This document shows, in pieces, positions 1 through 64,000 of a stretch of DNA of 64,000 bases; the first letter of the stretch is position 1; the number at the start of each line of letters is the position of its first letter. The notes beneath the pieces are model-generated. The model ran no database searches. It saw only the letters and a list, made by a program, of their open reading frames with translations, and was not told the DNA's origin. Both the position numbers and the translations under genes were made by a program. The stretch is from Cymbomonas tetramitiformis (lineage: Eukaryota; Chlorophyta; Pyramimonadophyceae; Pyramimonadales; Pyramimonadaceae). The stretch covers positions 62,001-126,000 of the forward strand of contig LGRX02035013.1 of the NCBI GenBank assembly GCA_001247695.2. The letters are read 5' to 3'.

Positions 1-30
1 CCGATTACCGATACCGTTACGGAACCTAAG

Positions 31-3000
31 GTGATCGGTGACTCTATGGCAAGGTTATCGGTGACTTTCGAGTCCGAGATAGACAGCGAGGCAACTTCAC
101 TGACGCCCTCACTGACTCAGGCGACTACGGAGGCAGCTACGGTTACGGATATGCTCGAGTCCCTGTTGAACTGCGAGTCCAGACCTTTGACTACCTCGCT
201 GACCTCAACAACTACGGATATGCCCGAGTCCCTGTTGAACCGCGAGTCCAGACCTTTGACTACCTCGCTGACCTCAACAACTACGGATATGCCCGAGTCC
301 CTGTTGAACCGCGAGTCCAGACCTTTGACTACCTCGCTGACCTCAACAACTACGGAGCAGCCAGTCAGCTCAGTCAGTTACGCAGACCTCGCACTCAGGC
401 GTGGCGTTGGACTCGCAGCCTACCAGCCGCATCTTAACCGCAACCTAACAGTCATCGAACCCCCTTCTCAAGCAGATGTCCTCAGCAGAATTCCAGTCAG
501 AAACTTACCTCTGAACTCAGACTCAGTGAACCAGCTTTCTCGCCGGGAGAGGCGCCATCAGAGATGGGAACAGAACCAGCAGCGCCTGGCAGAACAGCGC
601 AGAGCACTCTTCTCTGACCCCGCCTCAGCCAGAACGCCCTCAGATGCCTCTGTCCCCGCACTGAACTCTCAGCATCAATCCCTAATGCAGAATCAGATGA
701 TGTTAGAGGTATCAGAGTACATGCAAAATCTGCATCAGCAAGTGCTCCAACACTATCCGCATCTGACTTCGGTTCTACCAGCAGTGGGCGCTCCACCTAT
801 GACGCCCTACCAGCACACCTTAGGATGGGCGAGCGGTTTACCAGGTGCACCGGCGCCAGCAGCTGGATCAGGTCCCTGGCTGGTACCAGCACCGGCTCAA
901 CCGGTTCCCGCACCGGCTCAACCGGCTCCAGCACCGGCTCAACCGGCTCCGGCACCGGCTCATCCGGCGCCGGCACCATTTCAGCCAGATCCACCGGCTA
1001 CCGGCTCATCGCCTTCTGACTCCGCTGAGCCTGATCAACCGTCACCAGGAAACTCGCCCCCGCCTTCAGACAATGGTGAACCACGACACAGGCGTCTAGA
1101 CGTATTGCTATGGACTTTAGAAGGAGCCTCCTTCTGGTTGAGAAATCACCTGTCCTCTTCCTCCGCAGTTACTGTCAGCCACGGCGCTGAGGCACAATAC
1201 TCTTACCGACTGCCAACCATGCCTGGAAGCGCCAGTCACTTCATAACCGATACCAATCGGATTTGGATGACTATGCGGCACATCGGAGTGGACATCCAAG
1301 ACCTGGCGCAGCATGGGTCAGTGCATACTCCTGTGCGCCTGACTGAGATTGAGGACAACGACGCTTTCACTCTGGAAGTGGAGAAAACGCAAGTGGATGA
1401 AGCGCGGCGTTGCGCGGAAAGCCGTACTGGAACTCAGCAGAGACGCCTGCCCTTGTACTCATGGGTAACCATAGCGGAAAATGCCTTAGAGTCCGAGTTG
1501 ACAGAATTTGACCCCCTGGGACTCCAAATTTGGGCAGCATTTTCATCTTCCGAGGCGTACTTGTTTAGAGGAATGGCGGCTGGCAACCAACCAACTCCCG
1601 CCACAGTACCGGCTAGACTGGGCGTCAACCGGTTTCCCTCTGGTGTTCCCAGCGCAGCAGAGTACAGATCGCCTGGAAATTCCTTGCCAGCGGCCCCGGG
1701 ACTCCTGCCAGTAGACCAGCGCCTTTCTCAATTCCCAGGGCACCACGATCTTATGGGAGCGGCTTCCCCAAGTGATGTCTACCGAGAATCCAAGACAGTG
1801 GCTGATGTGCTCAAGCTGATCAGAGACATTCCTATGTACCCCTCCTCCGCTGACCTAATCACCACTGACGCAGATATTGCCGCGCTTCCACCTTTTTCTG
1901 AAGCGCTGGTCAATTTTCTGTCAATGGGCGTAGTCACCTTCGCCCTGGGTCGCATGAGTGCTTATCGCCTAGACCTAACCATGATCACCATGCCGGAGAT
2001 CTTGAAGGAAGTGGCTCAACGCAAACTACAGCCGCGATCCCTAACTTTTCTCAAGCAAGGTGGAATGATGAACTCGGAGGCCTGGAACCGGCGTTACGCC
2101 ACTTTGGCGCCTTTCCTGGCCGACGTAGCCAGGAGCGTACTGGATGACATCGCGCTGGTAGGACTAGCGGGGACCGTGATGCGCATGGCGCAGCGACGAG
2201 AAGAGACTGCGCGTTTGTTCGCCACTCGTCTGCAAGAGGGATGGAATGGCATCGCGCCCGCTAAGAGGCCCTACAAGATGTCCATGGTGGAGCTGACTCA
2301 ATTGCGAGAACGCCTGGATGAACTCCTGAGCAAGGGCTACATCAGACCTTCCTCAAGTCCGTTCGCTGCACCAGTGCTGATGGTTCCCAAGCCTGGGAAA
2401 CCTGAAGTACTCAGAATGGTCTGCGACTTCCGAGCCATCAACAGCCTGACCGTCAAGGACAAATATCCACTTCCCGACATTCAGCAGTTGTTCGACTCCA
2501 TGCATGGGGCCAAGTACTTCTCCTCCTTCGATGCAGTCGATGGGTTCTGGCAGATGGCTATGGCGTCTGAGGATGTGGAAAAGACTGCGTTCACTTCTCC
2601 CTATGGCTCGTATGAGTGGTTGGTGATGCCCATGGGGTTGACCAACAGTCCTTCATGCTATCAGAGACGCATGCAGCGCGCTCTGGGACATCTTCCTTTT
2701 GTAAGAATATTCCTGGACGATTGTATCCTCTTCAGCAACACCTTGGAGGAGCATCTTTCCCATCTCCAGCAATTTCTCGAAGTCTGTGAGAACCAGGGTA
2801 TCTACCTCAAAGAGTCTAAATGTCAACTATTGCAGACCCAGATACGCTTTCTGGGGCACGTGATCTCACGGGAAGGAAGTCAACCTCAACATGACAAGCT
2901 GGCCGCCATCAGGGACTGGCCCGCTCTGGAAAACGCCACGCATGTGCGCCAATTTTTGGGGTTGGCTGGGTACTACCGGCGGTACATGCTGGGCTTCTCT

Positions 3001-4470
3001 GAAGTAGCACAACCTTTGACTCAGCTCACCAAAGGGGATGTCGCTTGGCTATGGGGACCCATGCAGCGTTGGGCCTTCGAGGAGATTAAGAAGGCGCTAT
3101 GTTCTTCACCCACTCTGGCGCTACCCGATATGAAAGCGGCGGCCGAAGGACGGCATCCTTTCGTGGTACAAACTGACGCCAGTGGAGTGGCACTAGGGGG
3201 AGTACTGATGCAAGACGTAGGAAATGGATTGCAACCTATCGCCTTTGAGAGCAGACAGTTTAATGGAGCCGAGCAGAACTACCATGCTGGCGAAAGAGAA
3301 CTCTGCGCTCTCCATCACTGCACTACGCAAACTTGGCGACACTACCTCATCTGGACTGAGTTCCAATTGCAGGGTGACCACAAGCCCCTAGTCTGGTTAA
3401 TGGCACCCGGACAACCTCTCAGCCGACGCCAAGCCCGATGGTACATGGATCTAGTGGAGGTAGGGGTACCCGAGATGGAGTACATCCCTGGGGCGCTACT
3501 CTGGGTTCCAGACGCTCTGTCCAGGCGACCCGACTACAAGGAAATTTCCGCGAGAGAAGGACTGGTAGAAGCTGGCTTTGTGCATCCGGTTACTGGGAAA
3601 CCGCAGCGACCTCCCTCGGCCGCAGACACTGCCAGCAAGTTTCGACCTGCAGCTGGTAAAGAGTCTCGCCAAGGACGCGCGCCCCTGGGAGTGGTAGATC
3701 CCAACAAGTTGAAGGAGCGCAAGTCCAACAGCGCCAAGACCAAAGATCCTGAACCAGTCCTCGCGTACAGTGGGACTCTCACCTGGATGGACTCCCCTCA
3801 ACTCTGGATGGACGCCTTACATACCCTGCAGCTGGCCGAAACTGGGTACGAGAAAGCAACCCTGGCAGTTCAGACGCGCTCTGGCAAACTGACAGCATCC
3901 TCGCCCCCTTCTCCCAGGAAGACCCCTGTTGATTACTCAGCAACGCCGAAGTGCAGCGAGGCCTCAACCAGACTCCTGGAGCCCAGCGATCGACAGGACT
4001 GGAAGTTCCGTGCGGACATGTTCGACTTCTTGAGTCAAGAATATGGACCTTTCGAGGTGGACGCCTGTTGCGACTTGGGAGGAAAGAATCGTCAGGTCAA
4101 CCGCTACTGGACGGACTGCTTGAAGGAAAACTGGCGAGGGTTGAACGTCTGGTGCAATCCTCCCTTCTCCTCCAACCATTTGACCATCGAGGCCGTACTG
4201 AGGAAATATGTGGAAGAATGGCGTCTGGACCCTGAGAATACTTCAGCTCTCTTCGTCCTTCCTGACTTTCAGTCTCGCATGCCACAGTGGCGGCAGTTGT
4301 TCAGATCTGCGGGAATGAGAGTGGAGTACATTATTCCTACCCATGACGCTCAAGGAGAACCTGTGCAGATGTTCGCCGCCCCGGATGGAGCCCTTCTGGA
4401 TCTTCCTTGGCCCCTGCTAGTGGTGTACGCCCCGCCCAAGGCTTTGCATGAATACGACTATTATTCATGA
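31..4470 (+). CDS. Ty3/gypsy-type polyprotein: Gag-like region, RT, RNase H, C-terminal Dam-like methyltransferase
   Basis: Retrotransposon polyprotein of about 1479 residues. The frame is open to the window's left edge; the first ATG is at 46, so the 5' end may be cut off. The N-terminal third is Ser/Thr-rich and then Pro/Ala-rich and unrecognised. Reverse transcriptase follows from about residue 770, with the YxDD box as FLDD (894-897) and the gypsy tether FLGLAGYYRRY. RNase H shows D1049 (QTDAS), E1090 (AGEREL) and D1116 (QGDHKPL), followed by DALSRRPDY. Where a Ty3 element normally continues into integrase (HHCC, DDE), I see a linker and then a Dam-like adenine methyltransferase domain: FEVDACCD, then NPPF at 1376-1379. 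Gag-RT-RH-MT order resembles DIRS elements, but the RT/RH motifs are gypsy-type. The frame is intact, so the copy may be recent. Confidence 0.9.
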   Translation: MIGDSMARLSVTFESEIDSEATSLTPSLTQATTEAATVTDMLESLLNCESRPLTTSLTSTTTDMPESLLNRESRPLTTSLTSTTTDMPESLLNRESRPLTTSLTSTTTEQPVSSVSYADLALRRGVGLAAYQPHLNRNLTVIEPPSQADVLSRIPVRNLPLNSDSVNQLSRRERRHQRWEQNQQRLAEQRRALFSDPASARTPSDASVPALNSQHQSLMQNQMMLEVSEYMQNLHQQVLQHYPHLTSVLPAVGAPPMTPYQHTLGWASGLPGAPAPAAGSGPWLVPAPAQPVPAPAQPAPAPAQPAPAPAHPAPAPFQPDPPATGSSPSDSAEPDQPSPGNSPPPSDNGEPRHRRLDVLLWTLEGASFWLRNHLSSSSAVTVSHGAEAQYSYRLPTMPGSASHFITDTNRIWMTMRHIGVDIQDLAQHGSVHTPVRLTEIEDNDAFTLEVEKTQVDEARRCAESRTGTQQRRLPLYSWVTIAENALESELTEFDPLGLQIWAAFSSSEAYLFRGMAAGNQPTPATVPARLGVNRFPSGVPSAAEYRSPGNSLPAAPGLLPVDQRLSQFPGHHDLMGAASPSDVYRESKTVADVLKLIRDIPMYPSSADLITTDADIAALPPFSEALVNFLSMGVVTFALGRMSAYRLDLTMITMPEILKEVAQRKLQPRSLTFLKQGGMMNSEAWNRRYATLAPFLADVARSVLDDIALVGLAGTVMRMAQRREETARLFATRLQEGWNGIAPAKRPYKMSMVELTQLRERLDELLSKGYIRPSSSPFAAPVLMVPKPGKPEVLRMVCDFRAINSLTVKDKYPLPDIQQLFDSMHGAKYFSSFDAVDGFWQMAMASEDVEKTAFTSPYGSYEWLVMPMGLTNSPSCYQRRMQRALGHLPFVRIFLDDCILFSNTLEEHLSHLQQFLEVCENQGIYLKESKCQLLQTQIRFLGHVISREGSQPQHDKLAAIRDWPALENATHVRQFLGLAGYYRRYMLGFSEVAQPLTQLTKGDVAWLWGPMQRWAFEEIKKALCSSPTLALPDMKAAAEGRHPFVVQTDASGVALGGVLMQDVGNGLQPIAFESRQFNGAEQNYHAGERELCALHHCTTQTWRHYLIWTEFQLQGDHKPLVWLMAPGQPLSRRQARWYMDLVEVGVPEMEYIPGALLWVPDALSRRPDYKEISAREGLVEAGFVHPVTGKPQRPPSAADTASKFRPAAGKESRQGRAPLGVVDPNKLKERKSNSAKTKDPEPVLAYSGTLTWMDSPQLWMDALHTLQLAETGYEKATLAVQTRSGKLTASSPPSPRKTPVDYSATPKCSEASTRLLEPSDRQDWKFRADMFDFLSQEYGPFEVDACCDLGGKNRQVNRYWTDCLKENWRGLNVWCNPPFSSNHLTIEAVLRKYVEEWRLDPENTSALFVLPDFQSRMPQWRQLFRSAGMRVEYIIPTHDAQGEPVQMFAAPDGALLDLPWPLLVVYAPPKALHEYDYYS
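148..354 (+). repeat. three 69-bp in-frame coding repeats
   Basis: Three tandem 69-bp units (148-216, 217-285, 286-354) encode a 23-residue repeat containing ESLLN.ESRPLTTSLTSTTT in the N-terminal region of the polyprotein. Units 2 and 3 look identical and unit 1 differs slightly, so the expansion is recent. The length keeps the frame. Confidence 0.9.
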
Positions 4471-4770
4471 ATATGAATATGAATACCCCCAAAAATTAAT
4501 ATTCATACTCAAGAGTACGATTGGCATGGTGCATTCATACTCATGAATGTAAAATTTATTTATTATTCATATTCAACTCAAATTACTTAAGTAATTTGAA
4601 TAATACCCCCCTCCAGCCTGCACGCCCCGTCATCCAGTAATAACTCACAGGCTTTCTTGCGACTCACTTTGTGACACTACTGTCTACACTACCCAGATGG
4701 CACCCGCGCAAGTAGAAAAACCTAATTCATACCGTCGGCGTGTCTCTCAGCCGACAAACGAAAAGCCATC
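4471..4770. other. AT-rich spacer with TATTCAT repeats
   Basis: Directly after the polyprotein stop come overlapping copies of TATTCA/TGAATA and short palindromes such as CATTCATACTCATGAATG, up to about 4590. They look like the 3' region of the retroelement or a small repeat. No LTR border can be set because no second copy is in the window. A short ATG frame at 4697 is not continuous with the next gene. Confidence 0.4.
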
Positions 4771-5850
4771 ATGGGGAGGAAGAAGTCTACAGTTCAACAA
4801 CGTATTCAACAGCCATTACTCCCACTGCTAAAGAAACCGTTAGAACAAGTAGGCAAACAGATTAATCTGCCCGGTGATTTCTGGAAGCTCGCAAGTGGTC
4901 GTATGTCGGAGGTGGAAAAGAACAAGATTTTCAAATGCACAGTGCGCGACTTCTCTATTTCGCATAGATTGACTGGTGAACCCGCCCCTTGTAGTGCTTT
5001 CCAACTTCAAGAGATGGGTGAAAGCGGTACTGGTAGTGTTGAGGAAGGCGATGCTAGTGGAGAGATATTCTGGATGAAGTATCCATACCCCTTTCTGGAA
5101 CATTTCTATAAAACTTTCCCAAACCTACTCCCTTCCAAGGAAGGTGAAATCTTGGTATCCGCATCGAATATGAGTACAACACCTGTTGAGAGTGGGTCCT
5201 CGATCTCTGAAGTAGTGCGCGCAGATGTTAAGTTTCCGCATCTGAACATTCCAGCGCGAGCACCTCCAGTGTACAGCTATTTATCTATCCTGAGTGACAC
5301 CTTAATTGCCCATCTACACCCGGAGTTTAACTACCCAGCAGAGTGGGGTGGATGTTCAACGAGCTCCAAAGAAACAGAAAGTGCAAAGCCTATTCAGGGG
5401 AGCAAAAGTGTTGCCAGCTGCAGAGTCTGAGATAGTAGGTTTTGTCGGCGGAGACAACGTTACAGTAGCCCTTGATGTCGTGACCGATGAAATGAACTTC
5501 ACTGGGTACCAAAGGGCACCTCCCCGACCTCACCTGTTCAGCCCGATGATCAGCCTATTACCGAGCAGAAGTCTGAGGCCATATCTGAGGATGCCCCAGC
5601 CTCTGTGGTGGAAACTGTTCATGTACCACCAAAGAAACCATATGGGTCGGATACTGGATTGACTTCAATGGTTGAGAATAAGGCTGGGGTGTCTGAAGAG
5701 ACGAAGAGGCAATCTAGGAAATATCCGAGATGTTGGACACATGAGTATATCACTCATTTGAAATGCACCATGAGCAGTGACAGTGATGAAGAAGAAGTGC
5801 TGGACGTGGCTCCTCGTAGGAAGAAGGCAAAGATCAGCAAGGGACAATGA
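4771..5850 (+). pseudogene. frameshifted unknown ORF with basic C-terminus
   Basis: A protein-like reading path of about 360 residues runs through three frames: 4771 to about 5345, then about 5345-5520, then about 5520-5850. Each frame continues plausible sequence where the previous one becomes unlikely, which suggests two frameshifts. The N-terminus is basic (MGRKKSTVQQRIQQ). The middle has an aromatic stretch (FWMKYPYPFLEHFYKTFPNL). The C-terminus is acidic and then lysine-rich (SSDSDEEE, RRKKAKISKGQ), like a nuclear protein. I do not recognise the family. It lies between a retroelement and repeats and may be a transposon gene rather than a host gene. Confidence 0.4.
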
Positions 5851-7180
5851 AATCAACTGTCTTGATTAGGATTGTCCAAATGCAGATTCTCTGATTAGGA
5901 TTTGTATAGGTGGCAGATGATGATATGCCAGCCGACATGGGACAGATCGATTAGAGATATGAATTGCGCGCCTTGAAAGTATAAGACATGAATATTGCCC
6001 ATTTGGAGGCTGTTCTAACTTGAAGTAACTATTTGGAGGAGGTGTTGCTCAACCTGTTAATTTACTGGTCAATCTTTCCTGCCATAAAGATATTGCAATT
6101 GCTTGAATTGTAGCCTTGTTCAAAGAAGGTGTTTTCGCTCGGTAGATGGCCATATATATTCGTATAGGGTGATGGGACTCTTCATTGGGATGTATTCGAA
6201 GTGTGCAACATGCATTGCCCCATGAGAATGCCGATATCCTGCCACAACCATGGCAACTATCGCCGCATGCAGGGAACATATCAAACTTTTATGTCGAACG
6301 GCCAACACGCAAATTTTCCATCGGCCAAGTTTCGGCCAACCCGGCCAAGATCAAAATTTGCCCGCCGCAGGCGCAAAATTTTAATTTTAAGTATGGCATT
6401 ATCATAAAAATCGCAAAGTTTCGGGAAAATGTTCAAAATTTTACATAATTTGTCTCGGCCAACAAGCAAAAGCACCCTCGGCCAAACCTCGGCCACGGCC
6501 CTCATCGTACGGCCACAGACCGGCCATAGGGGGTTGATATGTTCCCTGGCCGCATGTGAAGAAAATTAATTTTTTGGATGTTTTTCACTTATAAATTTTC
6601 GAGTTCCATCGCACCCCATCCCTGATTGTGATCCCATGGAGCGAAGGTCCGAGCACATTAAGGTCTCAAAAAATCAATTTTGATATCTACTTTGATGTTT
6701 TGCACACCCTAGTGCTACTTCCATCACACATCGAGCTCGCCGTGCCGTTTTCTTCTCGTGGGTATGCGCAGGCTGGAGCAAAGAAATGCCTCCCAAAATC
6801 AGGGTCTCCTTGTCGAAACCCAAAACGTCATAACCTCTTCGTTACTTAGAGTTGTGTGAGTTATGATATGATATTTCATGCACATACACTCCACTTGACT
6901 AGGAAACCTTCACACATATGGATATATAATGCATCCACGACTCAAAATTGATGACTTTGATCATTACCCACTACTTTTGCAGGGTCACCATACTAGAAAA
7001 ATCCCCAAAAAATCATTTATCATCAAAAGTCGTGAATGATGGGAAATTTTCATCCTTAAGACCCTATAAGTGCACGAAAATCATTATAAGTTCATGAAAT
7101 ATATCAGAAACTCGACTAATTGCGGCGCAACGTAGGGTTGCCCTCTGCCGCATAAACGTATATAATCATATATATTGCAC
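5851..7180. other. AT-rich stretch without recognised gene, with CGGCCA cluster
   Basis: No convincing gene. Between about 6296 and 6530 the hexamer CGGCCA (or CGGCC) occurs about ten times, mostly in the same orientation, embedded in AT-rich DNA. The rest is low-complexity AT-rich sequence. Confidence 0.5.
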
Positions 7181-7310
7181 ATCTTGCTATGATGCTTCGA
7201 TTAAGGTCCAAAAAGGGCCTCGTAGTCCACAGCACCGTTACAAATCATCTCCGAGCGATACTCGGTACAAGGGTGCCCATCGGGAGAATCCATGGCATGC
7301 TACTTGTGTA
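7181..7310 (+). repeat. left fragment of 183-bp satellite
   Basis: Part of the satellite monomer seen at 19858-20896 (shared: CTCGTAGTCCACA, CCGAGCGATACTCGG, GAATCCATGG, GCTACTTGTGTA). It is more diverged than the right-hand monomers and is cut by the LTR element at gtgta; the monomer resumes at 19858. Confidence 0.85.
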
Positions 7311-7622
7311 TGCTGAAATCTGTATAGGCAGCCCTGACCGGGAGTCCCGGTGCAGGCCCCTATGACAGATTCCTAGGTAGCCAACACTGGACCTGTGACT
7401 GATCCGTAAGCCCGTGCTGTGACACACCGAGTGTCACTCGCTGGTAGCTAGTAGACTCGAGACCGTTCCTCGGAATTCGCGGCCGGGAATTTCAGATTCA
7501 TGGCCGTGAATCCTGACTCCGTGACCGTTCCGGGTATATCTAGCTTAGGGTTTATTTCTTATGAGAGTTTATCTATATTGGTTCACTGACTGTCTGATAT
7601 CTTGAACCGGGATATTCCAGTA
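7311..7622 (+). repeat. 5' LTR (312 bp)
   Basis: Starts TGCTGAAATC and ends TTCCAGTA. The same sequence occurs at 19546-19857 and 20897-21200. It contains short palindromes (GACCGGGAGTCCCGGTGC, TTCCTAGG). The sequence after it has no obvious standard primer-binding site. Confidence 0.92.
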
Positions 7623-8954
7623 GGTCGTGGACCCATTCCACGCTATATTCCACAGCTAGTTTGGCCATGATTGGCTAAAGCAGCCGCTTGGAGAGGTGGT
7701 GCGCGACGGCGCGTTTGGGGACTCACGGGAATTTTGAGATGAGCTGTTTGCGGTGAGCGTCTTTGAGCCGCAGCTATGGGGATTCGACCTGGACCGGACC
7801 TAGTCGACGCAATGTTCATTTACGGTATTACGCTTGCCCTGATCCCGCTTGCTTCCGATTTTTGGGCTGGTGGCTCGAGCACCTTCGACCTCGACGACGT
7901 CTTCCAGTGCCTCTCGCTCGCATGGCTCTACCGCTCCTTCCGTGACTGTGACGTCGCATCTTCCCAACATTACCCGAACGCGCCCCGGCGTACCACCTCC
8001 CATCAGGCTTTCAGAATTATGGGTGTATCCACTAGAGCAAAGCGGTCCCTCACGAGGGACTCCGACATCGACGCCTCGCTGAGGCTCACTGACGCGGTTC
8101 GCAACACACCGACGGCCAAATCACCGGCTATTACGAACCCCGACCCTACTTCCAACACCGACGCCGACGTTGCGACGAGGAAGTATCTACAGGAGCAGTC
8201 CAAGCTTGTGGACGAGGTCTACAAGGGGCGGCTCCATCGGACATGGGCCAAGGGTGTCCGCGAGGATATCCTTGGCGACAAGAAGCATTATTTCGGCGGC
8301 ACTTCTGACGCGGGTCTCCTCTCCGATGTGGTGGTTCAGCTACGTACGTACGGAGTTTGAGTCCGCTGGGCTGGACCTCGTCTCGTTCGACCTTGACGAC
8401 CCCCAGGCTCTGGTGGTGGGAAAGGTGAACGCCTTGCTGTACGACGTGCTTGGGCTTATCATCGAGAAGCACAGCAACGCCCACGTCTGGCTTACGGGTA
8501 CGGACGCGTCTGCCGACCGAGATGGACGGCGTGCGCTGGTGGACATCGTGAAGCGCAGCGTACCAGTGGCGTTGCGGGAGTCCTTCCAGCAGGAGCATGC
8601 CGCGCTTACTTATCCCGCAAACGTTGACCCGCAGCCGATTTTGGCTCGGGAACAACGTTTGGTGCGGGATAACAAGGCCGCCGACTGGACCCCCACCGAG
8701 GCCACCAGGAAGCTCAGCCTCTACGGTAGCCCCTCATTTGTGTCGCACGGGGTATTTTATTTGTCGTGTCGCAAAAGATTCGTTTATATTAACGACGCTT
8801 CGCAGCTTTTTCAGAAATATGCTGTTTTTCATTTCGTTTCCCGGAGGAGCGAAACAGGTTTCCTGGAAAAAAGTGACATCAACAGGCCACACCGCAGGAG
8901 CTGTCCCTCAAAAATTATGCCGTTGGAAATTTTTCGAAAATTTTCTGCCCATGT

Positions 8955-9460
8955 CAGCAGTCCTACCCCGGATTGTGTCGAGCGCTCGCGCTTTACCGGC
9001 CAATCATGATACGATAGCATCTCGGCAGTCCTACCCCGGATTGTTTCGACCGTTCGGTCGTAACCGACAACGAGAGAAACGTTTAACAATTCAAAATTAT
9101 ACCACGAAGATATATATACTGTTTTCCATCCATGCCAGCAGTCCTACCATGAATGTGTCGAGCGCTCGCGTTATACCGACCAATCATGATACGATAGCAT
9201 CTCAGCAGTCCTACCTTGGATTGTTTCGACCGTTCGGTCGTAACCGACAACGAGAGATACGGGTAACAATTCCATATTTTACCCCGAAGATATGCGGAAT
9301 TTACAATTATGAATTTGTCGCAAAACTGCTCTAATAACAGGTTTACCGATCTCAGCAGTCCTACCCCGGATTGTTTCGACCGTTCGGTCGTAACCGACAA
9401 CGAGAGACACGGGTAACAATTCCATATTTTACACCGAAGATATGCGGAATTTACAATTAT
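8955..9460 (+). repeat. about 180-bp tandem repeats inside element C
   Basis: Units start CAGCAGTCCTACC at 8955, 9136 and about 9354. Each contains the near-palindrome CGACCGTTCGGTCG and GACAACGAGAGA. The copies diverge by substitutions and small deletions. Confidence 0.85.
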
Positions 9461-9984
9461 TTACGCATCTCGTCAATCAAGATCATCTCACCACTCCTAT
9501 CGGCGGCGCGCCCCGGACAAAAGTGGATATGGTATGATCCTGGTCGGCAACGTTTTCATTTTTCTCCAAGCTCTTATCTTGCGCCTACCTGCTCGCTGTC
9601 TCAGCGCGCGGCTTGTGTTTTTGTTTGATTAATGATTTTTGCGCGCTACTTTTCTTTAGCGATATTTCATATCGACCATGTTTTCGTGTGCATGCGTGGA
9701 ACCCGGCGGGGGGGCGTTCCTGCGATGTTCTCACATGAGCCGCATCCCACCAGCAGCCCATCCTGCGATACATGGATGATTGGAGGCCGTCGGGCGTCTT
9801 TGCATCCCGCCTGACGGTTTGAGTTCAATTTTCAACAGGAATTCTTCCTTCCTGAGCAGCGCTCTGTTTTTTTGCAGGTTTATGCTGTGCCTTTTCTGAA
9901 GGCGCCAGCAACGGCCATAGTGTATAATTCATGCTGTGCCTTTTCTGAAGCCGCCAGCAACGTTCCTGGCGGCATCTTTCCCTC

Positions 9985-10325
9985 TGGCCCTACTAAGCTG
10001 AAGGGGTGCTTGGAGACCGGCGGGATTCTCCGACGGGTTGGGTTCGATTCCCAACGTCTTTACTAACCAGCGTTTCGTTTTTTGCAGGTTTTGTTTTTTA
10101 CGCCGAGCATCCTTTTATGCCGCCAGCAGAGTGCTCGCGGCATCCTGTGACTTCCAGCTCTGTTTAGGTTTCGCCGATTATTGATGTTCAGAATTTTAGA
10201 TTTTCCACCCACTGTTCCGCTGCTGTTTTCAAAACGTCTATTTTGTACGTAGACGCCCACCCGAGGGTGAAATGCGGACAGCAGTTGGCTGTCGGTATTG
10301 GGTTCGATCCCCAACGTCCTGACTG
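9985..10325 (+). other. two tRNA-like B-box modules in element C
   Basis: Two segments end in a good T-arm: TTGGGTTCGATTCCCAACG near 10040-10060 and TTGGGTTCGATCCCCAACG near 10297-10318. The second has an anticodon-arm-like hairpin before it (GACAG, loop CAGTTGG, CTGTC). Acceptor stems do not pair, so these are not functional tRNAs. Each is followed by a splice-acceptor-like T run ending GCAG. They are best read as pol III-type or SINE-like remnants. Confidence 0.4.
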
Positions 10326-12532
10326 ATTCGCTGTTCGTGTGCTGCAGGAAACGTTTTGGTTCTGAAGATTTTGGAACGTGCGCTGTGCTCTAGTTTCCTA
10401 GTTTAGATTTTCATATCGCCCTCGGGTAGTTGAATCCTTGTATTAGAAACTAGCAGCCTAGTAGTAATAAGTATTTATGCTAATATTTTTTAAGAGAGTA
10501 ATCGGTTTTTCTCTTAGTATCTTTATCCATCTGAAATGCTTGCTTGCTTGCTACTCATGTATGCTCCGTGCTATATGAATGTCCCCAAGTGATCGTATAA
10601 TACACCTGTGTTTTATGTAATATTCGCGGTACTACTCGTTCAGTAATTTTGTTTTTCAAGTCATATTCGCGGTACTATTCGTTTGTGTTCCCCCTAGCTT
10701 AATTTCATTTTCGGAAATTTTCTGTGAATTTTCACGACAGAAATGAGCGTGGTACTCATGATTGTCGCACCTGCGACAGATATGAGCCCCCGGCTCATTT
10801 CTGTCGCACGGTATAATTCCAATCTGTCTTGCGACACGACAAATAAAATACCCGGTGCGACAAATTTGAAGTGCTACCCAGCCTCTACAGCCGGCTTGAC
10901 CCGGTGTTCTACGCCGCGGTCAAGGTGCGTTACCCCATGGTGGCCGATCTCGCGGCGGTTTCCCTCGGTGCTCTGCGCTCTCTGGTTGTAGAGATTTATC
11001 AGGCGTGGGCGCAGACGGACGTTGGGAAGGCCATCGTGGCCAAGCCCGCAGGTGGTGGCGCGTCGGCTCTGCTCACCGGCAGCGAGCACCAGGTGCTACT
11101 GGACAAGATCAAGGAGTTGACCGAGCTGGTGCGGCGACAGTGCGGGGCGGCTCCGCCGGTGGTGCAGCAGCAGCGGGATCCGCCGCAGCGGCAGCACGGG
11201 CAGCGCCGGCAGCAGCAGCGCGGGCAGTCACCGCGGGGCTTCCGCATGGGGGTCCAATCCCCACCAGCGGTGGGCTACGATCGTGACGAGCAGCGGGCTA
11301 AGCCGCTGTGTACCCGCTGCAAGAAGACTGGTAAGGACCTCTATCATTTCTACCGCGACTGCCCGCTTGGCGGTCGCCAACATTCCCCCACCTCGGCCGC
11401 GGCTTTCTGTATCCCCATCGACGACGAGGATGCGGAGGGCGTGCATGCCCTCGCCATGTGTGCTGTCTTTCAGGAGGCGGCGGATGATGGAGCTGAGGCC
11501 TTTGCCCGCGCGGCGACGGTGTACGGTCCGCCAGCGGTGCTGTGCGGGGGCGTTGTGGGAGGCATCGACGTGTCGACCTACGGCTTCTCCGTTGGCACGG
11601 TGACACCGGTGGCGGGGACGTCCGGTGACGACATCCTGCAGCGGCTGGACGACCTCGCAGCGGAGGTCAACGCGGCGGTAGAGCCTAAGGTACATTACAC
11701 TCACGCCTCTTTCCCGCCGCCTGCGGGCATTGCGACGCAGGCTTCGGCTCTGGTGTGTGACACTGCGAGCGCAGGTATCACACCGGAGGAGCAGGTTCCG
11801 GCAGGTGGTGCGGCGGCATCGGCATCCGCCGTGCCGGCCCCTGCTATGCCTGTCTTGGAGAATGAGCAAGAGCTCCTGGAGCTCTACGGCTACGGCCCGC
11901 CCGTGTCCCTTCAATCGACGCGGGTGACCACCACGGAGAAGTCCGACGGTGAATTCGCGGGGGTTGTGGACACTGCCAACCACTCCGCGGTTGCGCCTGT
12001 TGACTTGACCGGCTACGACACCGACGACTACGAGGATTTTGCAGACGGCAGCTTCGCCGTCAGGCCGCGGGCTCCGGCCATCTCGGCTAATCATGCGTCA
12101 GAGCCCGCAGCCCACGTGACTGAGTCTGGTGGTGCTTCCCGCACCTACGGTTGTGGCAAGCCGCCATGGGGCTTCCCCGCACACGCGGGCCCGTGGGGTT
12201 TTCCTTACTTTGTCTCCCTCATTCTTTTCATCTCGATCATGGGTGTGGGGGCAGCCGCCTACACGGCGGCCAATGACATCGACTCTGTACAGGTATCGGG
12301 TCGGGCTGCACCGCAGCCTGTGCTGTGCAGGGGAGACTTATGCATCTACCCCGGTATATCCGAGCTGGACCCCGTCACTCTGGATGCAGTACTGCACTCC
12401 CTGGGTGCTGCGACGGTGGTTCACCGGCCGCCTGACCCACTGGAGAGCAGTGCTGCAAGCTACTACCGTGGACATTGTGGTGACGGTGCTCCTCTGGACT
12501 TTGACCCCGAGTAGCTTTACTTCTGGCTCTGG

Positions 12533-12560
12533 CAGTGCACCACTTTCTAGTGGTGCACTG
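12533..12560 (+). terminator. 12-bp perfect hairpin just after the Gag stop
   Basis: CAGTGCACCACT, loop TTCT, AGTGGTGCACTG. It starts 19 bp after the stop codon (12514). In a retroelement this could be a 3' UTR structure; whether it terminates transcription is unknown. Confidence 0.45.
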
Positions 12561-12685
12561 AGATGTGCTTTGACCTCAACATGGTCTTCAATTTGGTTTA
12601 TGCTTTACTTTGACATCTACAATCTTCAATCTGGTTTGCTGCCACAGTGCTTTTCAGTAGTTTAGCCCCTACATTCTGGGAAAAC

Positions 12686-13110
12686 CAGAAGACGCGTCTT
12701 CTGAATGTCTTCTGAACGTCTTCTGGAACGTCTTCGGGGTCCAGAAGACATCCAGAAGACGCCCAGAAGACGTCTTCGGCGCGACTTCTAATGTCTACCA
12801 TCTTCTGGTTTCCAGAAGACGGTCAGAAGATCTTCCGGGAAGACGTCCAGAAGTTATCTTATGGACGTCTTCTGTATATCTTCTGGATCCCGGAAGACGT
12901 CTTCTTGATATCTTTTAGGCGTCTTCTGTACATCTTCCCGGAAGATCTTCTGGATGTCTTCTGAAACTCAGAAGATGGTAGACATTAGAAGACGCGTAGA
13001 AGACGTCTTCTAGATATCTTCTGGAACCCAGAAGACATCTTCCGGAATTCAGAAGATGTACAGAAGTCATGCAGAAGACGTTCAGAAGATATCTTCTGAA
13101 TGCCTTCTGC
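12686..13110. repeat. left subterminal GTCTTC/GAAGAC array of element A
   Basis: Dozens of GAAGA/TCTTC cores in both orientations, mostly as CAGAAGACGTCTTCTG-like palindromes spaced 8-15 bp. In CACTA elements such arrays bind the transposase or its partner. A mirror array lies at 18945-19350. Confidence 0.9.
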
Positions 13111-13499
13111 ATGTCTAATAAATTTCAACATTCGTATACGCATTCGCGAGGAATATTTTTAATATTTTTAAATAAGCTTGCAAGAAGGATGAGTGCAAAC
13201 AAGATGTATGGCATAATACACTTCTCGCCATACTTAACAAACATATTCTCAATGTTTGATACACGACAAGAGATGATTTATTTGTGTGGAAGGCTAAGAT
13301 GCTTTGGAGACTAAAATTGCTTTAACAATATTACTTTTCAATCAAGAACCTAATCATAAGGAGGGCCACACATATTATTATCCTAACTAGCTAAGTGTCT
13401 AGAACTACTTCACATTCATGTTCTAAACAACTAGTCTAATTACCTAGAAACGATGTTCATCTAACATGCACACATGGCATAGGTCTTGGACCACGCAAA

Positions 13500-13920
13500 A
13501 ACATGGGTTTTCCACTCGCTCGTTTTTAACCGATCTGAAAAACAACGCACACCAAAATACCAACACTTAGTAGAGTGAAAACACACAATGAATACAAGCA
13601 CAAATTCCTAGGAAGGGTAAGGTAAGTACCTTTACTCTTCTAGTTGTGGGCGATGGGCTGAAAATGCGCTTTTCCCACTTGCTCATTTTCAGCCAATCTG
13701 AAAAACAAAGCGCAACTCAAAACCAAAGGTTAGTAAAGCGGAAAAACACAACGCATAAAGGCAGTATTTTTTAGGTGTGACACTAGGGGATGATAGAGCA
13801 AATACCTTTACTTGTGGTGTTGAGGTTGGGCTGAAAATTTACCTTTTGGACTAGGTCATTTTCAGCCGATCTGAAAAACAAAGCGCAACGCAAAACCAAA
13901 GGTTAGTAAAGCGCAAAAAT
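13500..13920 (-). repeat. three intron-like modules (element A)
   Basis: Three related blocks, with their GATCTGAAAAAC core near 13533, 13695 and 13870. Read on the minus strand each has a branch-point-like TACTAAC, about 30 bases, TTTTTCAG, then ATYGGCTGAAAATG; a donor-like GTAAAGGTA ends two of the blocks. They look like short introns and exons of a minus-strand transcription unit starting near the tRNA-like element. Element B has three equivalent blocks with nearly the same spacing. No continuous protein could be assembled. Confidence 0.5.
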
Positions 13921-13969
13921 AGTACGAGACGAAATACAAGATTACCGAAGGAAAACAAAAAGGCCTAGT

Positions 13970-14040
13970 GGTGTGAGTTGGAATCGAACCAACATCATCT
14001 CGTCCAAAGGACGAGCGAGAACACATGTCTCGTTCACACC
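13970..14040 (-). tRNA. tRNA-like cloverleaf in element A (unusual D-arm and anticodon loop)
   Basis: On the minus strand 71 nt fold into a full cloverleaf: acceptor GGTGTGA/TCACACC, D-stem GAGA/TCTC with 7-nt loop, anticodon stem CTCGT/ACGAG with loop CCTTTGG, 5-nt variable loop, T-arm GTTGG-TTCGATT-CCAAC. All stems pair perfectly. Departures from a canonical tRNA: C instead of U before the anticodon (TTT by position), no GG in the D-loop, no good A box. The B box GGTTCGATTCC is good. A homologous structure with compensating changes is in element B (51684-51750). It may be a tRNA mimic rather than a decoding tRNA. Confidence 0.6.
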
Positions 14041-14338
14041 TCAATTAGACGCTAAGCACGCCGAAGTGCGCGTAAAAAAACCAAGGCACGAAAAGCACCC
14101 GCAATCACTATTGAAGTATTGCGTTGTGCAACGTTTTTCTGTTAGACGAACTATTTTAAAAGGACCACTTCACCCAGCAGCAGTCCGCGGAAAACGAGGC
14201 TGCGGTGGAATTGAGTTGGATGCAGGTGTAAAAGTGGTAGATGCAAATTTCACTTCAACGTTAAATAAAATTCAAACTCGAACGGTCATGTCGATGTGCG
14301 GTGCGGTGCTCGTGCTCACTCCCCTGCGCTGGGCCTGA

Positions 14339-14362
14339 CGATGCGATGCGATGCGATGCGAT
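14339..14362 (+). repeat. GCGAT microsatellite in element A
   Basis: About four to five GCGAT units, followed by looser GACGATGA repeats. Element B has the same motif about 320 bp beyond its tRNA-like gene (52070-52088). Confidence 0.8.
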
Positions 14363-14810
14363 GCTAATGCTAGCTGACGATGAGCATGACGATGACGCCT
14401 GACCACGACCGCGACCACACGCCAGCGCCATACCAGCGCAGCGCAGCGCTGGCAGATTTTCCGGGTTTGCTATCCGCGGTATCGTGCAGTCATCACGTCT
14501 CACGCGACTCACTGCGCGCGTGATCGACTGTTCGACCGTTGCTAGGAGGGATGGTGCTCTAAAACAAGAGCAGTTTCTTCTACCAAATTCGTCGGCCGTT
14601 TTAACTTAGTAACTTGGTACGTTTGCCCCTCTCCCGAACAAACCACTTGTTTTTTTGCACTTCTACCTATACCACACAATTATGCCCAGTATTGTGCACC
14701 TTATATGTTTTTTTGTTTTTTCGCGATTTTTAAAGCTTTTTTCAAAAAAAAAAAACAAAAAGACATACGGAAGACACCCCAGATATCTTCTGTGCATCTT
14801 GTTACCCTCC

Positions 14811-15089
14811 AGAGATGTCTTTGAGGAAGACATGTCTTCTGGAAATCTGCAACTTGTAGAAGTTCCACCGAACGTCTTAACACCCCTCTTAGGGGCGTCT
14901 TCCTCATTTTTTTGACGATCTTCTACGCGTCTTCTAATGTCTACCTAGGCCCTAGGTAGACATTAGAAGACGCGTAGAAGATCGTCAAAAAAATGAGGAA
15001 GACGCCCCTAAGAGGGGTGTTAAGACGTTCGGTGGAACTTCTACAAGTTGCAGATTTCCAGAAGACATGTCTTCCTCAAAGACATCTCT
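14811..15089. repeat. perfect 139-bp-arm palindrome in element A
   Basis: Arms 14811-14949 and 14951-15089 are exact reverse complements with one base between them (14950). Weaker inversion continues outward for about 40 bp. The arms are rich in GAAGAC. The centre reads CTACCTAGGCCCTAGGTAG, whose halves start like the element's own CCCTA terminus. The palindrome lies about 300 bp upstream of the gene start. Confidence 0.97.
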
Positions 15090-15098
15090 AAGACAACC

Positions 15099-15390
15099 GG
15101 AAGATGTACAGAAGATATCTGGGGTATCTTCCGCAAACACAGTCAAGAAGACGTCCGGAAGATGTCAAAAAAATGTCTTCCGCGTGTCTTCTGTGTGTCT
15201 TCCGCGCGTCTTCCGCGCGTCTTTCGCACCTCTTCTGGGTTCAGGAAGACATATATTCCCCGAAGATGTCCGGAAGATGTACAGAAGGTATCTGGGGTAT
15301 CTTCCGCAAGCACAGTCAAGAAGACGTCCGGAAGATGTCGGGAAATGTCTTCCACGTGTCTTCTGAGTGACTTCTGAACGTCTTCTGAGT
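15099..15390 (+). repeat. direct repeat with GAAGAC motifs upstream of the A gene
   Basis: A block of about 70 bp starting CGGAAGATGTACAGAAG at about 15099 recurs at about 15262 with few changes. It ends with TTTGTCTTCAG, a plausible splice acceptor before the gene's first ATG. Confidence 0.75.
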
Positions 15391-15720
15391 GTTTGTCTTC
15401 AGGATGCCCTCCGCACTACCTTGGCCAAGTGTCCTTTGTATAGGAGATAGAATGGCAAGTAAACGTGCCGCGCATCTCCAAAAGGGGGAAGCGCCCCCAA
15501 AGACCAAAATGTCGTCCTTCAAACGAGCGATGCTCACTAAACCCCCCCCCGAATCCGCGGCGGAGGTCTTCCGTCAATCCAAGCCGGAGGTCTTGAAGGG
15601 GAAGATGGCAGCGGTGCACGATTGGTTGTCTACGGTGTCGCCATCCCGCGAGCTGGACCATGAGATGCCGGCATGGCTCGGGGAATCCGTCTACATTCAT
15701 GAGCATTCCCCTGCGACAAG

Positions 15721-15874
15721 GTGCTTGCTTGTCTCCATAACCCACATGCATCTATCATGCACATTTATGCAGTTTGGAATGCATACAACCGAAGATGTGT
15801 GGAGCATCTTCTGCGCAACTTCCGGACGTCTTCCATGTGTCTTCTATGAATTCACCATCACAATGTTTTCGCAG
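15721..15874 (+). other. motif-filled intron of the A gene (example)
   Basis: Intron from AAG|GTGCTT to TTCGCAG|GGCTGAAG, joining SPAT-R-AEDHED in phase. It contains GAAGATG, CATCTTC, CGTCTTCC and TGTCTTC, the same cores as the subterminal arrays. Introns 17292-17381, 17894-18010 and 18312-18430 are similar. Confidence 0.75.
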
Positions 15875-16499
15875 GGCTGAAGATCATGAGGACGCGGTTC
15901 GTATTTGCGTGCCGCGTCAAAGCAACCGGCCACCTTTCGGCTTAGCCGAGCCCACTAATGTGCTTTTCTCGGTTCAAGAGTTTTTTGGCTATGTGCAAGA
16001 AATTTCAGACTTGCATGAACCGGGCTTTAAGGAGCATACGTGGGAGGACATTTTCTCCGATCCATTGGACTTGGCCGATGATCCGGGCACGGTGCACTTT
16101 CGACAACATAAGTGGCTGCTTGAGCCTCCCATTGGCGTCAACCTCCAAGGAATGGTGTTGAAGATACGGGATGCAATCGCATCGGGCGAACCATATCATC
16201 GTCCTCCGGAGCTTGTGAGTGATGGGGATAGGCGGATGAATCCGCAAAGGCTTTCACCTTCACCTCCGGCCCCGATGGATGAAGTTGTGGACATGACCTA
16301 TACCGAAGTCCATGAGCCCGAGGACCCTCCCCCGGAGATGCCAACACGAAGGTGCGAACCGGTTGCCACGGCATGCCCGTATCTCCATGAAAGATGTATG
16401 CCTGCACGCTCCATCGGAAGTCGTTCCGAAGACGTTCCGAGCGTCTTCTGCGCATCTTCCGGGCTCATGGACTTCGGTAAATCTAACGTAGAGCAAAAT

Positions 16500-16985
16500 G
16501 ACAATAGCAGAATCTGAAATCAAGCATTCCAAAACTGAAATCTGAAATCCACCGTAGAGCAAAATCAGCCAAAACTGAAAATCGGAAATCTAATGTGGAG
16601 CAAAATGACACATATAAAAATCTGAAATTGGTTTGTAAAATCTGAAATCAAGCATTCAAAAAAACTGAAACCTGAAATCTAATGTAGAGCAAAATCAGCC
16701 AAAATTGAAATTTGGAAAATCTAACATAGAGCAAAATGACAAATGCAAAAGTCTGAAATGGAGCATTCCAAAAACTGAAAACTGACATCCAACATAGAGC
16801 CAAATTAGCCAAAATTGAAAATCGGAAATCTAACGTAGAGCAAAATGACAAATGTAAAAAAATCTGAAATCAAGCATTCCAAAAACTGAAATCAGAAAAC
16901 TAACGTAGATCAAAATTAGTTGAGATTGAAAATTTGGAAATCTAACGTAGAGCAAAATGACATATGTAAAATTGCACTTTCGCAT
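16500..16985 (+). repeat. AT-rich tandem repeat inside the A gene
   Basis: Degenerate units built from GTAGAGCAAAATGACA, AATCTGAAATC and AAGCATTCCAAAAACTG, alternating over about 45-105 bp. They occupy what is probably a large intron or a deletion scar. Confidence 0.8.
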
Positions 16986-18944
16986 TTTCCCTTCAATTTC
17001 AACAAATGCAACAATCTTGATTATTGCTAATTAATTACAAATGGTCATCACAAATCACAATGGTCAAATGGGGGCAAGGCCATAAGAAGATGTTGCGTCC
17101 GAACGGCACGAACACCGGACCGAAGACGCTCAAGTGTCACGAAGGCGTTGAAAATGCTACAAGCGGGCATCATGAGCGTGCTAGCGTCTTGGGATAGAGA
17201 CGAGGGCTACTCGAAAAACATGCTTGAAGACTTGATCGGGCAGTTGACGGTCATAACGAGAGAGCTCACTTCGGAGCTTGTAGACTGTAAGGTACGGAAG
17301 ACATCTTGAAGACATCCCGAATACGTTCCGAGTACATTCCAAACGTCTTCCTTAATTACCTTTTATTTGGTGATTTTGCAGGATGTTCCTAAGCTTCAAA
17401 ATCTGGTGGATGAGTTCTTCAAGTCACTCGAGCGCGATGGCTCACCTGACCGGCTGGTCATCAACACGCATTTGCTTTCCCACTTCCCCGACCAACTCCT
17501 CATGTATGGTCCAATACGGGGGACATGGATGTACGTGTTCGAATCATTCAACGGGAAGATTCGAAGGTGGGTGAAGAACAACAATGCATATCCGGTTCAG
17601 AGTGTTATGCAAGGCTTCGGGCGGTACCGGATGGTACATGTGGTGCGAGGGTTAATCTTGGTACTTCGTCGCCGGCGGGAGGCAACCACCAATCCCACCC
17701 GGCCACCCGTGCTCCGGTTCTTGACCACCGCACCGTTGAGGGCGCCGAACACCGTGGTTTTGGGAACACAAGGCAAGCGCCATGTACTCTCCCGCGCTGA
17801 AACGAAAGCGCTGGAGCTGTGGATGCATGGCAACGTGCCCCAATACCGCAAGTTGAAGGCAAAATTCGACGACTACGTCACCTACTGCAAGAGGTAAGTA
17901 AGAAATGAAACCCATAAGGTGCCTGGAAGACGTTTCATATATCTTCTAGGCATCTTCCACACGTCTTTGGTAAATACATGTCCTGACACTGTGCACGTAT
18001 ACATTCGCAGGGAAAACCATATGGTTCGGAGACGTATTGGCGCACATGCCGGAGGGTCTCGCCTGATGGATGTGCCGTTGCATATGCACGGTAGCGACCC
18101 CAAGGTCTGGCTGGGGAGACCATTCACGGAGAATGAAGCGGCACTCGTCGAAGGGCCTCCTCGCGTGTGTCAATCTTTCGGCTCGGTCGTGGTTCGAGGA
18201 GTTTGCTATCGCACGGCAGCTCAGGACAAGACGAAGAAAACTTGTCAACGTTACTTCCGAGCCTTTTTCTCTGGAGAAACATCAAAGGCCCGAGGAAATC
18301 GAGACTGACCGGTGCGTCCGTGCATTACGTTTTGGTGAATGTGCGCAGAATATGTACCGAATGTCTTCTGCGTGTCTTCTCGACGTCTTCGGGGATTCTT
18401 ACTATAGAGTATTGTGGCTCCAACTCGCAGGTACGCCATGGTAGATAGCATCTACAAGGTCGACTTGGCCGCGAAAGAGTACATTCTTGTGAAGGGAAAG
18501 TGGTTCCCCGAATTCAACCAAGCGACGACAAAACGGTTTGCCAAGCTAAACTCGAAGTACGGGCCGGACAATACCGCAAAGGTGGTGTACACATACGACC
18601 CGGATGATCCCGAGACACCTTGGGACACTACTGATCCATTTATCCTGGCGGCTCAAATTGAACACCAAGTTGTAATCAAGAAACATCCTGTGATGAAGAC
18701 GGCGGTGGTATTTGATTTAAAGGCTGACTTTTTCGAGTGCATCGACGATGATGGTTCACGACCGAAAGGTGCAAGACGCAAGCAAGAGGCGATCATACAT
18801 GCGTGATAATACGCCGGGCATCGTACTTAGTGGTCTGTATGTTGAATAGATGCAATCGTACATGTATGTGTAGATAGACCTATCAATTAACTTAGCCGTA
18901 TATTATGTATCATAGCAACAGAGCATGACGACAACCCTGAAGTT

Positions 18945-19350
18945 GTTAGGAAGATACCTGGAATGTCTTCCGCATGTCTTCCGTGCGCCTTCTGAATGTC
19001 TTCTGTGATTACGCGACTAGTGTACGTGTGGTATGAAGTAGCTATGTGGCCAAATTGCATAATCATCACATATGTGTCGATAACACATGTCAGAATGTAT
19101 TCTGGCCCAGAAGACATTCGGAACATCTTCCGGGTATCTTCCGGGAAGACTGCCCTTTGCATGTCTTCCGGGAAGATGTCTTCCGAAATCCGGAAGACAT
19201 TCCGCACATCTTCGGCACGTCTTCCCCGAAGAGTGTCTTCTGGTTTCCAGAAGACGTTCCACTCAGAAGACGTCTTCTGGAAACCAGAAGACATCATTTC
19301 TACGAAGACGTCTATAAGACGTTCAGAAGACGTCTTCTAGACGTCTTCTG
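18945..19350. repeat. right subterminal GTCTTC/GAAGAC array of element A
   Basis: Dense GAAGAC/GTCTTC cores in both orientations (for example CAGAAGACGTCTTCTAG), interrupted by about 110 bp of unrelated sequence near 19015-19120. Mirrors 12686-13110. Confidence 0.85.
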
Positions 19351-19545
19351 ATTTTCCCAGAATGTAGGGAGCAGGACCTGAGTACCTGTATATTTCTGCA
19401 CTTGTGCCGGCTAGAGGGTTTCAATTTGTGTATCAGAATGGCACAGTTGAATTAGCAGTTAGGTTTGTCACCCTAGCTCCTACCCTAACTTATCTTGACT
19501 TATCTGACTTACCTGTCAGTCACCACCCACAGTGCTGGGGTGGTG

Positions 19546-19857
19546 TGCTGAAATCTGTATAGGCAGCCCTGACCGGGAGTCCCGGTGCAGGCCCCTATGA
19601 CAGATTCCTAGGTAGCCAACACTGGACCTGTGCCTGATCCGTAAGCCCGTGCTGTGACACACCGAGTGTCACTCGCTGGTAGCTAGTAGACTCGAGACCG
19701 TTCCTCGGAATTCGCGGCCGGGAATTTCAGATTCATGGCCGTGAATCCTGACTCCGTGACCGTTCCGGGTATATCTAGCTTAGGGTTTATTTCTTATGAG
19801 AGTTTATCTATATTGGTTCACAGACTGTCTGATATCTTGAACCGGGATATTCCAGTA
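19546..19857 (+). repeat. 3' LTR (312 bp)
   Basis: Matches the 5' LTR except for GTGCCTGAT for GTGACTGAT and CACAGACTG for CACTGACTG. Preceded by a weak purine-rich tract (GCTGGGGTGGTG). Followed by the target duplication gtgta. Confidence 0.92.
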
Positions 19858-20896
19858 GTGTATGCGTACTAGTACACTGTCTGCTAGGCCCTGGCATCTC
19901 TTCATAACTCAAATATGCACCTTAGACATCGACCGGGGTCCCCCAAAATGGGTCTCGTAGTCCACAACATCGTTGTACATCATCACCGAGCGATACTCGG
20001 TACAAGGGTGCCCGTTGGGAGAACCCATGGTATGCTACTTGTGTATGCGTACTAGTACGCTGTGTGCTAGGCCCTGGCATCTCTTCAAAGCTCCAATATG
20101 CACCTTAGACATCGACCGGAGTCCCAAAAAATGGGTCTCGTAGTCCACAACATCGTTATACATCATCTCCGAGCGATACTCGGTACAAGGGTGACCATTG
20201 GGAGAATCCATGGTATGCTACTTGTGTATGCGTACTAGTACGCTGTCTGCTAGGCTCTGGCATCTCTTCATAACTCGAATATGCACCTTAGACATCGACC
20301 GGGGTCCCCAAAAATGGGTCTCGTAGTCCACAACATCGTTGTACATCATCACCGAGCGATACTCGGTACAAGGGTGCCCGTTGGGAGAATCCATGGTATG
20401 CTACTTGTGTATGCGTACTAGTACGCTGTCCGCTAGGCCCTGGCATCTCTTCAAAGCTCCAATATGCACCTTAGACATCGACCGGAGTCCCCCAAAATGG
20501 GTCTCGTAGTCCACAACATCGTTATACATCATCTCCGAGCGATACTCGATACAAGGGTGACCATTGGGAGAATCCATGGCATGCTACTTGTGCATGCGTA
20601 CTAGTACGCTGTCTGCTAGGCCTGGCATCTCTTCAAAGCTCCAATATGCACCTTAGACATCAACCGGGGTCCCCCAAAATGGGTCTCGTAGTCCACAACA
20701 TCGTTATACATCATCTCCGAGCGATACTCGATACAAGGGTGACCATTGGGAGAATCCATGGTATGCTACTTGTGCATGCGTACTAGTACGCTGTCTGCTA
20801 GGCCTTGGCATCTCTTCATAACTCGAATATGCACCTTAGACATCGACCGGGGTCCCCAAAAATGGGTCTCGTAGTCCACACCATCGCTGTACATCA
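19858..20896 (+). repeat. 183-bp satellite array
   Basis: Monomers start GTGTATGCG (later GTGCATGCG) at 19858, 20041, 20224, 20407, 20590 and 20772, period 182-183 bp. Each carries the perfect palindrome GCGTACTAGTACGC, the hairpin CCGAG-CGATA-CTCGG, and GGGTGACC or GGGTGCCC followed by TTGGGAGAA. The array is cut by the solo LTR at 20897 and ends near 21270. Confidence 0.95.
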
Positions 20897-21200
20897 TGCT
20901 GAAATCTGTATAGGCAGCCCTGACCGGGAGTCCCGGTGCAGGCCCCTATGACAGATTCCTAGGTAGCCAACACTGGACCGTGACTGATCCGTAAGCCCGT
21001 GCTGTGACACACCGAGTGTCACATGTAGTTAGACTCGAGACCGCTCCTCGGAATTCACGGCCGGGAATTTCAGATTCATGGCCGTGAATCCTGACTCCGT
21101 GACCGTTCCGGGTATATCTAGCTTAGGGTTTATTTCTTATGGGAGTTTATCTATATTGGTTCACTGACTGTCTGATATCTTGAACCGGGATATTCCAGTA
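20897..21200 (+). mobile_element. solo LTR (304 bp)
   Basis: Third copy of the LTR, with a small deletion (CACATGTAGTT in place of CACTCGCTGGTAGCTAG). Flanked by the 5-bp duplication catca (20892-20896, 21201-21205) inside a satellite monomer. No internal region, so it is the product of LTR-LTR recombination. Confidence 0.93.
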
Positions 21201-21205
21201 CATCA

Positions 21206-21660
21206 TCACCGAGCGATACTCGGTACAAGGGTGCCCGTTGGGAGAATCCATGGCATGCTACTTGTGTACCCCAACCTACCATGCGATTGATTTGTGTAAA
21301 CACACTTGTAGGGTTGGGTTTAACCCGCAACTTATTACCACAAATGGCATGACGCCAACAGGCTCACACCCACACACATCATTGGCCAACATACACCCCT
21401 TGGATATGTGTGGTCGCCCGGGCAATCTCGCGCCAAGAGCTACTAAAAAACAATTCGTAAAGATGGCCAACTGTTTGAACACCGAGTGCGGAAACCGCAA
21501 TGTAACAAAAAATGCTACCCCCTCGGCAATATGCATCCAATGGGAAGGCGAAAAGTGGTTTAGAGGCCAATGGCACATAAGACAGTCATGTTTGGGTCAC
21601 AAAGTCAACATAATATGAAGGGCAGCATGACCGTAGCCTTAAAAGACACCGAAAAAAATT
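21206..21660. other. satellite tail and unassigned stretch
   Basis: Satellite sequence ends at about 21270 (GCTACTTGTGTA). Beyond it a frame 21238-21618 is open, but it includes satellite sequence at its start and resembles nothing I know, so it is not called as a gene. Confidence 0.4.
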
Positions 21661-21670
21661 ATGGCATGAA

Positions 21671-21718
21671 AGTACTTGTCATAGTACTTTCCAGCTCGAA
21701 AGTACTATGACAAGTACT
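21671..21718. repeat. 21-bp-arm hairpin in front of the second Gag-like gene
   Basis: AGTACTTGTCATAGTACTTTC, loop CAGCTC, and its exact reverse complement, with nested AAAGTACTTT-type palindromes. It lies just upstream of the point where the Gag-like frame becomes recognisable, so it may mark a truncation or a fold-back insertion. Confidence 0.85.
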
Positions 21719-21729
21719 GTGGGGCAGTA

Positions 21730-23124
21730 GCCATCTACACCCGCCTCGACCCGACCTTCTACGCTGCGGTGAAGGTCCGCTATCCCATGGCCGCTGACTT
21801 GGCTCAGGTGTCACTGGTTTCGCTCCGTGCCATGGTTGTGGAGATTTACCAGGCTTGGGCACAGACGGGCGGGGGGAACGTGGCTTCGGGCGCGGACGGC
21901 GTCTCCGCGCACCTTTCCAGCAGCGAGTACGACGCCCTTCTTCAAAAGATCACGGAGCTCAAGGAGCTCGTGCAGCGGCAACAAGGTGAGGCCGCTCCGG
22001 TTGTGCGGCAACAACGGGAGCGGGTGCAGCTGCGGCAGCAGCAGCAGCGGGGGCAGCAGCCGCGAGGATTCCGTGTGGGGACCCACAAGGCCCCACCGGT
22101 GGGATTCGACCGCGACGATCAACGGGCCAAGCCGTTCTGCGGTAGGTGCAAGAAGGCGGGAAAAGGTGAGGCGTATCACTTTTACCGCGACTGCCCGTTG
22201 GGCGGGCGCCAACACCCGCCCACTTCTGCCGCGGCATTTTGCATTCCCATCGACGAGGAGGACGCAGAGGGGGTGCACGCGCTCGCCATGTGTGCATTGT
22301 TCCAGCAGGCGGCGGATGACGGGGCGGAGTCCTTCGCGCGTGCGGCAACCGCGTACGGGCCGCCCGCGGTGCTTTGTGCGGGAGCGGTGGGCGGCATTGA
22401 CGTGTCCGCCTACGGCGTCACCGTAGAGCAGCAGCCGGCTTCCGAGGGAGATGACATTCTCCGCCGGCTCGACGATCTTGCCGCGGAGGTTCACTCCGCG
22501 GCCAACCCGCAGGTGCATTACACCCACGCATCTTTCCCGCCTCCTGCTGGCATCGGGCAGGGGGCTTCGGCTCTGGTGTGCGGACCCGCCGCAGCGGTGG
22601 CCACGCCGGAGGAGCAGGTTCCGGCAGGTGGTGCGGCGGCATCGGCATCCGCCGTGCCGGCCCCTGCTATGCCTGTCTCGCAGGGAAAGGATGTGAAGCC
22701 CGCGCCACTTCAATCGGCGCGGGTGACCACCACAGCGGACGCGGACGGTGAGTTCGCTGGGTTCGTTCAGACCGTGAACCACGCCGCCATCGGACAGGTT
22801 GATCTCACGGGCTACGACACGGACGATTACGAGGACCTCACCGACGGCAGCTTCGTCGTGAGGCCGCGTGCTTCGACAATCTCGGCAAGTCACTCGTCGA
22901 CGCCCGCAACCCAGGCACCTCACTCTGGTGGTGCCCTGGGAGATTGGCATGACGGTGCTCCCCGCGGCCACGGCTGCGGAAAGCCTCCGTGGGGCTTCCC
23001 CGCCCACGCGGGCTTGTGGGGGATGCCCTTCCTTCTTTCCTTCATTCTCTTGATTTCTGTCATCTGTCACATGCATCGAGGAATGTCATACAGGGGGCAG
23101 TACGGTATATCTAGTCCCCCGTGA
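21730..23124 (+). CDS. second Gag-like gene, 5'-truncated
   Basis: Homologous along its length to the 3' half of the gene at 8019-12514, starting at IYTRLDPTFYAAVKVRYP; the N-terminal half is missing. The variant knuckle here is CX2CX9HX4C (22138-22194). It continues through the conserved AAFCIPID.EDAEGVHALAMC block and the VTTT.D.DGEFAG segment to the KPPWGFPAHAG motif and a hydrophobic span (PFLLSFILLISVICHM), then stops 17 residues later, sooner than in the first copy. No LTRs are recognisable around it. The open frame over 450 codons suggests the coding sequence is not very old. Confidence 0.6.
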   Translation, partial: AIYTRLDPTFYAAVKVRYPMAADLAQVSLVSLRAMVVEIYQAWAQTGGGNVASGADGVSAHLSSSEYDALLQKITELKELVQRQQGEAAPVVRQQRERVQLRQQQQRGQQPRGFRVGTHKAPPVGFDRDDQRAKPFCGRCKKAGKGEAYHFYRDCPLGGRQHPPTSAAAFCIPIDEEDAEGVHALAMCALFQQAADDGAESFARAATAYGPPAVLCAGAVGGIDVSAYGVTVEQQPASEGDDILRRLDDLAAEVHSAANPQVHYTHASFPPPAGIGQGASALVCGPAAAVATPEEQVPAGGAAASASAVPAPAMPVSQGKDVKPAPLQSARVTTTADADGEFAGFVQTVNHAAIGQVDLTGYDTDDYEDLTDGSFVVRPRASTISASHSSTPATQAPHSGGALGDWHDGAPRGHGCGKPPWGFPAHAGLWGMPFLLSFILLISVICHMHRGMSYRGQYGISSPP

Positions 23125-24190
23125 GAAGCACCCAATTTTTTTTTGACAATTTTGAGAAGGCACCCAAATTTTGATAAAATTTTTCTTGTCCATATTTAGC
23201 TATAAGCATGCGGGGAAGGCTCTGCGCGGAGGGTTTGAGGCTTGGAGGCGCCCAAGGCGGTGGGGCGGTGGCTAGGAGGGGCGGAGGCGCGGACGGGCGG
23301 AGGCGCGGAGCGTGATAGTTATGTGACGAGATAACTAGAGGATGACGAGTTAATCCCCGAGTGTGGAGGGTGTGTGACGCGGTAAGATGAAATAACGCGG
23401 TGAGATGAAATAACGCGGTGAGATGAAATAATGCGGTGAGATGAAATAACGCGGTGAGATGAAATAATGCGGTGAGATAGCATAATAAGGTATTTAGATA
23501 GCAATTTGTACCTCACTTGCTGATTCCATATTACGGTAATAATATTCCTGATTTTAGCCTTAACGTTAAGACATTCAAGACAGTAGACACCGAAAGCCAC
23601 GCAAACGCAACCGTGGCATCGACCAGCCGACCACGCGATCGACGCGAGCTCTCCATGATCTCGTCACGTCGATCGATGTGGCCACGCATGTCACCCAAAT
23701 TTTCCCAGAGCCCCCCATATTTCCCAGTGACCCCCAGATTTTTCCGGACACCCCAGATTTTTCCTAAAATGCACCCAAAATTTTCAAAATTTTAAATTTT
23801 TTTTAAGCCAAAATAAGCACCCAAATTTTGAATAAAAATTTTCAAAATGTGTGGCTGCCCCAAATCGTAGCTCCCAAAAAGATATCGTAACCCATGTCGC
23901 ATGTCGGCATGTCGGTTTTCAGAAATTTTCAACCAATCAAATCGCCGTGATCAACCGACATGTGGTCGAAATTCCCATACCAGATACAACGACGGGCCTC
24001 ACTCAGGCTGCCGTGCGTGATATAAAGGGGGGTTTTGTAAAAGGGGTAAAGACTATTTGTATCCGTATGGCTCAACTGCACGAATCTCAGCAGGAGCTGC
24101 GATGGGTCATGGGAGACCCGAGTGCTGCTGTTATCATTGCCATTGGAGATACTTAATCCTCGCCTACAATATATTTATTTAGATTTACTG
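23125..24190. other. GC-rich then AT-rich intergenic DNA
   Basis: Contains GGCGGAGGCGCGG-type repeats (23240-23310), an 18-bp tandem repeat and runs of CACCCAAATTTT-like sequence (23680-23850). No gene recognised. Confidence 0.4.
23375..23480 (+). repeat. 18-bp tandem repeat
   Basis: About six copies of GAGATGAAATAACGCGGT with few substitutions. Confidence 0.9.
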
Positions 24191-24197
24191 GGCGTAG

Positions 24198-24270
24198 CAC
24201 CCGATATGGGGCTCGAACCCATGACCACCAGGTTAAAAGCCTGGCGCTCTGCCAACTGAGCTAACCGGGC
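24198..24270 (-). tRNA. tRNA-Lys (UUU)
   Basis: 73 nt on the minus strand fold as a canonical tRNA. A box TAGCTCAGTTGG. Anticodon arm CCAGG, loop CTTTTAA, CCTGG gives anticodon TTT with the expected U33. T-arm contains GGTTCGAGCCC. The acceptor stem pairs with two G-U pairs, discriminator G. It has the normal nuclear tRNA-Lys(UUU) pattern of plants and green algae. No T4 run follows directly, so termination is not obvious; a tRNA-derived pseudogene cannot be excluded. Confidence 0.9.
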
Positions 24271-24317
24271 CTTGAATGGTATTGTCCTGGTGACAATAAT
24301 TATGGACGTTAACATGA

Positions 24318-24380
24318 CGAATATCATGACATGTGTCATGGCATGACATGTGTCATGGCATGACATGTGTCATGGCATGG
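24318..24380. repeat. 17-bp palindromic tandem repeat
   Basis: Three tandem units of ATGACATGTGTCATGGC, each containing the palindrome ATGACATGTGTCAT, followed by GGCGCA/GGCGTCTCA repeats to about 24450. Confidence 0.9.
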
Positions 24381-25235
24381 CATAGGAATGAGGCGCAGCG
24401 CGCAGGCGCAGGCGCAGGCGTAGGCGTCTCAGGCGCAGGCGTCTCAGTCTATAAACGCTTACTCCATCTATTCAACTACAGTAGGGCTCTACAGTGTCAC
24501 TGTGTCACAGTATTGTCTATGCGACAAGACTATTGACTCCAACTCACAAAGCTTAGTTGGGTTAATACACACCAGCAGACAGTTCAACAGTCGAGGTCCT
24601 GTGTCCAGCGAGCCTACACGTAGGAAGTTCCGATCCGTTCGGGAAATTAACGCAAGGCTAAGTTTCATCTAAAATTTCTCGACGTTTCATATTACCTGTT
24701 AGCTGAGAGCTGTCGAGTGTACCTCAGCTGCGCACGCGTTCATCAAGCAGGTTCGTGGCTGGTGCGAGTAGACCGCTCGTGGATGCAAACTAAGTTCTCT
24801 GAACGCGAAGCTTTTGGCAGGTGGAGATTTCACCGGCTGTATTTATGCACGCAGGCACAATTCGCCTACTTTTTCTTGAATCTTCATAAAGTTTGAACAG
24901 CAACTATGGAGTCGTGGATTTGCGCGGACCCCGCCTCTTGAACACCTCTGTTCGGCAGTAGAATGTACCATGCAAAGCAGACGCGTTCGTACAAAGTCGG
25001 AACCAAATGTTCTTCGGAACAGTCGCGATGTCACCGTTTCGGCAACTTTGAACATCGAGTGGAGACTCGAAAAATTTGAAAGCCTCCGGTTAGGTGTCGG
25101 TGGAAAGGTGCGTTTACTCACTGCAGGAAATCCCTTATATCACGGGACTGCAACTTATAAATATTAATATTGGGACATCCATTCGCTCAGCCAGAATCCC
25201 CTGCTTTCGGTGGAGTCGTATTTTGAATCTCGATA

Positions 25236-25448
25236 ATGATCTTGGCAGAACTTGTTGCGTTGTGCCTTACGATGGTTGTCTCATTGCTGCTGTCGCCTTA
25301 CGCACACCACACGAACCTGGGTTATGTGGACAGGTCGAATCCGAGTCGTTTCACGTCGGTGGATACGAATGGTGCGCCTTTCCCGCCTCCGAATATATCA
25401 CAACCTCTCCCGCAGTTTTGGCTAAAGCCTTTTGCGGGTTCCATCTGA
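25236..25448 (+). CDS. possible small secreted or membrane protein (70 aa), unrecognised
   Basis: Starts MILAELVALCLTMVVSLLLS, a hydrophobic N-terminus like a signal peptide or anchor, then a polar, Pro-rich tail. The overlapping longer frame at 25094 is less protein-like. No homology recognised; it could be chance. Confidence 0.2.
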   Translation: MILAELVALCLTMVVSLLLSPYAHHTNLGYVDRSNPSRFTSVDTNGAPFPPPNISQPLPQFWLKPFAGSI

Positions 25449-26359
25449 TTTGCGCGGTCCAACTGCTATCACACGCTCTCCGGATCTTCCTCTTGTATAT
25501 GGCAGTACACGGATGCGCGTCTTAGCGTGCGGAATGATGCCAGTTTATACATTTTTATTTCATCGAAATATATGTCTGTGGAGTCAGTAAGTCCAGCGTT
25601 GCCACACCTGCAGTCAAGTCGCGCATACCCTTCACCTCACACTTACTTCCTGCTGCAAGTTTTCGCAACTGCAAAATACGTGTCGTGCAAAGTTTCGTCC
25701 TTGGGTCGCCGGCAACATATTGTTAGCCTGCACGGCGAATACTGAATGGTACAGGTAGCGTTGTGAGAGCAGGAAGCTGTGCCTTTATCCGGATGGTTGC
25801 GACCACGCGCACAAAGGAATCGTTGGTATATTTCTGAGGTTCGGCTGTTCTTCCGCCTTTTCTTCTCGTGGCGCGCTGCTTCCCACTCTCTCGCATCCTT
25901 GAAACCATTCAGGACACCAACAGCAAATTGGAGTTGAAGGTCACTCCTGCTCAAGGTCATATTGAACCGCCAGAACCGGCTTGAAATATCCACTTTTATG
26001 GGTTCTCTAGTGTGGTGGTGCGACGATGGGTGAATAATAGTAGACTTTCAAGAATCTGGCCGCCCTCTAGCGGGAACCAAGGCCTCCCCTACAGGTGATT
26101 CGATTCAAAGCAGCACCAAAGTATCCGATGCTGCGCTTCCCATTCGAGTCAGAGTCGCTTGACCAGGTCGGAATTACCCGTCGTGACGAACTGCATAGTG
26201 TACTGGACGGGGAGGGAGTGTCGTAACGACGTGCACTCCGAGCCCTAGTCTAAGCGGGTTGACTGGGTCAAGGAGAGCCCGCTGCGACGAAGTGCATCGC
26301 ATCCCCTGAGCAAGTAAGAAAGGCTCCTTCTGAACGTCTGGTGGGAAGGAAACAGACTT

Positions 26360-26574
26360 ATGAGCGAAGGAAGAGAAACTCGGGCGAGCTATCAAATGTG
26401 GCTGATTCGTCCCACTCGGGATGAGCACCTCGACCTTGATTCAGAGAGCAGCGCACGCCAAGTGAACTCTTCAACGACTTCACCCCAGCTCTCGCCCGCC
26501 GGGCAAGACTCTCTTTCTGCCACCGCCAAGAAGTTTGATGCAGAGAATGCTATCGCACGACTGGATGGTAAGTC
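26360..26574 (+). CDS. possible host exon, Ser/Thr-rich, unrecognised
   Basis: Open frame ending SATAKKFDAENAIARLDG at a strong donor (GGATG|GTAAGTCC). Composition is protein-like (SSARQVNSSTTSPQLSPAGQ). Upstream and downstream exons were not identified; Ser/Pro-rich open frames at 28800-28970 and 29190-29529 could belong to the same gene but cannot be joined with confidence. Confidence 0.25.
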
Positions 26575-26857
26575 CTGAGTGTCCCTCCCAAGCGCGCTCC
26601 TCCACTCGACCAAGCAAGGGGTCATTCCGAGGGCCGCCGAGGTGCCCTGAAGCATGTGCGACCTCTGACTGAGTGATATGGGCGGGTGCACGTGGGACTC
26701 GGCGTCGCGGAAGGGCCACACTTGCCAAGGTTGGCTTGATCTCGGCGCCTGCCCAGCACTGTCTCCAGTCGCGCTCAGCTCCCCATTCTGTGATGACTGA
26801 GCACGGCCACGTGTGTTCCTTCGCGTTCAGGGTCTGTGCTGCCTGCGCGTCCGCCGC

Positions 26858-27445
26858 GGCCCGTCACTGAGGGCTGCGCCTTAGGGGCTGCAGGGAACGC
26901 GCGGCCGGTCACTGAGGGCTGCGCCTTAGGGGTTGCAGGGAAGGCGCGGCGGGCCACTGAGGGCTGCGCCTTAGGGGCTGCAGGGGGGGCGCGGCCGGCC
27001 ACTGAGGGCTGCGCCTTAGGGGCTGCAGGGAAGGCGCGGCCGGTCACTGAGGGCTGCGCCTTAGGGGTTGCAGGGAAGGCGCGGCGGGCCACTGAGGGCT
27101 GCGCCTTAGGGGTTGCAGGGGGGGCGCGGCCGGCCACTGAGGGCTGCGCCTTAGGGGCTGCAACAGGGAGCGCGACCGGTCACTGAGGGCTGCGCCTTAG
27201 GGGCTGGGAAGGGCGCGGCCCGGTCACTGAGGCTGCGCCTTAGGGGGCTGGGGGCGCGACGGTCACTGAGGGCTGCGCCTTAGGGCTGCAGGGAAGGCGC
27301 GGCCGGTCACTGAGGGCTGCGCCTTAGGGGCTGCAGGGAAGGCGCGGCCGGTCACTGAGGGCTGCGCCTTAGGGGCTGCAGGGGGGGCGCGGCCGGTCAC
27401 TGAGGGCTGCGCCTTAGGGGTTGCAGGGAAGGCGCGGTCGGCGCT
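26858..27445 (+). repeat. 45-bp GC-rich minisatellite with higher-order structure
   Basis: About 13 copies of a unit containing CACTGAGGGCTGCGCCTTAG and GGGCTGCAGGGAAGGCGCGG. Variants GGCCGGTC, GGCGGGCC and GGCCGGCC recur in the same order every three units (135 bp) in 26895-27140. Later units have indels. The unit length allows a 15-residue open frame on both strands, giving chance ORFs. Confidence 0.92.
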
Positions 27446-27778
27446 GCTTCCACCGCTTCCTCTCGCCGCTGGTGACCAGAATCTACTACCACACGGACCG
27501 AAAGGGTGCCCGACCTTGCAAAAGGGAGGGCCAAGAACCTATGACAATCGCCGAGGGCGGTCACTAGGTACGATAGTGCCCCAAGCCGCGGTACAGTTTT
27601 GGCCTCTGTCGAAGCACTGCCCACCCCAACAAAGACCCACGCACGAAGAGAAGACGATTGCGCTGCCTGTGTGCCCAAGGCCCGGCATGCGCCGTCTTTT
27701 ATCCGGCAAAATTGATAGAATGATGCGGGCTCACGCCCGAGTGAAGGAGTCCTCTTTAAGTCCTCGTGCCCGACACTC

Positions 27779-28126
27779 GTGCGGCGCCCTGTCTTGAGAG
27801 ACCTGATCGAGCAGAATACGCCGGATATTCGGCTCCGGTTCACACTGCCCGAGCTACAACAAAGTGCGACTGCGCTGTGCACCGCGTGTGAAGCACCGAT
27901 GTGTCTGAAACCTAGTGACGTGGAGGGACCATTTCTCACATTTACAAGGCATGGAGCTTTTGTTTCAGTGCCTGGGAAGGGCATTCTAGGATTGTCCAGC
28001 AGATTAAAGTCTAGTAATCCGGTGGGGGAAGTGAGAGCTCAAACGAAGCGGTTTGCTGCACGCCTGTGTACCCTTCGATGCCTGCGTGGAGCGCCTTCCT
28101 CGAGGAGCATTGTTGCTATTCTCTGA
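27779..28126 (+). CDS. possible host exon, unrecognised
   Basis: Open frame with protein-like composition (DLIEQNTPDIRLRFTLPELQ, FLTFTRHGAFVSVPGKGI). Start not certain. The minus strand is also open over part of it and less protein-like. Confidence 0.2.
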   Translation: MRRPVLRDLIEQNTPDIRLRFTLPELQQSATALCTACEAPMCLKPSDVEGPFLTFTRHGAFVSVPGKGILGLSSRLKSSNPVGEVRAQTKRFAARLCTLRCLRGAPSSRSIVAIL

Positions 28127-28129
28127 GAG

Positions 28130-31100
28130 CTCGCATGCCGCGCAGCAAGCTGGGGCTTTCCGACTTTCCTACGGCGAAGTCGAGTAGTGCCCGAAGGCTA
28201 CTTAACCAAGGGAGCTGTGACTGTGCGGTGCGTGCCCTCTGAGGTTGCACCTCTCCCTCCACGCCGGCGAAGGCCATCGGAGCGCGGCCTCGCTCGAGGA
28301 CGCTTTTGTCGGGGCACGTTGCTCCGGGTTCATGAACGGAGTGAGCTTACTGCATCTGCAAAGATATCCATACAATCATCCCCCTGTCGCACTTCCCATC
28401 TCTCGTCTGCTGCCTTGCACTTGTCTTTATGCGACACCTACTACGCCGCCCCCCCCTGCCACCTCCTACCACCTCCTACCTTGCATGTATCTCCGTTGTT
28501 CACGAGCTTCCATTCCAGCCCGTTCTACCTCATTCCCCCATCCCACTCGCCGCGTGCCCCTACCTCCCTTCGGACCTTCCTTCCTGTCTCATCTCCTCCC
28601 CTCGCATGCCTCCCCTCGCTGATTCCTTATTCTATCCGCTAAGAAGTAGTGAGGGCGCAGGCTTAGTCGGGTGCGGGCGGTTGGGGATCCCGTCGCATAT
28701 TGAATCTGCACCATTCTCCGAATTGCAGGTGCTTGATGGCTGTGCACTCTTGCGTGGTGCCGATGGGAAGCCATCCTCACCACCGCAGCGCCAACGCTGC
28801 AGCTAGCTCCGCTGACCCTGAGCTGCTTACCTTGAGCTCATACACGTGCCGCCCGCCGTCGCGTGGAAGCGCCGAGAGAGCTGGCACGGAGCGGGAGTCC
28901 TTCACGTCCCCTTCGCCGTCCAAGGAGCATCCCGCAAAAGGCCGCGATGCTTACACGTCACCATCTAAGGGCGTTCACCCCTCCGGTTTGTTCTTTACCC
29001 TGAGGTCTGCCTGCTTGTACACTTGCAGGGCCTTTAGGGCTCGGTGCGTTGGCCCCGGATGCGAGAGCCTTGGTGTATACGACTGCAGCTGCTGCGAATC
29101 TGTGATCAGATGTTTGGGCTTCAAGGTGGCACGAGCTGAATGTGCGAATAGAGTGCTGATGTTTCGGGTGGAGTGTTGAATTTTCGGGCAGGGTGTCCAA
29201 AACCGAGCTCCACAGCTGCTAGCCTGTCATCAAGGGGGATGCCTTCACGCTCCCAGGAGTCTCCCTGTCTGCCTTCCACCCCGTTCCGAGTGGGCTCTCT
29301 TCCCCAAGTGCCAAGCCCATGCACCAGCCCCACTCAGTCCTTGGAGCTCAGCCCGAGCCGCCATCCCAAAATGCCTGCGATACCCCAAGCCCGAGGAAGC
29401 CCTATGCAACCCACTTTTCCGCCAGCTGCAAAAAGCATACCCGTCCTTTCCGCCTCCAGGCCACCCAGTGGGAAAGGGCATCGCAATAGAAAGCCTCCTC
29501 ACCCTCAAGGTCATCGGATTGCTGTTTAGAAGTAATGCGCAGAGAATGCAGTACCAATACAGCTGAACGCTTAATCGAATACACGTTGATGGATGGAAAG
29601 CAAAATCCATTAGCTATACAGGTCAAATGCCTTCGACCGAGCAGAGAAATTTTGGATGGATGAGTGCACACAACATATCATGGTGAAGCATTGCGTGCAT
29701 CTTCGAAACCTGGCTATTCGCATAAAAGGCTTAGCCCTGCCGGATTCCATCGGTTTATTATATATGACATGTTGATACCATTCAATAAGATATTATAAAG
29801 ATATAGACTTTGATCGAAATTTTGCTTGTAATTGATTTTTCCAGATACGATAGTGTGACTTGTCAGTATGTATGACCGTGGTCTGCTTACGGTGATTCAG
29901 CCATTATTGAAAAATTGCATCTATGTAATATTCCTATAGTCTTCCTCATTGAGTTTTGTCATCACTTTGTTTGCGATACAGTAGTTTCTTGTGATATGAC
30001 CCCCCTAGTAACACCTTCTTAACATAGCCGATCCGACTGTACTCAGACCGTTACTCGTTGAGGTATAAGATACGGCGGATCATATGCTGTGCACTTCAGT
30101 TCAGCATTTGACCGGAAACCCTATTGTATAGGTTTCCTTAGGATATATCTCTATTTGTATATACATATACTAGACTGGCGTTGCCGACGTCTCAATTATC
30201 CGCTATCGCATAGCATTGCCACACCACTGCATATTCCTATTTTGGCAGTGTCTCATTGTCACTGAACTGTTGCACAATCCGACGAAAATGGCCGACGTAT
30301 AGCTGACGTGCATCATGCGTACATTAGATTTAAGCGTGTTGATAGGGAGGGGGTCTACCCCCCAGAGTTTCTGAAAAAAGACGCAAGGAACTCTTCAGGA
30401 AGGCGGCGGGGAGCTGCTGAGGGATGTGGAGGGGAGGAGGGGGGGGGGTAAGCCCCCTAGACGACCCAAGATGTGCTGTTAGGGGAGGGGTCACATAACA
30501 AAGCAATGCCCTCCCCCCTTAAAAAGGGAACTGGGCAAAGCTGTCCCCAGCGCAGTGTTGAAACGAGAGAACAATACTGCACGCAAGTAAGTGTATAAGT
30601 ACAGTTGGGATCCCTTACGCGACTTATCGGAATCGATTCTTTAGGCAAGTATCCGAATCGATTGATTCCTCAGGCGAGCCGTAGCAAAATGGATTGGTCA
30701 ACACTAGGGGGTAGCATAACCGATTGATGCCCTGCGCTACTTTCAAGCCAAATTGCAATTTGGTTGAGCTGGACAAGGCAGTGTATCGGTTGGATACCGG
30801 CATATCGATCGATTTTGATATTTTTCATGCATTCATCAATATTCGTTATTGCTTAATCAAAATTCACGTCGATCGATGCTGAGTTATTCGTCTTGTGTTT
30901 CAATCAATTCTGTTATATTGCACGTCCAATCGATCGATTTCACTATGTACGTTTCATGGACCAATCGATCCTATCCCTAAGGAGGAGGTTATTATACAAT
31001 GTTTATGCTGGCAACACCCAATACCCAAATTCCGCCGCCTTACAAGCATCCATATTATTCTATTCTGTGCCATTCGTCTTTATTCACAAAAAGACTACAT

Positions 31101-31440
31101 CGAATTGCCCGTATCGATAATATAGTACCCGCTTCCCTTTTTCACTTCATTCACCTTGTCCACAGGGTAGAACATGGGGTTCCTGCTTAAGCATTTATAA
31201 TAGAATTCACTGGATCTGGAAGCAGCAGACCGCATCTCTGTCGCATGTTTGGAGGAATATATATTTGATGTCTAATATAATATAATATAATAAGGATGTG
31301 CTTTTCCACATTGTACACGCCAAAAATAGATTTGCTGATTGTAAAACAAGCTGGCAAAGAAATACATTCTGCAAACTATCCTTCTTCCAAGTTCTCAGCA
31401 CTGGAAATCGGACAGAAACATACTAAACTAAACTGTAGAC
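28130..31440. other. intergenic DNA, no gene assigned
   Basis: Ser/Pro-rich frames at 28700-29529 are ambiguous between frames. From 29600 on the sequence is AT-rich. 30620-30990 holds a cluster of ATCGAT-containing motifs. A G-run region lies at 30340-30460. Confidence 0.3.
30620..30990. repeat. cluster of ATCGATCGAT-type motifs
   Basis: About ten sites such as AATCGATT, ATCGATCGATTT and GTCGATCGATGC, all palindromic cores, in 370 bp of AT-rich DNA. It could be a binding-site cluster or a decayed satellite. Confidence 0.55.
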
Positions 31441-31524
31441 GGAGTCGGAACCGTCAAGAGTCCTTACCATGAAGGTGGATCCATGATACCAGTGCTGTCA
31501 TATATCACCTTGAGAGTATCTTTA

Positions 31525-34155
31525 CCGGCATCTGGAAAAAACTGTTGTGAAGGCAACCGAAGTCATCTCAGTTGGTCAAGCCTGTGCTCAACAGTGCGGG
31601 TTCTGACATATTTGTAAGGTACTGTTGGTGGCTGACCACTCGTGTCTCGTGGTTTGCATTTCAAAGCAAGCAAGCTGCTATGCTGTTCAAGCGTGCGTGC
31701 AGGCTTCGAGAGGAGCACCCGAGCAGAACTTGGCAGCTGTTCAAAGGCCCTGCCGAAAGTGGTGTGACGCCGACATAGACTGGATTGACCGCACACCAGG
31801 CATGACCGCACTCGAACAGAGACTACGAGGCTCTCATGACTTGGTTGCTCCATGTGAGCCACCGCACCGTGATGGAAGAGAGTTCTGAGAAACTCACCTC
31901 GAGACCCAAATACAGCGCGAAAAGAATTCCGGCAACAACAACGTTGATGGTGGTTTGTGCGGCTTGCATTCCCCCAAGGGCTGCTTTGTCGAGTGTGGAC
32001 TCCCCGATAATTTCCAGGGGTTCAGCAACTGTCCCACAAGCTCCCGTCTCGCTTTCGATGAGCTACCAGTTTCAGACTCTGCCTAATACATATTCCGCCC
32101 GGCATACATGGCGAGCAGGTCGCCCCAGGGTCCGCCTCATCAATTTAACCCGTTCATGCACTCTTCTGACACAACCGCGGCGGCCATACCGCAGTGTCAT
32201 AGTCATTTCTTAGGTACCCTGAACAAATGTCGGTTGATACACAACATAGACCTGCAAACGAGATATACAGCAGGAACAACAGCAAGGAAGGAAAGCGATT
32301 TTCGGTACCTTCCTTGAAGTCGTTGTATCCGCCCTCGATGCAAGTGAGATCGGAGTAGCCCAACTGCACTAGGGCCTCAGCCGCACTCGTGGACCTGCGC
32401 CCCGCCGTCGCGCCAGATTCTGGTCTTGAGCCCTCGGATGTTTCTGCCCTAGCAAAATTTCACAAGCGTGCTGCTGGCGTTGCCCTGACTTAAAGCGACC
32501 AAGCCGCAGCACCGCCGGCAGTTGAGTGCGACTGGGACTTTGTAAACACATATCAGTAATTCGGAATAACAATCTATGAGCCAGTCTGCAGAAACAAATG
32601 CAAGAGGCGTCGAGCGCTTCCTATTAATCATCGCACTGCCGATTCAGATTGCACCGTTAGATAGCGCTTCAGCAAACTTGCGTAGTGTACAGCATGTGAG
32701 AAAAAAGGCCAGGCAAACGCTAGCAAACGCTACATGTCTGCAAAACCACAGTTTCACAGTTTCAAAGAGCGAGAGAGACGCCGAGGGAGAGAAGAACGAT
32801 CTTTCAGGTCCTGCGTTTAGGAAAATAGAGTGCCTCAAAATTCCAAAAAACGCACCTCATTCCTTGCTGACAAGCTATGATCAACTTTGCGTCCTTTTCT
32901 GGGAACAACGTTTGAGCCTGCTTTGTAGCAATGAGCAAGTACTGGAAATCAGCTCAGGCCAAGTCAACCTGCAGAAGCTTTCAAGTATCATCCACGTTTA
33001 CAGTTGTCCTTAGATCAAGCACCTCAACGGTTACTACGCTACTTCGGAAGGGACAAACGCCTTGGAACATGCGAAGAGGATGGGGCGGGTCAAGAAACGA
33101 ATACCCTCTTGCCTGCAAATCTTTTGCACTGAGTTACAATAGAAGCAGGCAATCCGGCAAATAGTGGAAGCCGTCGTCCCTCCGAGTGAGTTCTTGGCAC
33201 AAGAAATATGCGGAAGGCATGAGTGCGCAAGTCAGGTCGAGCAGTACTTCAAGAGTTTCTACACCACAGCAAAATAAGGGAATTTCAGGTACCAAAGATT
33301 GATCTTCGCACCGTTTCTTCGAAACGTTCGTTACGCACGGTGTGCTTAGTACCCTTAAAATTCCCGACTGAGCCCTTGTGCAGCTGCTGATTCACGATAG
33401 AGTTCAGATCTTTCGCCGTGTCTTCTGTGAATAGAGGAATGTGCTGCGGAGTAAACGAGACAGTGCCCATCGAAATATCGTCAGTGTGAGGGAGACCCTC
33501 GTATCTTGCGTTGCGTTGTTTCTTCGTAGTGACAAACTGTTCCCAAGTACCTCGATGTTGCCTCTTGATCTTTCCACCCGAAAAATACATCGCCAACGCA
33601 GAAAGTAGTGACCGGACTGAATGACAAACAAAATGGCCTAAAAAACTTCACCAGTTTGAACATAGTACGGTCTTCGACTGTTCCGGGTGCGTATTAGCAC
33701 CATATGCGTCCAAAGAGCACTTACGGCAGCTCATGTGGCACCGCAGTTTCAGACCAACCGCAGAACACAGAGAGTGGCAGGAAGCCGCGTGAAGGTTTAC
33801 CACGGAGTCTTTGAGGTGTGCACGTTCAAACTGTGTCTCGTCCCGCACGTCCATAATGGTATATCCCGTCTCAACGAGGTCTGCCACCTTCACGAAGCAA
33901 CCGTACAGACAGCCCAGGCGAGGTTTCTTAACTTGGCACAGTCTCTTAAGGACATCATCTTAAAGGTCAACAAGCAGTTTTAAAATACGAATCGGAGTGA
34001 CTTACCTTGGAGGGAGTGGTATACTCGATCTTCGACACGACTTTCAGCCTTTGGATGGCTGGTTTCCGGGCGTTGCAGCCTTTGGACCGAAAACTGAGGG
34101 TTGAGTGTTTCCTGGAGATAACAGTCCTACCCGGATTCAAGCGTAAAGAAGCCAT
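31525..34155 (-). CDS. plastid-targeted rhodanese-domain protein with C-terminal membrane helix
   Basis: Inferred exons (minus): 34155-34006, 33944-33801, 33443-33293, 32952-32856, 32394-32309, 32028-31898, last exon near 31533 (uncertain). Exon 1 (MASLRLNPGR..., rich in S, R and K and without acids until its end) looks like a plastid transit peptide. Exons 2-5 give a rhodanese fold: DVRDETQFERAH, then HIPLF, the active-site loop ACQQGMR with catalytic Cys, RSTSAAEALVQLGY, and IEGGYNDF. Exon 6 encodes a hydrophobic helix (INVVVAGILFALYLGLE). Phases fit at the listed junctions up to exon 6. This resembles thylakoid rhodanese-like proteins of plants (sulfurtransferase family STR9-11 type). The substrate is unknown. 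It is a host gene and evidence that the organism has a plastid. Confidence 0.8.
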
Positions 34156-35086
34156 AATTGAATATCGAAACCTTACGGAGGTGACTGGAATGCACTCGAA
34201 GATCAGTATGCTATTCCCCAAACTAGCGATGGATGCGTTTCCGAAAGACAAACCGACTACAAAATGCGTTGTTTCTATCGTATCGATCGGTTCGCAATTT
34301 TATTTGTCGATTATTGATTTTTAATAGGAGTTCGCGTTCGATTGAGATATTGAAATTCAACATTTCGTATCAGATTTCTCCATTCACGAATCACGATCTA
34401 GCAATCGGCATACCGTTCAGCAAACAATGCTACCTTCGAGGTATTCTTAGGTTGCACAGCGAGTGTAGTGGATTGAGGTGGATATGGGGTACTGCTGCGG
34501 AAATCTGACGTGTAACCAGTCATATCCTATCCCACCATGTCACCGGCGCGCCGCGGTACGGCACCGGCGTGGCGTTCGCTGTCATCGTGTCATGCGTCAT
34601 GCGTCATCGTCACAGACGACGCGACGCGACGCGACGCGACGGCATCGCCCAGCTGCACTTGTGTCTTTCCGCCTACATAACATTGCCCAGATTTATAATC
34701 GTGTATAAGTAAAAAGATCTACGAAATTCCAGCGTCAGTAGCATTGTAACCCATCTCAAAATTGAGATCGACCAAGCCTAGTAGTGAACAGTCTTTCGCG
34801 TTGCGGCATGCGGGCCGAAGAATTCCCCCCGCGGCTTCGCGGGGAAATTCCCCCTTCGCCTTCTCGTCGTGCGCGGCACTCCTCTTGACTCCACTCAGAC
34901 TGAGACTGTACTGTATCGAACTATCCCCATCGCATCGGCATGTCTATGTCTTTATCTATCACTACGGGTGCTCCACCGAATATAAGGTGCTGGACGGAGT
35001 AATTAAATCGGGAAAATGGACGGTTCATATATTCGAAATTCGGTAATTAAGTCAGTGTTAAGGACCATCCGACGGCCCGAACATCC

Positions 35087-35545
35087 TATATTGGGGAAAA
35101 ATCTTTAGATTGTCCCCCTCTTTGAAAAAGTCCGTTTTATGACGTCACAAATTTGTGTATAATGTTTTAGAGGTTTGATTTCGCAGAAACCAGCTATTAC
35201 AGAACGAACATGAACATTGCTTTGCGTCACGTATAGTGTATAGTATTTTACAGCCTAGCTTTAAGACGCTTTTTGCGTCACGTATAGTGTATAGTATTTT
35301 ACAGCCTAGCTTTAAGACGCTTTTTGCGTGACGTATAGTGTAGTCGCAGCCTATAGCGTCGTTAAATAAAAACTGACGTGACGCTTTTGTGTATTGGGGA
35401 AAAATCTTTAGATTGTCCCCCTCTTTGAAAAAGTCCGTTTTATGACGTCACAAATTTGCGTATAATTTTTTAGAGGTTTGATTTCGCAGAAACCAGCTAT
35501 TACAGAACGAACATTGCTTTGCGTCACGCTCTTTTGCGTGACGCT
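35087..35545 (+). repeat. direct repeat pair with GCGTCACG runs
   Basis: A block from TTGGGGAAAAATCTTTAG through AACGAACATTGC to TTTGCGTCACG occurs at about 35087-35235 and again at 35393-35530. Between and after them GCGTCACGTATAGTGTATAG and CGCTTTTTGCGTCACG repeat. Confidence 0.85.
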
Positions 35546-36899
35546 TTTTGCGTCACGATTTTCAATTTGCGTCGTTGAGATGAAAGCTGCTAACAAAATG
35601 TCAATCGTGGATATGTTTTTTTGCGTATAAATTTTTAGAGACTCGCGCTCACGCTCTTTTTATTTAGAGAGTTCATTTCGTTGCGACCAGGTATTCCAAA
35701 ACGAGCACTGATTTGTGTCACGCTTTTTCTGTCACGCTTTTCGCGCTCACGCTCTTTTTATTTAGAGCCTTCATTTCGTTTATGGTCAATATTCAATTTT
35801 ATTGAAATTCACGGTGTCATGACTCTTGATTATAAATATAAATTAGCGTTCAGTATTATATTTTAATTATTAATAACTAATATTTTATAATAAGATGAAG
35901 AGCATAAATATATGGATGTGGTCGACATTGACACAAAAACGTATGACATGACATGACATAAAACGCGTCTGAAAAGCGTTGAGCTGAGATGAGAGCTTCG
36001 ACAATGAAAGTTGATGACACTGTCATGAACGTCAGTTGTATAATAATAATAATAATAAAACATTTACGCTAGCAGAAGGGACAAAGTCCTGAGAGTGCGG
36101 TAACCCTGCAAAGCAGGCTAGTGAAAACACTAGGGGCTACTCCCTCTACTATAGCGCGCCCACAAAGGGGCTCAACCCACTTTTCAGCAGGGTGACATCT
36201 AGAGAAAAAGCTAGGTGCTAAGCAAAAAACTCTAGAAGATGGAGAAGCAGCCATGGCCGGGTGAGTGGAGGGGTGGCTGAAACTAGGCGGTGGGGAGGGA
36301 AGTCGAAGAATTAAGGGGGTATTTGGAGACGATGAGGAAGGAGGTCAGGGTGGGCGGAGGAGAGGGGGGGGTGGTGGGGGAGGGGAGAGGGGGGGGCCCC
36401 TCCCTATAGTTGTATAGGCCGGCGACGAGTCCGATGGAAATCAAGTTGTTTCTCACATTTTTTTTGGGGGTGGGGGGGTTGTGGGGGGCGAAGCCCCCCC
36501 ACCGGGTGGCCGTGACCCGTAGGGGAATCGACAACTTACTATCTATTAATTTTTATTCTTTGAAAGGGAGAACAACTGGGCTGTTTGAGCCTCGCAGGTG
36601 ATTTGGCCTTTTCGTCAATACACGTCTACTTCAATTGAATGACCACCAACCTAATATTTTAATAATTTTTAGAGGTTTGATTTCGCAGAAACCAGCTATT
36701 ACAGAACGAATAAAATATGAATTAAACCTTTGTTCGAACCCTTGACTGTCGATCGGCGACCATCGATCTGACGGAGACAATTCTTTTTGGCGAGGATCGA
36801 GGGGGGGATCAGTGTTAATACTTTAAATCGACGGCCAACGGTAGCTAAGCCCTTAACACTTTTGTGTATAAATTTCTAGAGGTTTAATTTCGTAGAAGC

Positions 36900-37215
36900 C
36901 AGCTGTTAGGGAGGGTGGGGGGACGGAGCCCCCACACTGGGCGAAGTCTATTTTTTTTGTAGTAATAGGCGGATGTGGGGACACGGAGCCCCCCCCAATG
37001 GGCGAAGTTTTAAAATATTCCGAAAAAATGGGGGGTTGTGGGGGGGGCAAACCCCCCTACTGGGCGAAGTCTTGAAAATAGTTTGTAGTAAGGGGGGGGG
37101 TGTGGGGGAGCCCCCCACTTGGCGATATCTTAAAAAAAACAGCAGTCGAGGCCTCACGCCTTGTAGTAATGGGATAGTGTAGGGGGATGGAGCCCCCCCA
37201 GTTGACGAAGTCTAA
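36900..37215 (+). repeat. about 60-bp tandem array of G-tract/C-tract hairpins
   Basis: Five to six units of the form G5-8, GGAG or GCAAA, C5-8, followed by ACTGGGCGAAGTCT-like tail. A further copy lies at 36466-36503 (GTGGGGGGCGAAGCCCCCCC) and a partial one near 38640. Each unit folds as a GC hairpin with a tiny loop. Confidence 0.8.
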
Positions 37216-39978
37216 GAAATAAAAGGAGACGAAGGGTGATTATTCACAAAAATTATGACATTAGAAAAGTCGTCTAAAATCTTGTTGTAATAACTGTAAA
37301 CGAAATTATGGATTGCCTTGAAAGTGTTTCATACACGTTTTTCTTTTATAATTCAATACGTGCCATTGAGATTTATATTAAAATTTAGGCGAGAACAAGG
37401 TAATAAATTATATTATTATCGTTATTTGATTGGTCAGAACTTAAAATATTCGATGACGTTCAATTCGTTGCGATCGTTCGGTAATAGCTCGAAGGTCTCC
37501 GAGAGACGACGCGACGCCTCCGCCTTCTGTCCCCCCCTCCGTTAATCGATCGGAGCGCGCGAGCGCGAGCGGAGCGGGGGCGAAGCCTCCGCGACGCGAA
37601 GCGGGAGCAGCGCGCGGTCGGTTGATGTTCGACTTGGACTTCGAACGCCAACGCCATAAGGCGCATGCCATGCCATGCTATTCTATACTAGGCGGATCGA
37701 TCTCAAAAAGAGATCTCCACTAGGCCATCTGACCGTAGGATCATGTGCGCAACAATACTTCGCTTTTTCCATCCCAACATGCCATGCCACAACGCGAGGG
37801 TGACGTCGCGATAAATGTACGCGAATGCAGTGGCACGGTCATCGTTAGCGTCTGGCGATCGTGAGATCGGAAGTTCGTCTGTGTCGCCCGTTGGGATTCG
37901 CGCTTTGCTGCTGCTGCTGATTAAGTAAGGTAAGTAAGTAAGTAAGTAAGGTAATTTGGTCCGGTTCGAAATCATAAGGAGCAGAGGTCCATGCAATGCG
38001 AATGCCACAGAAGTCGGAACTCCTACTCGCAACCACAATCAATTTTGGAAATTGATTTTTCCCCACCTGTACGTTCACGTACCCCCTATAAATTTTTAGA
38101 GGTTTGATTTCGCAAAAACCAGCTATTACAGAACGAACATTGCTTTGCGTCACGCTCTTTTGGGAGACGTATTAGTGTAGTAGTTTACAGCCTAGCTGTG
38201 GGAGACGTATAGTGTAGTAGTTTACAGCACAGCCTAGCTTTGGGAGGATCGAGGGGGGGATCAGTGTTAATACTTTAAATCGACAAAATGTGTTTGTTGC
38301 GTATAAATTTTTAGAGACTCGCGCTCACGCTCTTTTTATTTAGAGACTTCATTTCGGCGTTCAGTATTATATATTTTCACGGTATCACGTTAGCGTTCAG
38401 CGTTCAGTATAATATTTTAAATATTAATAATTAATATTGTTTATAATAGATGAAGAGCATAAATATATGGATGTGGTCGACATTGATATAAAAACGTATG
38501 ACATGACATGACTGAAACGCAGTCCGAAAACCGTTGAGCTGAGAGCTTCGACAATGAAAGTTGATGACATTGTCATGAACGTCAGTTGTATGGGCTGGCC
38601 GAGTCCGATGGAAATCAAGTTGCTTCTCACATTTTTTTTTGGGGGGGGGTGTGGGGAATCTGTGGTGGCCGTGAGCCGTAGGGGAATCGACAACTTACTA
38701 TCTATTAATTTTATTCTTTGAAAGGGAGAACAACTGGGCTGTTTGAGCCTCGCGGGTGATTTGGCCTTTTAATTTATGAGGGTGAGATTGGGCTTCCGCG
38801 CCCCCGTCGTGGCTCATCCCGGCGCCCACTGCGGGGTTGGCTGAGGCCGGCTCGAAGGGGGTTGAGCGGCATCAAATTTCAAAATATTTGCTACTATGTT
38901 TCTAATAACACTATTGGTTGCAAATACCGAAATTTGATTTGTAGATATTTGGATACCGTGATGTTCAATCTTCTATTTTATTGGTCGATCTAAGTGTTGA
39001 CACCTACATGTCAAAATGATATGAATGCCGCCATTTTGCGGTTATCGTTGACACAATGATATTGTCAGATTATGAATACAATTCCAAAAAACATTCGCAA
39101 ACATGCCAGCTATTAAAGTTTGAAGAACTCCTATCCGGAAAAATCTATACTATTACCAATCTTTCATGTTATTGGTTCTTCTCTAGTTGAACATTTAAAT
39201 TTTAATGACACATGTCAAACGAATAATGCATTTGCCGCCGCTCATGTACTTACACAATGACATTTGTCAACATTAAGACACAGTTACCAAATCTATTTGA
39301 TACTATAGATTGAACTTACTTCCTTGTAGCAACCTACAAATTGTTCAACAACTCTTTGTTTAAACCATTATTGACAATACAACCACAGCAACTCTATCCA
39401 GATTCACTGTTAAACATGTCCGCACCTATCAAATTCGAAAAAACATGGTTTGCAACCATAAAAGCCAAGTCCGAAAATGGAGAGGACCTTACCCAGGATC
39501 ATTTGAGGGTGATGGCATACCTTGAGAGTAAGGGCAAGGCTCTCTCCAGAACCAAGGAGAAGAAGCCTGTAGTAACGTCTACTTCAATTCGATGGCCACC
39601 AACCTAATAATTTGGAAATTGATTTTTCCCCACCTGTACGTTCACGTACCCCCTATAATTATTATTTTCGGGGATCCTTATTTTCCGTGGAGCACCCGTA
39701 TGTCTATTGTCTTACAGTAGGAGTAGCCGGTTATTAGGTCATACGAGAGGAGCAGCTCGTCTGTCACTGACTGTGAGTGTGACAGTTCAACAGTGTCGAG
39801 TGTGTTATGCATTTGCTTTTAAAGACTGGGACGAGACGAGTGCAGGACCGACGGGCGGGCCAATTGTTCGAGAAGAGAGAAAAAAAAGCTCTCATAGCTG
39901 TTTGAAGTGGAATTCCGAGATATTTCTGTGTCTGCTATAGTCGAGGAATAATTTTGGACACGCGTATCTCATCACGAG

Positions 39979-41590
39979 ATGCAATATTATACGAAGCAAC
40001 AACTGCAGGGTGCAGGGTCATATGCTCATCCAGCCCGTGTGGGAAACTGGAATGAAGATGTGCATGCACAGGAGGTTAGTGCACCTCGTTGTGTTGAACA
40101 TTAACAGTGTTTATGATAGTGTATAACCTGCAACAAATAAATGCGCTCCTCACTTTTTGAAGTTTGCCTGCAGACGCTCTTGAAGGACTATCTGCACAAG
40201 AAAGACACCGGGACCTTGAAGCTCGATAAGCACCGTTTTCGTATGGAGCGAGCACTGTCTGACGTATGTCCCTGGTATTCTTTCCACTTCTCAAATCAGC
40301 GGAACCCTTGTATCCTAATGATTACTTGCCTTTCAGGTTGACCTGACCGTCACAGCAGCGGATGGTTTTGTACACTTCGGAGACATACTTATGCTTAAGG
40401 CTGATAACTGTAACATGGTCCTCGCGGTGGACACCGAGGATAAGGACCCACGACCTGGAGAATACTCTTTTACAGTCACTGGGAGCAGCTCTGCTGATCG
40501 TCCTTGCGCTCGAAACACTTTCATCGCGTCAAAGTAAGCGGCCCATTTTTCATCTGAGCTAGCTAGTTGCAGGTGACAACTTTATTTCAGCTGTTCCCAA
40601 ATTTCAAGTTTCAGGGCAGATATGCTTTCGACCCGCGACTTTTTGTATCACTTATGCCCGAAGAGTTATTGCGCAACCATAAACGTTACATGTGTGTATA
40701 CTCACACCGCTTTTGTCGACATCGCAGGTACACTCCCCCGAAAGGGGCTGCTTACGAGAAGACGTACGACGATAATGTATGGTCCGCCGTCATCGAATAC
40801 TGCGTTTTTTTTTGTTGATATGTTAGCTTTCAGACAGTCCGACGCTCGGACAAATACAGGTTGGGAATTGCTGGTGTCAACCTGAGTGTTGAACATTGTT
40901 CGTCCAGATAATCCGTTATGGCCAGAAGATTTTTCTCGCCATTCATCCTCACGTTTACGGAGAAGAACTCGATGAAAAAGGCGGCCCTGAGCCCGTGCGC
41001 CTCTCGATACTCAAAACAACCCCCCTCCCCGCCTAATGTTTATTCTCTGCGGACTTCGTTCTCCATAAGGACATACTCTCAAAATAATTTAGAATGTTTT
41101 GACTTTCATATCGCGGGCTGGCAATTTTACCTTGCGTGTATTGGTGTTATGTCTGGAATGCCCTCTGACTGGGGAACATTATTTTGGATTGCAGTGGTAC
41201 ATGACCTCTCTTCAAGTGAGCACTACGCACCATTCACAGATGGCCCGCCACCAGGAGGTTTCAGTCACGCCGAAAAACACCTACAATAACGCGTGGTGAA
41301 CTTGCCATCTCAAACTCATTTCGTTTCTGGCTCATTTGTGTAAGCCCGTTTTTTTCAATAGCGAGATATGCCTTACTCGCCACAATTCGACGACCGCATT
41401 GTCTGTCCTTACATAGTGAAATTCATCACTTGAAACAAGGAGTTCCGCCCTTCCGCGCTTAATTTGTCTTCGACTTTCTTTAACGAGGTTTTGGTCTGAC
41501 GGGTCCCGGTCGTCGCATTCGATGGTCTGCAGGACTGCATGTCCAGTGGACACCTCACAGAGACTCATCGTCGAGGGTCAGCCAGTTGCG
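39979..41590 (+). CDS. CFAP161: CFAP161, cilia- and flagella-associated protein (3' exons not found)
   Basis: Inferred exons: 39979-40074, 40174-40263, 40337-40533, 40728-40776, 40918 to about 41030, 41195-41295, 41533-41590. Recognised from the family's N-terminal signature ARVGNWNEDV, then DGFVHFGDILML, a later RYGQKIFLA segment, SRHQEV-like ARHQEVSV followed by NTYNNAW, and VEGQPVA. Exons 1-2, 2-3, 3-4, 4-5 and 6-7 join in phase. The protein is a microtubule inner protein of motile cilia, so the organism should be flagellated. The conserved C-terminal part should follow after 41590 but I could not place it. Some exon borders are guesses. Confidence 0.7.
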
Positions 41591-43050
41591 GTATTTCCTT
41601 TGCACTCAAGTTGGGCATTGTTTTGCCCGTTTATTTCCCGTCGACTGTACTTCTGCTTATGCCGAGGATTCCTTTCCTGGCAGATGAATTTGTATTTTAA
41701 AATTTTTTTATAGTTGCCGTGGTGCCGTTTGAGCGATCCATGATTGATATAACACGTACCTCGAGGGTCCCTATTCCTGGGTTTCTGTGCCTTGGTGTGT
41801 AACGTCGGACCCTGGAAGCTTCAGCGAAGTTCCGTTAGGTTGAAGTCACAGTCTTAGAGTAAAGTGAGTTCTCTTCCACCTGTCGCACTGGCAGCGACTA
41901 TACTTCGTCGCCTTTCGTCACGTGAAGGCAGCTGTCGAGTCTTGGCTATATGCATCAAGATCATCGCCTGTCCTGCCAGTGTGGTGTTTTGAGTGAGCCA
42001 CAAGGGCGAGAATCCAAAGGGTTTCAAAACACACCCAGCTTCGATATAGAGTTGGAGGTGCTTCCATTGTCGGTCAGATTGCTGGTGGAAAAGGTTTTCG
42101 GGTTTTGACCTCTTCCCTCTGGATATCTAAATAGTCCATTTTTTGCGTAAGCATTCTTCACACTCGCTCCCGGTGTTGCTGATTCAGTTCTCATCTGTTT
42201 GCTGTACGCTTTCTTTGACTTATGTGATTTACCCGGGGATTATCTATTTGAAATCTTTGGAGTTTGAAATTTAAAGCGAGTCGAGTGTGTGTGGCTTCCT
42301 TTCCTTTTCCATCTTTACTGCTAAGAAGCCCACTCATACGTGCATCTCGAAGTGGCGACAAGTGCTCTGCCATGATTAAGGCAAGCTATGTACGGTACTC
42401 GCTGTGCTCGAATCGCGCCTTTGAGGAACCCCTTGCATGTTGACTTTCGGTCCCAGGTTGGGACGTCGTTCTTCTTGGAGCACTGTGCAACGAGGCAATA
42501 TCTACACTGCGATCCAAACCTTATTTACTGGTAAGTAAACGCGACTTGAGTTTTTGTTTTATTTCCTGAACCGGCCAGTCTTCCCCTGCAAACTTCGTCG
42601 AGACGGCCAGATCAACGACCTCTACAGGTCTTGGATATCTTGTGCAGAGTTGCTTAAGGTGGAGGGAGGCCATCCTTCCGTGAGATCGGTTGTGCTCCGA
42701 TGTGCGTGACGTGAAAGTTATTTGCACGCGCCTTTGGCGTTGTTATTTGAGTCTGTTGAGCTTGGTGGTGTCGACCAAATTACATTGATGGCCGGATTTT
42801 CGTGCGATACAGGAACGACTTCGGACAAGAGTGTGAGGTTACATGTCATTCGGTAAGTTCCGAGGGTCTCCGACCCAATTTTCATAATCCACCCACACAC
42901 ATATTCGCTCAGAGAAAGCGAAGGTTATTCTTTCCTTAACCCAAGTCCTCTCAGTGTGTACCCAACTTATGCGACGCTCGGCGACCGCAAATAGGCCGGT
43001 CCAATGTTTGCGCTGTCCTTGTGGTTTGTGCTGAGCTGGCGGGGCTGCAC
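41591..43050. other. no exon recognised
   Basis: May contain the missing 3' exons of CFAP161 or introns. No conserved motif seen on either strand. Confidence 0.3.
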
Positions 43051-43054
43051 GACA

Positions 43055-43964
43055 GGCCGTGAGCACTAGAAAGGCGCAGAATCTGGCGGCAAGCAGTCAG
43101 GGAGCCACGCCACAAAGTTTAGAAAAACAGGCCGATGTGCAAAATCTCTTTAGCTTCGTTGTGGGCAGCAAAATTGGAAAACTTCCTCCAGTACAGTGAG
43201 TATTTCCCCCTCTTTTCCAATTCCCCTCGCACACTTACCGAAGTGTTTCTATGTTGCTTCTAGCTTGGGTCACCGAAGGCTGCCATCGCCACATACTTGG
43301 TATAAGAAATCGCACCTCATACCAAGTCAACCCTGTGTACCCCATGCGGCTGTTTAAAAAATGGGAGCTTTTTGCCAGGGGTTGGCAACTGTTTCTCTTT
43401 TATGTGAAAGGTCCAAGCTGTTCTGAGAACTTATTTCCCCTCAGTTTAGTCACCGATGAGGCGCTAATTAATTACGAGATTTATGGCAGGTATTCTGAGT
43501 TCGATCCAAAGAGGATCTTAAAGAAGTTACTTACTCAGCTGGGTAAGCTTGGTGCCAACGGCTTGGCGTCCTTAACAAAGTGTTTCAAAGATTTTGATAA
43601 AGATGGCAGTGGCAACCTTGACCTCGAAGAGTTCAAACTTACCCTGCAGTTTTGCTTGGTGACTGTAAGTCATGCGGTATGTTTCTTTTGTACCTCACCT
43701 TCAGAAACCATCTCCGTGATCAACTTTTCCCTTGGTGTTCTAGTGCATGAAAAATCGGAGGCTTGCCAGCCTCTCACCCTGCTCTCTGCAATCGCTACTA
43801 AAAGTTTCAGGCTGTTGACTTGCACACGTTTACAGAGTTGCCTCTTTTTCGTGTTTGTCCAGGAGGCCGAGTGTCTCATGAAGTTCTTTGACAAGGACGC
43901 CAGTGGGTCTATCAATTCAGAGGAATTCGTATCGACCCTGAAAGAGCTAGATGAGCTTGTGTAG
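43055..43964 (+). CDS. EF-hand protein, calcyphosin-like
   Basis: Two clear EF-hand loops: DKDGSGNLDLEE in exon 43500-43664 and DKDASGSINSEE in the last exon 43863-43964, which ends the protein (ELDELV). The 198-bp intron between them has GTAAGT and TTTGTCCAG borders and happens to stay open. The segment before loop 1 (LGKLGANGLASLTKCFKDF) resembles the start of calcyphosin EF-hand 1. An upstream exon around 43055-43196 (EKQADVQNLFSFVVGSKIGK, donor ACA|GTGAGT) probably belongs here; its acceptor and the connecting exons are uncertain. A calcium-binding role is expected. It is separate from CFAP161 as far as can be seen. Confidence 0.65.
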
Positions 43965-45574
43965 GGACAAGCGCTTTTTTGCTTGAAATGTCCCGGTTTA
44001 CTGTGTGCATTTGCATGTTTCTTTCGATGTTTTTCCGCCTGCAATGCTCTGCATTCTTATTTTGTTACAATTTGTTGTTGGAGCTGGGATCTCTTGCCGG
44101 ACTAATTCGTGCTCTTTTCCAACAGTTGCGGTTATGTTAGTAAGTAACTTTTGATTAATGAAAAAACCACTTCAAATTGCAACGTATCAATTATTTCTGG
44201 CGAGAATAACCCCGGCCGGTGAGTTTGCAAGTCGACAATAGACAAAAGTACTGCAGTCTAAAGGGCAAATTCCTTGTAGGGCTGAACTATGTTATGTTGG
44301 ACGATTTTTATTTGTATTGCTGCCAGCCAATTACGCATCCTTGTCAGTGGATGTTAGAATGAACGATAGTAACACTTTAATTTGATTTCCCTTCCACCCC
44401 CCCCTTCTGAATTGTGTCACGTGGTTTCAGACCTAGTCCCATCTCTTGCATTAAGTGCATCTTATTTGGGCCGTGTTCTGAGATATCAAACTGGTGAACC
44501 GGCTACACCTCCAAGTAGTGAGGGTCAGTATCGTGTTTCACCAAACAGATGAAATAGCGATGAACAAGAAACGTAGGCATAAACCAAACCGGATGTAGGT
44601 CATGTCTTCAAAACGCTGAAACGAAACTCACTCTGTCTCTCATTTAGTTAATTAAGTTCTTAAGAGTCCAAGTGGGTGTACCGCGCGGAATTTTGGTTTC
44701 TGCAACCTCCAAGAAGTCGCGGAAACGGGTATCATTCCCGGCAATGAAGGTGTCTATATTCTCAGCAGGAATAGCTGGTTATATTATAGACACGACAAAA
44801 ATATTGCTTTTGATTAATACACCATTACAGTAATCAGTAGTAGTTCGCTGCACTGCGGGTCAGTTATTCGGGCGGGCAAGCGCTCGGCGAGAACCTGAAA
44901 TTCCATCGTTAATAAATCACATGCCGCACTGTTGCATTTCCCTCGACAACAATAATTTGCGGCTGCGATTGTGCGACTGTCAAAAACGACATACACAGTC
45001 GAATGCGACATGAACGGGGAAAGCGAATCCAGAATGCCAAACGAAACGCTATCTTTCGGTGTGTCACACTTGTGACTCTAACCGCCATATGGCATTCGCG
45101 TACTGGATTCATGACACGAAAGCGTGTAATACACGGCGTGGAGGTGTGACACTGAATGCGTGGATTTTTCACCTTTTTCCCGTTCAATATTACAATTGTC
45201 TGCGGAGTGCGGACACCATTGTCGATACCTCGCGATGATCAGAACCGTGACTCTGCCTCCGTCTGTTTCGATCCCGAAACTCTACCCAGAGAGCCCGTAA
45301 AGTATTCGGGCATCGTCGTCGTACAGTTGATCTAACTTATGAGTTATATCCTACAAGTGCCTGTTCTCCTCGCTTGTGTACAAGGATATCGTGCACCCGC
45401 GCCCTACGAGTCTTTTGTTTTGCGGTTTGGTTTGGTTTGGTTTGTCTGTTTTGTTTTCCCACTTGTTTGTTTTGGTTTTTATTGGTTGGTTTTGTGTCGT
45501 GTCGTGCCATGTCGTGTCGTGTCGTGCCGTGTCGTGTCGTGCCGTGCCGTGCCGTGCCGTGTCGTGTCGTGTAG
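43965..45574. other. intergenic DNA with GTTTTG and GTCGT microsatellites
   Basis: No gene recognised in 43965-45300. 45420-45500 has GGTTTGGTTTG and TTGTTTTGG runs. 45495-45574 is a GTCGT/GCCGT pentamer tract. Confidence 0.4.
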
Positions 45575-46254
45575 TTATCATAACACTTTTTACACTCCTC
45601 GTCGAGAAGCGTCGCCCTCGCCCGTGCGGCCTTCAGCGCGGCGTTGAAGTCGCTGATGGCGTCATGCGGGTCCACGCCCGCGAGTACGCGAACGTTGAGC
45701 ATGTCGGATTGCCCTTGGAAGGGCTCACCAGATGACAGCATGCGGCGTGCAAATTCCAACAGGACCCGCTTCCCGTCTCACGGGAAAGCGGAATTCGATG
45801 AGTCCATCCAGTCTGCTGCTGGCGAAACCGGGTTGATCTGTAGATCGAGTGCGGAAAACAAAATATTGTTCGCCTCCACTCTGATGGGCAAGGCCGCGTT
45901 GTCCAGCGTGAGCAGCGGAGCAAAGCCAATGTCCTCGGTGACAACTGACGTTTGCAGCGCGGATACCAGTCTGGTAAAGAGCGCTGAGGCATGCGACTCG
46001 TTACCTGAAAATCGGTCCTCCTTGCTCTCGAACAATTTTCGCTGAACGGCCTTGCAGACCTTCACGTCGAAATGCTCGCGTTGAAGAGTGCGGACAGCCG
46101 CAAGAAATGTGGCTCCCGCTGATTTAGCAACCGGCGCAGGCGCTGACGGCGTGGGCGGCGTGTTGGCATGTCTCGCAGCCTCGGAATCAAAGATGGTCGC
46201 TAATGCTCGGCGGCGAGACGCCATGGTAGCGGTCGATCTGGTGGAAGCAACCAT
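45575..46254 (-). pseudogene. third type of Gag-like gene, interrupted by in-frame TGA
   Basis: Starts MVASTRSTATMASRRR at 46254, similar to MGVSTRAKR of the LTR element's gene. One frame runs to the microsatellite at 45574 with a single in-frame TGA at 45780-45778. The sequence continues as DGKRVLLEFARRMLSSGEPF and VLAGVDPHDAISDFNAALKA, which aligns with DGRRALVDIVKRSVP and ANVDPQPILA of the 8019-12514 gene. It is therefore a related capsid-like N-terminal half. The knuckle half is absent, and the frame simply runs on into GTCGT repeats. Confidence 0.55.
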
Positions 46255-47050
46255 TGATAATGGAGAAGGAACGTAGGGGCGGAGTGAGGCAGAGAAAATG
46301 AGAGAAATGACAGTAAGGGGCGGCCAAGAAATGTGCGGGTCGTCGATACAGCAGCCGAAAGAAATCGCAGAAGTCAAGGACGTCGTGTGGTATAGGCGGC
46401 CAATACGGAGCGGAGGGTGCGGGATCCAACCAGAAAGCGTAAACCAATCCAACTTTAAATCCCGTAAAAGAAATGCGTCTCCAGGTACCGCGGCGTGCCG
46501 TAAATCAACCCATAGCAATTAGGCCATACCCGTTACTGCCGGTACTCTCGCGAACGGAGCGCCTCACTCCACCCCAAGCGTCCGGACTTAGCCACTCATA
46601 GTGGCAATCTCGCAGTGGCTGAATAAAGCGTAAGTGGGTCCAAACCTGCTATATATATAACCGGGCAGTAATATATCTATATATATAAGTTGTTAAACCC
46701 TAGGATAGAGGGTTTCCGGAATCAGAACGGTAAAGTGTGTCGATATAAAAAGATAATTCTACATAAATACCTAACCAGGTTTCGCACCTACGGGTGACGA
46801 TCACCCAGCCTACCAGAGGATGTGACAAGTGACAGTTGGTGGTCACAGTTTTATATCCAGCAGGACATGCTCGCATAAAAATAAAAGGGAAGGGTGCGTC
46901 CATTCCCTTTTGGGTGACCGTGCTGACAATGCACCCACCCGTTGCAGTCATGGACGTCCTGCGATTCTCACGGATGAGAAAAGGCGACGAGGACTTCACA
47001 TCACGGGTCTGCCAGAGCCAAAACGCGCATCTCCTTCAACGTGGCTTTAA
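46255..47050. other. no gene recognised
   Basis: Contains an AT microsatellite (46650-46690, TATATATATAA). This may be the 5' flank of the minus-strand Gag-like gene; no LTR copy was found. Confidence 0.35.
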
Positions 47051-47054
47051 GTAG

Positions 47055-47383
47055 CTGCGCGGCTGACACTTTCGAGTACGGCACCGTGGAGGCTTTTATT
47101 ATACTACCCGATCTTCCTGCGGCGTTCTACCTCGGACTCCGCCGACAACGTTACCGTGTACCGCCTCGCTATGGTGACAGCCTACCCCACATTTGAGGAA
47201 CCTACCATGAACAGTCGGGGAGTGTATGACGTGTGCAAGGAGGCAGAAAAACATACCCTTCTCATGCTAATAAGCCGGCTTGAAACGAAGGTCATTTTCC
47301 TTGGCCCCCCCGGGAGCCGTGTACCACTGTACGGCACTTACCTATGTCCGGGGATGAAAGCGGTTCGCTGCAAGAAAAAATAG
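47055..47383 (+). CDS. unrecognised ORF fragment
   Basis: The frame from 47156 (MYRLAMVTAYPTFEEPTMNS) to a basic end (KAVRCKKK) looks protein-like (VCKEAEKHTLLMLISRLETK, GSRVPLYGTYLCPGM). Upstream, another frame (FEYGTVEAFIILPDLPAAFY) looks like its continuation with a frameshift near 47150. Function unknown. Confidence 0.3.
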
Positions 47384-47399
47384 TAGTAATAGCTAGCTA

Positions 47400-48145
47400 C
47401 ACCGAATCGAGGACGCCGCCAACCCTCCTTCTGCACCGTCCGACTGCTCAATCTGGCAAATACTTGCCACGTGGAAATATCTGCTGAGTGGCATTCGTAG
47501 TGGCAATAACAGTCCCTCTTAGCATGACACGTGGACTATTCTAGAATATCTGTTAATATTTAGTGATGCAAGTGTTAATGATATACCTGCCATGTGGACG
47601 AATCTAGAATATCTGTTAATATTTAGTGGTGCAAGCGTTAATAGACCTACCATGTGGACGAATCTAGAATATCTATTAACATTTAGTGGTGCAAGTGTTA
47701 ATACACATGCCACGTGGAAGATCCAGTTGAATCTGTTAATTGCGAGGTAATGTATTAGCGTTAACAGTCTGCCCAATGTCAGTATCCTTCAAATCTGTTA
47801 ATCCGAATGCCACGTGTATAGTTCCTATGAAAGTGTTAATATTTCTGTTAATATTCATTACATTTGCAACACTCGGCGGAAGGGGGGCTATTTCAACCCC
47901 CTCTGCGACCCTTCCGATTAAGTGTAGATATTTTTACGTGTCTGTTAATAATCTGTTAATCAAGTGGCAACTTAACATTTATATTTCCCAGAAAGTGTCA
48001 CACGTTTTCCCAGGGCCAATCACGACGTACCTCCGGAATTCATAACACCACTATTAACACTTCTGAGCATTAAGACGTTTTAACACTTCATTAACACTTT
48101 TTAACACTTTTCAACACTTTATTAACACTTTATTAACAGAAACAT
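47400..48145. repeat. CCACGTGG and GTTAAT repeat region
   Basis: Degenerate tandem units of about 62 bp at 47524-47715 combine (C)CAYGTGGA, CTAGAATATCTGTTAATATT and GTGCAAGTGTTAAT. GTTAAT is mostly direct up to about 47960; in 48045-48145 the inverse (ATTAACACTTT) repeats every 10-15 bp. Such opposed motif arrays resemble subterminal regions of a further DNA transposon, but I found no TIR/TSD pair. Confidence 0.75.
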
Positions 48146-48235
48146 TCACTGGTGTGATATAGGGTTTCCTATGTGGTTCGTGTATATTTATGTGTGACAA
48201 CTCGAATAGCAGACGTAGTTGAGATCGTGTGACTA

Positions 48236-48555
48236 CACGAAATTTGCGCGGTGCAATCCGTAGTTATTTTCGTAGTATTTCTCGCGTGCTAACACGAAAA
48301 AAACTACGCAGGATTAGTATGCTGTTCGTAGTATTTCTCGTGTGCTAACACGAAAAAACTACGCAGGATTCGTATGCTGTTCGTCGTCATTCTCGTGTGC
48401 TAACACGAAAAAAATTACGCAGGATTCGTATGCTGTAGTTCGTAGTCATTCTCGTGTGTGCACACGAAAAAACTACGCAGAATTCGTGTGTTGTTCGTAG
48501 TCATTCTCGTGTGTGCACACGAAAAAGACTACGGATTGCACCGCGCAAATCGTGT
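48236..48555. repeat. inverted-repeat-flanked array of five hairpins
   Basis: Outer arms share TTTGCGCGGTGCAATCCGTA (48244-48263) and its reverse complement (about 48530-48549), with CACGA at the left edge and CGTG at the right. Between them are five units of about 55-60 bp, each itself a hairpin: CGTAGT..TTCTCGTGT, short loop, ACACGAAAAAACTACG. Substitutions are few. Confidence 0.9.
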
Positions 48556-48579
48556 GGTGTTCGTGTGCTCGTTTATAAC

Positions 48580-48985
48580 AGACTATTGAGAATAAATGAA
48601 TCTCGATCGTCGTCTAAAAACCTTCATTTTGACACAATTTTCGTCGTCTAAAAGTTATTGCCACGTCATCTGAAATGTGTCACGTAAGCGACACGTAAGC
48701 GACACGTAAGTCGTCCCGCAATTTTTATTACAAAATATTACTCAAATTATTTATTTGTGCATGATGCTTTCGTACTCGGCGAGTCCCGGTAGATTTTTTT
48801 GTTGCATTTTTGTTCATATGCGTGCATATCATGTACAAGTATGCAAATATGGGTACATCCATGTGCAATTTAGGTCAGCATGCACGGTACACGTTTATGA
48901 ATGTGCGTATTCAGGTGCTTCAATTTCCGTAAAACAAGTTGCAACTGAGATGGATACTAGCATATGATACACAAATCTATATCAT
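48580..48985 (+). repeat. dispersed repeat R, copy 1
   Basis: About 400 bp highly similar to 61690-62095 (GAATCTCGATC, CGTCTAAAAACCTTCATTTT, CACGTAAGCGACACGTAAGC, TGCATGATGCTTTCGTACTC). Its last part (from 48840) is also the start of the tandem unit at 49980, and it includes the equivalent of the element B target site. Confidence 0.9.
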
Positions 48986-49979
48986 CATACAAATTTAATC
49001 AATATACACCAAATATTTGTCTATGATGTCTTCTAGGCAAGAGATTTCGATCATTTCACAGTGCTAAGGCTATTATATTGCTGATGCATTGGAATCTATA
49101 TCTTCAATCCACAATTATTTGCGGCACTTGTAGGTTTTTATTTAATTCCCTCGATAGGGAGGTAACGTTGACGGCAATGTTGACGCTCTATCGGAGAACA
49201 TAAATGGCAGAGCTTTATTGGTCAAGGCAATTGCATCGCACGCAATATAGGTCGATTGCCTCTTCTCGTTGATCCCGCGGAATAATAAGCGCCCAAGTGA
49301 CGTCGACTGGAATGACCAGTGTCCTTGGGGTGACCCATTCGTTCCCTATTGGGGTCTGGTCGGGATAACGTTCCGGTTCAATAAGGTCAAAAAACATATA
49401 TTTCCGAATTCTCCAGGTGTAGCGCCACCAAACGATCGGCAAGTCCTGCCGGACATGTCTGTCCTCGTAGGGGATGTTTAAGAACTTACATATCATCCAG
49501 CTGGCTACATTACATTCGAGGACATCGCTGGTGGACCATTCCATGTGTATTGATAGCGTCTGCACTGGCTTCATCAAGATCGCGTGTCCCATAAACTCCG
49601 ACGAATCGTAGAATTGAAGGCATAACGTGGCCACGATATTGCAGGCTTTTATACCTGTAGATAACAATGCTTGCAAGGTGATTAGCAGTTGAAGCGAGCG
49701 TCGCCCATACCAAAAGTCCAAAATATATATTGGGAGGATAAATGTGGAGCTATAATACCTGCAGATGGCAATGCTTTCAAGGTAAGTAGCAGATGTTTGA
49801 AGGTATGGTTGGAGGTGCGTATGTCAGAAGAAACAAGGGGAAATAAATCTTCAAGGGTCGGGCAAGAGCTTTTGTACCTGGTCGTGAATGGACCGCGGGT
49901 CGTGCAAGAGTAGTGTACTTTTGGTCCAATCAAATTGGTATATCTCGCACATGCGGGATCACTTAGTCGCCGATTCCCG
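48840..49979. repeat. 1.14-kb tandem unit 1 (unit 2 carries element B)
   Basis: Unit 1 begins TATGCAAATATGGGTAC at 48840. Unit 2 begins with the same sequence at 49980 and, after element B, resumes at 58292 and ends near 59125 (TTAGTCGCCGATT). Ends are highly similar; the middle, with the minus-strand ORFs, has diverged. Confidence 0.8.
49215..49721 (-). CDS. unknown ORF, tandem paralogue 1
   Basis: 168-residue frame of unknown function. The C-terminal part (WWRYTWRIRKYMFFDLIEPERYP, then TPRTLVIPVDVTW; quoted in pieces) is weakly similar to the ORF at 58506-58898, which lies at the equivalent position of the second tandem unit. Upstream (minus) is a conserved about 225-bp block with a splice-acceptor-like CATCTGCAG near 49755. 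Confidence 0.4.
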   Translation of the reverse strand: MDFWYGRRSLQLLITLQALLSTGIKACNIVATLCLQFYDSSEFMGHAILMKPVQTLSIHMEWSTSDVLECNVASWMICKFLNIPYEDRHVRQDLPIVWWRYTWRIRKYMFFDLIEPERYPDQTPIGNEWVTPRTLVIPVDVTWALIIPRDQREEAIDLYCVRCNCLDQ

Positions 49980-50089
49980 TATGCAAATATGGGTACATCC
50001 ATGTGCAATTTAGGTCAGCATGCACGGTACACGTTTATGGATGTGCATATTCGGATGCTTCAATTCCCAGAAACCCTACGTTTCTGGAC

Positions 50090-50890
50090 GCGTGCAATAC
50101 ATCGTATTGAACACATATTGCAGGCATATTGCACGCGTATTGACAATAAATGTTCAATACAATAAAAAATGTTACAATATGTGTGCAATATGCCTGCAAG
50201 CGCTCCAACATGTGTTCAACATAGTATTGCAGTGAGCCCTCATGTATTGGAGACATATTGAAGTTCTGATGCAGAGAGTTATTTCAATATGCCTTCAACA
50301 CATGTGTAGTATAGGGTTGGAGACATGCACCATGCATGTCGCAAACACTATGAAGGCATGTTGCAGACATATTGTATACATATTGTAAGTCAACATTCAA
50401 TATGTTGGATACACACTGCGGACATATTGCATACGTATTGAACATGTAAATTCAATATGTTGTATATATATTGTGGACCTATTGAATATGTATCGAAACG
50501 GAACATTCAGTATGTTGGATACATACTGCGGACATATTGCATACGTATTGAACATGTAAATTCAATATGTTGTATATATACTGTGGACCTATTGAATATG
50601 TATTGAAACGGTACATTTAGTATATTGGATACATAATGCGGACCTATTGCATACATATTGAACATGAAAATTCAATATGTTGTATATATATCGCGGACAT
50701 ATTGCATATATATTGAAACGGAACATTCAGTAAGTTGGATACATACTGCGGACCTATTGTATACGTATTGAACATGCAAATTCAATATGTTGTATATATA
50801 CTGTGGACATATTGCATATGTATTTGAAATAAAAGTTGCCTATGTTGGATATATATTATAGACCTATAGCATACATATTGCACATTTGCA
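50090..50890. repeat. left subterminal array of element B, including 110-bp tandem units
   Basis: CAATATG/CATATTG and related cores (GTATTGAACAT, ATATTGCATACG) throughout. From 50405 to about 50850 there is a higher-order tandem repeat of exactly 110 bp (TTGGATACAYACTGCGGAC at 50405, 50515, 50625, 50735). Confidence 0.92.
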
Positions 50891-51063
50891 ACATGCAGTG
50901 TGTTCACTATGTTTCCACTATGCGTATGCTATGCGAGATAAACAAAATAAGAATAGTAGGGAACACTCGAGCATCTTTACTACGATTAACATGTATCTAG
51001 CTAGGCAGAAAGGAATACGAATGGGACTATCAAATTTTATCATACCAACGAATACACAAAATA

Positions 51064-51135
51064 ATGTTCTACTCGTGCACTTTCTATTTACAATACGCAA
51101 AATGATGTTCTACTCGTGCACTTTCTATTTACATG
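51064..51135 (+). repeat. 41-bp direct duplication
   Basis: ATGTTCTACTCGTGCACTTTC followed by TATTTACA occurs at 51064 and again at 51105. Confidence 0.85.
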
Positions 51136-51219
51136 ATGCCAACCTAAAATCAATGTATCCATCTAGAACGCTTGACGGGATGCTTGAAGTTGACGTTGTA
51201 CTCGAGGCGGTCGATTTTC

Positions 51220-51625
51220 TCCATCTCGCTTCGCTCCAAAACAACCGATCTAAAATGGAAAGTAAAGAGCCAACACTTAGTAAAAAAGCGGAAACGCACA
51301 AAAGAATATTCTATTCAAAACATAAAGGACTTATCAACCTAGAATGTTTGAAGGGATGCTTGAAGTTGACGTTGTACTCGAGGCGGTCGATTTCCTCCAT
51401 TTCGCCCTCCTCGAAAACAGCCAATCTGAAAAGGAAAGTAAAGAGCCAACACTTAGTAAAAAGCGGAAAAGCACAAAATAAACCTTTATTGAAAACATAA
51501 TTAACAACGGAGCAACCTCAAATAAATGCGAATATGAACGCGAGATGAAAACCTAATATGACTTCGCCACGCGAACGTTTTCAGCGGATCTGAAAAACGA
51601 AACCAACCAACTAACGTTTAGTAAA
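51220..51625 (-). repeat. three intron-like modules (element B)
   Basis: Counterparts of the element A modules, cores near 51245, 51423 and 51588. On the minus strand: TTTACTAA, about 30 bases, TTTYCAG (or TTTTAG), ATYGGYTG. Modules 1 and 2 then encode the near-identical peptide MEKIDRLEYNVNFKHPVK / MEEIDRLEYNVNFKHPFK and end at donor-like AG|GTTG in the second. This suggests a small, probably spliced minus-strand product. Function unknown. Confidence 0.5.
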
Positions 51626-51683
51626 GAAGAAAGAAATTAGCAGTCGTCAACGAAAGAAGCAAAGGAAAGTAAAAGGGGGATGT

Positions 51684-51750
51684 GGAGTGAGTTGGATTTG
51701 AACCAACTATATCGAGTGCAAAGGACTCGCGGGAATTTCCCGTTCACTCC
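51684..51750 (-). tRNA. tRNA-like cloverleaf in element B (3-nt D-loop)
   Basis: 67 nt on the minus strand: acceptor GGAGTGA/TCACTCC, D-stem GGGA/TCCC with a 3-nt loop AAT, anticodon stem CGAGT/ACTCG with loop CCTTTGC, 5-nt variable loop, T-arm GTTGG-TTCAAAT-CCAAC. All stems perfect. Compared with 13970-14040, one acceptor pair, one D-stem pair and two anticodon-stem pairs changed on both sides. The same non-canonical features recur: C before TTT, reduced D-loop without GG. Confidence 0.6.
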
Positions 51751-52390
51751 CTAGTCAAAGTTTCACGCATGCCAAGTATGAGCGCGCGAAGCACACACAA
51801 AATAATACACACGCATAACCAAAACATGCACTGCAAACCAGTGCCATATTGCAACCTGTGAGAATTAAAAATATCACAGCACGCAACTCACTGGTGAGGC
51901 TGCTGCAACACTGCTGACGGCGAACTGTGAAGAGTGCAATAACGTGAGTTTGAACTTGACCGTTCAGAAAATTCGAAGTGCTCAAAAACTTTCCCTGCCG
52001 TTCAGAAGTCACATCGGATCGACTCGTCATCGTCATGCGAGCACGATCGACGATGACGACGATGATGACGATGCGATGCGATGCGATGTCTCAGACTCTC
52101 AGTGACATTGCATCAATAACATATGTAAAAAGAAATACGCATAAGGATACCAATCCATTGTAATGGTGTAGTGGTCGAGCGTCGATCTTTCAACCTTGGT
52201 GAGGTGATGGGATCGAGTCCCAATGTAGGGTTTTTCCAGACCATATTTTGGACCATTTCGGGGGGACTTCTTGAGTATTTTGGGGGTACTTCTTGAGTTA
52301 CGAATTCGGCCGTTCGATTCACGAACGAGGGGTGCAGATTCTCCTAAAAATTAAAATTCCAAAATTGTTTCCCCGAAAATCGTTCAATCT

Positions 52391-52632
52391 GTTCAATACT
52401 ACTGCAATACGTGAGGGCTCACTGCAATACGCGACCGCTTGCAGGCGTATTGAAATGGCGTATTGGAGATGGGTCGAAAAAGTGCCAAGTCAGTTTTGCG
52501 AAGATCCGTCTGACGTGGCACTGGCAAAGCTGACATCAGCAGTTTTCAATACATCTCCAATACGCCATTTCAATACGCCTGCAAGCGGTCGCGTATTGCA
52601 GTGAGCCCTCTTGTATTGAAGTAGTATTGAAC
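52391..52632. repeat. 81-bp-arm inverted repeat in element B
   Basis: Arms 52391-52471 and 52552-52632 match in inverse with three mismatches. They contain GCAATACGCGACCGCTTGCA and GTATTGAAATGGCGTATTGG. It lies at the same relative place as the element A palindrome. Confidence 0.95.
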
Positions 52633-52724
52633 AGATTCTCCTCTAAAAAGTTTTTTAAATTTTTGTAAAGGCCAATATGCGTGCAACCGCGTGCAACCGC
52701 CTGCAGAGCTCAAGGCAGGGATCA

Positions 52725-52805
52725 CTTCAATACGTGAGGGCTCACTTCAATACGTGAGGGCTCACTTCAATACGTGAGGGCTCACTTCAATACGTGAGGG
52801 CTCAA
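52725..52805 (+). repeat. 20-bp tandem repeat
   Basis: Four units of CTTCAATACGTGAGGGCTCA, flanked on the left by GAGCTCAAGGCAGGG and on the right by CTTGAGCCCTGCC, which are inverse to one another. Confidence 0.92.
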
Positions 52806-53960
52806 GACCTTGAGCCCTGCCTTTAGCCCCCCCGTTCAGTATGCTGCGGAAGTGTTGAAGTGAGCCCTAAAAAAGTTGAAAAAACATGTTCTTCAATTCT
52901 GGTGAGACTTGTTATATGGACTCAGGAGCTATATTTTGCGACATAGCTTGTGTGCGTTTTTTGTGGGGGGGTCCGAAAACCTACTTTTGGGTTATTGCTT
53001 TACTTGAAAGTTCCTTCAGCATATCGTCAATATGTCCGCAGTATATGTCCAATATATTACAGCATAGTTGCAGTACATTTTCGAAGGGTGATGGGCGTGG
53101 TAAAGGGGACTTCAATGCAGTATGGTCCGAGGAGATCAAATTGTTCATGGTGAAAAGCGACCTCGCCATGAACGATCCCCTCAATCATCATCACCAAGTG
53201 ATGCGGAGCGACATCGAACCGGCTTGCCTTCGGCTAGAGCCGCCGCCCTCGTCCAAGGGAAGGCGGCCCCCCCCCGTACAACAATCTTCGTTAGCCAAGC
53301 GCGCGATGAGAAATCCCGCGCAAGGCGGGTGCTTAGCCGATCGAGAGCCGATCAAACCTTCCAATGCTCAGGAGGGTACATCCCTCAAACCCCCTCCCAA
53401 TATCAAGCTCATATTCCCGGAAGGTTGGAGTACCGCGGAAGGCTTCCGCGACCCGGAGTATGAAACGATTACGAAGAAGGAACGCCTTTTGGCGTGGATT
53501 GCGCCTCCACATCTTCCAATATCTACGAGGGAACTGGAGTTGTCCGCGAGGTAGCACCCTTTCTCTTTCTTCTCGACGTTGAGGTTGTGTCTTTCTTGCT
53601 TCACAGGACTCTTTGCTACATGTATGCAACATGGTTACCATATGTTGCATACATATTGAGATTATATTGTAGGGATCCTGGAACACATTGCATGAAAGTC
53701 GATGCGCACTATGTGGAAGTGGACACGGTATGGCATCATAAGTGGCTGCCAACGCGACTGCTCCCGCACGATTTCTCCAGATTGGCGCACGATTTATCTC
53801 CAGACAATACCGCGTGGCCGACTTGGTTACCACCTTCCGACATCTTGGAGCTAGAACCGGCAACGGTAACCTTTAAGGGGAAATCGTTTCGACTTGTTCC
53901 ACCGGTGCCTAATTGCTTGCAACGGATTGTCGAAAGGATTCGTGGCATGCAAGAGGCAAG

Positions 53961-54862
53961 GTAAGGGACTCTCGCGGGGCATGATTTCCCTCCCACCATT
54001 CCTCACGTGGCTCGCTGCAATAGTGCTGCAGCACGCTATCGTGATGGTTGCAGCATGTTGATGGGATGCTGAACACATGTTGGGACGATATTGTGCAGAG
54101 ATGCGGGCGAGGCGCCCCCCGAGGCGTACGAGGCCCAAAGCAAGGAGTCCCCCCCGCCGCCCAATGCTGAGGCACCCACGAGCCCTCCACTAGCCGGCGG
54201 GAGTGCAAGGTAAGGGACTCTCGTGGGGCATGGTTTCCCTCCCACCATTCCTCACGTGGCTCGCTGCAATAAGTGCTGCAGCACGCTATCGTGATGGTTG
54301 CAGCATGTTGATGGGATGTTGAACACATGTTGGGACGATATTGTGCAGAGATGCGGGCGAGGCGCCCCCCGAGGCGTACGAGGCCCAAAGCAAGGAGTCC
54401 CCCCCGCCGCCCAATGCTGAGGCACCCACGAGCCCTCCACTAGCCGGCGGGAGTGCAAGGTAAGGGACTCTCGTGGGGCATGGTTTCCCTCCCACCATTC
54501 CTCACGTGGCTCGCTGCAATAGTGCTGCAGCACGCTATCGTGATGGTTGCAGCATGTTGATGGGATGCTGAACACATGTTGGGACGATATTGTGCAGAGA
54601 TGCGGGCGAGGCGCCCCCCGAGGCGTACGAGGCGCACGAGGGGCATGCTTTAGATGGGACCATCGGAAGTAGCATGCCTGACTTGCGGGCATCCTCAATG
54701 TCGACTAGTTCATCGTCCATATCGAAGAGCTTTTCCAGGTGATACATCTCATCATGTTTCCTTGCCTACTTGCTTTAGCCGTAACTATGTTGCAGCACGC
54801 TATCGTGATGGTTGCAGCATGTTGATGGGATGTTGGAAACATGTTGGGACGATATTGTGCAG
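53961..54862 (+). repeat. fourfold intron-plus-exon cassette
   Basis: Introns 53961-54098, 54210-54348, 54460-54597 and 54739-54862 end with the same about 90 bp (GTTGCAGCATGTTGATGGGA ... ATTGTGCAG). Each is followed by an exon starting AGATGCGGGCGAGGCGCC. Exons 1 and 2 are both 111 bp and near-identical, and exon 3 is 141 bp; all are phase-symmetrical, so the duplications kept the frame and lengthen a Pro/Glu/Ala-rich linker. Confidence 0.9.
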
Positions 54863-56434
54863 AGATGCGGGCGAGGCGCCCCGCGAGGCGCACGAGGCGG
54901 CAAATTCAGCTGGTTTAGACGACGGCAGGTACTATTTCGGGATTCCTGGATTCATTGATGTAGTCATTGTTGACGCGGAACGTAGTCCTCACCAATTTCC
55001 ACTTGACGTTACCCCCGAGGGAGACAACCTACCATCGAATGCGGAAGAAGCCTACGACTTCTTCGAAGCTCATCAAGCAATTTTGACACCGATCCGTATG
55101 GAAACTGTTGTCTACCTAGTACACGATGGCAACTTCGAGGCGACTACATACGGCTCGCTGCTGCCCGACGACTCTCAACTCGATAATCCTACACGAGACA
55201 ATGTGCGGGAGGTTCGGTGCCTTGGGCGACATTGGAGGAGCGTTTCGACAATAAATGATTGGCCAGATTTGATCCGTGCGGTTGGAGTTTGGTCTTTAAT
55301 TGCGGTTACCACGGATGCCATGGCTGCCGAGATGGAAGAGCCCATGAGGTATGTACGAATATTTAGGCACCTCAACTTGCATACTGATTTTTCATGATAT
55401 AATATGTTGCAATATATCAGAAACCGTTGCCGGTATATTGAATATGTATGGGAGATATACTGCGGTGGGCGAAGCAGATCTCCGGTGGAAGAGCCAGCTG
55501 AGGCGAAGGACACCGAGATGGGTGAGGTGAAGGACACGGCGGGCGAAGCCGATCCTTGGCTCTCGCTCCATGCAATGCATCGTCGAAATGTGGGCACCGT
55601 AACATTGGAGCGAGGGCGGTTTCTATGTGATTGTACCATGTGCTACGGAGTTGACCTACGTGGAAACGTGGTGAGCAAGGCCACCCGCACACGACATCGG
55701 AAACTCCACGGGCAGATCCAGCCACCCGCAACGGACCCTGAAGAAATCGATGCTGTAGTGTGTAGTTTGTGGCAACCGCGGCGAAACCTTAAGGTAGTCT
55801 ACGCCCTTTCTCTCCCATGAATGATTGGGCAAGCTTGCGTGACAACACATTCGCAATATGTTGACAACGTGTTGAAGGTGCATTGCAACTCTCCTACAGA
55901 CATACGAATGTGGACGTCACGATGGATGACAAGGAGGGCGAACATGCTGAGGAAGCCGGGAGGACAAGCGCAGAAGGCGAGGTGGTACACGCACAACAGG
56001 ACGTGGAAGCCAAGGATGTGTCGAGTCAAGGCGGCGAGGCCGGAGTTCCCGACGACGAGGATGGCGATGCGCCTAAGACCGAGGATGCCGATGGTGAGAC
56101 CAAGGATGGCGGTGGGGAGGATTTGGGGTTCGATGAAGAAGACGACGGAGATGCCGTCCACTCCGTTAAAGCAGCGATTGCTACACAATTGGAAAGTATT
56201 GTGAATGCTGACCATGCTCTTGAACCGAGAAAGAGCTACTGCCGGCCGTGTCCCGCGGGCTTTGATGGCGGGCCCCGCTCCCGGCATCGTGGTCACTACC
56301 TTCGGGGACAAGGGCAAGCCATTGGAGCTAACGTCCTTGGAGATTGACCAACTGACCCGCTGGATGCGAGCGAGTATTCCCGCTTACCGAGAGCTTTTTC
56401 AACAACATGCTGAGTACGACCTGTTCCGGCGGAG

Positions 56435-56553
56435 GTGCAACCTGCAAGCTCGCACGCATGTACTATCTGTAGTATACCTGCAACATATTGTCAACTTGTT
56501 TCTGTATGTTTATCATATATTGTAAGTATACTAAGAATATGTTGTCATCACAG
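56435..56553 (+). other. motif-filled intron of the B gene (example)
   Basis: Donor GGCGGAG|GTGCAA, acceptor CATCACAG|GGAGAAT. Contains CAACATATTG, CATATATTG and GAATATGTTG, the subterminal motif of element B. Same position and phase as intron 17894-18010 in A. Confidence 0.8.
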
Positions 56554-57499
56554 GGAGAATGCCGCGCGCTCTAAACATGCAAATAGGTACCGACAAGAGG
56601 TGGGTGGCGTGCCCGCGATCGCGTTCGGTCCATTGGAGGACCCTGAAGGATGGCTTGGTCGTCAATACACGGCTTACGAGAAGTCGCTCATGATGGGTCC
56701 CGAACCCATGTGTTCCAAGTACAACAAGGTGAACATCGGCGGTGTCTTCTATCGCACTAGAGACGGGGACAACGGGAAAGTGACAACCCAGTGTTTCGTC
56801 CGCGCATCCTTCCCCAAGAATGATGCCGATGCCGATGACGAGTGGGAGGACAGGTACGACCTCAACCACCAGTTTGCATGCTTCTTTGCCTTTTCGTATA
56901 TCTCTGCAACATATATGCAATACGTCCCCAACATATTGAGGATATGTTGTACGTATATTACAAAAACATTGAACATTTCGTGCGCAGGTATGGTATCATC
57001 AACGCCATTCTGCGGGTTAGCATTGGCGGTGTGCTCTACACTTTTTTAAAGTGTGATTGGCTACCCGTGCCCACGGAAGCTCAGATCGCAAGCTTCAAGC
57101 TGAAGAACTCCATCCTCGGCGTGGACAAGGTGTCCAAGGCTTACTACACCTTCAACCCATGGGACACCTCCAAGTACACTATGGACAACCGAGAGCCCTA
57201 CCTACTGGCCAATCAAGTCCAAGCGCAAGTAGTGATAGTCAAACACCCCTGCATGGATTCAGCGGTGATACTTGATACGAGCGACCGCAATATGGAGAAA
57301 CTTGCACTCGTTGATAGGCCCGTAGGTAGTGATGGTCACTTTGACACATGCGGGAAGTGTAGAGTCGGTGGCGAGCTCCTTCTGTGTGAGAGGGCAGGCT
57401 GCAAAGAGGCTATGCACGTGCGATGCGCAGGGCTCACCGACATCCCCACTGGAATGTGGTACTGCAGAAAGTGTGATGACGCATAGTAGTGCCTCTGTA

Positions 57500-58260
57500 C
57501 ACATTTGATATACCTGTAATATACCAGATACGTATTGCGGACATATTGTAAGTATTATGCAATATGTGAGCAGCAGGGGGGTCTTACCCCTTTACCCCAT
57601 GCAGTCATGTGTTGCATAATTCACTCTGATTGTAGACATATTGCACATGTACTAAAGATATTCTGCATGAGGGAATGTTTCAATATGTGTTCAACACATA
57701 TATTGCAAACGTGTTGAATGATTCATCTGATTGTAGACATATTGCACATGTACTAAAGATATTCTGCATGAGGGAATGTTTCAATATGTGTTCAACACAT
57801 ATATTGCAAACGTGTTGAATGATTCATCTGATTGTAGACATATTGCACATGTATTGAACGATTCCTTATGCGTGAATGTTTCAACATGTGTTCAACACAT
57901 GTTCAGTACGTGTGTTGCAGGCGGTTGCAGACATATTGAACACCCCTCCAATCGTTTTGCCTTATTTCAATACATCGGGGCCCCAATTCAAAAAGCCCCC
58001 CAGAACCGACTTCTGCGATACGCGTCCAAATGCCGTGAAAACTTGTCCCCATAACGCTAGACCCTTCCTTAGATGATACCAAGTGCTAGTGGGTGAGTCT
58101 GACACCATTTGGGTGCCCATGCTAGCATACTCATTTTCGCTGTGTCCAGGCTGATCGCGGTTCAATAGTTTGGCCAATATGTTACACGTGTATTGGAATG
58201 TCCAGATATTAGCATACCGTCTTCAATATGCCTCCAATATGCCTCCAATACGTGTTCAAC
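57500..58260. repeat. right subterminal array of element B with 101-bp units
   Basis: CAATATG/CATATTG cores; a tandem repeat of about 101 bp starts GATTGTAGACATATTGCAC at 57628, 57729 and 57830. An unrelated stretch (about 57960-58150) interrupts it before the end array. Confidence 0.88.
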
Positions 58261-58505
58261 ACGTGTATTGAACCCGTCTAGAAACGTAGGGAAAACAAGT
58301 TGCAACTGAGATGGTCACTAGCATATGATACACAAATCTATATCATCATACAGATTTAATCTATATACACCAAATAATTGTCTAGGATGTCTAGGAGCAC
58401 ATAAATAAGGGTAAGTGTTGGTGTATTAAGCTAGCAGAATAATACATTAGTGTAAGTAATGTGAACTTGCAAATATAAAAGACTGTACACAAGCGTATAT
58501 GTTTC

Positions 58506-58898
58506 CTAACGGCAGTTGCACCACTTTCCATCATCATCAGGCTCGGGAAAGGCACCGATCAACTCGGGAATATAGTCCGTGGGAACCGGCATTGTCACTG
58601 GGGTAAGTGCGCTAGCGACGCCTTGCGCGTCGGAGTAGTGATGCGCATCCAACAGTTGAAAATACCATGTTTCCCGCGTTTCGCGGATAAACCTCCACTT
58701 CGCGTAAGAGGGGTCATGTCTAGGATGCAGCGCAGGATCGACGAACACTTCCTCGCGAGATAGAAACAAATTCCAGGATTGGCACACACGAAATTTTTCG
58801 AATTCTATATGCATACGTTCAAGCTGAACAAGTGAGTCTGCAGGGAAATGAGGTGTATTCATATTGGAGGTAGCGTGTAATGTAATCGCAAGCGCCAC
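58506..58898 (-). CDS. unknown ORF, tandem paralogue 2
   Basis: 130-residue frame, acidic, Trp/His-rich (WRFIRETRETWYFQLLDAHH), ending in a Cys-containing tail (GKWCNCR). Same place in unit 2 as 49215-49721 in unit 1. The upstream block 58899-59124 is strongly similar to 49750-49974 (the shared promoter or leader). Not recognised. Confidence 0.45.
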   Translation of the reverse strand: MALAITLHATSNMNTPHFPADSLVQLERMHIEFEKFRVCQSWNLFLSREEVFVDPALHPRHDPSYAKWRFIRETRETWYFQLLDAHHYSDAQGVASALTPVTMPVPTDYIPELIGAFPEPDDDGKWCNCR

Positions 58899-59125
58899 AC
58901 TATAATACCTGCAGATGGCAATGCTTGCAAGGTAAGTAGCAGATGTTTGAAGGTATAGTTGAAGGTGCGTATGTCATAAGAAACAAGGAAAAATGAATCT
59001 TCAAGGGTCGGGCAAGAGCTTTTGTACATGGTCGTGAATGGACCGCGGGTCGTGCAAGAGTAGTGTACTTTTTGTCCAATCAAATTCGTATATCTCGCAC
59101 ATGCGGGATCACTTAGTCGCCGATT

Positions 59126-59778
59126 TTTTAATCAACGACAAAAACACAACCGAGGTAGAAAACCCCATACACGGGCACATCAGCATATCGGCAAGAGACA
59201 CAAGCCATTGACGAATGAACATGCGATTACATTATACACTTCTACCACATTGTTAAAATATTTTTAAGTATATTATTCTTATCGAAAAGCAGTCGAAAAT
59301 CTAAACCTCGGGAGGTTGCAATCCTAAGTACTCGAAATCAAAGTGGAATCAAGATAACATTCTCGTAGCCGCCGTGGTTTCAATTGCCGCGACAGGTAAC
59401 GTTGACGGTAAGGTTACTGAACCTGTCGGAACTTGAACCGAAAGGCAAGGTCGTTTCGAAACACAATCCCAAAAAATATCTCTCTCCGTTGATTGCTCGA
59501 TGATCACTCTAACCACAATAGCAAACAGCATAATGAAGGCATACCGTACCGCATAAACGCATGGCATATCGCAGCCTACGTGTCTGCCACGTGTCTGCAT
59601 TACACTGCGCGTTATGATGACGTGGCAGGTCACCCGTCGTCTATAAACCGAGAATAGTAGCAGAAAAGCACCGTCTAAAAACATGCATACTGGTTCACGT
59701 ATCCCCAATAGTCTGTTTTATATGAAATCATTAGATATCACTCGTGTAGTGTTCGTGTCAGGAGGCTAAATATGTAGG
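59126..59778. other. no gene recognised
   Basis: AT-rich. Could include a decayed LTR or leader of the following Gag-like pseudogene; no second copy seen. Confidence 0.3.
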
Positions 59779-61209
59779 GTGGCCTCCATCTACGTGTCTT
59801 GGGAGCAGTATGCAGGCAGCACCCCTGGAACCGCAGCTGCGGTGGGGGTGCCTGGCGACGACAAGGCGGACCGCGACGACGTCCTCGAGAAGCTACTTTC
59901 GCGGCTCGACAAGATCGAGGCGTCCACAAAAACGCAACGAATGGGAGGTGCGCCGGCGGTGCTTCCCAAGCGGAACCGCGTGCAAGGGTCTTGACGGTTT
60001 CCGCGTGGGGTCGGCCACGACCTACGTGTGGGATTCGACCCCGGCGCGAAGAAGGCGTTGCCTAAATGCCCGCGGTGCCCCATGGCGGGGGATGGGCACC
60101 GCTACCACGCACGCGTGGGTGGATTGCCCGCTCAGCGGGAAACGGCGTCCGGCGGGCTCCACGGCGGCCGTTACTGCCAGCCGGTGGAAGACAGGAAGAG
60201 TACACGTCAGAGGTGTTGCACACCCTTGCCCTGTGTCAGGTGTGCCAGGCTGCTGCGGACAGCGGCAAGGAAGCCTTCGCAGCGGCGGTGGAGCAACACG
60301 GTGCGCCCGCGGTGGTGAAAGTGGGCGCGGCATCCGGGGGCGTGGACATCTCCGCCTACGGCTTATATATTTGCGGGCATAGAGTCCGACGACTCGAGGA
60401 CGACGAGATGGACGTCCAGGAGGAGCTGCGACAACTCCGTTCTCGAATTGGTAAAGCAGTCACTTTCGGCTAAGCCTCTGTCCCGCCCGCGTCTTCACTC
60501 TCGTTCGCGGGCATGGCCCATGGCGACAGACCCGCAGCTGCAGGTGGTGCCACGGCACGGTGGTGCGGCTGCTGCGGTGAGCGGCGCTCCGACTGGGTTC
60601 GCGGCCCGAATTACGGTGCCGACGGTGGAGTTCCCCGGCGGGGTGGATCTTGTGCCGGTGCAGCACACCGTGCCGTCGGTGACTCTCGGCGCGCCCATCT
60701 CCGACGTGAATTTCTCTCTTGAGCCGGCGAAGGAATCATTCGCGGAGCACGGGGAGGAATCCGAGTCTCTGTCAATCGACTATTTGTTCATGGAGTCGGA
60801 GGAGGAGGAGGAGTTCCCTCCCTCGATTTACGACGAATCATTCGTGAGAGCACCTGCTGGTGGTGCTTCGGCGGCCCGCTCTCAGCAGGTGGTGGGATGC
60901 GGTGCTCCGCCTTTTGGCCTCAGGCCTAATTTCATCATGTTGGCATGTCGTGTTGGCTTGCTGTGCTTCAGCATTGCTGGGGTAACGGCGGGGCTCGACG
61001 GCGTGATCGACACCAACGATGGAAACTCCGTCACCGAAGACCCGGTGCGTGTGTATATTTGCAGCTTGCATCTACTCGCTCGGGGGTGGACCAATTATCC
61101 CCCACGACTCGACAGCTGGTACTGCAGCTGTTTGCTGAAGCAGGTGGTAAACGATATTGGGCACGAAGTGGGAACTGGTTCCGCGCGATCGAGAGGTCAT
61201 CAAACCTGA
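59779..61209 (+). pseudogene. third copy of the knuckle/TM Gag-like gene, multiply frameshifted
   Basis: Recognisable blocks in changing frames: DDVLEKLLSRLDKIEAS (59860s), a knuckle remnant CPRCPMAGDGHRYH with the last Cys lost (about 60069), VLHTLALCQVCQAAADSGKEAF and GGVDISAYG (60200-60365), VVGCGAPPFG (about 60890) followed by a hydrophobic span (FIMLACRVGLLCFSIAGVTAG) matching the KPPWGF plus membrane part of the other copies. It is more diverged from 8019-12514 than 21730-23124 is. Acidic insert EESESLSIDYLFMESEEEEE. Confidence 0.65.
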
Positions 61210-61446
61210 GAAAGGTCGTCATCGTTTTTTCGCCGGCAATTTTTGGCGAAATCACATTAACACGCTTCGTCATGTGTGTCGCTCGCGGGATAACTTTTAC
61301 ATCGTGGCACCGATTTTGCAGATTGCGTGTAGATTTTGCAGGTTGCATGTAGTGTTGCATGCCAACTTTCACTTGCAAAAGCCGTCAGCAGTACATTATT
61401 TACTTCTTTCGCAACTTTGCTTTCTTTTTTCTTCTATTGTAATCAT

Positions 61447-61703
61447 GACAGGAGCCTCACTAGATCCGGAAAGGTTCAGCGCCGCGTACAAGCGCAAACT
61501 AGCTGCCCGTATCCAACAAGGTTTGGAATCGTATGGCTCGCCGCAACGAAACAGACATGTGCGTTGCGTGCAAGTGGGGCCTGCGCGAGCAGCCCAAGGC
61601 GTCCAACATCGGTCGCTGTCGAAAGAAACACGCAGTGGAAGATAACTGGTTTAACGTCGTCTTCCCGCCTGGCTCCCTTGAACACACCATTGGGAATAAC
61701 TGA
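61447..61703 (+). CDS. small basic ORF with Cys/His cluster, probably frameshifted
   Basis: One frame from 61447 (MTGASLDPERFSAAYKRKLA) passes near 61533 into another (MARRNETDMCVACKWGLREQ) that carries CX2CX15CX3H and ends at 61703. It sits between the Gag-like remnant and repeat R. Possibly a small zinc-binding protein; not recognised. Confidence 0.3.
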
Positions 61704-62095
61704 ATCTCGATCATCGTCTAAAAACCTTCATTTTGACACAATTTTCGTCGTCTAAAAATTATTGCCATGTCATCTGAAATGCGCCACGTAAGCGACACGT
61801 AAGCGACACATAACTCGTCCCGCAAGTTTTATTACAAAATATCACTCAAATTATTTATTTGTGCATGATGCTTTCGTACTCGGCGAGTCCCGGTAGAATT
61901 TTTTGTTGCATTTTTGTTCATATGCATGCATAGCATGTACAAGTATGCAAATATGGCTACATCCATGTGCAGTTTTGGACGGCATGCACGGTACACGTTT
62001 ATGGATGTGCATATTCAGATGCTTCAATTCCCAGAAAACAAGTTGCAACTGAGATGGGTACTAGCATATGATACGCAAATATATATCATCAAAAC
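61690..62095 (+). repeat. dispersed repeat R, copy 2, with the empty site of element B
   Basis: Strongly similar to 48580-48985. Near 62031 it reads CCCAGAAAACAAGTTGC, the uninterrupted form of the element B insertion site. Confidence 0.9.
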
Positions 62096-62268
62096 GGATA
62101 TGGTGCAAAAAGCTAAGAGCAGGCAGAAGCCGGCCCTTACATACAATAATAATACGTCCTAGTTGTTACGGTGTGTAAGGGCTAGGTGACATGATGACAA
62201 TGACAGTGGTAGTACGAGAAGTGATAATCTACTAGGGGGCTAACAGGGGGTACCAGAGGGCACTGAAG

Positions 62269-63770
62269 TTAGGTCCGGCATCGGTAGGTGCGAAACCAGC
62301 TTATGTGCCGGGCACTAGACTGCTGCTTCTCTGCTGGCTGCTGCTCATTCTGAGCTCGTGTCTGGACTCCCGCCATTGCTGGTAGCGCAGCCATCCTTTC
62401 CACTGTGACCATAGCGTCCAGCCATAAGTCCGGTGTTTCTGCCCACCAGAGACCGTTCAGCTGAGTTAGCTTACCGGTTACTTTGGGCACACTGACCGGT
62501 GGGTACTCATCTTCCTCCTCATCCGACGAGCTGAGCTCCAAGTCCAAAGGTGAAGTGGGATCCTCCTCCTCTACAACCTTCTTCAGGCCAGCCACCACGT
62601 TCTCCTCTTCTTCTGGTTTCCCTTTAGCTCCCGCTGCTCTTCTGCCCTCTTCTGCAGATACCGGCTGGTCGGTGCTCGGGTCCACATACCCAGCTTCCTT
62701 AAGCCCTTCTCGCGCCGTCGCCTGCACATAGTCCGGTCGCCGTGAGGCAGCGTCCGGTACCACCAGTGTGCGTCCTGGCACGTGCTCCATTGCATGCACT
62801 CCTACTTCCACCAGATCTTCATACCACCTGGCCTGTCGTCGGCTGAGCTCACGTCCAGGTGCAAACAGCCACTTCAGTGGAGCATGGTCCCCCATCAGCC
62901 TAAACTCCGTGAAGATTAGGTAATGCCTCCACGTCTGTGTGGTGCAGTGGTGAATCGCGGCCAGCTCTCGCTCACCCGCGTGGTAGTTCTGCTCGGCTGA
63001 AGAGAATTGCTTGCTCTCGAAGGCTATGGGCTGCAGGCCCTTGCCTAGATCCTGCATCAGCACGCCAGCTAATGCTACTGCGCTCGCATCGGTCTGCACA
63101 ACAAAGGGGCTGGTGCCGCGATGAGCTGCTTCCTGATCGGGCAAGCTCACGAGGTCGGTGCAGTGGTGAGGGCGGTCTTGAGGCGTGTAAAAGCGTGTTC
63201 CTGCTCCGGCCCCCATTCCCATGGCACTAGGTTCTTGGTTAGCTTGGTCAGGGGGTGCGCCAAGTCAGCGAAACCCTGTATGTACCGTCGATAAAACCCA
63301 GCTAAACCCAAGAACTGCCGCACGTGCTTCACCGTTTCCAGTCGCGGCCAGTCCCGTATGGATGCTATCTTGCCCTGCTGTGATCGGCAGCCAGTGCGGT
63401 CAATGACATGTCCCATGGGTTCCCAGTGTGAACGGCACTGGTGATACTCCCCCTGTCCCCCAGCGAGGGGCGCTGATTGGGGTAATACCCAATTGACGCC
63501 GTTCCATACAGCCTGTGCGGGGGTGCCATCCGGCATAGTATAAGGACGGGGCACCGCTGTGTAGGGCATGGTGGTGCCTGGGTGTGGAATGGGGTGAGCG
63601 GAAGCATATGTGGTGGGCGATGGGAAGGTTATGGGAGAGAACAGAGTGTGGTGTAGCTGCTCTGCGCTGACACTCATGCTGGGAAATGCCTCTGATGTCT
63701 GCTGTGACATCCTGATTGCTGAGCTGGTTGAGATCAAGGACTGGGTGTGGCAATAGCCACAGGTGAGCAA
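62269..63770 (-). pseudogene. deleted Ty3/gypsy-type RT-RNase H remnant
   Basis: Minus-strand relative of 31-4470. From 63770: a Pro/His-rich Gag-like part, then an abrupt jump (near 63405) to GHVIDRTGC...DWPRLETVKHVRQFLGLAG, so the whole RT palm with its active site is deleted. A frameshift near 63160 leads into RNase H (QTDASAVALA, AGERELAAIHH, MGDHAPLKWL) and the DAASRRPDY end. The linker keeps the ETPDLWLDAM and AGVQTRAQ motifs shared with the first element, then stops; the methyltransferase domain is absent. Confidence 0.85.
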
Positions 63771-64000
63771 AGTGGGGAGTGCTCGCCTTTTGTTATTTAG
63801 TTAGTCTCGTCCTCTTCGATGTCGCTCGCTGGAGGCGAAGGGGCGGGACTTCCAGGAGGAGATGGGGGTACCCAGTCAGCGCCAAGAAGGACCCAAGGGG
63901 GGGCGTCGATCACTTGTATTGCCTGGAGATGCCACACGTGGTCGTAGTGTACTGGTGGGATAGCCAGCGTGACTATATCCAGGCGCTCAGTTCTCCTCCT
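63771..64000 (-). other. open frame at the window edge, upstream of the RT remnant
   Basis: On the minus strand a frame without start is open from the window end to a TAA near 63797 (contains DIVTLAIPPVHYDHVWHLQA). Probably upstream Gag-region sequence of the same element; too short to assign. Confidence 0.3.

Follow-up and report, generated by a model that had tools for sequence, protein, structure and literature searches.

VANDAL transposons are Mutator-like elements with a Mutator-like transposase and a longer target duplication. In Arabidopsis, the protein VANC21 is enriched in noncoding parts of VANDAL21 (introns, intergenic DNA and termini), and VANC6 of VANDAL6 has a motif different from that of VANC21 (Hosaka et al. 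2017, PMC5735166, accessible part of the text). Among CACTA elements, TnpA is an activator of Spm and is linked to demethylation (cited by Sasaki et al. 2023, PMC10398659, accessible part), and the soybean CACTA papers describe motif diversity at the element ends (PMC2613891, PMC4219821, accessible parts). As far as these excerpts go, the subterminal repeats of En/Spm (TNPA) and soybean Tgmt*/TgmR* elements are held to be bound by a protein of the element, and the motif is described at the ends, with no statement found there on units in the elements' own introns. The excerpted text of a study on CACTA transposase introns (PMC4158355) did not yield the word 'subterminal', and no report of an end–intron motif coupling in CACTA elements or in algae was found in a search of an open-access collection.

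The window analyzed here (the whole stretch of 64,000 nucleotides, from Cymbomonas tetramitiformis) contains two CACTA-like transposons, A (12667–19369) and B (50074–58291), which are DUF4218 relatives and in which the motif of the ends recurs in the introns of the transposase gene. The initial annotation knew of no description of such a coupling; VANDAL21 with VANC21 is one (PMC5735166, accessible part), and the kind of coupling is thus already known from Arabidopsis, the Cymbomonas case lying in another superfamily and a distant host. As in VANDAL21 and VANDAL6, as far as the excerpts describe them, a short motif, often in tandem, occupies introns, intergenic and terminal noncoding DNA and changes between related elements. 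The Cymbomonas elements differ from the Mutator-like VANDALs in being CACTA-like, in their prasinophyte host, in an 11-bp phased lattice and in at least five motif classes; furthermore, the binding and demethylating protein is known for VANDAL (PMC5735166, PMC10398659, accessible parts), whereas for Cymbomonas there is a candidate protein only. They share the superfamily, the 3-bp duplication, the subterminal repeats and the variation of motifs among subfamilies of one host with En/Spm and soybean Tgmt*/TgmR* (PMC2613891, PMC4219821, accessible parts). The Cymbomonas elements add another superfamily, and a green alga distant from land plants, to the cases in which the motif of the ends also occupies the introns and varies in both places together. 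The presence of several families in one genome makes protein–site coevolution and the separation of selfish elements directly testable, and the finding cautions against taking the introns of a transposon gene for neutral sequence.

Element A (6.7 kb, plus strand) has the terminal inverted repeat (TIR) CCCTACATTCTGG and is flanked by AGC on both sides, and element B (8.2 kb, plus strand) has the TIR CCCTACGTTTCTGGACG and is flanked by AAA on both sides, the 3-bp target site duplication expected of CACTA (En/Spm) elements. Both also carry subterminal repeat arrays, a further CACTA feature. We call them CACTA-like because both TIRs start with CCCTA, not CACTA. Over 44% of the A query and 58% of the B query, identity to the annotated proteins CYMTET_53377 and CYMTET_53384, respectively, is 100%. 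In the A gene, PF13960 (DUF4218) is found in a middle exon (E-value, 1.3e-4; 22.3 bits, below the Pfam cut-off of 27), while the relative P0006 contains PF02992 and PF13960, and P0009 contains PF02992 (TNP2-type transposase, Transposase_21 with DUF4218). Genome copies exceed both Pfam cut-offs, so that the families have a TNP2-type transposase, and comparison with these relatives shows that the TNP2 core is absent from the A and B copies. As DUF4218/Transposase_21 relatives with 3-bp duplications, A and B are distinct from elements with a VANDAL (Mutator-like) transposase. The B protein had no match among the viral contigs, and A exon 4 had no relative among the genome contigs. Viral-contig matches to the A TIR and GTCTTC-array queries (L001–L013) were set aside on motif layout alone; two of these IMG/VR contigs, L007 (9343–9436) and L013 (268 onward), carry GTCTTC/GAAGAC arrays. 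The target repeat of B also occurs without the insert near 62034, as an empty-site-like paralogue. Its source is a dispersed repeat, two copies of which contain 11-bp CACGTAAGCGA repeats, at 48681–48710 and 61781–61813; a third element candidate in the window, based on these repeats (48681 and 61781), was rejected because by eye it resembled a dispersed repeat rather than an intron-bearing gene.

The left subterminal array of A (12667–13118) and its right array with the TIR (18946–19369) together hold 57 RTCTTC/GAAGAY cores in 876 bp, and an internal array upstream of the transposase gene (14760–15403) holds 31 in 644 bp. Within the internal array, two perfectly matching arms of 139 nt, separated by a single nucleotide, form an inverted repeat (14811–15089), reflecting either a recent origin or an assembly fault. 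The gene itself (15404–18806, plus strand) is a remnant with the DUF4218 middle exon, a broken frame and no TNP2 core. Intron 1 (15721–15874) contains four motif units, and three each are present in the 5' part of intron 2 (16352–16484, borders uncertain), intron 3 (17292–17381), intron 4 (17894–18010) and intron 5 (18312–18430). Each of them is enriched in the relaxed core (P ≤ 0.002 against 1000 dinucleotide shuffles). The initial annotation had described the A introns as packed with the motif; this applies to the relaxed core, with three or four copies per intron, and is weaker for strict GTCTTC/GAAGAC in intron 4 (one copy, P = 0.052). Pooled, the relaxed core occurs 16 times in 613 bp of introns versus 9 times in 2214 bp of exons (26 versus 4 per kb; P = 6e-6). 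The supposed intron 2 combines three parts: the start of a true intron, a repeat rich in AT and, from 17061 on, what reads by eye against P0004/P0009 as a remnant transposase exon. The AT-rich part (16485–17060), a 111-bp tandem repeat sitting where the transposase core was lost, has no motif core in 576 bp.

In element B, the left subterminal array of RTRTTG/CAAYAY units (50074–50900), an internal array upstream of the gene (52390–52860; 16 CAATAY/RTATTG in 471 bp) and the right array with the TIR (57520–58291) enclose a plus-strand gene with nine introns, of which three are tandem copies of one exon–intron unit. Relaxed units number four in the GT..AG intron at 53551–53672; three, four and three in the tandem introns (53961–54098, 54210–54348 and 54460–54597, in the triplicate of 53961–54597); five at 54739–54862; three at 55349–55477; four at 55794–55899; four at 56435–56553, in the position and phase of A intron 4; and five at 56854–56987, in those of A intron 5. 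Every intron is thus rich in relaxed CAAYAY/RTRTTG (three to five; P = 0.001–0.038 per intron). The word 'packed' of the initial annotation suits this relaxed core better than the exact word CAATAT/ATATTG, with one or two per intron (12 in 1149 bp; P = 0.005–0.23 per intron). The pooled relaxed core occurs 35 times in these 1149 bp versus 7 times in 3237 bp of exons (30 versus 2 per kb; P = 1.5e-14), and the observation that exons are largely free of the motif was borne out in both elements. The last exon (56988–57486) ends in a PHD finger (PF23011, E-value 8.3e-8; PF00628, 2.5e-5) not seen in A, possibly a chromatin-reading module in a transposase.

The cores of A (RTCTTC) and B (RTRTTG) differ at two of six bases, and no strict core is exchanged between the introns of the two elements: those of A contain no strict and one relaxed B core, and those of B contain no A core. 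The pooled intron enrichment reaches P = 0.0005 in A and in B, the floor of 2000 dinucleotide shuffles. Furthermore, the intron units lie on an 11-bp lattice, i.e., one helical turn. Among same-strand pairs no more than 40 bp apart, the spacing is a multiple of 11 bp in 9 of 9 cases in A and 19 of 22 in B, and converging units are spaced by 4 + 11n bp in all 7 pairs of A and 14 of the 16 pairs of B (one of the three tandem introns of B used); among 20,000 random placements, none equalled any of these four counts. Multiples of 11 bp were also found for same-strand pairs in the further (sub)families B2 (7/8), P7 (11/13), C (4/9) and G (33/34) described below; the F introns show no lattice (0/3). 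Three-unit modules are found 39 times in the window for A (≤3 mismatches; 0.21 expected) and 34 times for B (≤2 mismatches; 0.09 expected), and at the coordinates listed all A-type modules lie inside A and all B-type modules inside B.

Genome copies, with at least 150 places for each of three probes, yielded five more (sub)families, B2 (L052), C, P7 (L042), F (L043) and G (L062 and L064). For two of the probes, the places scored were 150 each out of 2080 and 2936 candidates. The loci were chosen non-randomly, by score spread and contig room; they comprise 43 stretches (L022–L064) and eight loci (L014–L021), the latter and L063 entering no count. Eight further A-type stretches all contain intron 5 with three units, six contain intron 4 with four units, and one is without the right array. 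The two orthologous introns are present in 10 and 9 of ten B-type stretches, with three to six units each, and the right array in seven of the eight with a placeable 3' flank; in the eighth, another element has apparently been inserted, by look. The 20 copies of C, whose exons are 91–100% identical to those of L032 and which are counted as one family, have 312 strict units in 21,674 bp of introns versus 1 in 44,879 bp of exons, and G has 30 cores in 1043 bp of introns versus none in 1797 bp of exons; these densities, and those of P7 and F, are partly circular, since the four cores were picked with ends and introns in view. Introns are richer than exons in their own motif in B2, P7 and F as well, and hence in all seven (sub)families. 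In G, the first intron is built largely of tandemly arrayed units, and the first C intron (L032) is without the motif. Beside C copies, arrays of TGCTAA at 11 bp (L030, 2000–6700) and of GGACCC at 21 bp (L039, 2500–4500) were seen, perhaps belonging to other families.

Free of this circularity are 6-mer models trained on the ends only, one for each of the seven (sub)families, and scored on all introns. The end stretches for C (1–700 and 9080–10000 of L032), P7 (428 bp) and G (1083 bp of L064) were defined as array stretches and not from TIRs, those of P7 and G following the stop; G introns were from L062 and L064. The true pairing of introns and ends was the best of all 5040 pairings, with own-family z-scores of 12.8 (A), 9.1 (B), 4.7 (B2), 13.0 (C), 4.6 (P7), 7.2 (F) and 18.2 (G), whereas exon scores ranged from −0.9 to 4.1. 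With the additional copies and families, this upholds the proposal that the motif switches in ends and introns together, and neither of the two refuting outcomes named in the initial annotation (introns no denser than exons, or no agreement of introns and termini in other copies) was observed. Of the seven intron sets, five score highest with the model of their own ends; B2 introns score highest with the model of its sister B, which has the same core, and P7 introns with that of F (5.5; A model, 5.1; own model, trained on 428 bp, 4.6). Conversely, five of the seven end models score their own introns highest, while the B2 model prefers B introns and the P7 model G introns.

Introns 4 and 5 are older than the motifs that now fill them. 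A, B, B2, F and C have intron 4 at the same site and in the same phase, and the corresponding P7 intron, its border set by eye, fits as well. Intron 5 likewise agrees in site and phase among A, B, B2, P7 and G; at this place C lacks an intron, and the F copy has an out-of-frame join. Because these families differ in motif, both introns must predate the present motifs and have been refilled in each family. The refilling is unlikely to be plain copying from the ends, against which two observations argue. In G, the units of ends and introns agree in their core and differ in their spacer: 14 of the 18 at the ends read CCCTATGGA, those in the introns mostly CCCTATGC (A or T). GA follows CCCTATG in those 14 units, but in no unit of the 26 listed for introns. 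In addition, the longest exact matches between introns and their own ends, where any of at least 8 bp exists, are 9–20 bp; the 20-bp match, in G, covers two units, and the others are 9–17 bp. The first C intron has no exact match of at least 8 bp to its own ends. The initial suggestion that the introns are the origin or the outcome of motif expansion is therefore disfavored as far as plain copying from the ends is concerned. Within family C, intron units diverged less than the comparison in L033 (4.7% versus 9.2%, P = 0.047) and in L028 (5.2% versus 9.1%, P = 0.089), with no difference in L035 and L041, which is only suggestive of constraint; a P value of 0.004 from a first test was dropped as partly due to ascertainment, its symmetric version being weak.

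We consider it probable (roughly 0.6) that a family-specific DNA-binding protein encoded by the element binds to the 11-bp units; the lattice points toward such putative sites. Each family would encode its own sequence-specific binder, comparable to TNPA of Spm/En or VANC of VANDAL. The terminal arrays would serve transposition, and through those upstream and in introns the same protein would sit on the gene and regulate its expression or prevent its silencing, anti-silencing being about as likely as autoregulation. The arrays would be placed in introns because coding exons cannot hold them. When the specificity of the protein shifts, the units in all compartments would be replaced, with the one-turn spacing kept. 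A candidate for the protein is the product of a second, divergent gene of C on the minus strand (open frames 3048–2275, 2062–1400 and 1166–756 of L032), which is without a convincing Pfam match and combines an acidic stretch with a basic tail resembling a nuclear signal; with borders set by eye, two of its three likely introns contain eight cores, one contains none, and its exons contain four. The binding reading is weakened by this missing match, by the noncoding DNA at background for the motif (the minus-strand stretches of A and B, the first C intron and one intron of the second C gene), by the weak constraint on units in C, by the P7 scores and by the lack of a lattice in F. More tentatively, and at somewhat less than even odds, we propose that the elements are operator systems as a whole, in which the element's own protein reads the 11-bp phased unit at the termini, in front of the gene and in almost all transposase introns. 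Such a system would have arisen apart from the Arabidopsis VANDALs and would shift specificity by coordinated unit replacement, and the coexistence of at least five motif classes in the genome would let families avoid cross-activation.

Alternatively, the units may multiply passively wherever coding constraint is absent, by slippage, gap repair or conversion, and have no function in the gene. The tandem triplication in B, with intron–intron matches of up to 42 bp, the tandem array of the first G intron with its 20-bp two-unit stretch common with the ends, and the weak constraint on units are all compatible with such spread, and the motif regions of VANDAL21 likewise expand as tandem repeats (PMC5735166, accessible part). 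Nevertheless, we regard it as rather unlikely, given the difference between end and intron spacers in G, the shortness of the remaining intron-to-end matches, and a spacing that stays at 11 bp while the core varies. Neither is the motif found in all noncoding DNA. It is at background in about 1.5 kb of each element, namely in the minus-strand stretches in the left halves of A (no RTCTTC in 1641 bp) and B (5 relaxed cores in 1489 bp), which speaks against passive spread if these stretches are truly unconstrained.

A role of the units in RNA, as pre-mRNA splicing signals or hairpins, is improbable. Many introns do contain converging units able to pair (GAAGAY, with RTCTTC 15 bp later), and among 12 introns folded (one of the three B tandem copies included) folding is below the shuffle mean in 10, with z < −1.9 in 2 and a mean of about −1. 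However, this tilt is modest (z from −2.5 to +0.9), the units occur in both orientations and in corresponding arrays at the ends and upstream, and the 11-bp spacing is without evident reason in RNA. A soybean transposase bound to subterminal repeats of an intronic CACTA element has been proposed to block splicing, a precedent that acts from DNA (PMC4219821, accessible part). Still less credible is an introner-like gain, in which inserted terminal-like DNA of the element made the introns, even though units make up most of the first G intron and some prasinophytes are known for introners. Introns 4 and 5 are no insertions at new positions, sharing site and phase despite different motifs, and the units of A and B lie inside the introns, away from most splice sites. 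Chance or base composition might be considered since the B motif and several B introns are AT-rich and single strict cores are individually weak, but it is refuted by the pooled shuffles in both elements, the lattice and the recurrence in seven (sub)families.

In the minus-strand stretches of A (13110–14780) and B (50880–52400), short pieces resembling exons recur, by eye, together with strong intron signals (TTTACTAAC and TTTTTCAG), the element motif being at background. Both elements also carry tRNA-like sequences in minus orientation, at 13969–14040 in A and 51683–51750 in B, scoring 38.3 and 41.6 bits in a local Rfam tRNA search; neither ARAGORN nor an Rfam search of the whole window detected them. 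No tRNA-like sequence was found in the C copy L032 (ARAGORN, whole; Rfam, 600–4600). The stems of the A and B sequences differ, and the anticodon-like loop CCTTTG is common to both.
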